Shown: one piece after another, positions 1 through 49,745 of the stretch | Numbering within the stretch: position 1 is the stretch's first letter | Layout: each line of letters opens with the position of its first letter | DNA from: a virus | Direction: 5' to 3' (one strand) | Length of the DNA: 49,745 nucleotides | IMG/VR virus record: IMGVR_UViG_3300032223_000802 | Location: 1 to 49,745 of that record | Position numbers and translations under genes: made by a program | The notes under the pieces: generated by a model | The model's database searches: none | Seen by the model: only the letters and a program-made list of their open reading frames with translations | What the model was told of the DNA's origin: nothing

Positions 1-90
1 CAGATTTTCGTCACGATTGCAATGTGCGAACGTGCGACGAATAACAGTCGAAACTACGCTCGCGTGTTGACTGGAAACCAGAGCTTTCAT
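1..90 (-). CDS. Small unknown protein, cut by the window edge
   Basis: An open frame of 30 codons runs off the left edge. It begins MKALVSSQ and no function is recognisable. A second ATG lies directly upstream (position 93). The ATG at 90 is preferred because the AGGA ribosome site at 97-100 is then 6 nt away, against 3 nt for the other. A strong promoter (125-153) drives it, and a copy of the conserved repeat (206-340) lies upstream of that promoter, so it appears to be the first gene of a third module of the minigene cluster. The protein itself is unclassified; gene reality rests on the promoter, ribosome site and open frame. Confidence 0.6.
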   Translation of the reverse strand, partial: MKALVSSQHASVVSTVIRRTFAHCNRDENL

Positions 91-124
91 CATTTATCCT
101 TTGGTTGAGTTGACTGATGTACAT

Positions 125-153
125 ATTATATCGGCAGTCTATCGGGAAATCAA
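125..153 (-). promoter_or_regulatory. Sigma70-type promoter
   Basis: Read on the - strand: TTGATT (148-153), a 17 nt spacer, then a perfect TATAAT (125-130). The bases just before the -10 are CCGA, shared with other promoters of this cluster. It drives the partial gene at the left edge. Confidence 0.8.
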
Positions 154-205
154 TAGTAGAAGCCACGAAAACCCCATAATTATTTTATTATTTTTCTTTT
201 GCAAT

Positions 206-340
206 TGGCATGGTATTAGCCTTCAAATTGACGTAACTCTATAGCCTGTATAGACTTATGATGAAAGTTGCGGCGATTTTTTGCCATAACTCTATATGCC
301 ATAAGGGTTTATGTCGATTCGCCACAGCAAAAAGCGTGCC
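206..340. repeat. Conserved intergenic repeat, copy 1
   Basis: Shared blocks, in order: TGGCATGG (206-213), GTATAGACTTA (248-258), CTATATGCCATAAG (292-305) and AGCGTGCC near the end. The same blocks occur in the same order at 1456-1596, and the first two again at 2442. Within this copy the unit starting TAACTCTATA occurs twice in tandem (from about 234 and about 287). It sits about 53 bp upstream of the - strand promoter at 125-153, the position of an activator or repressor site; the function is inferred only. It and the neighbouring terminator fill the gene-free stretch 91-408. Confidence 0.7.
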
Positions 341-369
341 ACAAAAATAAAAAAAATAAATAAAAAAAT

Positions 370-391
370 CGGGAAGTTTTTACGCTTCCCG
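370..391 (-). terminator. Rho-independent terminator
   Basis: On the - strand, CGGGAAG and CTTCCCG form a 7 bp stem with an 8 nt loop, followed by a run of seven T (plus-strand A run at 362-368). It lies 18 nt past the stop of the 57-residue gene and ends the second minigene module. Confidence 0.85.
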
Positions 392-408
392 ACTTGACAA
401 TCCGCACG

Positions 409-582
409 TTATACGTCGGCGTCTTCCACAACTGCGAATGGCGTGCAGACTTCAATGATTGCCACAACTGCACCAACCCGCAAACTACGTTGAGCCATTT
501 CCCGCAAATCGCGGTCGATGCGTGCATTGTTTTCAACGTCATCTGCGATTGCAATCCACTTGTTAACTTCTACTTGCGTCAT
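409..582 (-). CDS. Small unknown protein (57 aa), minigene cluster
   Basis: A 57-codon frame starting MTQVEVNKW, mostly charged at the start and ending in an acidic tail (VVEDADV). The start at 582 is fixed by AGGA at 591-594, 8 nt upstream. It is the last gene of the second module: promoter at 622-650 in front, terminator at 370-391 behind. A longer overlapping frame in this stretch has no ribosome site and is a shadow. No family is recognised; as a short, strongly promoted phage gene it may be an early host-takeover protein, which is inference from context only. Confidence 0.65.
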   Translation of the reverse strand: MTQVEVNKWIAIADDVENNARIDRDLREMAQRSLRVGAVVAIIEVCTPFAVVEDADV

Positions 583-621
583 TGTCGTTGTCCTGAGTGA
601 GTGAGTGAGTGAGACATTGGC

Positions 622-650
622 ATAGTATACAGGTGGGTCAACATAGTCAA
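622..650 (-). promoter_or_regulatory. Sigma70-type promoter
   Basis: On the - strand TTGACT (645-650), 17 nt, TACTAT (622-627). An alternative -10, TATACT, overlaps it with 15 nt spacing. It precedes the 57-residue gene. Confidence 0.65.
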
Positions 651-668
651 CCCACTTGATTCTAGATT

Positions 669-848
669 CTAGAAGAATTTTTTTGTATTCGCTCGTGTTC
701 GATAATCGGCAGCAAGGCGTTCGATATAGCTACGGTCTTTGCTCGTATGAACTTTGTTGCCATCGACTACACCATTCACCAATACTCGCAAAACATGATA
801 CTGGGCATCCGTACCTGCGAGACGGGTTGTGATTTCTACTGTCGTCAT
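669..848 (-). CDS. Small unknown protein (59 aa), paralogue of 2149-2328
   Basis: A 59-codon frame starting MTTVEITTRLAGTDA and ending KKFF. Its twin at 2149-2328 has the same length and is nearly the same sequence: TTRLAGTDA, YHVLRVLVNGV, DGNKVHTSKDRSYIERLAADYR and KKFF are shared, with only about eight differences. Start codon 848 has AGGA at 857-860 with 8 nt spacing. Its own promoter is at 885-912. The strong conservation of protein sequence despite many third-position changes in the DNA shows that it is a real, selected gene. The function is unknown; no signal peptide, membrane segment or metal site is visible. Confidence 0.8.
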   Translation of the reverse strand: MTTVEITTRLAGTDAQYHVLRVLVNGVVDGNKVHTSKDRSYIERLAADYRTRANTKKFF

Positions 849-884
849 TTTCTTAATCCTAAGTGAGTGAACCAGATACGATAC

Positions 885-912
885 ATTTTAGCGATTGCTC
901 GCCGATAGTCAA
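885..912 (-). promoter_or_regulatory. Sigma70-type promoter
   Basis: On the - strand TTGACT (907-912), 16 nt, TAAAAT (885-890). It lies in the 66 bp between two minigenes and drives the 59-residue gene at 669-848. Confidence 0.65.
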
Positions 913-914
913 CC

Positions 915-1130
915 CTATTGGGCCGAAACATTCAGAATTTTCGAGAAAATAATCGTGCGGAAAGCTTGTCGCTTTTCGTGTGATTTCTTCAGAACGTCGA
1001 ATTGTCCATCGACCTTGACCAAAACGCGGTCAGAACCAACGTTTTCCACCGTACCGACAACCGTCTTGACGGTATCGTCTGAACCAGTGTATTCGATTGC
1101 GACCGCAGCACCAACATTCAGATTCGTCAT
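915..1130 (-). CDS. Small unknown protein (71 aa), related to 1863-2081
   Basis: A 71-residue protein starting MTNLNVGAAVAIEY. It shares a pattern with the protein at 1863-2081: V-x-EY near the start, then VK, GT, R-x-LVK-x-D and SKI at matching spacing. This is consistent with a small beta-barrel-like fold, though the fold is a guess. Promoter at 1170-1198. The leader between promoter and start (ACACAAACGAAAG) is also shared with the relative. No enzyme motif is visible. Confidence 0.7.
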   Translation of the reverse strand: MTNLNVGAAVAIEYTGSDDTVKTVVGTVENVGSDRVLVKVDGQFDVLKKSHEKRQAFRTIIFSKILNVSAQ

Positions 1131-1169
1131 TTTCTTGCTTTCGTTTGTGTTTCGTTGTCTGATGGAATC

Positions 1170-1198
1170 AGTATACAGATAGTATCGGCGTTTGTCAA
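1170..1198 (-). promoter_or_regulatory. Sigma70-type promoter
   Basis: On the - strand a perfect TTGACA (1193-1198), 17 nt, TATACT (1170-1175). It begins 2 bp past the stop codon of the preceding 49-residue gene. Confidence 0.8.
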
Positions 1199-1199
1199 C

Positions 1200-1349
1200 T
1201 CAGAACGTGAAGTAAACAAACATTTTTTTACCAAAATTCGTGAATTCGTGTACTCGGCATCCACCATAAGCGGCTACGTATGCGAACCAGTATCCACAGC
1301 ATACCGTTTTCCCGTTCGCGAGTTCCACAAAGTACAGTGAGCAAGACAT
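1200..1349 (-). CDS. Small unknown protein (49 aa)
   Basis: A 49-codon frame starting MSCSLYFVELANGKTVCC, rich in aromatic residues and with four cysteines. The start at 1349 is set by AGGA at 1357-1360, 7 nt away. It is the first gene of the second minigene module, directly behind the promoter at 1384-1412 and the second repeat copy. The stop is at 1200-1202 and the next promoter follows immediately. It has no recognisable family. Confidence 0.65.
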   Translation of the reverse strand: MSCSLYFVELANGKTVCCGYWFAYVAAYGGCRVHEFTNFGKKMFVYFTF

Positions 1350-1383
1350 CGTTTATTCCTTAGTTCGTGTTTCCTATGTACAT

Positions 1384-1412
1384 AGTATATCGGCATTCCA
1401 TACGTGTGTCAA
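1384..1412 (-). promoter_or_regulatory. Strong sigma70-type promoter
   Basis: On the - strand TTGACA (1407-1412), 17 nt ending in GCCGA, then TATACT (1384-1389). It lies 44 bp from the repeat copy at 1456. Confidence 0.85.
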
Positions 1413-1455
1413 CAGTACATTCCACGAATATGGCAAAATAAATAATAATTGTGTA

Positions 1456-1596
1456 TGGCATGGTATGTGCTATACGTGTGTAGCCATAAGTCGTTATGCT
1501 GTATAGACTTACGACGAAACGCACCCGCGACCCTGTCGCTGTAACCCTATATGCCATAAGCACTTACGTCACATAGGATACAGCATACAGCGTGCC
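1456..1596. repeat. Conserved intergenic repeat, copy 2
   Basis: Blocks TGGCATGG (1456-1463), GTATAGACTTA (1501-1511), CTATATGCCATAAG (1547-1560) and AGCGTGCC (1589-1596) match copy 1 in order and approximate spacing. TAAGTC and GACTTA form an inverted pair around the first core. It ends 2 bp short of the stop of the 32-residue gene, so it sits exactly between two modules. Confidence 0.75.
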
Positions 1597-1598
1597 AA

Positions 1599-1697
1599 TC
1601 ACCACCAAATTTGTCCATTCGGACCTTTATCCGAGAATATAATTACAATGGTAATGACCACAATGGCCACAACAGATACACAAACAATCGTTCCCAT
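1599..1697 (-). CDS. 32-residue single-span membrane peptide
   Basis: A 33-codon frame (stop included) starting MGTIVCVSVVAIVVIT: about 20 consecutive hydrophobic residues, then a short polar tail (SDKGPNGQ) ending WW. AGG lies 9 nt before the ATG, inside the end of the upstream gene (stop 1704-1706). The layout, a single membrane span with a short tail, resembles many small phage membrane peptides. Its role is unknown. At this length chance cannot be fully excluded, but position, ribosome site and composition all agree. Confidence 0.5.
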   Translation of the reverse strand: MGTIVCVSVVAIVVITIVIIFSDKGPNGQIWW

Positions 1698-1703
1698 CAA
1701 CGC

Positions 1704-1859
1704 TTACCTATTCTTGAGGCGTACCATGATTGCCTTAACTTCAGGCATATTCATGATTTGATTGAAATAAGCCCAACAGAACGCATCCCACAACCTACGC
1801 GACACAACACCAGCACAGAACAGTTGATACATATGCTGGTGCATTTGTTGCGTAATCAT
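1704..1859 (-). CDS. Small unknown protein (51 aa)
   Basis: A 51-codon frame starting MITQQMHQHMYQLF with seven methionines, amphipathic and basic at its end (MVRLKNR). The start at 1859 has GGGGTGA directly upstream; this ribosome site overlaps the stop of the gene at 1863-2081, suggesting translational coupling. Third gene of the first module. Function unknown. Confidence 0.6.
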   Translation of the reverse strand: MITQQMHQHMYQLFCAGVVSRRLWDAFCWAYFNQIMNMPEVKAIMVRLKNR

Positions 1860-1862
1860 ACG

Positions 1863-2081
1863 TCACCCCACAATCAGACTTGTAATCTTGGACACCAACA
1901 ATCGACGGAATTCAGGCTTGACGGTCAGCGGTTCTTCATCCAGCTTGACCAGAATCGACCGTTCATCGAAGTCATCAATCGTTCCATCATATCGCTTGAC
2001 TTCAGCCGTTGGGTTTTTCTTGTATTCCACTCGCACCACTTGGTTGAATCGCAGTCCCTTGGTCGTAATCATCGCAGTCAT
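1863..2081 (-). CDS. Small unknown protein (72 aa), related to 915-1130
   Basis: A 72-residue protein starting MTAMITTKG. The start could also be the second ATG at 2072, since the GAAAG ahead is very close to the first. Frames reaching further upstream cross a promoter and a neighbouring gene and are not credible. It shares V-x-EY, VK, GT-x-D/E, R-x-LVK-x-D and SKI with the 71-residue protein at 915-1130, and the DNA just upstream of both starts is alike. Promoter at 2113-2141. Function unknown. Confidence 0.65.
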   Translation of the reverse strand: MTAMITTKGLRFNQVVRVEYKKNPTAEVKRYDGTIDDFDERSILVKLDEEPLTVKPEFRRLLVSKITSLIVG

Positions 2082-2112
2082 CTTTCGTTTGTGTTTGTTG
2101 TTTGATGTACTA

Positions 2113-2141
2113 ATAGTATCGACATTCGGTCGGGTTGTCAA
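2113..2141 (-). promoter_or_regulatory. Sigma70-type promoter
   Basis: On the - strand TTGACA (2136-2141), 17 nt ending GTCGA, TACTAT (2113-2118). It drives the gene at 1863-2081. Confidence 0.75.
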
Positions 2142-2148
2142 CACCCAA

Positions 2149-2328
2149 TTAGAAGAATTTTTTGACATTCGCACGAGAGCGATAGTCGGCAGCGAGTCGC
2201 TCAATATAACTTCTGTCCTTACTTGTATGTACCTTGTTACCATCAAGGACACCATTAACAAGGACGCGGAGAACATGGTATTCAGCATCGGTGCCAGCGA
2301 GACGGGTTGTGATTTGAACTTCTGTCAT
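2149..2328 (-). CDS. Small unknown protein (59 aa), paralogue of 669-848
   Basis: A 59-residue protein starting MTEVQITTRLAGTDA and ending NVKKFF, almost identical in protein sequence to the gene at 669-848. The DNA differs at many synonymous sites (for example different codons for RVLVNG), so the duplication is not recent and both copies are under selection. It is the first gene of the first module, behind the promoter at 2370-2398. Start region AGAAAG precedes the ATG by about 7 nt. No functional motif is recognised. Confidence 0.8.
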   Translation of the reverse strand: MTEVQITTRLAGTDAEYHVLRVLVNGVLDGNKVHTSKDRSYIERLAADYRSRANVKKFF

Positions 2329-2369
2329 TTTGTATCTTTCTTTCTGAGTTCGTTGTTTGTTATGCTACC

Positions 2370-2398
2370 ATTATATCGACATTCAAGACGCATGTCCA
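2370..2398 (-). promoter_or_regulatory. Sigma70-type promoter
   Basis: On the - strand TGGACA (2393-2398), 17 nt ending GTCGA, perfect TATAAT (2370-2375). The third repeat copy lies 44 bp upstream. Confidence 0.75.
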
Positions 2399-2441
2399 TA
2401 GTAGAAGCACAAGAAAAAAGAAAAAATAAAAAGATTTTGTT

Positions 2442-2510
2442 TGGCATGGCATTTGCATAGATGTGTCACCGTAAGTACTTACTATATATAGACTTACGTC
2501 AAAACGCCCG
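2442..2510. repeat. Conserved intergenic repeat, copy 3 (short)
   Basis: TGGCATGG (2442-2449) and ATAGACTTAC match the other copies; the second half seen in copies 1 and 2 is missing. It also holds a perfect 12 bp palindrome, GTAAGTACTTAC (2471-2482), paired with GACTTAC 14 bp on. TGGCATGGCATTTGCA (2442-2457) fits the sigma54 consensus closely but points rightward. The rest of the gene-free stretch 2329-2649 holds the promoter at 2370 and a G-rich tract at 2533-2560. Confidence 0.65.
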
Positions 2511-2649
2511 CAGATGGGATGGTTATAATTTAGGTAGGGGTGGGGGACTAGGCAGGTGGGTGTATTATTAGATTTGCTTAAGGTTCCCCATCCGGGTACT
2601 CAGTTTGCGGGGGTGGTATAAAAAACATGGCCAACTTCTACCATTTATG

Positions 2650-2886
2650 TCACACCTCATCATTCCTGATTGCCCCGCTCGCATCAACACCGATATCATG
2701 TTGGAATTCTTCCTCGTGGTCATAGCAAAAGCAACTACCCATAATAGTATTTAGTTCGCATCGACTGCACTTGTTTGCTGTTCTTGTTCGGCTACGCACG
2801 TCACATACAATACATAAGAATTTATCAAATAAACCTAATGTATCACTCTGAATCTTGCCGCACTTCTTGCATACTGAAAAAGACAT
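2650..2886 (-). CDS. Small zinc-ribbon protein (78 aa)
   Basis: A 78-residue protein with paired cysteines C6/C9, C25/C28 and C40/C43, then C52, C54 and H57, so it could bind two zinc ions. The ATG at 2886 is chosen because AGGAG (2893-2897) lies 6 nt before it; a TTG two codons earlier would be too close. It is the last gene of the leftward MoxR/VWA operon. Zinc ribbons of this type usually hold DNA, RNA or protein partners, and no catalytic residues are visible. Precise role unknown. Confidence 0.75.
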   Translation of the reverse strand: MSFSVCKKCGKIQSDTLGLFDKFLCIVCDVRSRTRTANKCSRCELNTIMGSCFCYDHEEEFQHDIGVDASGAIRNDEV

Positions 2887-2906
2887 CGGCAACTCCTAAT
2901 CTGTTG

Positions 2907-3080
2907 TCATTCTAAGTGCCCCATATCGTACATATCAGCTTGTCCTTTACACCTGACACATTCCTGTTCATCTGGCTCTATATTACGTTGGCATACAAGA
3001 CACCAACGATACACCTTCGGCGGCTCACGTTTTGTAAACGGATTTACATTTGGTGGCTCTGTTATCGTTATTTCCGTCAT
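2907..3080 (-). CDS. Small zinc-ribbon protein (57 aa)
   Basis: A 57-residue protein starting MTEITITEPPNVNPF with a single zinc ribbon (C27/C30 and C41/C44) after a proline-rich head. Its ATG overlaps the stop of the upstream 34-residue gene in an ATGA arrangement (3077-3080), which supports both genes and indicates coupled translation. The next gene's ribosome site follows its stop by 9 nt. Role unknown; part of the MoxR/VWA operon. Confidence 0.75.
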   Translation of the reverse strand: MTEITITEPPNVNPFTKREPPKVYRWCLVCQRNIEPDEQECVRCKGQADMYDMGHLE

Positions 3081-3181
3081 TCAATGAACCCGATATCAAA
3101 TAAAAAGTCCTCTTCAATACATACTGGACATGTGGCAGCAGCAAATATTTCATGTCTAGCACAGATTCCGGGCAACCACAT
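3077..3181 (-). CDS. 34-residue zinc-finger-like peptide
   Basis: Begins MWLPGICARHEIF; C7, H10, C18 and C21 make a compact CCHC-type zinc site, followed by an acidic tail. The ATG at 3181 lies 15 nt after the stop of the previous zinc-ribbon gene, and its own stop overlaps the next start (ATGA). A longer frame reaching 3325 would overlap the upstream zinc-ribbon gene by over 100 nt and is not accepted. The ribosome site (GAAAAGA) is weak, so expression probably depends on translation of the gene before it. Confidence 0.6.
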   Translation of the reverse strand: MWLPGICARHEIFAAATCPVCIEEDFLFDIGFIE

Positions 3182-3197
3182 TCTTTTCGTGACAAAA

Positions 3198-3416
3198 TTA
3201 ATCTTTACTGGTGTTTTCTTTGGTATGCTTACCGGCGTCTTCGAGAACCTTAGAGCATCTATTAACATCGACCCAGTCGTCGATTGTTCCAAGGTCGTAT
3301 CGTTCGGCTGTGATTCGTTCTTCATCTTCTTTATTCCTACATGTTTGGCAGATGGATTCCCACTTAAATATATTATGTCCGCATATCAGACATGGGTGTA
3401 TGTACTGGCTAGACAA
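3198..3416 (-). CDS. Small zinc-ribbon protein (72 aa), TTG start
   Basis: Zinc ribbon with C9/C12 and C23/C26, then the motif YDLGT (40-44) and a lone cysteine followed by KVL (C54). The same YDLGT-x(7-9)-C-x2-VL block occurs in the neighbouring protein at 3409-3639, so the two are relatives. No ATG is available near the start; the TTG at 3416 with GGTGG just before it, overlapping the upstream stop, is the best start. Function unknown. Confidence 0.65.
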   Translation of the reverse strand: MSSQYIHPCLICGHNIFKWESICQTCRNKEDEERITAERYDLGTIDDWVDVNRCSKVLEDAGKHTKENTSKD

Positions 3417-3639
3417 TATTCCACCGCACTTTCAGTACATCACCACACTTGGTGCATTTCATGGTGTTATGCGTAAAGCCCGATGCGATACCAACCAAGA
3501 CATGCTTACACTGATATGCTTCGTATGTTCCAAGGTCATAGTCCATATGTAAAAAACAGTCGGCACACAACCCCGTTTGGATTTGTATACCGACTGAATC
3601 TCGCCCGCACCTAGTACAACGCATGTTTTTCTTTGCCAT
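3409..3639 (-). CDS. Small zinc-ribbon protein (76 aa)
   Basis: Cysteine pairs C8/C11, C25/C28 and C62/C65, plus C44, give up to two zinc sites in 76 residues. It carries the YDLGT block (34-38) shared with the next gene. The ATG at 3639 overlaps the last base of the VWA-protein stop (TAATG), so it is translated with that gene. Coupling to a MoxR/VWA pair suggests it is an accessory or substrate-recognition factor of that machine; this is inference. Confidence 0.75.
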   Translation of the reverse strand: MAKKNMRCTRCGRDSVGIQIQTGLCADCFLHMDYDLGTYEAYQCKHVLVGIASGFTHNTMKCTKCGDVLKVRWNIV

Positions 3640-4850
3640 TACTGTTTGACGTTACCAGAAAACTGGTTAAATTCATAGAAGTTACAAGTTGGAGGAAAAT
3701 TATGCTTATAGTCCATCGTCAAGAAGATGTGCCACCTATCAGGATATTTAGGATTCACATCAGACCCACATCCGTCGGTAAGTACGAATACCGCACTTGG
3801 ATACTGTCGTTGTGTAAGACAATATTCTTCTAACTGATGAAATGACGTTCCGCCACCCATAGGTAGAGTATCCGCCGATATATCAATTGGAATAATATCA
3901 GTGTCGAAAGCAAACGGAGTAATATCGAATTTGTCTGAAGGAATAGTCTTAGCTGCCGCGAAGAATACCTGCGAGTCACCGTGGCAACTTCCACTTACGT
4001 CCATAAAGAACGTCATATCAATACGTTCAGTCGGTTTCTCATCAATAGGACCAACACTAGGAATAACTACCTTGGGCATCGCCCTTTGGATAGTTGTGAA
4101 CCTACGGTCAAGTACTTTCCACTGAGTCTTTCTCTTTTCGCGGAATTTCTTAATGGTCCAATTCCTAATAACATCTTCCCACTTACGCTTAGGTTTTGGT
4201 TTTAGTGTAGCCTTAACCCACTCGAAGCTAGAACCATCGCCAGCCTTAAGGTTTTCAGCAAGTACCTTGTTCTCACCATCTGACATCTTCTCGATAAGCT
4301 CTTTGATTTCTTCAGGTAGGTCATCTGGCATCATACTATGGTCATCAAGAGGACCAACGCCATTGGCAATGGTAATAGTGATGATTTCCGCATCTTCCAT
4401 TATCTTCTGGTAGTAGTACTCAAACTCGCGGTCGGCCTCTACACCCTTTCTCTTATCTCCCTTAAATACCGTGTCCATGAGACACATTTTCTTCAGGAGG
4501 TCAGGAGAAGGCGTAAATCCGAACGAGTCGATAAGCATTTCATTGATAGTAATGTCTGCGGCGATATTACCAATCTGCGGATATAGACCTTTAAGTCTCC
4601 TACCGTGATTAAGAATAACATGTAGACACTCGTGAGCTACAATGAAACACGTATCATTCATATCCAGCTTCTCTAGGAATTCAGGATTAAACATGAACTG
4701 TACGCAGGCACCAGCCTTATTGAAGGCAACTGCTGCTGTGTCAATCTTATCGGTCATGACCGGCCTACCCAACTGCCACATCATAGAGAAAATACTATGG
4801 TGGCAATTGAGTTGGTTGGAAATTTCAAGAAAGCTGTCATCTGCGTCCAT
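3639..4850 (-). CDS. VWA protein with metallopeptidase-like N-terminal domain (DUF2201-like)
   Basis: 403 residues. The N-terminal half has the zinc peptidase motif HECLH (73-77) followed by a helix with an N-H-G-R pattern, as in the DUF2201_N family. The C-terminal third is a von Willebrand A domain: MIDAS residues DVSGS (284-288), the threonine in GGGTS (about 335), and TDG (358-360). DUF2201-type proteins are typical partners of MoxR AAA+ ATPases, which remodel or load substrates bound through the metal site. The start at 4850 is preferred over a TTG at 4877; it lies 2 nt after the stop of the ATPase gene, with AAAGG about 10 nt before. Whether the HExxH site cleaves protein here is not known. 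Confidence 0.85.
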   Translation of the reverse strand: MDADDSFLEISNQLNCHHSIFSMMWQLGRPVMTDKIDTAAVAFNKAGACVQFMFNPEFLEKLDMNDTCFIVAHECLHVILNHGRRLKGLYPQIGNIAADITINEMLIDSFGFTPSPDLLKKMCLMDTVFKGDKRKGVEADREFEYYYQKIMEDAEIITITIANGVGPLDDHSMMPDDLPEEIKELIEKMSDGENKVLAENLKAGDGSSFEWVKATLKPKPKRKWEDVIRNWTIKKFREKRKTQWKVLDRRFTTIQRAMPKVVIPSVGPIDEKPTERIDMTFFMDVSGSCHGDSQVFFAAAKTIPSDKFDITPFAFDTDIIPIDISADTLPMGGGTSFHQLEEYCLTQRQYPSAVFVLTDGCGSDVNPKYPDRWHIFLTMDYKHNFPPTCNFYEFNQFSGNVKQ

Positions 4851-4852
4851 TA

Positions 4853-6310
4853 TTACGAACCTTTCTTTGGGGTCCAAAGGTGCTGTTCCAACTCGGACTT
4901 AATCAACTTATTGATTTCGACCTTGTTGTACTCAATATTAAAGTCTTCGTTCAGTGTTTTTAGTGCGTGATTTAGAGGACCAAGAAGTTCTTTCTTGTAC
5001 CTTTGAATCGTGTCGATATGCGAGTGGCGGATTAGACCACATACAATCTTCTTCACATGCTGTGCGTCCTTAGCGGACAAGTTATGTGGAGTATCCTGTA
5101 GTTTTGCAATCAACTCCGCACGTAGAGTAGTCCCGTTACTTTTCGAGTCGAATGCTTTCCATGCGTCAGACGAAACCGTATTAGCTAGGAATGTAGTATA
5201 CGCATCGTTAGCGTTCTTGATAGCCTTAAACTCGATTGGGTCAGTTCCAACCTTAGTTGACTTCAACGAAGGTAGATTATCATAGATTGCAGCTTGGATA
5301 GCCTTATCTTTCGATGTCTTAAGGAAAGTCTGAATCGTATCACCAATCTTCTTGTTCGTGTGGAACTGGTCAAGAATTGACTTGAAGATAGGCTTAGAAT
5401 CCTTATTCTCCGTAAGAACCTTGATAATCTTTTCATGTGGAATTAGGCTTAGGATTGTACTACGGTACTTATCAGCATCCTTGTTCTTCAAGACCCAATC
5501 TTCCACTTCGGCGTAAACGTTGTCGTTTTTTAGCATACGCTCAACTTCAGCCAAGTTGCCCGCGTCGATTAGACGAACAATTTTTTCTCTTGCCAATCCA
5601 TCTGACAAAAGCTTAATAAGCTTAGTCACGTTGGTCTTGGAGTTAAGAACGTCGTGCAAGTCACCGCCTAGAGACTGAATCTCTAGTGCGTAGTCCAACC
5701 TACGTGGCGAAACCAATTTCTGTAGGTCTTTAGGAATAGTATTCCACCATTCGATTGCAGCTTTAGCCTTTTCTTCACCGTACTTGTCGTAGAAGAATTT
5801 CTTATCTGGCTTGAAGTCGATAGAAGTATGGATGTGGAACCTATCCTTCTGAGCAGGGTCCAATCGTTCAACGTCGTATGTACGAGCGTCATCTTCAGGG
5901 TTAACTGCTGCCCAAATGAAGCGTAGGTTATTGAACTTCTTACCGTTGATACTCTTGAACTGAATAATTTCCATAACAGCGTTACGGACTTTTTCAGGGG
6001 CACGGTTAAGTTCGTCCATGAAGATTGCTTCTACGGTATCCGTAGCGAAAGCAAGAGGACGTAGCAAATCTAGGTAAGTTACCTTTTGCATAACGCCTTC
6101 GCTGTCTGCAATGTCCTCGGTTCGTTCGCGAGGAACACCAATAAGGTCAACGAATGGGTCCATAGTACCAGCGGAGAAGTATAGGTACTTCAAACCGTGT
6201 CTTTTGAATCCACTCTCAACAATTGCTGTCTTACCGACACCATAGTCGCCAGTAACGAGTACGTTTAGGTTGTTCTCAATCCAAAAATCCAACTTTTTAT
6301 CCGAAATCAT
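4853..6310 (-). CDS. MoxR-type AAA+ ATPase
   Basis: 485 residues. Walker A GDYGVGKTA (21-29), Walker B AIFMDEL (95-101), and a sensor-like stretch ending AAVNPEDD fit the AAA_5/MoxR group. The C-terminal 200 residues are helical and unlike known domains. MoxR ATPases act with VWA proteins to mature or assemble other complexes; here the VWA partner is the next gene. The ATG at 6310 has AAAGGGGA about 5 nt upstream and is preferred over a TTG nine codons earlier. It is the first gene of a leftward operon of seven genes, driven by the promoter at 6341-6368. Confidence 0.9.
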   Translation of the reverse strand: MISDKKLDFWIENNLNVLVTGDYGVGKTAIVESGFKRHGLKYLYFSAGTMDPFVDLIGVPRERTEDIADSEGVMQKVTYLDLLRPLAFATDTVEAIFMDELNRAPEKVRNAVMEIIQFKSINGKKFNNLRFIWAAVNPEDDARTYDVERLDPAQKDRFHIHTSIDFKPDKKFFYDKYGEEKAKAAIEWWNTIPKDLQKLVSPRRLDYALEIQSLGGDLHDVLNSKTNVTKLIKLLSDGLAREKIVRLIDAGNLAEVERMLKNDNVYAEVEDWVLKNKDADKYRSTILSLIPHEKIIKVLTENKDSKPIFKSILDQFHTNKKIGDTIQTFLKTSKDKAIQAAIYDNLPSLKSTKVGTDPIEFKAIKNANDAYTTFLANTVSSDAWKAFDSKSNGTTLRAELIAKLQDTPHNLSAKDAQHVKKIVCGLIRHSHIDTIQRYKKELLGPLNHALKTLNEDFNIEYNKVEINKLIKSELEQHLWTPKKGS

Positions 6311-6340
6311 CAGATTCCCCTTTAACTTTGTGTTCAATGA

Positions 6341-6368
6341 AGTGTACTACATACTGTAGGTGTGTCAA
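6341..6368 (-). promoter_or_regulatory. Sigma70-type promoter of the MoxR/VWA operon
   Basis: On the - strand TTGACA (6363-6368), 16 nt, TACACT (6341-6346). It is the only good promoter seen ahead of the seven-gene operon, whose genes follow with overlaps or short gaps. Confidence 0.6.
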
Positions 6369-6412
6369 CGTGACGGCACCCATTCTACCAGACTTTTTTC
6401 GGGAAGTCAAGC

Positions 6413-6610
6413 ATGAAATCAGAGATTTTGGTTCGCGCAACGGCTGAATTGGCGCAACAGGTTGCCAATGAAGACCTTACAGCAAAAAATTTAGATATGG
6501 AGAAAATCATCAATGAAACTGCCACCAACAGTAACAGAGGAACAGTTCATGGAAGCGTTCCAGCGGGTAGTGGAGAGGCTAAAAAGGAAGTACCGCTACA
6601 AAATCTATGA
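6413..6610 (+). CDS. Doubtful small ORF ahead of the sigma-like gene
   Basis: 65 codons starting MKSEILVRATAELAQQ. The first half reads like an amphipathic helix, but the second half overlaps the sigma-like gene by 98 nt in another frame and looks like a shadow. GGGAAG lies 7 nt before the ATG. It is the first possible start after the divergent promoter region, so it may be a leader peptide whose translation opens the next ribosome site. Reported as uncertain. Confidence 0.35.
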   Translation: MKSEILVRATAELAQQVANEDLTAKNLDMEKIINETATNSNRGTVHGSVPAGSGEAKKEVPLQNL

Positions 6611-6995
6611 TGGTGATGATTTAGCTCAAGAGGCATTATTCATAGCCATAGATGATAATCCTAAACGTCTTGGTGCCATTTGGAAGTATGATACATCTAA
6701 AGGTCCATTATATAATTTCCTATCAGTAGCTATAGGAAATAGGATTAAGAACTTTATTCGAGATAAGAGATATAAGGAAATAGATGCGGTTAGCATCTTC
6801 AATGTAGAGGAAGAGACAATCAAGGTTGGTAACATGAAAACGTCATATGACGAATTCTGGAAGATTATTGATGAAAACCTCGGTGCTGAGTTCCGAAGTG
6901 ACTACTTGAAAATGAGACAGGGAATTACCATTACTAAGATTCGCAAAACAAAATTAATGGACGAACTTAGGAGAATAGTCAATGAGTTCCTATAA
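6513..6995 (+). CDS. Sigma-factor region 2-like protein (candidate late transcription factor)
   Basis: 160 residues. Residues about 30-90 match the sigma70 region 2 pattern: DDLAQEALFIAID, then KYDTSKGPLYNFLSVAIGN and RIKNFIRDKR, the helices that bind the RNA polymerase clamp and the -10 element. The C-terminal 60 residues show no clear region 4, as in short phage sigma factors such as T4 gp55, which reads promoters with only a -10 box. It is the first firm gene of the rightward block, and the downstream late-type promoters lack -35 boxes, which fits that role. GGAG lies 10 nt before the ATG. Promoter specificity is inferred. Confidence 0.65.
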   Translation: MKLPPTVTEEQFMEAFQRVVERLKRKYRYKIYDGDDLAQEALFIAIDDNPKRLGAIWKYDTSKGPLYNFLSVAIGNRIKNFIRDKRYKEIDAVSIFNVEEETIKVGNMKTSYDEFWKIIDENLGAEFRSDYLKMRQGITITKIRKTKLMDELRRIVNEFL

Positions 6996-7800
6996 GACCG
7001 GACGTTGGTCCGAAGAAGAAGTTAAATTAGTTAAGCAGCTTACAGAAGAAGGTCTTTCTTATGAGGCTATGGAGTCTCGGCTAAATAGACCCGCTAATAC
7101 CATTCAAAAGATGGTTGAGCAGAAGCTTATGATGAACCTAACGGAAGATGCACAGCTAGTCCGTCAGGCCGAAAACGATATTAAAAATAGCGCTGAGTGG
7201 AGAGAACTATCCCGGCAGCTATCAGAAGATGAACAAGAGATGTTCCTTCACCACTGGCGCGAACTTATCGCTCAGTTTAAGAATGATGTTACGCATACGG
7301 AACGTTTGCAGATTATGGATGTTATTCGTAACGAAATTCTATTAGGTAGGGTTCTATACCGCATCAACATATCAAATCAAGACATTCAAGACTACCGTGA
7401 TGAATATATGAAAGAACGTAAACTGGCGATTGAGCTTCAAGACCCAAATAAGCTAGTAGACCTTCAAAGAAAGATTGCCGACTGTCAAATAGCTATCGGC
7501 GCTTTTAATAGAGAGTACAAAGACCTTTCCGAAAGAAAAAATGCTACCCTAAAGGACATTAAGGGTACTCGTGAACAGAGAATTAAGAGAATCGAAGAAA
7601 GTAAGGAAACTATCACTGGTTGGATAACCGCATTAATGGCGGCTCCAGAACTAAGAGAGAAGTTAGGTAAGTGGACGGAAAAGTTTCGTTTGGCACAAGA
7701 AGTTGAGTATCATAGACTATCAGAGTATCATACATATGATGACGGTCAACTTGAACAGCCAATACTAAACGCAGACAATATAAAGGAAGATAATCTATGA
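6982..7800 (+). CDS. Myb/SANT-like DNA-binding protein, possible small terminase
   Basis: 272 residues. The N-terminus (about 6-48) fits a Myb/SANT or helix-turn-helix fold: GRWSEEEVKLVKQL, a turn, then a recognition-like helix containing RPANTIQKMV. The remainder is highly charged, helical and probably coiled-coil (about 130-230). Small terminase subunits have this architecture, and the large subunit lies three kilobases downstream, so a packaging role is plausible but unproven; a regulator is the alternative. The start overlaps the previous gene by 14 nt, with AGGAG in front. Confidence 0.55.
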   Translation: MSSYKTGRWSEEEVKLVKQLTEEGLSYEAMESRLNRPANTIQKMVEQKLMMNLTEDAQLVRQAENDIKNSAEWRELSRQLSEDEQEMFLHHWRELIAQFKNDVTHTERLQIMDVIRNEILLGRVLYRINISNQDIQDYRDEYMKERKLAIELQDPNKLVDLQRKIADCQIAIGAFNREYKDLSERKNATLKDIKGTREQRIKRIEESKETITGWITALMAAPELREKLGKWTEKFRLAQEVEYHRLSEYHTYDDGQLEQPILNADNIKEDNL

Positions 7801-7957
7801 AAACTTGTTGTAAATGTAAAAACATAAAAGATTCATCAGAGTTTTATAAACGTTCTGGTAGAAAATGTGGTTTAATGAGCAAGCTAAATGTTTTCATTAT
7901 TCTAATTTACAGCCGTTGTGGTCAGAGGATAATTTAAGGAAGGGAGATTCTACATGA
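7797..7957 (+). pseudogene. Decayed HNH homing-type endonuclease
   Basis: The frame from 7797 (46 codons, to 7937) begins MKTCCKCKNIKDSSEFYKRS, the zinc-finger start of a common phage HNH endonuclease family. From 7865 a different frame carries the family's usual C-terminus: KCFHYSNLQPLWSEDNLRKGD, ending at 7957. The roughly 100 codons in between, including the catalytic core, are gone and the two halves are joined out of frame. The first ATG still has AGGAAG in front and overlaps the upstream stop (ATGA), so a short peptide may still be made. It is a relic of a mobile endonuclease gene that once sat between two structural-cluster genes. Confidence 0.8.
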
Positions 7958-9198
7958 GTCAAAAAACAGCATTGGTTACAGGTTGTCTTGGTCAAGACGC
8001 ATCATATCTAGCAGAACTACTAATAGAAAAGGACTATAAGGTAATCGGTGTCCGACGCCGAAGCTCTAATCCTAACTATGAAAACGTAGCTGCTATTACT
8101 GGTCATCCAAACTTTACGGTCGTGACCGGCGATATTACTGACTACCATTGTGTTAGTACGTTGGTATTGGAGCATAAGCCAGATGAAATATACAACCTAG
8201 CAGCACAATCATTCGTTAAGGACAGTTTCACTCAGCCCGCACACACATTCGAGTCGAATACTATAGGAGTACTTAACTTCCTAGAAGTATTACGCAAGGA
8301 AAATGTAGACGCGTCTTTCTATCAAGCAAGTACGAGTGAGATGTTCGGCAAGAACTACGACGAACATACATATACAGAAATCAATCCAGACCATCCCGAC
8401 AACAAACTTACGCCACTCGATAAGTATAAGCCGGGAGAAAAGTATCACGTTCGTAAAAGTAATGGTAACTTTGCGGATATGATTCACTTATCATCAGATG
8501 GAATTAACTTTGCTGCTCAACCATTCTGGTACAAGACAGAGAAGTATCAAGACGAGAATACAGCTTTCTGTCCACAGTCCCCGTATGGAATCGCTAAACT
8601 CGCCGCACACCATTTAGTTCGTCTTTATCGTGAAGCGTATGGTATCAAGGCAGCTTGTGGAATTCTCTTCAACCACGAGTCACCAAGACGCGGTAAGGAA
8701 TTCGTTACTAGGAAGATTACTGATTATGTTGGAAAACTTGGGAAGTTTCTTGCAGATAACGAATCAATAATAACCGGCGATGACTATAGTAAAAAACTTA
8801 GGTTAGTTCGTACACATAAAAACTATCCTAAACTGGCTTTAGGAAACCTAGATGCTGTACGTGATTGGGGTCATGCTAAGGATTACGTGCGGGCACAGTG
8901 GATGATACTAGACCAGAAGAAGTTCCAAGACTTCGTAATCTGCACTGGTGAATCACACACCGTTAGAGAATTCCTAGAGATAGCGTTCAGTCACATAGGA
9001 TTAGACTACAAGGATTACGTCGTAGTAGACCCAAAATTCTACAGACCAGCCGAAGTAGACTATCTTAGGGGTGACTCGTCGAAAGCCCGTAGAGTATTAG
9101 GATGGACTCCATCTATTTCTTTTGCCGAACTTGTTAAGGACATGGTAGAATCAGATATTAGGAGATACGCCGATGATAGTTCAGAAACCGTGGGGTGA
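7954..9198 (+). CDS. gmd: GDP-mannose 4,6-dehydratase-like enzyme
   Basis: 414 residues. The family converts GDP-mannose to GDP-4-keto-6-deoxymannose, a precursor of GDP-fucose, rhamnose and perosamine. Visible are the NAD(P) loop TGCLGQDASY (9-18), RRRSS (34-38), NLAAQSFV (81-88), the STSE block (126-129), the catalytic Y211/K215 in SPYGIAK, NHESPRRG, and the GNLDAVRDWGHAKDYV signature. Between STSEMFG and the catalytic tyrosine there are about 70 more residues than usual (134-205). GGGAG precedes the ATG by 7 nt. With the following cupin it probably makes an activated sugar for virion, DNA or host-surface modification. Confidence 0.9.
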   Translation: MSQKTALVTGCLGQDASYLAELLIEKDYKVIGVRRRSSNPNYENVAAITGHPNFTVVTGDITDYHCVSTLVLEHKPDEIYNLAAQSFVKDSFTQPAHTFESNTIGVLNFLEVLRKENVDASFYQASTSEMFGKNYDEHTYTEINPDHPDNKLTPLDKYKPGEKYHVRKSNGNFADMIHLSSDGINFAAQPFWYKTEKYQDENTAFCPQSPYGIAKLAAHHLVRLYREAYGIKAACGILFNHESPRRGKEFVTRKITDYVGKLGKFLADNESIITGDDYSKKLRLVRTHKNYPKLALGNLDAVRDWGHAKDYVRAQWMILDQKKFQDFVICTGESHTVREFLEIAFSHIGLDYKDYVVVDPKFYRPAEVDYLRGDSSKARRVLGWTPSISFAELVKDMVESDIRRYADDSSETVG

Positions 9199-9511
9199 GT
9201 ACGAAGATATTGTACGTTCGGAAAAGTACGTTGTCAAGACACTCACGGTAAATCCCGGCGAGTCAACGTCGCTCCAAACTCACAAGTTACGTAACGAGTT
9301 TTGGTATATTGTATCAGGATGTGCTGACGTACAGTTGGGGAAAGTAATTTCCAAGATGAAAGCTGGTCAGACCGTACATATATATAGTAAGGACAAACAC
9401 CGTGTCATTAATAATGGTGACGTGCCTGTCGTGATACTTGAGATGCAGTACGGAGAATCATGTGACGAACATGACATAGAGAGGCTAGAGGATACTTATG
9501 GCAGAGGATAG
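9173..9511 (+). CDS. Mannose-6-phosphate isomerase-type cupin
   Basis: 112 residues. It starts MIVQKPWGEYED and contains the single cupin barrel of type II phosphomannose isomerases: the metal-binding TSLQTHKLRNEFWYIVSG block, then HIYSKDKHRVIN. The family interconverts fructose-6-phosphate and mannose-6-phosphate, feeding GDP-mannose synthesis, which fits the dehydratase gene it overlaps by 26 nt. As in other stand-alone copies there is no nucleotidyltransferase domain. AGGAG lies 8 nt before the start. Confidence 0.8.
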   Translation: MIVQKPWGEYEDIVRSEKYVVKTLTVNPGESTSLQTHKLRNEFWYIVSGCADVQLGKVISKMKAGQTVHIYSKDKHRVINNGDVPVVILEMQYGESCDEHDIERLEDTYGRG

Positions 9512-9788
9512 GCGTTCTGATGAGTACTGGAAGTGGCGTGCAAGTGTAGTAAAGAGAGATGGACATAAGTGTCAATACCCCGGATGTCGTAGACGCACTA
9601 AGCTAGAAGTACACCATATAGTACCTTGGGCATCTAGCGCCAGTTTAAGATATGTGGTGGGGAACGGTATATGTCTGTGCATTCCTCATCATAATTCAAT
9701 TAAGAATAAAGAATCCGCGTATGCGGAGATGTTCCGAACAATTATAGCACAGCAAAAATTAAAGAAGAAGAAGCCGGTGAAAAAATGA
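9498..9788 (+). CDS. HNH endonuclease
   Basis: 96 residues with a complete HNH motif: C25 and C30 with C59 and C61 as likely structural zinc ligands, LEVHHIVPW (catalytic H39/H40), N56, and PHHN (H64/H65). The C-terminus is very lysine-rich. Stand-alone HNH proteins encoded beside the large terminase are needed for efficient DNA cleavage during packaging in several siphoviruses. The position two genes ahead of terminase fits this role; a homing endonuclease is the alternative. It overlaps the cupin by 14 nt. Confidence 0.85.
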   Translation: MAEDRRSDEYWKWRASVVKRDGHKCQYPGCRRRTKLEVHHIVPWASSASLRYVVGNGICLCIPHHNSIKNKESAYAEMFRTIIAQQKLKKKKPVKK

Positions 9789-10261
9789 GTGACGTTGTAA
9801 TTATTCAGGATACTAGGGAACAAAAACCGTGGGACTTCACGTTCTATGGATTTGACCAACGTGTCGAAACATTGAAAACTGGTGACTACTCTATTATGGG
9901 TCTTGAACATATCGTGCGTATAGAAAGGAAGCGCAGTAGTTCCGAGGTCGCAATGAATCTAGGATTAAAATGCAAACCTTTCTTTGCCGAAATGACTAGG
10001 ATGCTTGCTTTCCCACACCGTTATATAATATGTGAATTTCCATACAGTCACATTATAGAATTTCCAAAGAATTCTGGTATTCCATCATATCTAATGAAAA
10101 AGGTTCGTATGAATGGCGGATTCTTAGGATTACAGTTAGAGCGTATAAAAGTGGACTACGGAATGGAAATTATTTTTGCCAACTCGCCTTCTGAGGCAGA
10201 AGAAGTGGCAGTAGAAATATTTAATAGGGTTATAGATGAAATTAATCAAATCAAAGGATGA
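9785..10261 (+). CDS. ERCC4-type nuclease
   Basis: 158 residues. The start, IIQDTREQKPWDF, followed by LKTGDYS and VRIERKR, gives the D, D and ERK residues of the ERCC4 (XPF/Mus81) nuclease core, which cuts branched DNA. There is no helicase or helix-hairpin-helix domain visible; about 85 residues follow with a helical C-terminus. The ATG overlaps the HNH stop (ATGA), and the gene overlaps terminase by 26 nt. The location suggests trimming of branched replication intermediates before packaging, an endonuclease VII-like duty, which is inferred. Confidence 0.8.
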   Translation: MSDVVIIQDTREQKPWDFTFYGFDQRVETLKTGDYSIMGLEHIVRIERKRSSSEVAMNLGLKCKPFFAEMTRMLAFPHRYIICEFPYSHIIEFPKNSGIPSYLMKKVRMNGGFLGLQLERIKVDYGMEIIFANSPSEAEEVAVEIFNRVIDEINQIKG

Positions 10262-12251
10262 AATCAGAAGGATGATAGATGATGCCCCACTAGGCATCTA
10301 TTTTCCAGATGATAGTAAACTGTTCAATCCGCTTGATGAAATGCCAGATTTCATAGACCAGTCACCTGAACTGTTCTATACGTGGATGCTTAGTCGCCCT
10401 GAGTACTTCTGGCTTACATGCAAAGTTCTACTTGGTGTTGACATTCATGTTATGCAGGGAGTTATTCTCCAGAACTTATGGAGTCATAAATTCCCGATGT
10501 TGGTTGGTAGCCGTGGTATGGGTAAATCATTTATTCTTGCCGTATATGCGCTATTACGTATTATACTACTACGTAACCGTAAAGTCATCATCTGCGGTAG
10601 CGGTTTCCGTCAGTCTAAGATTATCTTTGGATATATGGAAACAATTCGTTCAAACTCATCTATCCTACGTAATATTATTGGCGAAGACGATATACGTCAC
10701 GAAAACGACGGTCATAAGATGTCGTGCGGTGATTCTTTTGCTCTAGCAATTCCTATCGGTACTGGTGATAAGATTAGAGGTCTACGTGCCAATGATGTTA
10801 TTGCCGACGAATTCGCGTCCGTACCAGTAGATATCTTTGAAACGGTTATTCAGGGTTTCGCGGCTGTAGCTTCATCTCCAACAGAACAGGCAGCTAGAAT
10901 AGCAAAGAAAAAGATGTCTAAGATTGTTGGTTTCGCATTCGATGAGGACCAAGAGTCTCACGTAGGAAACCAGATTATTGTTTCTGGTACAGCTTTCTAT
11001 TCGTTTAATCACTTCGCTGCTTATCACGAGAAATACAAGAAATTCATTAAGTCTCGCGGCGACCAAGCTAAGATTACTGAAATGGTTGGTGATGACTGGA
11101 AGAATTTCGATTATAGGGATTTCTGTATTATCCGCGTTCCGGTAGACATGCTTCCAGAAGGTTTCATGGATGCTTCGCAGGTAGCTAGAGCTAGGGCCAC
11201 CGTTAATAATGGTATTTATCAGATGGAATATGGCGCAGTCTTCAGTTCCGACTCTAATGGATTCTTCAAGAGAACTCTTATCGAAGCGTGTGTTGTTAAG
11301 CCAGACAAAGATATCGTTCAGCCAAATAACAACGTGATAATATCTAGAGAAGCTATGTTCGAGGCAAAGCTTAGTGGAGATAGGGATAAGGTTTATGTTA
11401 TGGGTATCGACCCAGCTATGTCTATGGATAATTTTAGTATAGTTATACTTGAAATTCATAAGTCTCATCGTAAGATTGTGTACTGTTGGACTACTAATAA
11501 AGATGACCATAGAAATAAACTTAAGTTGGGATTATCTATAGAGAATAACTACTACGCTTACTGCGCTAGAAAAATTCGTAGTTTAATGGCGAGATTCAAT
11601 CTTGTTAATATAGCAATCGACATCGAAGGTGGTGGTCGCTCAATTCTAGAGTCTCTAAATGACCACAATCTAATTCGTCCCGGCGAACTGCCACTCTACC
11701 CAATTATCAACTATGAGAAACCACAAGATACAGATGGTATGACAGGCTCTCATATTATTGATGTTGTGCAGTTCACAAGAGAAGACTGGACCACAAAGGC
11801 AAACCACGGTCTTAAGAAAGATATGGAGGATAAGGTTATACTGTTCCCATACTTTGATGCTATTTCTTTTGCCGAAGCTGAATTTAAGGATTTTACTTCA
11901 GATAACGAAGATACGATTGAAAAATGTATCGAAGAAATCGAGGAACTTAAAAATGAACTATCTACTATCACTGTTACTATTACTCCTATCACAAACCGCG
12001 AACGTTGGGATACGCCTGAAATCAAACTACCAAATTCCAAAAAGGGACGACAGAGAAAAGATAGATACTCTGCTTTACTAATGGCTAATATGACATCCAG
12101 AACTATAGAAAGGACCATACAGTATGATATACAAACTGTCGTTGGTGGTTTCGCTGCTTATACTAAGAAGGCTCCTGACGAAAATAGCTGGGAAATGTAT
12201 AAAGGTCCAGCCGATGTTTGCGCGAAGTTCAACGCATTGTACGCTGACTAA
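10236..12251 (+). CDS. terL: Terminase large subunit
   Basis: 671 residues, the motor and nuclease that package DNA into the prohead. The ATPase has Walker A GSRGMGKS (91-98) and Walker B DVIADEFA with the catalytic pair near 191-192. The RNase H-like nuclease shows GIDPAMSMDNFS (D392), AIDIEGGG (D462) and a C-terminal RYSALLMAN block. An insert-like charged stretch separates the last two. The length is somewhat above typical. AGGG lies about 9 nt before the ATG, inside the ERCC4 gene. Confidence 0.95.
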   Translation: MKLIKSKDEIRRMIDDAPLGIYFPDDSKLFNPLDEMPDFIDQSPELFYTWMLSRPEYFWLTCKVLLGVDIHVMQGVILQNLWSHKFPMLVGSRGMGKSFILAVYALLRIILLRNRKVIICGSGFRQSKIIFGYMETIRSNSSILRNIIGEDDIRHENDGHKMSCGDSFALAIPIGTGDKIRGLRANDVIADEFASVPVDIFETVIQGFAAVASSPTEQAARIAKKKMSKIVGFAFDEDQESHVGNQIIVSGTAFYSFNHFAAYHEKYKKFIKSRGDQAKITEMVGDDWKNFDYRDFCIIRVPVDMLPEGFMDASQVARARATVNNGIYQMEYGAVFSSDSNGFFKRTLIEACVVKPDKDIVQPNNNVIISREAMFEAKLSGDRDKVYVMGIDPAMSMDNFSIVILEIHKSHRKIVYCWTTNKDDHRNKLKLGLSIENNYYAYCARKIRSLMARFNLVNIAIDIEGGGRSILESLNDHNLIRPGELPLYPIINYEKPQDTDGMTGSHIIDVVQFTREDWTTKANHGLKKDMEDKVILFPYFDAISFAEAEFKDFTSDNEDTIEKCIEEIEELKNELSTITVTITPITNRERWDTPEIKLPNSKKGRQRKDRYSALLMANMTSRTIERTIQYDIQTVVGGFAAYTKKAPDENSWEMYKGPADVCAKFNALYAD

Positions 12252-12270
12252 GTGTAATACTCTTTGAGAG
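12252..12270 (+). promoter_or_regulatory. Late-type promoter element, copy A (portal)
   Basis: GTGTAATACTCTTTGAGAG, 19 bp, 41 bp before the portal start. It shares GTGTA and TGAGAG at the same spacing with four other copies. A 13 bp palindrome, GTAATC-C-GATTAC (12285-12297), lies between it and the gene. Confidence 0.6.
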
Positions 12271-12310
12271 ATTCAATACAATTAGTAATCCGATTACAAT
12301 GGAATAACAA

Positions 12311-14641
12311 ATGGCCGCAAAAGACGTGGTTGACGGTAAGTCAGTAAGTAAGGCTTTGGCCTCATTATACGACAGTGTTTCTTCATACGAATGTACTAGA
12401 GCGGACGTTATTGGTGATAGTATGAATTACGCACCAAGTCCCGGTGGTAACTACCAACTTGGTAGAGAGTCATTTAGCATAGATAGCAATACTAGCGTTA
12501 AGAGTAATTACTCTAGGGACGACTACGAATACTTTAATGGTAACGAGTCTAATCCACGCAACACTTGGAATAAAATTCTACTATCTATGCGAGCATATGA
12601 TAGAGTAGGTATTATTCGTAATGTTATCGACCTAATGGCTGATTTTACATGCAAGGGAATTTCTATTGTTCATCCGAATGTGGCAGAACAAAAATTCTAC
12701 AATGAATGGTGGAACTACATTGACGGGCCAATGATTGCAGAGCGATTCTCAAATTATCTATATAGAATGGGGAACGTTCCAGTCTCTACCTCCTACGGTA
12801 TGGTGCCAGTTAAAATCGAACGTAAGTGGACCAATTCTAACGCTCAAGTTCCATATGTTCTATCGCCTAATGAAATTAAAGATATTCCAATTACAGATAT
12901 TAAGTATGAGAAGCGCAGGATTCCACTTAAGTACACGTTTATAAATCCACTGATGCTTCAGGTTATTGCGCCAGACCTAGCTGTATTCACAGGTAAACTT
13001 ACTTTTGGTTTGCTTATCAATACGTCTTTGCGCGCATCACTAGCTCGCTTGAAGTTCATGTTCCCATCAGCTACATATAAGGAAATGGTAGATTTAATCC
13101 CAACTCCTATTCTAGCTGCTATCGAGGACGGTAAGAGACTTATTCCTATCGACAACGAAAATCTATCTATGTACTACTATAGAAAAGATGACTGGAAAAT
13201 ATGGGCTGAGCCTATGATTGGCGCTATTCTAGAAGACCTAGTTATGCTTGAGAAAATGAAATTAGCTGATATTTCAGCTCTTAATGGTGCTATCTCTAAT
13301 GTTCGACTATGGAATCTAGGTAAGATGGATGGTGAGAATCCAGCGGTATGGCAAATCCCCACTAGAAATATGATAGCTAAAGTTAGAAGTATTCTAGCTA
13401 ATAACGTAGCTGGTGGTACTATCGACTTAGTATGGGGACCAGATATTAAGTTTACTGAGTCTAATACTCAGGTACATAAATTTCTTGGTAACACTAAGTA
13501 CGAGCCAGTTCTATCAAATATTTATGACGGTCTTGGCGTTCCATTCGGAAATAACGCAATGTCCAAAGGCATGACAAATAACTTTATTTCTATGCAGACG
13601 TTCGTAGAAAGACTAGAGTATGGTCGCCGCGTTCTTACTGACTTTTTTACAACAGAAATTAAGAAGGTTCAGTTGGCTATGGGCTACTCTAAGCCAGCAT
13701 CTATCGTATTTGACCAAGTTAATCTTGGTGACGATACAATGTACAAGCAATTACTACTTGGTCTTGTTGACCGTGACCTTCTATCAGCGGAGTCTGTATT
13801 GGAGAACTTTGGATACCGCGACGACATCGAAAAGATTAAAATCAAGAGAGATAATAAGAAGCGCGATGCCGGAAAGCTTGCTCCAAAAGCTGGTCCATTC
13901 CATAATCCACAACTTGACCCTGAACAGGACATGAAGAAGATTATTCTACAGAAGGGTGGAGTTGCTCCATCAGAAGTGGGCATTAACCTTGACCCCAAGA
14001 AGCCGGGAGAAAAGAGTCCTAACGAACAGCAGCATGAAATGCAGATGCAAATGTCTAAGCAGCAAGGTCAAATGCAAATGGACGCAGCTAAGCAAGCTTC
14101 TAAGTTTAAGCCTGTAGGTTCGGCTGGTAGACCTGATAAAGCTAAAGATTCTCAAAAAAGAAAAACTAAGCGCCCACCAGTACAAACAAAAGCTTCAAAC
14201 TTCACCAATATGTTTATATGGGGATATGCAGCACAGAAGAAAATCTCAGATATTGTTACTCCAGTTTTACTTGCCACAGCTTATAATAAGCCTAATGTCC
14301 GCTCACTATCGACGGATGAGTTCAACGAGTTAGAGGGTGTTAAATTCAAAATATTCTCGAACCTTGCCCCATTCACTGAAGTGAACGAAGATGTTATTAG
14401 AAGTATAGCTGACAAATCTAAAGAAACTGGTATTACAGAAAATGTTGATATCGTTGCAGCAACAAAGCTTTTAGTGAATATGTTTATAGAACAAAATTCA
14501 CGAGAGCCTAACGTAGATGAGATGCGACAGATTCAATCTTCAGGGTTTGCTCTTGCGTATGAACCAGATGATAACTCGGCAGATTTAGATAATTTGGACT
14601 CTGTTACACCGTCCGAACTCGAACTTTCTTTGCCCGTATAA
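12311..14641 (+). CDS. Portal protein
   Basis: 776 residues, directly after terminase and before the protease, the usual portal position. The first 450 residues are of mixed fold, typical of portals (IIRNVIDLMADFTCKG, RYGRRVLTDFF region). From about 540 the chain becomes glutamine- and methionine-rich and helical (EMQMQMSKQQ), then basic (SQKRKTKRPP), followed by about 145 residues of extra C-terminal domain. The assignment rests on context, size and the general portal pattern; no single catalytic motif exists for this family. It has its own upstream promoter element. Confidence 0.85.
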   Translation: MAAKDVVDGKSVSKALASLYDSVSSYECTRADVIGDSMNYAPSPGGNYQLGRESFSIDSNTSVKSNYSRDDYEYFNGNESNPRNTWNKILLSMRAYDRVGIIRNVIDLMADFTCKGISIVHPNVAEQKFYNEWWNYIDGPMIAERFSNYLYRMGNVPVSTSYGMVPVKIERKWTNSNAQVPYVLSPNEIKDIPITDIKYEKRRIPLKYTFINPLMLQVIAPDLAVFTGKLTFGLLINTSLRASLARLKFMFPSATYKEMVDLIPTPILAAIEDGKRLIPIDNENLSMYYYRKDDWKIWAEPMIGAILEDLVMLEKMKLADISALNGAISNVRLWNLGKMDGENPAVWQIPTRNMIAKVRSILANNVAGGTIDLVWGPDIKFTESNTQVHKFLGNTKYEPVLSNIYDGLGVPFGNNAMSKGMTNNFISMQTFVERLEYGRRVLTDFFTTEIKKVQLAMGYSKPASIVFDQVNLGDDTMYKQLLLGLVDRDLLSAESVLENFGYRDDIEKIKIKRDNKKRDAGKLAPKAGPFHNPQLDPEQDMKKIILQKGGVAPSEVGINLDPKKPGEKSPNEQQHEMQMQMSKQQGQMQMDAAKQASKFKPVGSAGRPDKAKDSQKRKTKRPPVQTKASNFTNMFIWGYAAQKKISDIVTPVLLATAYNKPNVRSLSTDEFNELEGVKFKIFSNLAPFTEVNEDVIRSIADKSKETGITENVDIVAATKLLVNMFIEQNSREPNVDEMRQIQSSGFALAYEPDDNSADLDNLDSVTPSELELSLPV

Positions 14642-14669
14642 CAAATTTATCATTTTTTTCAATCAATTT

Positions 14670-14688
14670 GTGTATACTAATGTGAGAG
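14670..14688 (+). promoter_or_regulatory. Late-type promoter element, copy B (protease/scaffold)
   Basis: GTGTATACTAATGTGAGAG, 9 bp before the protease start. GAGAGG at its end also serves as the ribosome site here. A TATACT -10 is present, but no -35 box at 17 nt. Confidence 0.7.
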
Positions 14689-14697
14689 GCTAAACTT

Positions 14698-16134
14698 ATG
14701 ACGATTCAAGTATATCAAGCAGAACAAGTTGCTGGTATAGCAGATATGGTAGCAAAAGGTTCAATTAGTTTCGCGTCCAGTATTTCGGACGGAACAACGA
14801 AACTTAATAAAGATGAACTTAATGTTAAATTTCATCTAGCTAAATCAGAGGCTAATCCAAATCAACTAGACTTGTATTACAAGCATAGTGTATTGGCATC
14901 TGTAGGTTGGAACAAGAACGATGACGTTTTTGATAAGCTACATACTTGGAAAGCTAGGAATAGTGTTGCAGATAAGCAACTTAATCTTGGTCATAATGAA
15001 ATGGATATTATTGGTCACATGACTGATAGTTATGTTCTTGATGCTCAGGGGAATGTTATTCCTGATGACACTCCAGAAGATAAAATTCCAGATAAGTTCG
15101 ATGTTATATCAGAGTTTGTCCTATATAAATTATGGGCTAACGAAGATAGAATAGAAAACGTTAAGAATATAATTGCTGATATTGAGGCCGGTAAAGGCTA
15201 CGTTTCTATGGAATGTAGATTCCCAGCATTCGATTACGCAATCATAGATAAAGATGGTAATCACAAGACCGTCGCTCGAACCGCTGAGACAGCATTCTTA
15301 TCTCAACACCTAAGAGCATTTGGTGGTACTGGTGAATATCAGGGCTATAAAGTCGGTAGGCTACTAAAAGACTTCTTCTTCACTGGTCAGGGCGTTGTTG
15401 CTAATCCAGCAAACGAAAGAAGTATTATTTTCGATATTGGTAGTAAGCCATTTACGAGCAAGGGTTCAATTCAAATAAGGGACAATACAATGGATGAAAA
15501 ACAAATTCAGGCTCTAGTTGCAGAACTAGCTGCTGCAAAGGCAAAGTTGGCTGAACAAGAAGCTGCTAAGGCATCTGAACTAGCTGAACTTGCTAAGACA
15601 GCAACAAGAACTGCCAACGAACTAGCTGCTGCTAAGACAGCACTAGAAGGCGAACTTACTACCGTCAAGGCCGCAGTCACTTCCAAAGAAACAGCTATCG
15701 CTGGTCTTACTGAAGAACTTAAGACTGCTGCTGAAAAGGTTAAGATTGCTGAAGCAGAAGTCGCTGCAATGAAGGCGGAATCAAAGAAGACAGCAAGAGC
15801 ATCTAAGCTAATCGAAGCTGGTGTAGAAGCAGATAAGGTTGAAGCTACTTTGACCAAGTGGGCATCTCTATCAGACGAACAGTTTGCAGACATTGTCGCA
15901 ATGTTTCCTCCTAAGAAGAAGGACGACAAGAAAGACGATGGTGATAAGGATGACGCTAAGGCTCAGACGAAAGTTGAAGCTGACTTGGCTAAGGCAGAAG
16001 TAGAAACTCCAAAGGTTGGTAACGGTGGTGGCAGTGATGCTCCTTCTCGTGGTCAGTCAATGGCATCGTTCCTAGCTGCTGGACTTCCATACAGTGCTAG
16101 TGCATCTGCCCGTATCGCAAAAGAAAACAAGTAA
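14698..16134 (+). CDS. Capsid maturation protease fused to scaffold
   Basis: 478 residues in two parts. Residues 1-260 resemble phage prohead proteases: NLGHNEMDIIGHM supplies H99, and GYVSMECRFP supplies S170 with E172, the spacing expected of the His/Ser catalytic pair. This domain ends VVANPANERS. Residues 265-390 are an alanine- and glutamate-rich coiled coil typical of scaffolding proteins, followed by a highly charged lysine/aspartate tail and a small C-terminal segment. A strong internal start at 15490 would make the scaffold alone. It sits between portal and capsid genes and has its own promoter element. Confidence 0.8.
   Translation: MTIQVYQAEQVAGIADMVAKGSISFASSISDGTTKLNKDELNVKFHLAKSEANPNQLDLYYKHSVLASVGWNKNDDVFDKLHTWKARNSVADKQLNLGHNEMDIIGHMTDSYVLDAQGNVIPDDTPEDKIPDKFDVISEFVLYKLWANEDRIENVKNIIADIEAGKGYVSMECRFPAFDYAIIDKDGNHKTVARTAETAFLSQHLRAFGGTGEYQGYKVGRLLKDFFFTGQGVVANPANERSIIFDIGSKPFTSKGSIQIRDNTMDEKQIQALVAELAAAKAKLAEQEAAKASELAELAKTATRTANELAAAKTALEGELTTVKAAVTSKETAIAGLTEELKTAAEKVKIAEAEVAAMKAESKKTARASKLIEAGVEADKVEATLTKWASLSDEQFADIVAMFPPKKKDDKKDDGDKDDAKAQTKVEADLAKAEVETPKVGNGGGSDAPSRGQSMASFLAAGLPYSASASARIAKENK
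15490..16134 (+). CDS. Nested in-frame scaffold protein (214 aa)
   Basis: Inside the protease/scaffold gene, codon 265 is an ATG preceded by AAGGGA (15477-15482) with ideal 7 nt spacing, exactly at the boundary between the protease domain and the coiled coil. This mirrors lambda C/Nu3, where free scaffold is made in excess from an internal start. The product starts MDEKQIQALVAELAAAK and contains only the coiled coil and tail. It is inferred from sequence; the full-length gene is the certain product. Confidence 0.6.
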   Translation: MDEKQIQALVAELAAAKAKLAEQEAAKASELAELAKTATRTANELAAAKTALEGELTTVKAAVTSKETAIAGLTEELKTAAEKVKIAEAEVAAMKAESKKTARASKLIEAGVEADKVEATLTKWASLSDEQFADIVAMFPPKKKDDKKDDGDKDDAKAQTKVEADLAKAEVETPKVGNGGGSDAPSRGQSMASFLAAGLPYSASASARIAKENK

Positions 16135-16166
16135 TTTTAACCGAAACATATTAGGAGATTTTTATA

Positions 16167-16628
16167 ATGGCTCTAAAACCAGAAAGATACTTCGTAGCAG
16201 ACGATATCAGCTTCTTCTGCACCACAGTTAGTGAACGAGGCGGTGTTCTATCGCTAGTCACAGGTGGTTCAGGTCAGGCTATGGACCAAGGTGTCGCAGT
16301 CGCAGGCTACGTTACCAACCAGTCAGGTGCAGTACCACTAGGTATTCTAATGCAAGATGTTGTTAACAAGGACTTGACTCAGATACACATCAACTTCTAC
16401 AAGGACGAAGTCCAAGTAGGTTCAAAGGTTGATATGTGGACTCAGGGTTACGTCAACACTAACATGATTCAGTCAGGTCATACTCCAGCCGCTGGAGGTA
16501 CTGCGTACCTAGCACCATCTGGATTTATTCAGACAACGCAGTATACAGCAGTCGCTAACCCAGTTGTTGGTGTCTTCCTATCGTCTAAGGACGCTGATGG
16601 ATACTGTAAGGTTCGCTTCAAGTTCTAA
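16167..16628 (+). CDS. Probable capsid decoration protein
   Basis: 153 residues, between scaffold and major capsid genes. It is beta-rich and glycine-rich, with small hydrophobic repeats (GVAVAGYVTNQSGAVPLG), no charged coil and no membrane span. Phage decoration proteins that bind the outside of the capsid are found at this place and have this size and composition. AGGAG lies 9 nt before the ATG, and expression is probably from the promoter at 14670. A head-fibre component is an alternative. Confidence 0.6.
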   Translation: MALKPERYFVADDISFFCTTVSERGGVLSLVTGGSGQAMDQGVAVAGYVTNQSGAVPLGILMQDVVNKDLTQIHINFYKDEVQVGSKVDMWTQGYVNTNMIQSGHTPAAGGTAYLAPSGFIQTTQYTAVANPVVGVFLSSKDADGYCKVRFKF

Positions 16629-16669
16629 TCTGAAAAAGATATAACAGAAAGTATATAGGGAGAAAAATA

Positions 16670-17686
16670 ATGGATTACCGTAAAAGTTTGTTCAATGCTC
16701 CAGAGGAAGTGTTGGCTCTACTAAGAGCAACCGCCGCTGACAATACCGCAGAACGAGAAGCTGCACAATATGAGTTCGCTAAAGCACTAGAGCTACCTCT
16801 ACGTCAGGGCGTTCTATACGGAGATGTTGTTCGCAACATTTACGAGCCAATCAAGTACGCTCCCGGCACGACCATCGAGTGGCCACTAGACCTTCTAGCT
16901 CCGGGTACAGAAGGTGAATTCGTCGCTTACACCAGTCCCGGTATTGGTAAAATCGGCGAACGTAGAGTAGAAGGCGATTACGTCATGGTTCCAACCTACG
17001 AAATTGCTAACAGCATTCAGTGGGCACTAAGATTCGCATACGAAGCTAACTGGAACGTAGTTGCTCGCGCTCTACAGATTCTTGAAGCTGGTTTCGTTAA
17101 GAAGATTAACGATGACGGATGGCACACTCTATTGACCGCAGCAGTTGACCGTAACATCCTAGTCTTCGACGCAGATGCTTCCGCAGGTCAGTTCACTAAG
17201 AGACTTGTTTCTCTTATGAAGACTGTTATGGTTCGTAACGCAGGTGGTAACACCACATCCATCAAGCAAGGTAAGCTAACGGATTTGTTCACATCTCCAG
17301 AAGCTATCGAAGACATCCGTAACTGGGGTCTTGACCAAGTTGATGAATTGACCCGTAGAGAAATCTACCTTGCAACTGACGACGCAGACGCTCTAACAAG
17401 AGTATTCGGTGTCAACCTTCACCCATTGCGTGAATTCGGTCAGCAGCAAGAATACCAGCTATTCTTCACCAACACTCTAGGTGGTAGCCTACAAGCTTCC
17501 GACTATGAACTTGTTGTCGGTGTTGATATGGTAAACCGTGACTCATTCATTATGCCTTACAAGAGAGAAGTTCAGACGTGGCCAGACCTTAACCTACACC
17601 GTAGGGGTGAAGAAGGCTACTATGGACGTGGTGAATTCGGTTTCGCAGTCCTAGATAACCGTAGAGTAGTCGCTGGCTCGTTCTAA
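16670..17686 (+). CDS. Major capsid protein
   Basis: 338 residues, HK97-fold by context and pattern: a helical N-terminus (EEVLALLRATA), a long mixed region, and the late block YELVVGVDMVNRDSFIMPYKRE close to the C-terminus, as in many major capsid proteins. The codon usage is the most GC-rich and regular in the window, as expected for the most abundant protein. GGGAGA lies about 7 nt before the ATG, and a strong terminator follows the stop. No unprocessed N-terminal delta domain is evident, which fits a separate scaffold. Confidence 0.85.
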   Translation: MDYRKSLFNAPEEVLALLRATAADNTAEREAAQYEFAKALELPLRQGVLYGDVVRNIYEPIKYAPGTTIEWPLDLLAPGTEGEFVAYTSPGIGKIGERRVEGDYVMVPTYEIANSIQWALRFAYEANWNVVARALQILEAGFVKKINDDGWHTLLTAAVDRNILVFDADASAGQFTKRLVSLMKTVMVRNAGGNTTSIKQGKLTDLFTSPEAIEDIRNWGLDQVDELTRREIYLATDDADALTRVFGVNLHPLREFGQQQEYQLFFTNTLGGSLQASDYELVVGVDMVNRDSFIMPYKREVQTWPDLNLHRRGEEGYYGRGEFGFAVLDNRRVVAGSF

Positions 17687-17712
17687 CGACATGTCTGCAT
17701 GAGATACAAAAG

Positions 17713-17745
17713 AAGCGGGTTACGAAAGTTTCCCGCTTTTTTTAT
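17713..17745 (+). terminator. Rho-independent terminator after the capsid gene
   Basis: AAGCGGG (17713-17719) pairs with CCCGCTT (17732-17738), loop 12 nt, followed by seven T. It separates the capsid block from the neck genes, which start from their own promoter element. Confidence 0.9.
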
Positions 17746-17750
17746 TGTAG

Positions 17751-17769
17751 GTGTATCTACTATAGAGAG
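17751..17769 (+). promoter_or_regulatory. Late-type promoter element, copy C (neck genes)
   Basis: GTGTATCTACTATAGAGAG, directly after the capsid terminator and 23 bp before the first neck gene. It is a slightly divergent copy of the 19 bp element. Confidence 0.6.
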
Positions 17770-17792
17770 TCTACTTACTACAGTGAAGGTAC

Positions 17793-18296
17793 ATGATGAC
17801 GTGGCAAACCGATATTATACTAGAAATCAGAGCCTTAATAGGCGACTTAGACCCATCCAATCAAACGTATACCGATTCTAGGCTTACGAGTATTGCTGTC
17901 ATTGCCGCCAATCAAGTCTTAAATGACGTAGATTTTTATAGCAAGGCAGATAACTCAAGTACTGGATATAAGGTAGACGTTAACGCTCAGACTATATCTC
18001 CAGACCCAACAACGCTTAATCCGCCAGATATTTACTTCGTTAATCTAGTATCACTTAAAGGTGCTGCGCTCGTATTAACTGGCGAACTAAGAAAATACGC
18101 GCTTAGTAATGTTATTGTTATGGACGGTCCATCACAAATGAATATGGCCGGTATATTCCAGAGTATGAAATCAACATTATCATTCTTGCATACGGAATAC
18201 AATAGGTCTAAAGCTCTATATCTATGTGGTAATAACGGTCAGGCCGTTACAACACCTACAACAGTCAACAACGTGTTCCCAATACAGGATTTCTAA
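17793..18296 (+). CDS. Head-tail connector (neck) protein
   Basis: 167 residues. It opens with a helix-rich segment (TDIILEIRALIGD) and YTDSRLTSIAVIAANQVL, the pattern of gp6/adaptor-type connectors that bind under the portal. Two adjacent ATGs exist; the first, at 17793, has GAAGG 4 nt upstream, the second 7 nt. It is the first gene of the neck block and the stop is 1 nt from the next start. Assignment by position and pattern. Confidence 0.6.
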   Translation: MMTWQTDIILEIRALIGDLDPSNQTYTDSRLTSIAVIAANQVLNDVDFYSKADNSSTGYKVDVNAQTISPDPTTLNPPDIYFVNLVSLKGAALVLTGELRKYALSNVIVMDGPSQMNMAGIFQSMKSTLSFLHTEYNRSKALYLCGNNGQAVTTPTTVNNVFPIQDF

Positions 18297-18297
18297 T

Positions 18298-18519
18298 ATG
18301 GACGTAATTATTCAAATCAAGAGTGGCTCTGGAGTTCTTAATACTGGTGTTACAACCGGAGTTCTACCCGGAGGTCAACATAATAGTAGAGTTCAGGGTA
18401 TTAATCAGCAAGTTCCATATAGCGGTGAAGTCCGTCTTGATGGAACAACTATTACCGACGACGGTTTATATGCTCAAAAGTATAAAGACCCACAAGCAAC
18501 AAAGGTTAAATTCTACTAA
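18298..18519 (+). CDS. Small neck-block protein (73 aa)
   Basis: 73 residues, glycine-rich, beta-type, starting MDVIIQIKSGSG. The start at 18298 is chosen because AGGA lies 8 nt upstream; frames beginning at 18226 run through the end of the previous gene. It overlaps the next start by one base (TAATG). It might be a small head or tail adaptor; no family is recognised. Confidence 0.65.
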   Translation: MDVIIQIKSGSGVLNTGVTTGVLPGGQHNSRVQGINQQVPYSGEVRLDGTTITDDGLYAQKYKDPQATKVKFY

Positions 18520-19022
18520 TGTTTGAAGTACCACAGACCGTATTCGATACGTATAATGCAGCGGTAAGTGCCATGATTGATAGTAATTTTGGCATCGAGT
18601 GTACTATTCTGTACCCACCAATTAAGACAAATTGCACCAACTGTTTCGTTGATAATATGACTGGTAGGTCCACTGGTATATATAATGGTACTGGACCAAT
18701 TCCATTTAACGGCATGTTTTGTCCATACTGTAATGGTGCTGGTGGAGTAAGTACTACCGAACAGGATATTATCAAACTAAGGTGTTATTTTACACCAAAA
18801 AGCTGGATTAAGATTCATACTGATATTACTGTCCCAGACGGTTCAATTCAAACTATTGGTCATATTGAAGATGTTCTAAAGGTTAGGCGAGCAAACTATC
18901 TACTGGTTAATACATTAGTAGATGATTATGGGCAGTACAAATATAGACTTAATGGCGAAGTTCAATTCCACGGTTTCCAACGTAATAAATTCTTTATTGC
19001 TATGTGGGCTAGAGAAAGATGA
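18519..19022 (+). CDS. Neck protein with a zinc-binding cysteine set
   Basis: 167 residues. C39/C42 and C68/C71, the latter in CPYCNGAGG, form a DnaJ-like zinc site in a protein otherwise rich in beta strands (KLRCYFTPKSWIKI). Phage head-completion and adaptor proteins at this position often carry such a zinc knuckle. It is followed with a 4 nt overlap by another neck gene. Role assigned from context only. Confidence 0.6.
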   Translation: MFEVPQTVFDTYNAAVSAMIDSNFGIECTILYPPIKTNCTNCFVDNMTGRSTGIYNGTGPIPFNGMFCPYCNGAGGVSTTEQDIIKLRCYFTPKSWIKIHTDITVPDGSIQTIGHIEDVLKVRRANYLLVNTLVDDYGQYKYRLNGEVQFHGFQRNKFFIAMWARER

Positions 19023-19696
19023 CATTAGTACTTGGTGGATTAAGAATCACTACACCGATGCCTAAAATTCAGGAGATGGTGAACGCGGAAGCTATTCGTG
19101 TTCTTAACTCTAGAGTTCCGAGGGTCGTTAGTGATATTGAAGCTGGTATAGCTCATGGACTAAAACATGTCTTAGTAAACAATGATGAGTATGAATCATT
19201 AACAACTGGCGGTGACTTAGCTCAACATTTCGGCCTTGAAAAATCGCAAGCGATTACAAAGCTTGATAACATAATAGATACGATTATAGGAAGTATACAG
19301 GTTAAGTTTAAGCGATTTCAAAATAGGACTGGTACTATTCAAGGCGGTATTACAGTATCAGCTATTAAAGATGACTTCATTGATATTATTTCTATTCCAG
19401 CAGGACAGGTGGTCACAGACAAGGGACAGTCGCTTCCTTGGCTTGAGTGGCTGTTAATAGAGGGTGATAGAATTATTATTACGGACTTTGAAATACAAAT
19501 GGGTCCGTCGCCATATTCGCGTGCTGGTGACGCCATCATGATTCCAAAGAAGGCTGGCGTGTGGAGAGTTCCACCACAGTTTTCTGGTACACAAACTAAC
19601 AACTGGATTACTAGAGCGGTGGACGATGCCTCTACATTCCTAGAGAGCTTGTTCATAAGCTCATTTAGGCACAACTTAATGAAGGCGCTTCCATAA
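19019..19696 (+). CDS. Neck / head-tail joining protein
   Basis: 225 residues. A helical N-terminus (EMVNAEAIRVLNSRVP) is followed by a central amphipathic stretch and a beta-rich C-terminus ending in helix FLESLFISSFRHNLMK. The organisation is similar to HK97 gp10-type joining proteins but larger. It overlaps both neighbours (4 nt before, 1 nt after), showing a tight neck operon. No catalytic motif. Confidence 0.5.
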   Translation: MTLVLGGLRITTPMPKIQEMVNAEAIRVLNSRVPRVVSDIEAGIAHGLKHVLVNNDEYESLTTGGDLAQHFGLEKSQAITKLDNIIDTIIGSIQVKFKRFQNRTGTIQGGITVSAIKDDFIDIISIPAGQVVTDKGQSLPWLEWLLIEGDRIIITDFEIQMGPSPYSRAGDAIMIPKKAGVWRVPPQFSGTQTNNWITRAVDDASTFLESLFISSFRHNLMKALP

Positions 19697-20649
19697 TGGC
19701 TGATTACCTAACCCTTAATGGGTTCACAAATATAACAGATTTAGACCTTCAAAATGCTATACAGCAATCCATAATATCATTTTTTGATTGGGGCTTCCTA
19801 AATATGGGAGGCTTTACTAATATTAAAATTAACCAAAACGATATTCGTGGTAGTTCTAGGTCAACGCTTCAGTTAGTTAAAGACCCAAATTTTACAGATG
19901 GTAAAGTATGGGAGACATTTAGACAAAACTTGGTCTATGAAAGTGGTCTTACGTCAGCGACACAACCAATTAGTATTTCGGGCGTGTTCATAAATAATTG
20001 TTTTGTTTTGCCATCACATCCTCAGTCTGGGTTTTATGTAAATTATCCCGATGGTCTTGTAGTATTCAATAACCCTATACCTACAAACTCAGTAGTGAAT
20101 ATGGAATACTCATTTAAGACAATTAATATTATCAATACTCAGGTTGTTCCACTAATTAAAGAAGCTCAGTCATATTCATTCAACTTAACCAATAATGACT
20201 ATTCAGCTTCGTCTGGTGACTGGAACCAATTGTCAAGAAAAAAGATTCAGTTTCCTTTAGTAAACGTAGAGTTTTCGCCAAAGGTAACATCAAGGCCGTA
20301 TGAAATGGGTGACTTTGCTCAGTTTGTGCATAGTGATATTCTAATGCACGTAATCACAGAAGACCAGTCTTCTGCAATGAAATTTGCGTCTATGATTTTC
20401 GCACAGAAAGAAAAAAGCATATATATGTACAATATGCAGATGGCATCAGCTAGTGGAGCTATGCCATTAGACGGTAATGGAGCTAGAACACCTAGCGGTT
20501 TACTATATCCAAAACTGGTAGCCTTGAGTAATCAAGGTGGATACAGAACTAAAATACTTAGGTTTGCTGACGCTTCATGTATAGGTCCAAACAATGCTGG
20601 AACGATTTATCATTCTGTTGTTAGGTTCACAACAGAGGTAATAGCGTAA
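19696..20649 (+). CDS. Unknown virion protein, neck or tail terminator
   Basis: 317 residues, starting MADYLTLNGFTNITDLD. Asparagine- and serine-rich, mainly beta, with LVVFNNPIPTNSVVNMEYSF and a helical segment around 230-250. It is the last gene before the tail tube promoter, where tail terminator or tail completion proteins are normally found. It is too short, and lacks the conserved C-terminal pattern, for a contractile sheath. Assignment is from position only. Confidence 0.45.
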   Translation: MADYLTLNGFTNITDLDLQNAIQQSIISFFDWGFLNMGGFTNIKINQNDIRGSSRSTLQLVKDPNFTDGKVWETFRQNLVYESGLTSATQPISISGVFINNCFVLPSHPQSGFYVNYPDGLVVFNNPIPTNSVVNMEYSFKTINIINTQVVPLIKEAQSYSFNLTNNDYSASSGDWNQLSRKKIQFPLVNVEFSPKVTSRPYEMGDFAQFVHSDILMHVITEDQSSAMKFASMIFAQKEKSIYMYNMQMASASGAMPLDGNGARTPSGLLYPKLVALSNQGGYRTKILRFADASCIGPNNAGTIYHSVVRFTTEVIA

Positions 20650-20682
20650 TCGTAAAAACACACAACAATTAACCTTCCAATA

Positions 20683-20701
20683 GTGTATATTAAATTGAGA
20701 G
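20683..20701 (+). promoter_or_regulatory. Late-type promoter element, copy D (tail tube)
   Basis: GTGTATATTAAATTGAGAG, 26 bp before the tail tube start. A good TATATT -10 and no -35 box. Confidence 0.7.
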
Positions 20702-20727
20702 GTTCTAATTAACAGGAGATGATTACA

Positions 20728-21822
20728 ATGACACAAAATAGAGTATACTGGGCAGTTGAAACGTTTGGTTTCGCGCCACTTGGAGCAACTACAGGATTCA
20801 CACCTGTACACGGCGCTCAGAGTGTCGGTATTACCACGGCGTTTAACTTGCAACCAGCGTTCGAGCTTGGTGAAAGCCGAGTATATCAGATGCTAGAAGA
20901 TATTCCAGACGTTCAGATAACGGCTGAAAAGATACTAGATGGATACTGCCCTATGTACCTATTGGCTACACAAGGCTCTCCAGCTAACACGTTGTTTGGA
21001 CGTTCTACACAGAAGTGTCAGACAGCGTTTTCTATCTTCCCTGATACTAATGATTCTTCATCTGGTACACCTACCGCGAACGTTATTTGTTCAGGTATGT
21101 ATGTATCAGCATCTAGCTTCCACTTCGATACTAACGGTCCAGCAAAAGAAAACCTAAGCCTAGTTGGTAACAATAAGGTATGGAACACTTCCGCTTCGCC
21201 ATTCTCAGCATGGTCAGGCGCTCAGAATACAGATAATCCACTTGGTTATCTAGTCAGCGGTTCCGGTGTTCAGCGTAGACAGAACTTCGTATTCGGTAAT
21301 CCGGGTGGCGCTTCTGCTCTTGATGCTAACAGTATGGTTAATGCAACAGTAGCAAACAAAACAACAATTCTACCTCCAGACGTTGCTGGTATTAATGCTT
21401 CTGGTCTTAATGACTACGACGCAGCTAATACTAGATATGCATGTTCAGTTCAGAGTATTGCTGTTAGTGCAAGTCTTGGTCGTGACTCAATCAACGAACT
21501 AGGTCATAAGGCACCTTACTATAGATTCCTTAATCTACCAGTTGAAGTAACAACCGAAATCGAAATCCTATCTAAGTCAGGTGACTGGATTTCAGCAACA
21601 GAAGCTGGTGTTTACGGTAACGGAAACAACACAAGACTATCAACAATTAAGATTGCTATGACCGACGGTTTGTTTATCGACCTTGGTGTTGAAAACCGTT
21701 GTAATAATGTTAGTGTTAACGGTGGTGATACTGGTGGTGGTCAGCAGACAATTACATATTCGTATGTAACATATAACTACTACACAGTTACTCACCCACA
21801 AGACCCAACATTCCCAATGTAA
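20728..21822 (+). CDS. Major tail tube protein
   Basis: 364 residues. It starts MTQNRVYWAVETFGFAP and is rich in glycine, serine and threonine, with the features of tail tube proteins: ITAEKILDGYCP, paired beta blocks and CSVQSIAVSASLGRDS near the C-terminus. AGGAG lies directly before an ATG at 20719, which is too close; the second ATG, at 20728, has 9 nt spacing and is the better start. Its own promoter element before it and a terminator-like hairpin after it mark a highly made structural protein. Position ahead of chaperone-type genes and the tape measure agrees. Confidence 0.75.
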   Translation: MTQNRVYWAVETFGFAPLGATTGFTPVHGAQSVGITTAFNLQPAFELGESRVYQMLEDIPDVQITAEKILDGYCPMYLLATQGSPANTLFGRSTQKCQTAFSIFPDTNDSSSGTPTANVICSGMYVSASSFHFDTNGPAKENLSLVGNNKVWNTSASPFSAWSGAQNTDNPLGYLVSGSGVQRRQNFVFGNPGGASALDANSMVNATVANKTTILPPDVAGINASGLNDYDAANTRYACSVQSIAVSASLGRDSINELGHKAPYYRFLNLPVEVTTEIEILSKSGDWISATEAGVYGNGNNTRLSTIKIAMTDGLFIDLGVENRCNNVSVNGGDTGGGQQTITYSYVTYNYYTVTHPQDPTFPM

Positions 21823-21877
21823 TTTGGGCTGATAATTAGGACGCAGAGGAAGGATGCAGGTAATGGAATCAAATACG

Positions 21878-21935
21878 ACTCCCGTTCTAGTCATTTCATG
21901 GAGATAACATGGAATTATTCGAGCGGGAGTTTTTT
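21878..21935 (+). terminator. Terminator-like hairpin spanning the next start codon
   Basis: ACTCCCG (21878-21884) pairs with CGGGAGT (21924-21930), followed by a run of T to 21935. The 39 nt loop holds the ribosome site and ATG of the gene at 21909. It can end tail-tube transcription, or be kept open by ribosomes starting the next gene. Confidence 0.6.
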
Positions 21936-22967
21936 GTTTATAGGCTAATGGCTGGATACCAAATATTCAAAGTTGGTAATAAGCAACTTAAAATCATATC
22001 TCCAACTAAAGAGATTATGTATGAAGCTCAAGAAGTGTATATGGAAACACTTACAGAAGCAATAGAAAATGACATACTAAACGATAAGGATGTAGAAGCG
22101 TTATTACGCGACCGTGGTATGTGGTCAGACTATGATGAAAATCAGATTAATAACGTTCTACCAAAGCATATAGAACATTGGAAAGTTGAGATATTTAGAA
22201 ACTTTAAGAACAAGAAGGAACGCGCGTTACTAGAGAAGCATCTCCATGCTGCAAGGGTTGGTTTGTCAGACATGCTAAGGAAAAGACACATATATGACCA
22301 CTATACTCAGCATGGCCTTGCAACGTTTGCTAGGTGGCAGAAGATTATCGAAAGCTGTACAGTAAATTTAGATGGTAGTAAATACGACTGGGCAGAAACA
22401 AATGTAAATGCTGTTTTGGATTTTATTGGTCAGAATATAATGAGCGAATCTACGGTACGAGAACTAGCTAGAACAGAACCGTGGAGGTCCATATGGATGA
22501 CCGGGAAGAATATAAATAACCTTTTTGGTTGCCCTTCAATTGACTTATCAGATGAGCAACGCAGGTTAGTTAGATGGAGTAGTCTATATGATAACGTAAG
22601 TGAGTATCAGGATTGCCCATCAGAAGATATAATAGCGCATGATGACGCGTTCGATGGATGGTTGACACTTAAAAATAGAGAACAAGAGAAAGCCAAGAAA
22701 GACTCTGAAATGAAAGGTCGTGCTGGTAAGGGAATAGACGCACCAGAAGTTATGATGGTTATGCCTACTGACCCTGATGAACTAGCTGATATCTATGGTA
22801 GCAAGCAAGGATTTATTGAGTCTGTATACGGAATGAACGACCCAACAGCAAGAATGATTGCTAATAATAGACTTAAGACTGTAGAGAAGCTTGGCACGGC
22901 ACATGATACGGACTTCGCTGATGTACAGCGGGGAATTACGAGGGAAATAGGAAAGAGAGGAAAGTAA
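21909..22967 (+). CDS. Tail assembly chaperone-type protein
   Basis: 352 residues between tail tube and tape measure genes, where tail assembly chaperones lie. It is mostly helical and charged. Around residues 60-85 it has L-L-x-x-RGMW-x-D-x-x-E-N-Q, a pattern repeated in the protein at 23304 (TLKAQGIWGDEQEQ), so the two are likely relatives. GGAG lies 6 nt before the ATG, inside the loop of a terminator-like hairpin. No slippery frameshift site typical of the chaperone pair was found. Assignment by context. Confidence 0.5.
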   Translation: MELFEREFFVYRLMAGYQIFKVGNKQLKIISPTKEIMYEAQEVYMETLTEAIENDILNDKDVEALLRDRGMWSDYDENQINNVLPKHIEHWKVEIFRNFKNKKERALLEKHLHAARVGLSDMLRKRHIYDHYTQHGLATFARWQKIIESCTVNLDGSKYDWAETNVNAVLDFIGQNIMSESTVRELARTEPWRSIWMTGKNINNLFGCPSIDLSDEQRRLVRWSSLYDNVSEYQDCPSEDIIAHDDAFDGWLTLKNREQEKAKKDSEMKGRAGKGIDAPEVMMVMPTDPDELADIYGSKQGFIESVYGMNDPTARMIANNRLKTVEKLGTAHDTDFADVQRGITREIGKRGK

Positions 22968-23311
22968 TGATAAAAGGAATTATAAGCGAAGAAGACAAGA
23001 GAAAAGACTTTCTAAACAAGTCTAACGAACGTCTTAAGATTGCCTGCTTGAAAAAAATTGATACTACTATGATTGGTTCTCTTGATATAGTTGAGAAAGA
23101 AATCAACGAAGCAGCTAGAAATTTGTCGAAGGAAGATAGTATAACATTACGTGACGCTTACTCAAGAATCAGGTCTAAAATACTTGATAACGGAAACAAT
23201 CAGAAGCGAGCAACAAACGAAGAGTTCAAACATTACACAATTAGTTGGAATATGTATACACTAACTATGCCGGTTAAGACTAGGGTTAATAGGGAGGAAG
23301 CAGATGAATAA
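22967..23311 (+). CDS. Small tail-block protein (114 aa)
   Basis: 114 residues, helical and very charged, starting MIKGIISEEDKRKDF. Its start overlaps the preceding stop by one base (TAATG), and its end overlaps the next gene by 8 nt, so the three chaperone-type genes are translated as a unit. The ribosome site GAGGAAAG lies at the end of the previous gene. No family recognised; may be part of the tail chaperone set. Confidence 0.55.
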   Translation: MIKGIISEEDKRKDFLNKSNERLKIACLKKIDTTMIGSLDIVEKEINEAARNLSKEDSITLRDAYSRIRSKILDNGNNQKRATNEEFKHYTISWNMYTLTMPVKTRVNREEADE

Positions 23312-24077
23312 TAACGTTAAGGTTGTCGGTAAGGATTCCAAGGGTGAAGAAGTTACATGCTTCGTTCGCAGACCAACGTCTAAAGACTCTAAAGAAGCAA
23401 AGCTATACGCAAACGCCGTTGTAGCTAAGACAATTAAGTCTGGTACGTTCCTTACTAGGTCACAGGCCCGCGACACACTTAAAGCTCAGGGCATTTGGGG
23501 TGATGAACAGGAACAAAAATTACGAGAGTATGCTGACCAAATTACAGGGCTTGTTAAGGTATTACAGTCCGGCAAGAACGATAAGGGTGTTCAACTTAAG
23601 AAGTCAGAAGGAAAGCAAATTTCCCTAGACCTAATTAGACTCCGTAATGAACAACTCGAACTATTAACTAAGGTTAATGAACTTGACGAATATACAATCG
23701 AGGCACAGGCCGAGAATGACGAGTTCGATTATCTATTTTCTGTTTGCCTACTCGACGAGAGTGGCGAATTAGTATTCGAGTCTGTTGATGACTACAAGGT
23801 ACGAGCAGCAGACGAACCTTATTACTTCACTGCGGCTCAAGAATTACAAGGTATCATTTACGGTTTCCGTAAACCAGAAGAAATCGCCAACAACAGAATT
23901 GAGTATAAGTTCTTGAAGAAGAATGGCTTTATCAACGACAAACTACAATTTGTAAATAAGGACGGTCATCCTACAGATAAGGACGGAAAATTGATTGATG
24001 ACGAGGGCTATTATGTGAATAATAATGAGGAGAGGGAGATTAATCCCGATGTTCTAGGTGAATTCCTAGACGACTAA
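23304..24077 (+). CDS. Tail assembly chaperone-type protein, second
   Basis: 257 residues. Beta start (NVKVVGKDSKGEEVTCFV), then the L-x-x-x-G-x-W-x-D-E motif at about 58-68 shared with the protein at 21909, a long helix, and an acidic C-terminal half (NKDGHPTDKDGKL) ending EFLDD. It lies directly ahead of the tape measure gene. The pair of related proteins here is the best candidate for the chaperones that coat the tape measure protein. AGGGAGG lies about 8 nt before the ATG. Confidence 0.5.
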   Translation: MNNNVKVVGKDSKGEEVTCFVRRPTSKDSKEAKLYANAVVAKTIKSGTFLTRSQARDTLKAQGIWGDEQEQKLREYADQITGLVKVLQSGKNDKGVQLKKSEGKQISLDLIRLRNEQLELLTKVNELDEYTIEAQAENDEFDYLFSVCLLDESGELVFESVDDYKVRAADEPYYFTAAQELQGIIYGFRKPEEIANNRIEYKFLKKNGFINDKLQFVNKDGHPTDKDGKLIDDEGYYVNNNEEREINPDVLGEFLDD

Positions 24078-24098
24078 AAACAAACTGGATATTCACAC

Positions 24099-24149
24099 AA
24101 GGGTAGTAGTAAACGTTTATTATGTTTATTCCTACCCTTTTCTTTTTAC
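24099..24149 (+). terminator. Terminator before the tape measure gene
   Basis: AAGGGTAG (24099-24106) pairs with CTACCCTT (24132-24139), with inner TAAAC/GTTTA pairing, and is followed by a T-rich run. No full promoter element was seen between it and the tape measure start, so it may act only in part. Confidence 0.75.
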
Positions 24150-24162
24150 CTAGAGGTATATT

Positions 24163-27100
24163 GTGGCTCAGAAGTTCGTTCTTACAGCACAACTAAAACT
24201 AGCAGCGCCTACAAATGTGGCAACTGTAGTTAGAGCTATTAACGCTGGACTTCGTGGCGTATCTGTTAACGTCCACATTAACACGTCTGGTGTCAACTCA
24301 CAGCTTAGCAAGATTAACCAACAGCTAAATCATACAAGTAAAGCCGCACATACAGCTAAGAACGAAATGGAGAAGTTTGGAGAGCAGGCTGCTCTAGCTA
24401 TTCGTAGGTACGGAGCATTCACACTAGCTACAACCGCTTTCATTAAGCTTACAAACTCTATTAGTGCTGGTATCGACGACGCTATCAAGTTCGATAGAGA
24501 AATGGTTCGTATCGCTCAGGTTACTGGAAGCTCGGTTGCTGGTGTTAAAGACCTTGGCGACGAAGTAACAAGACTATCCAAAGAGTTCGGTGTTTCAAGT
24601 AGTAAGATGCTAGAAGCATCTGTAACTTTGGCACAGGCTGGTCTTAGTGCTAAGAACGTAAAGGTAGCACTAGAAGCTCTAGCTAAGACAGGTGTATCTG
24701 CAACATTCGGTGATATTAAGGACACCACAGAAGCTGCTATCGCTATTATGCAACAGTTCGGTAAGGAAGCTAAAGACCTTGAAGGAATCATGAGTTCCAT
24801 CAACGCTGTTTCGGCTAAGTTCGCTGTTGAATCTGAAGACATCGCCGTAGCTGTTAGACGTACAGGTGGTGCATTCGCAGCCGCAGGTGGTTCTCTTGAA
24901 GAATTCCAAGCTCTATTCACATCCGTAAGACAGACTACTCGTGAATCTGCTGAAACTATTTCTACAGGTTTCCGTACAATCTTCACACGTTTGCAGCGTA
25001 CACGTACTCAGAACTTCCTACAAAGTATGGGTATTGACCTTAAGGGTGCTGCTGGAGAACTAGATGCTTTCGGTAAGAACATCGAAGGACAGTTCGTTGG
25101 ACCTTATGAAGCTATTCGTAGACTTAGTGTTGCTCTTAAAGACCTAAAAGGAACAGACCCAAGATTCGCACAGATTGTTGAAGAACTTGGTGGTTTCCGT
25201 CAGATTTCAAAGGTTATTCCACTTATCACTAAGTTTGATGTTGCTCAGCAGGCATTAAATGTTTCTATGCGTGGTGGTAACTCTCTAACAAAGGACGCCG
25301 AACTAGCTCAACAGGCACTATCTGTTCAAATAGCTAAGGTTCGTGAAGAATTCCTATCGTTACTTCGTAATGTAGCTAATAACTCCGCGTTCCGTGGAAT
25401 GTTAGACCTTACTCTTAAGTTATCATCTAGCCTTGTAAAGTTGGCAGATAGCCTTCAGCCTATTATTCCTCTTCTAGCCGCAGTAGGTGCAGCTAAGCTA
25501 AGCTCGTCCTTTGGTTCGTTTGCTAAGGGATTTTCAGCTAAGTTTATGCACGCTGATGGTGGAGCTATTAAGAAGTTCGCATCAGGTGGTCTAGTTCCCG
25601 GTCATGGTGATGGCGATACTGTTCCAGCCCAACTAACTCCGGGTGAGTACGTTATTCGTAAGAATGCTGTTAAGGCTATTGGTGTTAATAATCTTCATAA
25701 GATGAATGGTTATGCTAATGGTGGCTTTATTAGGCATTATAGTGGTGGCGCTCAAGGTACTCTTCGTTGGGACGCTAAGGCTAACACATACGCATATGGT
25801 GATACATTACTAAGAGGTCCAGATTTTCTTGGTGGTAAGACAGCTAAGGAATGGGCTGGTAATGGTCCAAGTCTTAAGAGCCTTATTGAGAGCGGTTCCG
25901 TTCCGCCTCATATTGTAGAAGCTGCTAGGGTAGCGGCTTTAGGACAAAAGGCTCCGCCAACAGCTAAACCTCCAGTTAAGTCAGTATATGGAGCTAGAAA
26001 AAACCTATCATTAGATTATATTAATGTTGGTGATGTTGTAGATGTTGTTACGCCAGATGAAAAACTAATTGGTCAAGCTGCTAAAACCAAGATACGTGCA
26101 TCTTTAGGAACCATATCTAAAGCAACTTCATCTTCAGACAAAAGCTCCAAGCTACTAATTCAAAAATTTGCAGCAGCTAATGGTATTGATGAAAAAAGTG
26201 CAGCTAAAACAATTATTGGTGCTAGTACTAAAGTTTATGGACTAAATGATAAGATAGGTACATCATTTAATGAGAATGCCTTTAAGGGTGTTAGTCAAGC
26301 TATACATAATGTTATTGAAAATTCTAAGGTATGGCAATCTGTTGGAGCAACACCACCTAAAGGTGTTCCTAACATAGATGATATTATATCAAATAGTGCT
26401 AAACAGTCCGTTAAAGGTATTCTATTTGAAGGTGTAGTAAGACACGCTCTAGGACAAAAAATTCCTGCTGGCAAAGATAAACTTATCGACTTTAGTGCCG
26501 CAGACACCGAGTTTTTTGGTAACATTTTCCATCAGGGAAATGAGCTTGTAGGAAAGCCAGCAGAAGCAAAAGCTAATATTCATGGCGATGCTCTATATTC
26601 TGCCGTACTAAAAACACTAAAAACTAAATACTTAGAAAACGACTCGTCTGAGTCATTTGAAAAGGTAGAAGGAACCGCTCCTAAACCACGACGCAGGCAC
26701 GCATCTGGTGGGTTTGCTGGTAGTGGTACGGACACTGTTCCAGCGTTACTTACTCCCGGTGAGTTTGTTATTAATAAGAAGGCCGCTCAAAGAATCGGTG
26801 GTCCTACTCTAAATAAGCTAAACAAGGCTGATAAATATGCTACTGGTGGTTTCGTTAGAGGTTATTCTAACGGTGGAACAGTAGGAAGCACGTTAGGTAA
26901 CCCTCTTGTTCTAGGTATCCTATTATCATCTATGGAAGGATTTGCTAAGCAGCTATCTGGTGGTAATAAAGACTTTGAAAAACTAAGTGGCGCAATTACA
27001 TCTGTAATATTCCAGTTTAGTGTTCTTAAGACTGTCGTTGATGGTGTTAAATCTACTATGCCACAACTACATGGTATTAAGAATAACGACACAAGAAGTC

Positions 27101-30100
27101 AGGAAGCTATTACAGAATCTATATCTGCTGGTCGTCAACACTTGTTAACAAGAGCTAACAAAAAAATCATGAAGAGTCGTACAGACTGGCATTCTATATC
27201 AGCATTGCTTCCAGCGGGAACAGATATTGATATGCTTCAGGCCCAAGAAGACGAAAGAATTCAAAAGAGACTTGACGCAACAAAGGCTAGATTTGATAAA
27301 AGTAATGCTACTAGAGGCGCTGCTAAATACGGTAGCTTTGGTAACAAGTTTGCTAGATTTGCACAACCAGCAGCAGCGTTTGCTGGTGCGGCAGCTATAG
27401 GTTATGGTAATCATCTATCTGAAATAGGTAATGAACAAATCAATAAGGGTAATGCCGATGGTGTAAGTAATGCGGCTTGGGGTGGAGCGTTATCAGGTGC
27501 GGGTACTGGAGCTTCTGTTGGTGCGGCATTTGGTCCTATTGGAATAGCGTCTGGTGCTGTTAGTGGTGCTATTATAGGTTATGCAGACTCAATAGAAAAA
27601 GCAAACAAAGACCTACAGGCAGTAAAGATTGGAAAATCACTTACTGAATTTAGCGATATGCTAGATAAGATTTCATCTGGAAAACTATCAGCAAGAACCG
27701 CTCGTGGTGACATTATATCACAAGTAAATCACATTTCTGATTCTTTAATTGGACAATCTGCAGATGGTGTTAAGGATATTAAGTCAAAGTTTACCAATAA
27801 TAGCGGTCAGATAGAAGCGTTTATAACAGAAATTTCCAAGGACTACGCAACATTTGAAGAATTGGAAAAGGCGACCGGACACCTTATTAGTCAGTTTTCT
27901 GTTCTTACAAATCTACCATACGCAAAACTTAAGACTCAGCTTCAAGCACAAATTACAGCTAATCAAAAGGTTGCGGCATTTAGTAAATTAAATAAGGCTT
28001 TACTAGCAGAAGAAACAAGACAGATTCAACTTCTTCATGCAATGTCTGCTGCAATTAATACAGTTACCGATTCATTTGGTAAATTCGATAGTAGAATGAC
28101 AAACCTAGCATCATTTGCTGGTGGTGGAGGCGCACATCTACATAGTGCAGACGCTTCATCAATATTAGAAAGAGCTAGTAAGGGTCGTGCGGTTGATATT
28201 GGTCAACTTGGTAAGATTGGTGACGCATTTACTGGACAATTCGGTAAGGGTGGACAGGACCAATCGGAAAAATTACTACAATCAACCCAAGCTCTTGCTA
28301 TGCTACCATCTATTCTTACTGAAGCTAAGAATAATACTGGTATTGAAGATGATGGCGAAGAGTTCATGAAGTCATTTGAAAAGGCTATTAAAGCAAAGAT
28401 GCCGGGAGCATCTGAAGCAATAGTTAAGTCATTGATGGATGGTGCTAAGCATGTTATGGGCGCTGAAGCAAAAGACGGTAAGATTACCACAGATATCACC
28501 ACAAACGTAGAACAAGTTGCTGGCGAAGTAGGTAAGGGTTTACATTCAACAATTGAACTATTCAAAGAATTTGCTCCAGCATTCAAGACTCAGGGTGATA
28601 GAATTAACGCTGCTTGGGAGGCTTACGCAACTGCACAAATACACATGGCTGATATTGAACAGCAGATTGCTCATAAGGGAGAAGGTTTCCTTAACTTCAT
28701 AGCAGAAGCTACAGACGTTCATCGTAGTGCCGGTTCTGTGCGTGCTGGAGAGCTTAACCGCATTGGTAAGCTAACGGGTGGCGTTACAGACCCCGCAGCG
28801 TTAGGTAGGACGCTAGAGTCTCTACAAGCGAAGGCAGACAAGCTATCACAAGAAGCAAACGCTGAACACGACGTAGATAAGAAGAACGGGCTTGCAAGCG
28901 AAGCCGCAAAGACAAATGTACAAATCGCAAAGACAAGAAAGGCTCTTGATGAACTAGCTAATAGTACGGAAGGTCTAAGCGCAATCCAGAAGGAACTTGC
29001 TCTTGAGGAAGAAAAGCGTCAGTTCAAAGGTAATATTCTAAAGACAGCTATTTTCGGTTCTCAAGAAGCGAAGATGGAACAAGCTAAGAATCTAGGTATG
29101 ACCGGCGTTGCTATGGCTCATGGTATTGACGCAGTACCTGAACAAGAACGCGAAAGCGTATTGAAGTTCCTAGAAAGCGCTGGCAAACAAAAAATTAATG
29201 GTGTTGAAGCTGATGAAATCGTTCGTAGACTAGCTGAAAGAAGTATGGCTGGTAGAATGGTTGATAGTAATGGGAACGCGGGACTTACTCGTGGTATTCT
29301 TACTAAGGGTGCCGACGCAAACTCTCAAGCTCTAATGAAGCAAGCCGACGAAATCAATCAGACACAAGTTAAGGCACTTGAAGCTGTAAGTACCAACATC
29401 GGCACGCAAGCTGATAAAATTTCTATTGCCATTGCAGACCAGAATAAGCAATTCTTGTCAGACCTACGAGCTATATACAAAGAACAAATGAGTCAACAAA
29501 AGCAAACTGAAATTGATGCTGCTGTTGGAGATAGGTCTGTTGTTGCTGACAAAATCAAAGCTAAGAGAAAAATCGCTGGTATGGTTGGTGGAACATACGA
29601 TGATGAGAATAGAGGTACAGTAGATGGGGCACTATCTAATCTAAAGGCATATAGAGAAGCTCTTAAGAAAAAGGCTGAAGCTAGTGAGGTTTCGGATTTT
29701 AAGTCTGACGCAGGTTCATCGAAGTCATTTAGAAATGATGCGATTAGACACATGCAAAAGATGGGTATTGATAATCCAGAAGAAGAACTTCAAAAAATCA
29801 CTAGAAATATGGGTATGTCAACGCTATTCACGCCTGACGGCGGATTGAATACAGCTTGGAGTGGAAGGGCTGATGCACAAAAGAGTATAAATGAACATAT
29901 AGATTCAATTAAGAAGAAAAGACTAGACTCTGTAAATGCTGAAGTTAATGATTCTAGGTCTAAACTTAATAGTACTGCTGAAGGTAGAGCTTTGGGTGCT
30001 GGACTTGACCCTAATAATCTTCATACATTTGATACTATTATTAAGAGTATGGAAACAGAACTTAAGAATCTTGGTAGTGGACCAATTGACAAATTAAGTG

Positions 30101-31257
30101 AAGAACTTAATGCTCTTAATATAAATATTGCAGCTCTAAGGGCTGAAAAAGCAAAAGCTGGTATGTCTAAGGGTGGTCCCGTCGGTTTCGCAAACGGTGG
30201 ACCAGCAGACCCAAGAGATAAGATTCCAGCGTTGCTACGTCGTGGAGAGTTCGTACTTACACCAGAAGCAGTTAATAGAATTGGACTATCTAATGTTCAA
30301 GCTATGAATGATGGTACTATTAAAAGATTTGGTAGTGGTGGACTTAGTGATGAAGAACTTAGAAATATGGGTCGTAGAAGCGGATGGATTGATAGAACAC
30401 AGTATAACCACAAGCCACAGTATTCAAGTAATAATAAGACAATTAAGTATTTTGAAGATGAAAATGTTCAGAACCGTTTGTTCGGTTATGCTCGTGCTGC
30501 TGAATTTAGAAAAGAAACTAGGGCGCTAGATAGAACGTCTAATAAGGAAGAAGCTGATAGGCTTAGAGCAAAGAGAATGCAGCAGTTCGCTTATAACCAA
30601 ACTGTTAAAGGTTTTAATCCAAATGAGAAGATGGCAGGTTCTAATAAGACGTTTGCTGAACAGAATAAGTCCGACCTAATGAGACAGGCAATGGAAGATA
30701 GACTAAAGGCTCCAAGAAAGAAGACCGTACTATCCTCAAATCCTAAGCCAAAGGGTTCCGCGTGGTATTATGGCAAACGAGCAGAGGGTTCTCTTGTTGG
30801 GTCTATTTCTAGAGATTATAAAGTTGCTCAAGCTAAACTAGCTAAGTCATCAAAAGGTAAAAATAAGGCTCCGGGTCAAGCTGTTCAAAATAGTAACTTT
30901 ACAAATGAGAATCAAGTCAAGTATAATCAACAGCAGAATAATGGCGGAATGCCAAATGACTTTGGTTCTACAGTAGAGAAATTCTCAACGGTAGTTACAA
31001 AGCTAGAACAAACACTTGGTCAATTTAAGGATATGAAGATTACTCTTACCGGAAAGCATGACGTGAACGTCACAATTATCGGTGCAGAAGCACTTAAGAC
31101 GCTAGAACCAACAATTAAGGGATGGATTACTCAGCAAGTTATTGCTGGTGTTAATCACTCCATGAATGAAAATACGGGTGGTTCCGCGAAGCCTCTTACT
31201 GCTGAAGCTTTAGGACAGAGCCAGACCAAACCTTCTGGCCCTAAGTTTAAGGATTAA
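24163..31257 (+). CDS. Tape measure protein with embedded nuclease-like domain
   Basis: 2,364 residues; it sets tail length and is ejected with the DNA. GTG start with AGAGG 6 nt before. The N-terminus resembles the TP901-type tape measure family (IAIMQQFGKEAKDL, RRTGGAFAAAGG, TISTGFRTIFTRLQ). Three copies of a glycine-rich module ending T-P/R-x-GE-Y/F-V lie near residues 474-516, 847-890 and 2002-2050. Between the first two, residues 752-805 carry FEG (E756), LIDF (D776) and AEAK (E801, K803), a PD-(D/E)XK-like pattern. Two hydrophobic glycine/alanine stretches (about 1063-1083 and 1107-1141) may insert in membrane. At about 1.5 angstroms per residue the tail would be near 350 nm. Confidence 0.9.
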   Translation: MAQKFVLTAQLKLAAPTNVATVVRAINAGLRGVSVNVHINTSGVNSQLSKINQQLNHTSKAAHTAKNEMEKFGEQAALAIRRYGAFTLATTAFIKLTNSISAGIDDAIKFDREMVRIAQVTGSSVAGVKDLGDEVTRLSKEFGVSSSKMLEASVTLAQAGLSAKNVKVALEALAKTGVSATFGDIKDTTEAAIAIMQQFGKEAKDLEGIMSSINAVSAKFAVESEDIAVAVRRTGGAFAAAGGSLEEFQALFTSVRQTTRESAETISTGFRTIFTRLQRTRTQNFLQSMGIDLKGAAGELDAFGKNIEGQFVGPYEAIRRLSVALKDLKGTDPRFAQIVEELGGFRQISKVIPLITKFDVAQQALNVSMRGGNSLTKDAELAQQALSVQIAKVREEFLSLLRNVANNSAFRGMLDLTLKLSSSLVKLADSLQPIIPLLAAVGAAKLSSSFGSFAKGFSAKFMHADGGAIKKFASGGLVPGHGDGDTVPAQLTPGEYVIRKNAVKAIGVNNLHKMNGYANGGFIRHYSGGAQGTLRWDAKANTYAYGDTLLRGPDFLGGKTAKEWAGNGPSLKSLIESGSVPPHIVEAARVAALGQKAPPTAKPPVKSVYGARKNLSLDYINVGDVVDVVTPDEKLIGQAAKTKIRASLGTISKATSSSDKSSKLLIQKFAAANGIDEKSAAKTIIGASTKVYGLNDKIGTSFNENAFKGVSQAIHNVIENSKVWQSVGATPPKGVPNIDDIISNSAKQSVKGILFEGVVRHALGQKIPAGKDKLIDFSAADTEFFGNIFHQGNELVGKPAEAKANIHGDALYSAVLKTLKTKYLENDSSESFEKVEGTAPKPRRRHASGGFAGSGTDTVPALLTPGEFVINKKAAQRIGGPTLNKLNKADKYATGGFVRGYSNGGTVGSTLGNPLVLGILLSSMEGFAKQLSGGNKDFEKLSGAITSVIFQFSVLKTVVDGVKSTMPQLHGIKNNDTRSQEAITESISAGRQHLLTRANKKIMKSRTDWHSISALLPAGTDIDMLQAQEDERIQKRLDATKARFDKSNATRGAAKYGSFGNKFARFAQPAAAFAGAAAIGYGNHLSEIGNEQINKGNADGVSNAAWGGALSGAGTGASVGAAFGPIGIASGAVSGAIIGYADSIEKANKDLQAVKIGKSLTEFSDMLDKISSGKLSARTARGDIISQVNHISDSLIGQSADGVKDIKSKFTNNSGQIEAFITEISKDYATFEELEKATGHLISQFSVLTNLPYAKLKTQLQAQITANQKVAAFSKLNKALLAEETRQIQLLHAMSAAINTVTDSFGKFDSRMTNLASFAGGGGAHLHSADASSILERASKGRAVDIGQLGKIGDAFTGQFGKGGQDQSEKLLQSTQALAMLPSILTEAKNNTGIEDDGEEFMKSFEKAIKAKMPGASEAIVKSLMDGAKHVMGAEAKDGKITTDITTNVEQVAGEVGKGLHSTIELFKEFAPAFKTQGDRINAAWEAYATAQIHMADIEQQIAHKGEGFLNFIAEATDVHRSAGSVRAGELNRIGKLTGGVTDPAALGRTLESLQAKADKLSQEANAEHDVDKKNGLASEAAKTNVQIAKTRKALDELANSTEGLSAIQKELALEEEKRQFKGNILKTAIFGSQEAKMEQAKNLGMTGVAMAHGIDAVPEQERESVLKFLESAGKQKINGVEADEIVRRLAERSMAGRMVDSNGNAGLTRGILTKGADANSQALMKQADEINQTQVKALEAVSTNIGTQADKISIAIADQNKQFLSDLRAIYKEQMSQQKQTEIDAAVGDRSVVADKIKAKRKIAGMVGGTYDDENRGTVDGALSNLKAYREALKKKAEASEVSDFKSDAGSSKSFRNDAIRHMQKMGIDNPEEELQKITRNMGMSTLFTPDGGLNTAWSGRADAQKSINEHIDSIKKKRLDSVNAEVNDSRSKLNSTAEGRALGAGLDPNNLHTFDTIIKSMETELKNLGSGPIDKLSEELNALNINIAALRAEKAKAGMSKGGPVGFANGGPADPRDKIPALLRRGEFVLTPEAVNRIGLSNVQAMNDGTIKRFGSGGLSDEELRNMGRRSGWIDRTQYNHKPQYSSNNKTIKYFEDENVQNRLFGYARAAEFRKETRALDRTSNKEEADRLRAKRMQQFAYNQTVKGFNPNEKMAGSNKTFAEQNKSDLMRQAMEDRLKAPRKKTVLSSNPKPKGSAWYYGKRAEGSLVGSISRDYKVAQAKLAKSSKGKNKAPGQAVQNSNFTNENQVKYNQQQNNGGMPNDFGSTVEKFSTVVTKLEQTLGQFKDMKITLTGKHDVNVTIIGAEALKTLEPTIKGWITQQVIAGVNHSMNENTGGSAKPLTAEALGQSQTKPSGPKFKD
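25581..25710 (+). repeat. Tape measure glycine-rich module, copy 1
   Basis: Encodes SGGLVPGHGDGDTVPAQL, TPGEYVIRKNAVKAIG and NNLHKMNG. Related modules follow at 26701 and 30166. This module is common in long tape measure proteins; its role is not established. Confidence 0.75.
26701..26832 (+). repeat. Tape measure glycine-rich module, copy 2
   Basis: Encodes ASGGFAGSGTDTVPALL, TPGEFVINKKAAQRIG and LNKLNKADK, the same layout as the module at 25581. Confidence 0.75.
30166..30312 (+). repeat. Tape measure glycine-rich module, copy 3
   Basis: Encodes SKGGPVGFANGGPADPRD, KIPALLRRGEFVLTPEAV and NVQAMNDG. Here RRGEF replaces TPGEF; it lies 1,100 residues past copy 2. Confidence 0.7.
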
Positions 31258-31259
31258 TA

Positions 31260-34200
31260 ATGGCCGTATCTTATTCATATCCAATAAACTTTCCGCAATA
31301 TAATACTAGTCTAGTAGATGGTTTTATCTATCCATTTCCTACTACTGGTAATCCTTTCGTGCTTGACCAAGCTAATCGACTTGTAGCATCGGGTAATACC
31401 GTATATGCTACAAGTGGCTATATGGACGTTAATGCTGGCGTATCTTCACCACATGATACCGACTATCTTAGATTTAATAACGGTTTTTCTGGTCAGATTT
31501 GGCGATGTCAACCAGTATTTCAGTTCGGTAATCCACCGCTTAGCGGTTTAATGGAAGTATCGGTTAATTATAGAGTTAAAACTTCAGTTAGCGGTATTGT
31601 TGGTCCTAATGGTAGAACTTTAACTTACGATAACGCATTCCATAACTATAACGCTGTATTAATATCTAGCGGTAATAATTCAATTGTACAAAACTATGCT
31701 ACAGCAGTAACCTTTGATTTTGGTAGCGGTTTTGGTGCCCAGTATTACACAAACCTACCAGCTAATTCAACATTCGACCTTTCTGAAATAGAACTTCAGG
31801 TTAGCGGCTACCTATATCCAAACCTATGGAAGTCGTTTCCTCTTTATCTTCATAGTCCATCTAATATACAAACTCAGTATCCAGTTTCTATGGTACTTAG
31901 TGATATGGAATATGGTACGCCTGTTAATACTCGTGGACCAACAAAAGTGTCCGCTGTTAGTAGCGCTAGCTTCCAGAGATGGATTGGTGCAGTAGATACC
32001 GGATATTATATCAGTAATAGTTTCTGGGCACCTACGTCAAGTGGTAAAAACTTAGCTACATTTCTCCAGAATAGAAGTGGCGACACTTCATCATACGTAT
32101 ATACTATAACAAGTAGCTCTGGTTACTACGACGGTGTGTTTACCGCTATTGTATTCGATAATTTTGACACAGTTCTTAATAGTGGTGCTACCGCTCAGTT
32201 AAATATGATTGGTAATGGTGTGTATAGTCCTACCGGACCACTTACAGTTACTGCTGATATTTATACCGTAGACCCAACTCAGGGGTACTTGTGGGCTGGT
32301 ACACTTGGTTCTGTGTCATATAATAATAACTCCGCTGGTTCGTATGTTCCATATGTAATTAATGTCCCTGTAAATAAAAATACTGATATTATATTTCAGA
32401 CTATACAGAACAAAAACAAAGCTAATAATATAGACAAGAATAACTACTCTGTAGTATTTAAGTTTGGTATTGTTGCTCCGGGTGGAAATCAGGTTATTGA
32501 ACTATTCAATACTTGGGCCACAATGTTTGGTTCTGGTAACGCAAACATGTACATGAACTCAAACGATTGGAGTAACTCTCCAACGTTGTATGTATCTGGA
32601 CCAAGTGGTATTAATCAGCCGGGACCAACATTACACACTTGGGGTAATTTACCTAAGACGAGTGGTATTCCACTTTATGTCTATGGTGAAGTTCCAATGA
32701 GTGGTAGTATTCCTCTTATAGTAAATGGTCCATCTGGTTGGACCAACTCTATGCCTTTGTATACGATTGGACCAGTACAAAGTGGAAATCAGGCTACTCT
32801 GTTCGTTAAGGGCGATTTCTATCACGACCAGCAGATTCTTCCTATTAATTGGGAAACTTCGTACTGTCATAGTTCTGGTGATTTTACCCATAGTGGTATT
32901 TTTAGTGACTACTATTTTGGATTTGAAAAGGCTCCTACATTAGTTAATACCGGAAACAACACATATATATATAACGGACAGTCATTTGGTAATCCTAAAA
33001 ACCCTATATGGCAAAACTCACTAAGTAAGAGTGGGCAAGTAGAAATATTTACTCAGGCTTTCGGTCCTACTGAAAGTGGTTGGGGGCTTATTGCTGCTCC
33101 CGGTAGGGTTGGTAATCGTGCTGGTGCCCTATCTCAACTTAGCGTAACAGACGGAACCCAAATAAATGTACTTGGTGGCGACTACGTACAAACATCAGAA
33201 ATTCTACCTTGGAGTGGTAACTACTCCTTGCTAGTCGAGCTATGCCCACCACGTAACCAGTACAATGATAGTATATTTGGTAGTCAGACCCTCAGCTACT
33301 ACTCCATGAGTGGAACGCGCATTATGTGCGATGGGGTCGCTCTATGGACTAACGGCCAACAGTGGTTCTTTAACTACAACTACACGAATATTCCTATTGG
33401 TTACAGTCCAGCAAACTTTATTATATCATACAGTGGCGCATATGCCGTATGGGTCGGCTATGATACAGAGCAAACAAGCGTAGGGTTTAACGCTAATGAA
33501 TTTTCTCTTGCCTGTGTTACTCCACCAACACCAAGATATTTCGGTTCTGGCTTATACTCAACTCACGGAACTCCATACCAAGGTGGTACGCTTACTAGCG
33601 GTAATGTTATTATAGAAGTTAATCAATCGAATCCTTATGGTAATACAGCTATAGGTATTCAGAAGATAGCTTCTATTGCTTCTGGTATTTCAAAGAGTAC
33701 GGTTGACCTGATGAATATATCTCAGGAGTCACTAACTACTCAACTTAACGACCTACATGCTCATCCTTCTGGATATATCACATACAACGCGTATGCTGGT
33801 AACTCAATTAATAGTGATACTAACTACGGTGGTAATAGTAAGCAGAGTTTCCTTCCAGACGGTCAAGTTCCAAGTGGCGCAACAAACTACAACTATGGTG
33901 GTAATATCGGCGCTTATACTTCTGGATACTTTACTAATTATATTGCGTCATATGGTCTACAGCCAAACTACGTTGGTGACTTGTCATCTGGTATCGCGTT
34001 TCACTACACTGACACTAATGTTATATACAGTGGATGGATTACATCCAACTTTAGTGGTACATTTAATATTAGTCTAGTTAAAGATGGTTCTTACTCTACG
34101 TATAATCAGCAGATATACACTAATAATACAACCTACGAAGAAATTGTTTATAACGACTACTTTGTTACAAAATACAAGATAGCGTGGGGAGATATTACGA

Positions 34201-36011
34201 TTACGTCTGGTACTAACCTATACGTCGTCGGTCTACCAAACCTAATTGAAGCGAACTTCCAAGAAGAAGAACAGGGAATTAATTACTACACGATAGTAAG
34301 TGGACAGTATTACTATCAGTGGGGTTATTCTAACTATACATATACGCAAAACTCTGGTGCTGTAAACTGGGACGGAGCTTGGGTACAGACTTCCAATGAG
34401 GGTGTGACACCTACATCTGGAGCTATTACTAATTACAACGCTAAGATTAATAACGCTGTATTCTTTTCAAATTACTTAGGTATTGATGTACCGAGTACTG
34501 GTAATGGTATTACTCTATATACCTACGGAAACGTTGGTTACAGCGGTCACGTAGACCTATTTATTTATAATGCTCTTACCGCTGGTATTGACCTATTCGT
34601 TCAGACTGACCCAATTACGCTAATCACAGCACCACTTCCACTTAATATCTGGACAGTTGGTAGTAGCAGCGGATATGCAAGTAGTAGTACGAACCTATAT
34701 CTAAATAGCTTTGGTAACATTAGTGGTAATATTCCATTGTATATCAATGGTACTGGCTATGGTATTACAACTAATAAGTTTCCACTATCTATTAAGTCAC
34801 AAGACCCAGTAATGTTTAGTGGCGGCGTTCAGCTTATGCTTAATGGTCCACAGTTCTCGGTTCCTCAGTTTTCAACAATATCCGCTCCGCTATATCTTAG
34901 TAACTACGGTATTGTAACATCGGGCGCTCCACTATTTACACTTGGTCCAGCAAGCGGATTTGTAACAACGTCGGTTCCAATTCTATTGTTTAATAATGAT
35001 AACCTTAGACTTAATCCACTAAGCAATAGTATCCCAATGTTCGTTGGAAGTCAGTACATTAACAATGGAACAACGCTATATACCGTTGGTCCAACATTCG
35101 CTGACAGTTTTGGTAATAGCTGGATTACACCAACGTTATTTATTGCGGCAGATAAGTCTGGTCAAAATAGCGTACCACTATATATTAATTCGGTTATTCC
35201 GGGCAACGTATCTGGCTCGGCACCACTATTTATTAATAGTTACTTAACGATTTCTAATCAGTCTGGAAACATTCCGTTGTCCATTATGGGACCACAGGCA
35301 ATGTCTGGCTACGGACCATCGTTGTACATTAAGGGTACGCCACTTACCAAGTCCACCACCCTATTCATTAGGAACAACTACTACGATATCGCAAATGCAA
35401 ATGTACCTCTTTCTATTGCCAATATTCTAAATGCTTCTGGAAACGTGTCGCTATTCACGTTGGCTGGACTATGCCAAAATACAACTACGTTGTTCATGGA
35501 TGCTCCATCACAGAATATGGCAAGTGGATTTACAACTCTATTTACACGTTCCGCTGCGCATTCTAGTATATCGACTACCAGTACATTGTTTATGGAAGCT
35601 GGAGCAATATGGAACGGTTCGCCACTTTACATTGCTGGTCCACCTTTTGCATATCAGCATAACTCAGCTACACTATTTACTAAGGCCGGTAACTTTACAT
35701 CAAAGAGTGTACAACTATATATAGAGTCTGTAAGAGCTTCTGGTAGTGCGGTAAACCTAAATATTGCAGGTGCCGGATTTACAAACGGGGCGCACTTAGG
35801 AACTGGTAGTATTCCACTATTCATGGCTAGAGATGGAATTGGAGTAGGTGCCGGAACAACATTATACATGAGCGTACCAAGCGGTAATACGTACAACGCT
35901 CCAATGTACATTAAAGGTGGAACACACTCGTTTATGTCAACTAACCTAGCTATGCCATACGTCTATGGCTTAGGCAACAATAAGCAATCACTATTCGTAA
36001 GCGGGTTTTAA
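31260..36011 (+). CDS. Large tail protein with PLY-type beta repeats
   Basis: 1,583 residues. The first 400 residues look like a tail-attachment part. Around 440-515 and from about 1080 to the C-terminus runs a series of roughly 20-30 residue repeats built on P-L-Y/F-I/V-x-G-P with SG between them (SGIPLYVYGEVPMSGSIPL; SGNIPLYINGTG). More than twenty copies are visible, some varying to TLF. Such repeats suggest a long beta-solenoid or beta-stack. Between them, 545-1070 is a distinct tyrosine-rich domain with LNDLHAHPSGYI. It starts right after the tape measure stop, with AAGGA 6 nt before. Tail-tip or side-fibre role by position. Confidence 0.65.
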   Translation: MAVSYSYPINFPQYNTSLVDGFIYPFPTTGNPFVLDQANRLVASGNTVYATSGYMDVNAGVSSPHDTDYLRFNNGFSGQIWRCQPVFQFGNPPLSGLMEVSVNYRVKTSVSGIVGPNGRTLTYDNAFHNYNAVLISSGNNSIVQNYATAVTFDFGSGFGAQYYTNLPANSTFDLSEIELQVSGYLYPNLWKSFPLYLHSPSNIQTQYPVSMVLSDMEYGTPVNTRGPTKVSAVSSASFQRWIGAVDTGYYISNSFWAPTSSGKNLATFLQNRSGDTSSYVYTITSSSGYYDGVFTAIVFDNFDTVLNSGATAQLNMIGNGVYSPTGPLTVTADIYTVDPTQGYLWAGTLGSVSYNNNSAGSYVPYVINVPVNKNTDIIFQTIQNKNKANNIDKNNYSVVFKFGIVAPGGNQVIELFNTWATMFGSGNANMYMNSNDWSNSPTLYVSGPSGINQPGPTLHTWGNLPKTSGIPLYVYGEVPMSGSIPLIVNGPSGWTNSMPLYTIGPVQSGNQATLFVKGDFYHDQQILPINWETSYCHSSGDFTHSGIFSDYYFGFEKAPTLVNTGNNTYIYNGQSFGNPKNPIWQNSLSKSGQVEIFTQAFGPTESGWGLIAAPGRVGNRAGALSQLSVTDGTQINVLGGDYVQTSEILPWSGNYSLLVELCPPRNQYNDSIFGSQTLSYYSMSGTRIMCDGVALWTNGQQWFFNYNYTNIPIGYSPANFIISYSGAYAVWVGYDTEQTSVGFNANEFSLACVTPPTPRYFGSGLYSTHGTPYQGGTLTSGNVIIEVNQSNPYGNTAIGIQKIASIASGISKSTVDLMNISQESLTTQLNDLHAHPSGYITYNAYAGNSINSDTNYGGNSKQSFLPDGQVPSGATNYNYGGNIGAYTSGYFTNYIASYGLQPNYVGDLSSGIAFHYTDTNVIYSGWITSNFSGTFNISLVKDGSYSTYNQQIYTNNTTYEEIVYNDYFVTKYKIAWGDITITSGTNLYVVGLPNLIEANFQEEEQGINYYTIVSGQYYYQWGYSNYTYTQNSGAVNWDGAWVQTSNEGVTPTSGAITNYNAKINNAVFFSNYLGIDVPSTGNGITLYTYGNVGYSGHVDLFIYNALTAGIDLFVQTDPITLITAPLPLNIWTVGSSSGYASSSTNLYLNSFGNISGNIPLYINGTGYGITTNKFPLSIKSQDPVMFSGGVQLMLNGPQFSVPQFSTISAPLYLSNYGIVTSGAPLFTLGPASGFVTTSVPILLFNNDNLRLNPLSNSIPMFVGSQYINNGTTLYTVGPTFADSFGNSWITPTLFIAADKSGQNSVPLYINSVIPGNVSGSAPLFINSYLTISNQSGNIPLSIMGPQAMSGYGPSLYIKGTPLTKSTTLFIRNNYYDIANANVPLSIANILNASGNVSLFTLAGLCQNTTTLFMDAPSQNMASGFTTLFTRSAAHSSISTTSTLFMEAGAIWNGSPLYIAGPPFAYQHNSATLFTKAGNFTSKSVQLYIESVRASGSAVNLNIAGAGFTNGAHLGTGSIPLFMARDGIGVGAGTTLYMSVPSGNTYNAPMYIKGGTHSFMSTNLAMPYVYGLGNNKQSLFVSGF
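34480..36000 (+). repeat. Block of PLY-type protein repeats
   Basis: The C-terminal block of about twenty imperfect repeats of the large tail protein, each with a P-L-Y/F or T-L-F strand followed by x-G or x-N-S. The DNA repeats only loosely, so the block is old and held by protein-level selection. A smaller block lies at 32575-32810. Confidence 0.7.
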
Positions 36012-36020
36012 GGAAGTAAC

Positions 36021-37466
36021 ATGTCAGTAGTAATTTACAACGGTAATAGAATTATACCAGCACCATTGGTAACGTCTACAAAGTCGTATCAGTTCGCTGG
36101 AGATAATACGAAGATTGGTACTGAATGGAACATTACTATTCAGGGTACTATCATTGCATGGATGGGTAGTCCAAATAGTCAAGGTGTTTGGTGGAACTCA
36201 GGTGGTACTACATTCCCACCAAATGAGAATATACCAGACGCTTCTATGTTTGCTTCCATACTTCGTAAGCAAGAATATATTAGAGAACTGTTCTCAGTTG
36301 ATGGTAAAGAACTAGAATTTCAGTCTAATGATGGTTCTGCTCCTATGAAGTGTAACCCACGTATTATATCCATTACCTTTAATGAAGGTACGTGGTATGA
36401 CCGCTTAACATACAGTATCACATGTATTAGTCCTACCTTGTCTGTTCTTGGTCAAGATAACGGTGAAGATGCCGCTATTAATGCTCAATACATCGAAAGT
36501 GCTGAAGAGTCTTGGTCACTTGAAACTGTAGAAGAACCAGAAAGTGAATACCTATCTAGAATTTATAAGATATCACATACAGTATCGGCAAAAGGAAAGT
36601 TAGTGTATAATCCAGACGGAACGTTGCTTTCTGCTCCTTGGGAGCAAGCTCGTATATGGGTTTATCCTAAACTTGGGTTCGACGCAACCTACATGCACAG
36701 TTCAGGTGTGACAGACCTCAAGCCGTACTACAACTCATATAATAGAATTATGAGCGAAACTATTGATAAAAAGGGTGGTGGATATTCTGTTACTGAAAGC
36801 TGGATGTTAACTAGCGGTGTTGCTATGGAAACATATGAAGTAATCGCAGCACAGGCATTAGATTCCGCTTTAACTCACGTCTCTATTGATGGTACAATAA
36901 CAGGAATGGAAGTGCGTGACCCGACCACAGGGATGATTACAACAAGAAAGATTGATAACGCTCTAACTCAATGGCAGGTTGCTTCCGGTTTAATGTACAA
37001 TAGGGCAATGCAGTATGCTATGGGTGCCAACCTAAATATCAATCCGGTTACTATTCAACTCACTGAAAGTCCCGCGATTGGCGTGATTAAATATAATTAT
37101 CAGTTCGATGACAGGCCATCCAATTTAATAAATAAAGCTAGACTAGAAACAATTTCGGTCACAGATAACCTACCAACTGATTTTATCGTGCCCATCTTCG
37201 TTCTTGGTAGAGCAAATGGTCCAGTGCTTCAGAACCTTTATACATCGAGGGAAACAACGAGAACACTTAATATTGAGTGCGTAATGGATAAGAGTTACGC
37301 TCCGTTCACAGTTAATAATAATCCTCGTATTGGTAGCAATGTACAGTCTGTTATAGACCAATGCGCTCCAACGGGCGCTGTAGTAGGAAAACAGGATAAT
37401 TCAGAAACGTGGGATATCAAGACGGGAAGATACACATTTACAAGAACATGGATTTGGGGTAACTGA
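36021..37466 (+). CDS. Baseplate/tail-tip protein, unknown
   Basis: 481 residues, starting MSVVIYNGNRIIPAP. A first domain (EWNITIQGTIIAWMG ... FNEGTWYDRLTYSITC) resembles the beta-barrel domains of distal tail proteins; the second half (IYKISHTVSAKGKL, YSVTESWMLTSG, YNYQFDDRP) repeats a beta-rich design. GGAAG lies 5 nt before the ATG. It sits between the repeat protein and a hub-like protein, where distal tail or baseplate ring proteins usually are. No catalytic motif. Position-based call. Confidence 0.45.
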   Translation: MSVVIYNGNRIIPAPLVTSTKSYQFAGDNTKIGTEWNITIQGTIIAWMGSPNSQGVWWNSGGTTFPPNENIPDASMFASILRKQEYIRELFSVDGKELEFQSNDGSAPMKCNPRIISITFNEGTWYDRLTYSITCISPTLSVLGQDNGEDAAINAQYIESAEESWSLETVEEPESEYLSRIYKISHTVSAKGKLVYNPDGTLLSAPWEQARIWVYPKLGFDATYMHSSGVTDLKPYYNSYNRIMSETIDKKGGGYSVTESWMLTSGVAMETYEVIAAQALDSALTHVSIDGTITGMEVRDPTTGMITTRKIDNALTQWQVASGLMYNRAMQYAMGANLNINPVTIQLTESPAIGVIKYNYQFDDRPSNLINKARLETISVTDNLPTDFIVPIFVLGRANGPVLQNLYTSRETTRTLNIECVMDKSYAPFTVNNNPRIGSNVQSVIDQCAPTGAVVGKQDNSETWDIKTGRYTFTRTWIWGN

Positions 37467-39865
37467 TGTCTACAAACCTTAGTACACAAAAGTTTCTAGG
37501 AGCGTCTGTAATAGGATATAATAGCTCCGTAGGATGGAATGGAACGGTATCAACTGTAACGATATCTCTAGTAGAAGATACGCTTGGTGGTGACGCATTT
37601 CAAGTGCCACTTACTGGTTCGCCACAATACTTTAATTTCTATGGATTTAAGTTTGGTGGTATAGTCCAGAATGTTACAAAGACTGGTTCTTCTGGTGGAA
37701 GTCCATTATATGAAGTAATTCTAAATGACCCACGTCAACTGCTTAATGGCGTTCATGTCATTCTTGGTAGTTACTATCAAAGTGTGCTTGGTATTCCAAA
37801 TATAGTTAATGTGTTTGGATACTATGAGGGGTCCATATTTGGAAGCTCGCAGTCTAATGGTAGTGGTATGCCTTGGAATTTAATTGTAGCAGCATTGAAC
37901 GCTACGGTAGGTTCTGGAACATCATCAAACTACGGCGGTCCTATACAGTGGAATAGTTATGTATTTACTGTAGACCTTTCAAATATACCAACTCCACCAC
38001 AATGGTTTAGGATTGGTGGTAACATGTCACTAATGCAACTTATACAAGAGGTGTGTGACGCTGTAGGATGTGACTTCTTTGTTGAATTAGTAGGCACAAC
38101 AATCACATTCTATACTATTAATAGAATTAACGTGCCAAATACTGGTATTATATCTAAATACGTATCTCAAACTCCCGGTGCTGTATCAAAACAGATTGGT
38201 GAAGATATGGTTAATGAAGTAAATGGTAAGTTTCTAGTTGGTGGCAAGAAAAGAGATATGTATTTTCAGCCTTATAATGCTGGTCAGGACTTCGATGAGA
38301 CTACGGGCACAGATAATCCCGTTTGGTGGTTTTGGGGATATGATAATTTTGATAACCCAATCGTTTCTAATGGTTTAACAAACTATCTTCAGGACTGTCA
38401 TGTGTTTACTTTGGACGCAAGGAAAGCGCTGATTAGTGGTGTCGGTTCAACCTATCCATCGTCGATGGGAGAAATGCAGGCCGCACTAATTGGTATTGCT
38501 GAGTGGAAACAGTTCCTAACAACGATGAATAATCTCCAGTATATACCAGTATTTGGAGGTAAGTCTGTTGCTAAACCAGTACCACTTACTAATGCTGATA
38601 AGAAGCAGTTTAATAAACTCGACGCTTTAGGTCAGGTTCCTACCTATACTCATAATGGTCAGAATAATCCACATTTTGGCAAAGCTTTGAGTTTAGGTCT
38701 TATTCAAAATAATAACGCTGCTGCTATATTTTTCTTGCAAACCAATTGGATTAGCGGTAGTGGAAATATTGACTGGGGTAGACTTCGCCAGACTTGGCCC
38801 GGAAAAATTGAGGATGAGACATCTAGACTATACGAAATGATTAAAGGTATAGCTAGTGAAAATTACGGTAAGAAAATAATGGTAGCGTTACCACAGCTTA
38901 ATGCCGCGTTCGACACCGAATCTAATAGACCTATTTTCTCTGTTATTCCAATTAATGGTGCGTATATAGATGAATCTCAATTAGTTAATGCGGCGCAAAA
39001 TGGGCTAATACCACTAGACTTAAATGGTATTACTGATGAGAATAACCTATTTAAGCCATATGTAAGGTTCGATAATATCAGAGTCTTGGACTTTTCTGAA
39101 ATTCCAGATGAAGCTATGTATTGGTCAGCAGATGGACAGTCTATATTTGTAGAATGCTCAATAGGTAACGACGTTATCTTCTTGAATCCACAGACACTAA
39201 GTCAACCAAGAGTTGTTCTTACGTTGCCGGGACGTGTTAAGTTTAGAAATAATGCGTATTTTGCAAGCACCGCACCAGCAATGGTACTTCAAAATATGAA
39301 CCAAAGAACTAATCCAACACCAAAGCAACAGGCAGCTTTTGCTATAGCTCTAGCATCTAAGATTCCGTTTGACCCAAGAAAGCAGTTTGCTGCGCTTCCA
39401 GCTTTAGCAGCAGTTCCACTTGAAAGCCAAATTGATAGATATGGACCTTGGTACGCTCAAGGAACAATAGGTGCTATAGAATATGAAGAAGATGAAGCTC
39501 TTACTCCTTGGAACTATGGAACCTATATTAATTTAGATGCTGCTGGCAATGCAAAAGTTAGTCAGAACATTGCTAATTTGCAACGTATTGAATCTGGAAC
39601 AATAGAGTTTCCGGGTGTGCCGGACCATCAGCTAGGAACACAACTATTGCAGGCTGGGCCATATATTTCTAGTATTAGAGTCACTGTTGGGGCTGGCGGT
39701 ATTACAACTGAATATAGAATGGAGATGTGGAAACCTAAACCATTCGGATTAAATCGTTCATGGGTAGATACTCTTCAGAAGATGGGTAAGCTATACAACC
39801 AATACAGAAGAAACTACCTAGAAACAATGAAGATAAACAGGAAGGCGTCATATGGACAATATTAA
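37466..39865 (+). CDS. Baseplate hub-like tail protein
   Basis: 799 residues. Its N-terminal 350 residues resemble the hub fold (gp27/Tal/VgrG-like): SLVEDTLGGDAFQVPL, YEVILNDPRQLLNGVHVILG, then LMQLIQEVCDAVGCDFFVEL and VNGKFLVGGKKRDMYF. The rest includes an alanine-rich helical segment (QQAAFAIALASKIPF) and a C-terminal beta portion. No lysozyme or peptidase motif is seen, so the enzymatic tip, if any, is elsewhere. The ATG overlaps the previous stop (ACTGATG) by one base, and the end overlaps the next gene by 14 nt. Confidence 0.6.
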   Translation: MSTNLSTQKFLGASVIGYNSSVGWNGTVSTVTISLVEDTLGGDAFQVPLTGSPQYFNFYGFKFGGIVQNVTKTGSSGGSPLYEVILNDPRQLLNGVHVILGSYYQSVLGIPNIVNVFGYYEGSIFGSSQSNGSGMPWNLIVAALNATVGSGTSSNYGGPIQWNSYVFTVDLSNIPTPPQWFRIGGNMSLMQLIQEVCDAVGCDFFVELVGTTITFYTINRINVPNTGIISKYVSQTPGAVSKQIGEDMVNEVNGKFLVGGKKRDMYFQPYNAGQDFDETTGTDNPVWWFWGYDNFDNPIVSNGLTNYLQDCHVFTLDARKALISGVGSTYPSSMGEMQAALIGIAEWKQFLTTMNNLQYIPVFGGKSVAKPVPLTNADKKQFNKLDALGQVPTYTHNGQNNPHFGKALSLGLIQNNNAAAIFFLQTNWISGSGNIDWGRLRQTWPGKIEDETSRLYEMIKGIASENYGKKIMVALPQLNAAFDTESNRPIFSVIPINGAYIDESQLVNAAQNGLIPLDLNGITDENNLFKPYVRFDNIRVLDFSEIPDEAMYWSADGQSIFVECSIGNDVIFLNPQTLSQPRVVLTLPGRVKFRNNAYFASTAPAMVLQNMNQRTNPTPKQQAAFAIALASKIPFDPRKQFAALPALAAVPLESQIDRYGPWYAQGTIGAIEYEEDEALTPWNYGTYINLDAAGNAKVSQNIANLQRIESGTIEFPGVPDHQLGTQLLQAGPYISSIRVTVGAGGITTEYRMEMWKPKPFGLNRSWVDTLQKMGKLYNQYRRNYLETMKINRKASYGQY

Positions 39866-40901
39866 TTATATAGCATCTGAAGCTAATAGTACCCTTGACG
39901 AAAACAACAATAGCGTATATACTTATGATATAGACCTAATGGATGAACTTAGGGTTAATGAGTACACAAGCAATCTCATATCACAAAAATCCGTTATGTC
40001 TCTTGAAGAAATATTCTGTCCATATACTACAGTATATGATAGCGGTAGTTATATGCCGATTGCTAATATTTATGACCGTGGACCATTAAGCGGATTTGAT
40101 ATTAACGGTAACTCAATTCAGATTATTCCTAATCCCGGTAGCGGATACTCAAGGCAGGAAGTGACAGCTTTTGATATCGCTAGTGGATTAAATTACGGAT
40201 TGTGCCCAACATTTGCTGATGTAATAGGTTCAGAAACCCCGGATGATTACACGCCATCTTACATTCAGGATAAAAACGATATTAGTGGAATTAATTCCAT
40301 AGCATTGCGCACACCTATGATGATGGCTGGATTTGGTTATACGACCGAAGGATTTCCATTTCCAAGTCAGTACGATAATATCAAGAGGTATAATCCAAAC
40401 TATGTTCTAAGTAAGCCTTTGGACAGCGGAAACTTTCCGGGTCAGCTTGCTCAGTTTATGGCGTATAGCGGTTTGTGGAACGCAAGTGGTACTACCATCA
40501 ATTATCAGATGAGGCAGTTCATTGATAATCCTAGAGGTCGCGTAGACCAATGGAAAGCTGGACCATTAGATGTTAGGTGGGATGAAGGTAAGAATATGTT
40601 CGTTGCAGCACCAGAAGTATTTGTTGGATATGCAAAGGACGATATTCCTGCTGCCCAAGGACGATTTGCAAGCAAAACATTCACGTCAGGTGAAATAGAA
40701 GTGTACACAGGAAAGTACGATATGTTCGGCGTCATTAATAGGGACAAAGTCGCATTTCCGGGTTATCAGAGTAAGCTCCTAATTATCAATAGGAGTATCG
40801 ACAAAGAAATACCAAGTGGTACACTGGTTATTGCTATTAGGACAAACAACGGGGAATACATGCCAATCTGGGCTGATTGTGACGCGGACTTAGGGAGTTG
40901 A
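39852..40901 (+). CDS. Tail-tip protein, unknown
   Basis: 349 residues, starting MDNINYIASEANSTLDE. It mentions no known fold; there are several tyrosine- and proline-rich loops and a C-terminal beta part (VIAIRTNNGEYMPIWADC). Its ribosome site (AGGAAGG) lies in the end of the hub-like gene. It is followed by the giant fibre protein with a 3 bp gap and is probably its attachment or baseplate partner. Confidence 0.5.
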   Translation: MDNINYIASEANSTLDENNNSVYTYDIDLMDELRVNEYTSNLISQKSVMSLEEIFCPYTTVYDSGSYMPIANIYDRGPLSGFDINGNSIQIIPNPGSGYSRQEVTAFDIASGLNYGLCPTFADVIGSETPDDYTPSYIQDKNDISGINSIALRTPMMMAGFGYTTEGFPFPSQYDNIKRYNPNYVLSKPLDSGNFPGQLAQFMAYSGLWNASGTTINYQMRQFIDNPRGRVDQWKAGPLDVRWDEGKNMFVAAPEVFVGYAKDDIPAAQGRFASKTFTSGEIEVYTGKYDMFGVINRDKVAFPGYQSKLLIINRSIDKEIPSGTLVIAIRTNNGEYMPIWADCDADLGS

Positions 40902-40904
40902 TTG

Positions 40905-43900
40905 ATGGGCGACTGCGCTTGCTGTAACGAACTCATTACTACAAAGTGTTTCGATTCCAGCCACCTAAAATGGAAGGCTGACTTCGGTACAAATACACTA
41001 TGTGTTGGTAAGTTATATGACTACGTAAACAATACCGTAAATAGTGTTATTGTAGGTGATGGTACGTATAATTCTCCAGCGGTTGCGTCTGAATATAGTG
41101 TATTTAGCGGCACCCTTCAGGGTAATGGAACATACGCAGCAGTAATACCTAGACTTAATAACTACAAAGACTGGGTAACGAACTACCTCGTACACTCAAA
41201 AGACCTTAGCACACTAAAGGCAGATGGACTATCAGTCTATGCTTATGCTGATGGCGGAAGTGGGTTTACTGGATACGGAGCTGTACAAAAAGCGCCTGTC
41301 ACACTTACTAATAACTTTTTCTTTGCCGGTGTTTCCTATCTTGGTAACGGTCAGGTTAATTTTAGTACTAGCGGCCAGTTAGTTGGCTCACCAGATAATA
41401 TCTATAGTGGTGTTGTTGACCCACACCAATCATTCCCAGACGGAACACCATTTAAGGTTGGTATTGTTTATGGAGCTAGTCCTCAAAGTTACTACAATAA
41501 TACTAATACAGCAAGTATCTTTAATAGATATGCTACATATAACGTAGACACAAAAGCTGTTATAGACAATCCGTTCGATAGCGGTGTTGTTCTTCCTCAG
41601 TTTTCGGCAGCAAAAAATACATTTGCTATTAGAAATGCGAGCGGACTATACTGCTTTGTTGACACTGGTTTTGGTATTTTGAGACTTAGGAATAATATTA
41701 TTGAAGGTTACCTACCATACAATAGCGTTGGTAGAATGTCATATATATATAACCCAAATGACCGTATGTTAAACATACTGTCGTCTCAGTATCCAATTGG
41801 CTATAACATAGTATCTGACTCTAGCGGTAAGCCAATAAATTACGTCGGTCCACAATACAACGCAAGACAGAGTGGGTATGTTTACAATAGCGTAGACTAC
41901 ACTAAGTATTTTGACGGCTTAACAAACCTAATGAACTCTGTCGGAACCTCTACATTAGAGGGAGCTAATTGGTCAAGCGGAAATAGTCATGATATTAGCT
42001 CATTTAGAGTATCTCAGCGTGGTTGGGGTCTAATACCTAATCCTGTATGGTCTGGAACTACGTTGTTAAGAGAGTATCACACTATAACGTCTGGTAATAC
42101 TGGTTACGATACAACACGCTTAACTAATGTCAACCTACCGCAATACTACGACTACAATGCTCGCGGTGTAGCTGCCGGACAGCAGAATGTTATGTATGTA
42201 ATTGACCCGTTTACGTTTGTTATAAATAAGGTTGTTCAATTACCATCAATAGACCAGTCGTATGCAATTAACAACTCTCCAACTCATGGTATTTTAGTTA
42301 CGCCAGTAAGTATTGGTTTTCAGAAAGACCCCCTTGACCACACGCTATCTGGCTATACCGCACAACTAAATAAATATGTGGACCCAACATATACGTATGG
42401 TGACTTAAATAACAGTGGTATCGCTTCTGTATACTATGACGCAAATATCAAGAATATTGTTGATACTTTGGATGGATACTGGATAACAGTACAGTCCAAG
42501 ATAGCGTCATATGATAGCGGCGTTCATGGATATGGATACCCATCGAATATTACGTATTCGTATGTACAGTCTGGTGGCTATATTACTTTTAATAACTATA
42601 ATCGTGGTTATGATATAGATGCTAGTGGAGCGAATAAAGCGATAGAAGCTGATGTGGATTTCAAGAGAAAAATTGAAGCCATCTCGTCTGTTATTGATGG
42701 TATTGCCATAGATAACACTAACATTTTTGTAACTTACACCAATCAGTTCGATGTCGTGTATCGTTCCAATAGGTTCTCATCTGCTATAGTTTTACAATCA
42801 CCAAATGACGTAGCACTAGCGCAATCAAAAGGAATGTGGCGTGGTGGTAAAGTACCGTTTACGTATGACTACAAGATAGATGAAGAGTATGTAAGAAACC
42901 TAGACAACAAGTATATTCAGCAAGCATACAATGCCGCAGGTATACCAAGTGGCAAAATGCCGTTAGTTGCTAGTGGATATGGCGCTGGTATTGTAGGTCC
43001 ATATGCCACGCCAATTAATGACCTTAGTATGACAGATGTTATTAATTTTCCTTATGCCGTACATAACCCAGTATTTAATCCGGTTGCAGTTGGCGACATT
43101 GGACAACTATACTTCTTTAATTATGGAATTACAGTTCCGGGCGCAAGTGTAGATTCAGCTACTGACGTTAATGGTATTACAAAATACAGTAATCTACAGG
43201 TTTACTTATGGTCTGCACCACAGGTAATTTCATCTTACAAGATGCGAGTAATTACGCAAAATGACGGTCAGGGAAACCTAACTACTGTAAATGGTTATGC
43301 GGACATTACGTGTAAACTTGGTCCACTACAGCCAGACGGTATCTCGTATGCTATTGGTATGGCTGATGCTACATTTCCGGGCTGGTCTGCAACGCAACCT
43401 ATGTATGTTTATGGATATCCAATATTTCAGCAGCAACCAGATGGTACGTATTTAATGACCAATGGTCCCGCTGGTCGCCTTGACTTAGGTACTGCGTCAG
43501 CACCATATTATCAAGCATCACAAAGCACAAATGGTACAGATGCAAGTGGATGGACTATTATTGGTAACACGGTATATCAAGGACCAACATGGAACCCAAG
43601 AGTAGGAGACGCTCCTATTACTGTTGGTTGTGACCAGTGGAAAGGTGTTAATCTTGGTGGTATTTGTAATGGTATAGGATATGGCCCAAATGGACATGCT
43701 ATCCATGTACCATTTATTGCCAATGGGTATTGGGGTGGTAAGCGTACAATGTACGGTAGCCCAGATGAAAACTGTCAAACGAGCTTTTTGGGCCAAGATT
43801 TTACTGCTCCAACAACTATCTGGGGAGCTAGTACTACGTTGGCATATGTGGACCCTAACGGTATTGGTACATACTATGGCGGAATCACAAATATTAACAC

Positions 43901-46136
43901 TCATCCAAATGGAGATAGATGGACTGGTGGTCCATATGGTACTTTTGGAAGTGTTGATGCTGGTTCAAATATACAACCATTGCCATTATTTATATACGCA
44001 ATTAGTGATAAAAATGGAATGCACGTTGGTTATAATATTAGAGCTGGCACACCATCATTATACGCTTGGGGTTGTCCAGTTCCAGAAATAGTTCCTGATA
44101 CGTCATTTCTGTATACTGACATTGGTAGATATCAGTATTCGTCATTAGATTCAGCTTACGTAACTTACTATGACTGCGAAGTATCTGCTGCTGCGTATGC
44201 TCCTATATATCTATCAATGAAAACCATCTTTTATTCGCTTGGAACACATCCTTTTGTTGATGACGTTCCAGAAATGTCTGGTTTTGCAGCTATGTGTCCG
44301 TGGTACGACGTTACTAAGAATTACACACGTAATATTACTAATCCTCAAGACCCATTCTCGGATAATATTACAATAGCGAATTACAGTGGTGTTATGACGG
44401 CATCTCGCTCGAATCTAACTCAGCCATCTGTTGATACTATTATTTGTATGGTAGAACAGAGAGTGGCTAAGTATGACAAGAATTACAATCTTGTAAGTGA
44501 CGAGGCTATTTCATCTAAATACAAGGTGCAGTATCCAACATATCAGACACCTACTGTAGCTGGTATATTTTCTAGTGGAAACACAACACAATATCAGGCT
44601 GCATCTGGATGGGTATTTAATGGTAATCCAAATTCTTGGTTTGCCACAAGTACAGATATTGTTACTGGTGGTCGCGGGGCATTATTTACGTCACCTCACA
44701 ACACGCCTCCAACTGATATTCCGGTCGTTTCAGGTTACGGTTACGATTACCAAATTTACAGAAAAGATGGTATTGCGCCACCGTTTTATGGATACTATCC
44801 AGACAGTAGCCAGTATACAGCTATTCAGTGGACATACTACGGAGACGGTCAGTACTTTGGACAGGGCTATTCAAGCACATTGGCAGTAAATGATAAGATT
44901 TGCTATATTGACCTATCAAACATTATTAATCCGCAGCCACTTATGCCAACCAACGGCTCTCAATCAATCTACGCACCACTTAAGGTTAATAATCAGTACG
45001 ACTTCAATTCGTTTCTAGTTACGGATACATATGATTACAACTATCCAACCGACCATTTACTATCGGTTGATAGCGGAACCGTGTATTTAATAACGAAAGA
45101 CCTAAGTAAATGGATTCCACAAACTTACGGAACTGAATGCTACTCTGTGTCTGGTCAAAATCAACTTGTGTATAATACTTATACAAAGGGAGCTTTACTT
45201 CTACCAGAAGAGACGTATTCCGGTGTTAAAAAACTCGACTTGTTGATGAATATTCAGTCGTATACATTTACATCACAGATGGTGTCTGGATTCTTAGGTG
45301 TTGGTAACAGTTTTGGAAGTACGGACGCTGCGTATCAAGTAGTTTCGCTTGATGGCGGTAACACACTAATGTGCTACTCAGGGGTGATACAGTACTATCC
45401 TAGTACATTTTCTGGAGTACTATTTAGTTACCCTAGTGGTAAGCTTGATACAACATCTGTAGCTTACATCAACATGAGTGGATACTACTCGCCATCTGGA
45501 ACACAGGTTCTCGTTAGACAGTACCAGCCACAAATTCAGAATTACTTTATTAGACAGGATTTCAATAAAGTTACATCTGGAACAATTGAGAGCGGAATTA
45601 CAGATTTCCTAATGAGTAAGAACTTTGTTACGCGGGACGTTATAGCTAGACTTAACAAGGAATTTTTTGGAAGTGTGTACGTTGGTATTGAAACTGACGG
45701 CGCGGACTTTTTAACAGTAGCGGGCAGTAGAAAAATTATGTATTCTACAACTGCTCCGACGGGTTATATGTATCCTAATTCGGTAATTTTGTCGGTTGAA
45801 CACTTTCCAACTGTTGGCGACAGTATGTTTAAGAAAATACCTACGGTCCTACAGGTAAACAACACAATTATTAGCGGTAGAATGGATTTCGGGCCAGTCC
45901 ACTACTCAGACCTTAATAGTGACGGTATATATAATTTGGACTATAATAATGGTATACAGGAAATGACTTACTCAGAACCGCTTAGTATCGCTAATGTTCA
46001 CGGTAAGACAGTTGTAACAGGAAAACTAATGGTTGATAGAACTATTTCGCACGACTCACTTGCAGCACAAGATTTCGCACTACACCATCCGTTTTATGAA
46101 GCGTTCGCACCTCAGAAAAATAATAAGGCTACGTAA
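40905..46136 (+). CDS. Giant tail fibre / receptor-binding candidate (1,743 aa)
   Basis: 1,743 residues, the second-largest protein of the window. The ATG at 40905, with GGGAG 7 nt before, is preferred to the TTG one codon earlier. It opens MGDCACCNELITTKCF, four cysteines that may bind a metal, then is very rich in tyrosine, glycine, serine and asparagine with many short beta strands and few charged helices, as in central tail fibres. The C-terminal 250 residues (KVTSGTIESGITDFLMSKNF...) look globular. No depolymerase, peptidase or chaperone motif was recognised. It is the last gene of the tail-tip block and the most likely host-contact protein by position. Confidence 0.55.
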   Translation: MGDCACCNELITTKCFDSSHLKWKADFGTNTLCVGKLYDYVNNTVNSVIVGDGTYNSPAVASEYSVFSGTLQGNGTYAAVIPRLNNYKDWVTNYLVHSKDLSTLKADGLSVYAYADGGSGFTGYGAVQKAPVTLTNNFFFAGVSYLGNGQVNFSTSGQLVGSPDNIYSGVVDPHQSFPDGTPFKVGIVYGASPQSYYNNTNTASIFNRYATYNVDTKAVIDNPFDSGVVLPQFSAAKNTFAIRNASGLYCFVDTGFGILRLRNNIIEGYLPYNSVGRMSYIYNPNDRMLNILSSQYPIGYNIVSDSSGKPINYVGPQYNARQSGYVYNSVDYTKYFDGLTNLMNSVGTSTLEGANWSSGNSHDISSFRVSQRGWGLIPNPVWSGTTLLREYHTITSGNTGYDTTRLTNVNLPQYYDYNARGVAAGQQNVMYVIDPFTFVINKVVQLPSIDQSYAINNSPTHGILVTPVSIGFQKDPLDHTLSGYTAQLNKYVDPTYTYGDLNNSGIASVYYDANIKNIVDTLDGYWITVQSKIASYDSGVHGYGYPSNITYSYVQSGGYITFNNYNRGYDIDASGANKAIEADVDFKRKIEAISSVIDGIAIDNTNIFVTYTNQFDVVYRSNRFSSAIVLQSPNDVALAQSKGMWRGGKVPFTYDYKIDEEYVRNLDNKYIQQAYNAAGIPSGKMPLVASGYGAGIVGPYATPINDLSMTDVINFPYAVHNPVFNPVAVGDIGQLYFFNYGITVPGASVDSATDVNGITKYSNLQVYLWSAPQVISSYKMRVITQNDGQGNLTTVNGYADITCKLGPLQPDGISYAIGMADATFPGWSATQPMYVYGYPIFQQQPDGTYLMTNGPAGRLDLGTASAPYYQASQSTNGTDASGWTIIGNTVYQGPTWNPRVGDAPITVGCDQWKGVNLGGICNGIGYGPNGHAIHVPFIANGYWGGKRTMYGSPDENCQTSFLGQDFTAPTTIWGASTTLAYVDPNGIGTYYGGITNINTHPNGDRWTGGPYGTFGSVDAGSNIQPLPLFIYAISDKNGMHVGYNIRAGTPSLYAWGCPVPEIVPDTSFLYTDIGRYQYSSLDSAYVTYYDCEVSAAAYAPIYLSMKTIFYSLGTHPFVDDVPEMSGFAAMCPWYDVTKNYTRNITNPQDPFSDNITIANYSGVMTASRSNLTQPSVDTIICMVEQRVAKYDKNYNLVSDEAISSKYKVQYPTYQTPTVAGIFSSGNTTQYQAASGWVFNGNPNSWFATSTDIVTGGRGALFTSPHNTPPTDIPVVSGYGYDYQIYRKDGIAPPFYGYYPDSSQYTAIQWTYYGDGQYFGQGYSSTLAVNDKICYIDLSNIINPQPLMPTNGSQSIYAPLKVNNQYDFNSFLVTDTYDYNYPTDHLLSVDSGTVYLITKDLSKWIPQTYGTECYSVSGQNQLVYNTYTKGALLLPEETYSGVKKLDLLMNIQSYTFTSQMVSGFLGVGNSFGSTDAAYQVVSLDGGNTLMCYSGVIQYYPSTFSGVLFSYPSGKLDTTSVAYINMSGYYSPSGTQVLVRQYQPQIQNYFIRQDFNKVTSGTIESGITDFLMSKNFVTRDVIARLNKEFFGSVYVGIETDGADFLTVAGSRKIMYSTTAPTGYMYPNSVILSVEHFPTVGDSMFKKIPTVLQVNNTIISGRMDFGPVHYSDLNSDGIYNLDYNNGIQEMTYSEPLSIANVHGKTVVTGKLMVDRTISHDSLAAQDFALHHPFYEAFAPQKNNKAT

Positions 46137-46146
46137 TAAAGCTGAG

Positions 46147-46165
46147 GTGTATAATAGTATGAGAG
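46147..46165 (+). promoter_or_regulatory. Late-type promoter element, copy E
   Basis: GTGTATAATAGTATGAGAG, 27 bp before the start of the 204-residue structural gene. Perfect TATAAT -10 inside the element; no -35 box. Confidence 0.7.
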
Positions 46166-46192
46166 AACTCTTTTTACAAAGGTAACTACACA

Positions 46193-46807
46193 ATGGCAGC
46201 TATCAATTTCTTCGCCGCTGGCTATAACCTAAACGGTTCAGGTCTTGGTTTCTATGGAAACGGATTTGGACAATCGGTTAACGTCGGTGCATATCAGCAA
46301 ACAACGTTCATTACGAACGCTAACGGTACGGCTCAGGGCCAGCAGGTTAATAATATTCAGTATTACAACTCTGGTTCTGGACTTGTTAACTCCGCATCAT
46401 CTGGTGTTTGGCTTACACAGATTCCAAACTACCTAGCAACACTACAGATTCAGTTCACCAACGCATCGCCAGTTAAGGCAATTCAGGTTCAAGCGTACAT
46501 CTACGATAGAACCAACATTAACAACGGTGCATCGGGCGTTCTAACAGCTACCGCTCAGCTTATTCATCCAGATACAATTCAGAACAATAATGGTTCGGGT
46601 GATACATCTTGGAACTTCCCTAATGGTTCCGCTGTTATTCAGAACCTTGCTAACAGTCCCGGTATCAGTGGACTATATGCAGGTAATGGTTCCAACTCAA
46701 CACGTAACGACACGGAACACGATTGGTATTTGGCTATCTCCGCATCGCCAAACAGCATAGGTTCTAAGACCCTATACGGTTTGTACGTTTCGCTAGAATA
46801 CCTATAA
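46193..46807 (+). CDS. Probable abundant virion protein (204 aa)
   Basis: 204 residues starting MAAINFFAAGYNLNGSG, glycine-, asparagine- and serine-rich, nearly devoid of lysine, mostly beta. Its own late-type promoter and its regular, C-ending codons (as in the capsid and tail tube genes) point to high expression. It could be a capsid or tail surface protein or fibre subunit. AAAGG lies about 9 nt before the ATG. No family recognised. Confidence 0.6.
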   Translation: MAAINFFAAGYNLNGSGLGFYGNGFGQSVNVGAYQQTTFITNANGTAQGQQVNNIQYYNSGSGLVNSASSGVWLTQIPNYLATLQIQFTNASPVKAIQVQAYIYDRTNINNGASGVLTATAQLIHPDTIQNNNGSGDTSWNFPNGSAVIQNLANSPGISGLYAGNGSNSTRNDTEHDWYLAISASPNSIGSKTLYGLYVSLEYL

Positions 46808-46819
46808 TGGAGATATGAT

Positions 46820-47284
46820 ATGCTTCATACGTTGTATAAAGCTTTAGTGTTTGTATACAACTATAAGGATATCTTTAATCTGTTTGTACCTAAAAGCAAA
46901 AAGCCCGTCTCACAGGAACTAACGTTCAATGAGCGGGCTGTTGCTATTTATAACGGTATCGTCGCAGAATATAACGCTCCAGAGGTAGAACTAAGTTTCA
47001 TTCTTACGGAGATAGCTAAATCTCATGCGGAATGGATGGAGCAAAACAAAAAGATATCTCATGTAGGTGCCAATGGACTAACATGTAAGAACCGCGCAGT
47101 TAATGCTGGTTACGACGGTTCTCACATATCAGAACATCTATTTATATGCACTAACTGTAATGAAGTCGGCTCAATAAACTGCCTGATGACCACTATCGCC
47201 GCTCGCGGAGACATTAGTGAGAACTTCAGGCACATTGGTATTGGTAACAGCGGGAAGTATTGGTGCATTGTCCTCGGTCGATGA
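46820..47284 (+). CDS. CAP/SCP-domain protein
   Basis: 154 residues. Residues about 35-154 match the CAP (SCP/PR-1-like) fold: a helical start, H69, H81 in ISHVGANG, NRAVNAGY, SEHL in place of the usual GEN, then H138-IGIG and YWCIVLG. The pair H81/H138 with E105 forms the CAP cavity. Seven cysteines could make disulfides. The first 30 residues are aromatic and may be a weak membrane or export segment. Bacterial CAP proteins are secreted; their activity is mostly unknown. GGAG lies 8 nt before the ATG. The 3' end overlaps a gene on the other strand. Confidence 0.75.
   Translation: MLHTLYKALVFVYNYKDIFNLFVPKSKKPVSQELTFNERAVAIYNGIVAEYNAPEVELSFILTEIAKSHAEWMEQNKKISHVGANGLTCKNRAVNAGYDGSHISEHLFICTNCNEVGSINCLMTTIAARGDISENFRHIGIGNSGKYWCIVLGR
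46892..46939 (-). terminator. Leftward terminator inside the CAP gene
   Basis: On the - strand AGCCCG-CTCA pairs with TGAG-ACGGGCT (plus 46902-46912 with 46930-46939; one bulge) and is followed by TTTTTGCTTTT. It would stop leftward transcription from the membrane-protein gene before it enters the structural genes. Confidence 0.7.
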
Positions 47285-47551
47285 TAGTGGCTTATGGATT
47301 GATGCTGCAACCTCTGCTTTAGTCATTTTTGGACAGTGGTCCCTGTTACAACACTTACGTAAGTTATTCATGCCAGCAAGCAGAGCCTTATTATCACTAT
47401 CTCTTTCGTTTGCCAACTCGCCGTAGAACTTCTTGGTTTTAACGCTATTCTTATGAACTTGATATAGCTTCCATCCACCAACAATACCGCGACCAGTAAG
47501 TATATATGGTGTAAATAGAATGCAGTCTGCGAGAAATGCTAGTATATACAT
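47171..47551 (-). CDS. Small membrane protein (126 aa), convergent overlap
   Basis: 126 residues. The N-terminus MYILAFLADCILFTPYILTG is a membrane span or signal anchor, followed by a charged helical part (KTKKFYGELANERDSDNKAL) with C67, C68 and C73, and a threonine/serine-rich tail. The topology recalls inner-membrane spanins, but the coil is short. GGAG lies 5 nt before the ATG. The last 38 codons are antisense to the CAP gene (114 bp overlap). A hairpin lies just upstream of the start. Spanin or holin-associated roles are guesses. Confidence 0.6.
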   Translation of the reverse strand: MYILAFLADCILFTPYILTGRGIVGGWKLYQVHKNSVKTKKFYGELANERDSDNKALLAGMNNLRKCCNRDHCPKMTKAEVAASIHKPLSSTEDNAPILPAVTNTNVPEVLTNVSASGDSGHQAVY

Positions 47552-47571
47552 AATATCTCCAATTAAAATAA

Positions 47572-47596
47572 AAAGCCGGAGTATTAGTCCGGCTTT
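47572..47596 (-). terminator. Rho-independent terminator
   Basis: AAAGCCGGA (47572-47580) and TCCGGCTTT (47588-47596) form a 9 bp stem with a 7 nt loop; on the - strand TTTTTATTTT follows. It ends most transcripts of the recombination operon before the membrane-protein gene. Confidence 0.9.
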
Positions 47597-47613
47597 AGTT
47601 AAAAAACTAATTG

Positions 47614-48042
47614 TCAGAACGGAGCCTTTTTACTCTTATCTGTTGGTGCAGGAGTGGATTGTGTATCCTGCTGCGGCTGAGATTCTGATGGGCCTTCCCA
47701 CTTATGCCAACCACCATTCTTGTAGTAGTTGTTATCCTTGTCCTTACGCTTAGGGAATAGACTTCCCTTGTCTTCCTTACTGTTTCCGTACTCCATTTTG
47801 TATCCAAACAACTTAGGATTGCTACCAGAATATACTTTTTCGTAGAATACATCTCCATCCTTGTTCTTACGAGTACGGAACTTGATATCACTAATAGGAA
47901 CCGCAGTTCCTTCTATAACTACACTCACATCATCCTCGAAGATTTCCTGAAACTTCGCGATTTGAGCAAACAGAGAGTCCTGAGACTTCTCATCGAACAT
48001 AACTTCATAACGACCACATGCTGAACGATACTTCATTTCCAT
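47614..48042 (-). CDS. Probable ssDNA-binding-family phage protein
   Basis: 142 residues. The start, MEMKYRSACGRYEVMFDEKSQDSL, then AKFQEIFEDD and the late GSLFPKRKDKD with W and GWHKWEG, match a phage family usually found in replication modules and often considered single-strand DNA-binding; relatives have a CxxC ribbon in the middle that is absent here. The C-terminus is a disordered proline/glutamine tail ending KKAPF, reminiscent of an SSB tail but not acidic. It follows the candidate annealing protein and an intermediate gene, which fits. GGAG lies 8 nt before the ATG. Confidence 0.5.
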   Translation of the reverse strand: MEMKYRSACGRYEVMFDEKSQDSLFAQIAKFQEIFEDDVSVVIEGTAVPISDIKFRTRKNKDGDVFYEKVYSGSNPKLFGYKMEYGNSKEDKGSLFPKRKDKDNNYYKNGGWHKWEGPSESQPQQDTQSTPAPTDKSKKAPF

Positions 48043-48045
48043 AGT

Positions 48046-48327
48046 TCAATCTCCAATTGCAAAAATACCAACTTCTTTTGAATAGAAACCATTTTCAGAT
48101 TTCTCACTTACCACAACGACCATCACAGGAATAGCACCATTAGGTTGAGTGCGAGCCATTTGCACCGCATTAACATCTTCTGCTATTTTAGCTTCTACTT
48201 CTTGCATAGAAACATCACTACATATAGTGTAGACTGGTATAGCTATATAGTCACCAGCGCCATATATTGCTGGAACAGATATCTTTAGACAGGACATTAA
48301 TCCTTTATCTGTAGGAATCGTAATCAT
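48046..48327 (-). CDS. Small unknown protein (93 aa), recombination operon
   Basis: 93 residues starting MITIPTDKGLMSC; two beta-rich halves (IAIPVYTICSD, IPVMVVVVSEK) and no recognised motif. Its ATG overlaps the previous stop (ATGA) and its stop lies 4 bp before the next start, so it is translated with its neighbours. Role unknown. Confidence 0.65.
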   Translation of the reverse strand: MITIPTDKGLMSCLKISVPAIYGAGDYIAIPVYTICSDVSMQEVEAKIAEDVNAVQMARTQPNGAIPVMVVVVSEKSENGFYSKEVGIFAIGD

Positions 48328-49304
48328 AACGCACTCTTAATGAAATCAGGAATAGCCATACTACCTTCAGTATCAGTTTGATACTTATTTAGTATTACAA
48401 TAAATGCTGCTGCTTCTGTACGTGAGAGCAAATTCACGTTACTCTTTAGAGAGTGGAACTGTAGAGCCTTCTCTACGTCGATACCTAGACGAGACGCTAG
48501 ATTATTAATCGTAATTTTCTGAACTGTTACTGCTGGCTCATTATCACTATTTGCCACGCTCATTTCTGTTACCTTTACCTCTTCCTCAACAGCAAGACTC
48601 ATTTCTTCTGCCGTATGACATGTAAGCTGAAGAATGTTCTTAAATACCCTACCAGCAGCTTTTGTTGATGCTGTAGCTGGAGCGTGTAGGTTATATGGAT
48701 GTGGTGTATTATCACGAGAACAGTCAGCAACATCACTGAACTTACGCACTGGAATATTAAGTTTTTCAATCTCGTCTTCACCTAGCCACTGTGGAACATT
48801 AAGACCACGAGTCCACATAATATTTACATTGTAAACAACAGCGCATGTAGTTGGTGATGGATAGATAATCTGTGATGGTCCACACTCAACTATTGGGCCA
48901 CATAGTAATTGTACGACCCTTCTTAGTCCATTAGCTCTAGGGAACTTCTTATCTCCCTTAGTTGAGAATTCATCATTAGTTAGATGTGACAACACAAAAT
49001 CTTGCCACTCTGGAGAACCCATAGCCGGTTCTTTCACTGGCTGTTCATCAGACTGTTCTTCGTCAGTATCTACTTTACGAGAACGTGATGGTACAAGCAT
49101 ACTCTTTCGTTCTACTTCAGCTTCGCCAAATCTAGCTACTGGCTCATCTCTATCTAGACCTAGCTGTTGACGCGCTTCTATGATTCTTTCAGCTAAAATA
49201 GACTTACCTTTAATTGCCTCTACAGCAGCGATATCATCGCCGGTTAGCCTTACAAGCTCCTCTCGCATTTCTGCGACCGACCACTTTGTAAAATCAATAC
49301 TCAT
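48324..49304 (-). CDS. Candidate Rad52-like single-strand annealing protein
   Basis: 326 residues. Residues 1-45 look like a SAP/HeH-type DNA-binding helix pair (WSVAEMREELVRLTG ... ERIIEARQQLG). The core holds GSPEWQDFVLSHL, GLRRVVQLLCGPI, then DCSRDNTPHPYN and ATASTKAAGRVFKNILQL followed by TAEEM, the pattern (A-T-A-x-T-K/R-A-x-G-R-x-x-K) seen in Rad52/Sak-type phage annealing proteins. The nuclease gene just upstream and the SSB-like gene downstream fit a recombination trio. GGAGG overlaps the preceding stop. Family call is by remembered pattern. Confidence 0.5.
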   Translation of the reverse strand: MSIDFTKWSVAEMREELVRLTGDDIAAVEAIKGKSILAERIIEARQQLGLDRDEPVARFGEAEVERKSMLVPSRSRKVDTDEEQSDEQPVKEPAMGSPEWQDFVLSHLTNDEFSTKGDKKFPRANGLRRVVQLLCGPIVECGPSQIIYPSPTTCAVVYNVNIMWTRGLNVPQWLGEDEIEKLNIPVRKFSDVADCSRDNTPHPYNLHAPATASTKAAGRVFKNILQLTCHTAEEMSLAVEEEVKVTEMSVANSDNEPAVTVQKITINNLASRLGIDVEKALQFHSLKSNVNLLSRTEAAAFIVILNKYQTDTEGSMAIPDFIKSAL

Positions 49305-49745
49305 TTAACCTCCAAGATAATTACTTCTGGTGTTGCGCTAGACTCAACTTGCTTAATTGAGTTAACAATTGCTTTCAGTATATCGCGTTGTGTCTTAGCT
49401 GATATGCTCTTTTTTACTATCTGAACTCTCACTATCGAAAAACCTCTTGATAGGAGCAGACCGTTCTTTTGCTTATCAGCTTTGATATGGTGAGCCAAGT
49501 TTTCATCACCCCATATAGGTAGGAAGTGTGCTGGCCCGTCGATTTCTATTACTAATTTTGAAGCTGGTATAGACAAGTCAACTTCAAGTTTTGAATTTTC
49601 TAGTATTTTCTGGTGATGGTAACAGTCATATCCAGCCTTGATTAGTTCGAGGTGTAGATAATTTTCTAGACTAGAACCGTTCTTGCAGGTTAGTCTAATA
49701 GCATCGTTAGAAAGCTTACGAATCTCAGCTTTCTTTTCGTCTGGA
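49301..49745 (-). CDS. DUF559/VSR-like nuclease, cut by the window edge
   Basis: At least 148 codons, open to the right edge. The visible part reads SSLENYLHLELIKAGYD, then HHQKILENSKLEVDLSIP and KLVIEIDGPAHF, and further RGFSIVRVQ. This is the core of the DUF559/VSR-like PD-(D/E)XK fold: an acidic helix residue, the D in LEVDL and IEIDG. The ATG at 49576 is internal; the frame continues well past it. It is the first visible gene of the leftward recombination operon. It may act as an exonuclease or repair endonuclease. Confidence 0.7.
   Translation of the reverse strand, partial: PDEKKAEIRKLSNDAIRLTCKNGSSLENYLHLELIKAGYDCYHHQKILENSKLEVDLSIPASKLVIEIDGPAHFLPIWGDENLAHHIKADKQKNGLLLSRGFSIVRVQIVKKSISAKTQRDILKAIVNSIKQVESSATPEVIILEVK

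Follow-up and report, generated by a model that had tools for sequence, protein, structure and literature searches.

A phage MoxR/VWA pair of the gp24/gp25 family followed by an array of zinc-ribbon proteins that look like paralogs

Seven closely packed genes lie on the minus strand of a phage genome fragment. The window analyzed here is the whole 49,745-base IMG/VR virus record IMGVR_UViG_3300032223_000802 (positions 1 to 49,745). All seven ORFs are present at the coordinates listed in Table 1, encoding a MoxR-family ATPase, a DUF2201-type protein with a von Willebrand factor A (VWA) domain, and five small Cys-rich proteins (Z1 to Z5). From 6310 down to 2650, every neighboring pair of genes overlaps or is separated by no more than 20 nt, and the seven genes presumably share one transcript. 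The preliminary description of this locus, in which a MoxR ATPase and a DUF2201-like protein are followed by overlapping small Cys-rich ORFs, was thus confirmed for both domains and layout by the ORFs and by comparison to Pfam and PHROGs. Promoter-like sites number 31 in 8 kb, compared to 19.0 (SD 3.8) in shuffled sequence. The family of the divergently oriented sigma-factor-like gene is also represented near the pair in relatives.

Table 1 Features of the operon and its upstream region in the window
Feature	Position	Strand	Remarks
MoxR-family AAA+ ATPase, 485 aa	4853..6310	-	ATG at 6310, GGGGA upstream; TTG at 6337 is an alternative start
DUF2201-type protein, 403 aa; N-terminal HExxH metallopeptidase-like domain and C-terminal VWA domain with complete MIDAS	3639..4850	-	N4 gp25 / PHROG 1314 family
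Z1 zinc-ribbon protein, 76 aa	3409..3639	-	Start overlaps VWA stop (TAATG); motif YDLGTYE
Z2 zinc-ribbon protein, 72 aa	3198..3416	-	TTG start, GGTGG upstream; motif YDLGTID
Z3 Cys-rich protein, 82 aa	3077..3325	-	ATG at 3325; motif FDIGFIE, C-terminal
Z4 zinc-ribbon protein, 57 aa	2907..3080	-	Start overlaps Z3 stop (ATGA); motif YDMGHLE, C-terminal
Z5 double zinc-ribbon-like protein, 78 aa	2650..2886	-	AGGAG upstream; motif HDIGVDA
Candidate sigma70-like promoter ahead of MoxR gene, TTGACA-16-TACACT	6341..6368	-	Consensus match only
Second candidate promoter, TTGACT-17-TAGAAT	6410-6382	-	Consensus match only
Small sigma-factor-like protein, divergent neighbor of operon	6513..6995	+	Late sigma factor family (5e-19)

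The first gene encodes an AAA+ protein, as evident from its Walker A (GDYGVGKT) and Walker B (IFMDE) motifs, its arginine residues, and a MoxR-type AAA fold. It matched PHROG 1297 at 9e-18 and Pfam AAA_3 at 2e-5, the latter below the Pfam gathering cut-off. The Walker and arginine positions (G26, K27, D99, E100, N137, R157, and R203) are invariant in the alignment of phage homologs. The best PDB fold matches of its AlphaFold model (pLDDT 90) were NorQ and CbbQ (CbbQ2), and a sequence search also matched 2r44, a putative ATPase. A C-terminal helical extension is common to the window protein and its relatives in huge phages.

The second gene encodes a protein that matched Pfam DUF2201_N (1e-14) and PHROG 1314 (2e-35). 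Its HExxH motif reads HECLH (residues 73-77), and its MIDAS is full (D284xS286xS288, T335, and D359). Across 50 aligned phage homologs, H73, E74, H77, D284, S286, S288, T335, and D359 are invariant, as are H82 and D99, and the invariance of the HExxH motif makes peptidase action possible, an activity that we predict from this motif. In the AlphaFold model both domains are of high confidence, with a loose middle (pTM 0.50), so that weak whole-chain PDB matches indicate only the presence of a VWA/integrin-I-like domain. Searching PDB sequences with the VWA profile yielded chance matches only, and fold matches in BFVD include proteins of Bacillus phage PBS1, cyanophage S-TIM5, and several podoviruses. 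PHROG 1314 is labeled "HNH endonuclease", a name also carried by RefSeq entries of N4-like phages, while other records of the family are named "metallopeptidase" or "N4 gp25-like". The residues kept across members from the window, LR756511, PA5oct-type, and N4-like phages are those of HExxH and MIDAS, not of an HNH motif, and the endonuclease label, which has been copied into phage genome annotations, therefore looks wrong for these proteins.

The fold matches bear on one alternative, in which the pair would act as a chaperone for metal loading, supplied by the zinc proteins as metal carriers, by analogy to NorQ/NorD and CoxD/CoxE, which assist the insertion of metal centers into enzymes. NorQ is the best match of the MoxR model, and the weaker matches of the VWA model include NorD VWA chains, but these reflect the general MoxR/VWA fold, the operon has no metalloenzyme gene, and the zinc set is not conserved (see below). 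We consider metal loading very improbable.

The five small proteins appear to belong to one family. Z1, Z2, Z4, and Z5 each contain two or more CxxC-type pairs, while Z3 has only a CxxH and a CxxC. Z3 is the least certain gene of the five; its first 128 nt overlap Z2, and an alternative ATG at 3181 would give a protein of 34 aa. The preliminary description had counted five different zinc-ribbon proteins. A de novo block search instead identified sequence shared by all five beyond the cysteines, a [YFH]D[LIM]G block located 5-13 residues past the last preceding Cys/His pair. None of 200 shuffles was as good at any of the widths 4, 5, 6, and 8, the observed blocks scoring about 7 to 10 standard deviations above the mean. 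The block is not explained by Cys richness, since composition was preserved in the shuffles and cysteine matches could not raise the score. A six-frame scan of the window for the Cys module plus motif, a pattern chosen after seeing the five proteins, returned exactly Z1 to Z5; the block search is for that reason the fairer of the two tests. Z1 and Z2 are identical at 17 of 20 nt at the motif. The shared module and motif suggest that Z1 to Z5 are diverged paralogs private to this lineage, but so short a motif could also have arisen by convergence. Their codon-usage scores were not separated from those of non-coding frames, a score confounded by Cys-rich composition. Searches of phages, IMG/VR, and bacterial genomes, which easily miss short divergent proteins, yielded no homologs; tblastn of Z1, Z3, Z4, and Z5 against phages gave no useful match, and neither did a bacterial genome scan with Z1. 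Matches of Z2 to terminases (tblastn, E ~0.4) were judged to be chance, as was the single match to a degenerate DNA pattern of the Z1-type motif, which fell outside any such ORF. The zinc array is thus known from one genome fragment.

The MoxR/VWA pair is a member of a phage family that takes its name from gp24/gp25 of phage N4 (PHROGs 1297/1314) and in which a VWA protein with an N-terminal HExxH domain and a complete MIDAS is encoded beside a MoxR ATPase. The preliminary description had not recognized the set, but the pair is a published one; a survey of jumbo phages describes a MoxR/peptidase-VWA chaperone-cochaperone pair with a proposed role in virion assembly (PMC7824862). In an annotated phage collection, tblastn returned a single close relative, the 595-kb uncultured phage LR756511, with 36% and 38% identity to the two proteins. 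Two profiles, each combining the window and LR756511 sequences, found 5 and 80 loci in IMG/VR, the 80 with MoxR. Single-protein IMG/VR scans with MoxR, VWA, the concatenated zinc proteins, or the neighbor at 6982 found no relatives, a terminase scan found two, both on contigs too short to reach the operon, and a genome scan with the VWA alignment found no match. The terminase of one close relative (L094) is 76% identical. Clustering at 90% VWA identity left 59 non-redundant loci, mostly from large metagenomic phages, in which gene calls are mechanical and neighbor counts depend on contig ends.

MoxR directly adjoins VWA in 48 of the 59 loci (39 on the same strand and 9 on opposite strands). 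In five it lies two or more genes away, and in six it was not recognized by the MoxR profile, although in at least two of those (L005 and L007) an annotated ATPase adjoins VWA. Since loci were collected via MoxR or VWA, the search with MoxR alone is the best guide to co-occurrence. There, 73 of 80 contigs also carry a VWA gene, and of the seven that lack one, six end within 1.8 kb past the MoxR match.

The zinc-ribbon set was not found beside the pair in any of the 59 relatives. Among the 57 with at least three downstream genes, none has a small ORF carrying two CxxC motifs on the same strand within the six genes after VWA. In the 1.1 kb after VWA, ORFs that contain a CxxC and no fewer than four Cys number four in the window and at most one in relatives, and the Cys module plus [YFH]D[LIM]G is absent from 948 small ORFs of relatives. 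The preliminary description had proposed a joint MoxR-VWA-zinc-ribbon system, on the understanding that the zinc-ribbon genes would be kept next to the pair in relatives; they are not, so this reading fails on its own terms. In 21 of the 59 loci, the baseplate gene has a member of a different zinc-ribbon family nearby (L055, 4826-5134), encoded on the opposite strand.

Any link between the zinc proteins and the pair is one that we infer, and two models were weighed. In the first, the zinc proteins are passengers, independent small early proteins that were duplicated at the operon end and are unrelated to MoxR/VWA, for example binders of host RNA polymerase, the ribosome, or nucleic acids. This model is limited to the zinc proteins and does not conflict with our preferred explanation of the pair. 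In addition to the lack of conservation beside the pair, it is favored by the adjoining left arm, which is made up of small genes on the minus strand, with sigma70-like promoters recurring among them, and contains at least one other duplicated gene (670-851 and 2150-2331, 76%), and by the frequency of small CxxC proteins in phages, as remarked for haloviruses (PMC7911831). The tight overlap of the Z1 and VWA genes counts against it, as it implies coupled translation and perhaps matched dosage. In the second model, Z1 to Z5 are interchangeable client adaptors or ligands, in which the invariant Asp of the motif docks on the MIDAS metal of VWA and each ribbon holds a different target. The stop-start overlap and apparent single transcript fit this model, as do the invariant MIDAS and the presence of the same motif in all five Z proteins and nowhere else beside a Cys pair in the window. 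Furthermore, MIDAS domains such as those of integrin and midasin bind acidic side chains of their ligands. However, the zinc proteins come from one genome only and are absent beside the pair in 59 of 59 relatives, which means that the pair works without them. We therefore favor the passenger model, to which we give roughly even chances, and regard the adaptor model as improbable; its fuller version, a swappable set in which a constant docking segment (possibly a MIDAS ligand) is joined to zinc modules that vary and so recruit different clients, is rated marginally lower again.

The genes surrounding the pair in relatives suggest a role in tail or virion assembly. In LR756511 (L001), the gene at 6249-7355 encodes a T4_baseplate/baseplate-hub protein (PF12322, 4e-15; PHROG 150, 1e-17), and a second PF12322 match among such genes near the pair reached 2e-19. 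A baseplate-hub gene lies near the pair in 24 of the 59 loci (about 40%), at a median distance of four genes and on the same strand in 23. A 246-aa uncharacterized protein is encoded near the pair in 25 loci (median two genes away). Within the fetched stretches, tail-tube genes were present in 23 of 59 loci and sheath genes in 13, and in one locus (L055) a sheath gene, two tube genes, and a late-sigma-like gene all lie within 8 kb upstream. In RPP1, an N4-like roseophage, genes for virion proteins that were detected by mass spectrometry lie close to the gp24/gp25 homologs, in a module that its authors linked to tail proteins (PMC4193335). In the archaeal virus ATV, the MoxR protein p618 binds the VWA protein p892 and has been assigned a role in tail development (PMC4124505). 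The window phage is itself long-tailed, with a tape-measure protein at 24163-31257 (PhageMin_Tail, 1.5e-26). Taken together, the baseplate-hub, sheath, and tube neighbors, RPP1, and ATV favor tail or virion assembly, and the many other phages that carry this pair probably use it for tail building.

Some observations argue against a tail role. The operon and the structural genes are on opposite strands, and together with the host-like sigma70 promoter matches this suggests that the operon is expressed early or in the middle phase, not late; N4 gp24/gp25 are middle genes as well (PMC4193335). No relative of the huge-phage baseplate-hub, sheath, or tube families was found in the 50-kb window, and the baseplate linkage of about 40% of loci may reflect the gene order of one clade. 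The orientation opposite to the structural genes and the early-type promoter matches would suit a pair that acts as a host-takeover or anti-defense chaperone instead, as would the place of MoxR-VWA pairs at the core of bacterial conflict systems (PMC7159879). However, the operon proteins have no PADLOC match, and relatives keep their baseplate and tail neighbors. None of the third components of the ternary conflict systems (VMAP, iSTAND, or an FtsH-type ATPase) was recognized beside the pair, where the remaining operon proteins are five of 57-82 aa. The earlier suggestion of takeover or anti-defense thus found no support, and we consider it unlikely for the pair; the zinc proteins may still serve such a role.

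The window pair resembles several known systems to different degrees. The closest is the huge-phage clade around LR756511 and its IMG/VR relatives (L001, L009-L093), with about 30-43% identity over both proteins. As in the window, many of these loci have a late-sigma-like gene nearby; in many the pair lies among baseplate-hub, tube, and sheath genes, but no zinc set follows VWA. N4 gp24/gp25 of the Schitoviridae likewise comprise an adjacent MoxR-type ATPase and HExxH-plus-VWA protein with common HExxH and MIDAS residues, at about 20-25% identity; the C-terminal helical part of MoxR is longer in the window, and the N4-like loci examined lack a zinc-ribbon array. Group 2.2 jumbo phages share the same fusion and pairing of MoxR with a metallopeptidase-vWA protein, for which processing was proposed in addition to virion assembly, and the survey's account of this pair makes no mention of a zinc-ribbon array (PMC7824862). 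The ATV pair also joins a viral MoxR ATPase to a VWA partner and has an assigned role in tail development, but lacks the peptidase domain according to that survey (PMC7824862). The cellular systems NorQ/NorD, CbbQ/CbbO, and RavA/ViaA combine a MoxR ring with a VWA cofactor as in the window, but their clients are cellular. We know of no fused DUF2201-type HExxH domain in these three.

By analogy to those cellular systems, the window pair would work as a hexameric MoxR ring that spends ATP to remodel a client captured by the VWA partner via its MIDAS metal site, and the fused HExxH domain may cut or hold the client. To our knowledge, no client is known for phage members of the gp24/gp25 family. 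Going by the neighborhood evidence, the client is likely to be part of the virion, with the tail or baseplate as its most probable location. At the 3′ end of the same transcript, the zinc-ribbon genes Z1 to Z5 would form an array of diverged paralogs specific to this lineage, their products accessories or passengers rather than core parts of the machine. Overall, we consider it reasonably probable that the two large genes encode the gp24/gp25 form of the MoxR/VWA chaperone module, as carried by phages, and that its likeliest client is a virion protein, with the zinc genes as accessories or passengers. The preliminary guess of a virion maturation machine holds for the pair, for which it had already been published.

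What is new here is the zinc array, which would be a small, clear case of paralog expansion around a constant motif; the pair itself was already known. According to a published proposal, which the pair extends, a MoxR/VWA chaperone for virion building would be encoded by many large phages themselves. The broad neighborhood evidence points that idea at the tail baseplate, and the question of the client is testable in an N4-like laboratory phage.

Proteins of the gp25 family (PHROG 1314), which includes the VWA member of the phage N4 gp24/gp25 pair, carry the name "HNH endonuclease", or alternatively "homing endonuclease", in the annotation of many phages (NC_023581, NC_049371 and OZ196215 are examples). 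The residues conserved in the family are HExxH and the VWA MIDAS, which is at odds with this label, and judging from the sequences, it is probably a propagated misannotation.

Beside the MoxR/VWA operon, the left arm of small minus-strand genes contains two copies of a 59-aa gene (76% DNA identity across 182 nt). Recurrent sigma70-like promoters with related flanks stand upstream of small genes in this arm, and positions 1-8000 hold an excess of promoter-like sites (31, versus 19.0, sd 3.8, in shuffles). The sigma-factor-like protein is akin to a late-sigma family found near the pair in huge-phage relatives. The GDP-mannose 4,6-dehydratase-like gene matched TIGR01472 (4e-103, under the cut-off) with a break around residues 155-195; genes for an HNH protein, an ERCC4-type nuclease and terminase lie immediately downstream of this gene and the cupin gene. 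The tape-measure-like protein (2364 aa) implies a very long tail.

Features of the window and of L055, a related IMG/VR locus
Feature	Position	Strand	Match or type
59-aa gene, two copies	670-851, 2150-2331	-	
Recurrent sigma70-like promoters	125-153, 1170-1198, 1384-1412, 2370-2398	-	TTGACA-17-TATACT type
Small sigma-factor-like protein	6513-6995	+	Sigma70_r2
GDP-mannose 4,6-dehydratase-like gene and mannose-6-phosphate isomerase-like cupin	7954-9511	+	
Tape-measure-like protein	24163-31257	+	PhageMin_Tail
Small zinc-ribbon family, separate from the window's five	L055:4826-5134 and relatives	-	
246-aa protein	L055:7182-7922 and relatives	+	

Two further families occur near the pair in relatives. 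Out of the 59 non-redundant loci, 21 have a member of the additional zinc-ribbon family oriented divergently from the baseplate-hub gene. The 246-aa family, for which Pfam and PHROG gave no match, lies upstream of MoxR in 25/59 (median distance to VWA, 2 genes) and may serve the MoxR/VWA pair as client or partner.
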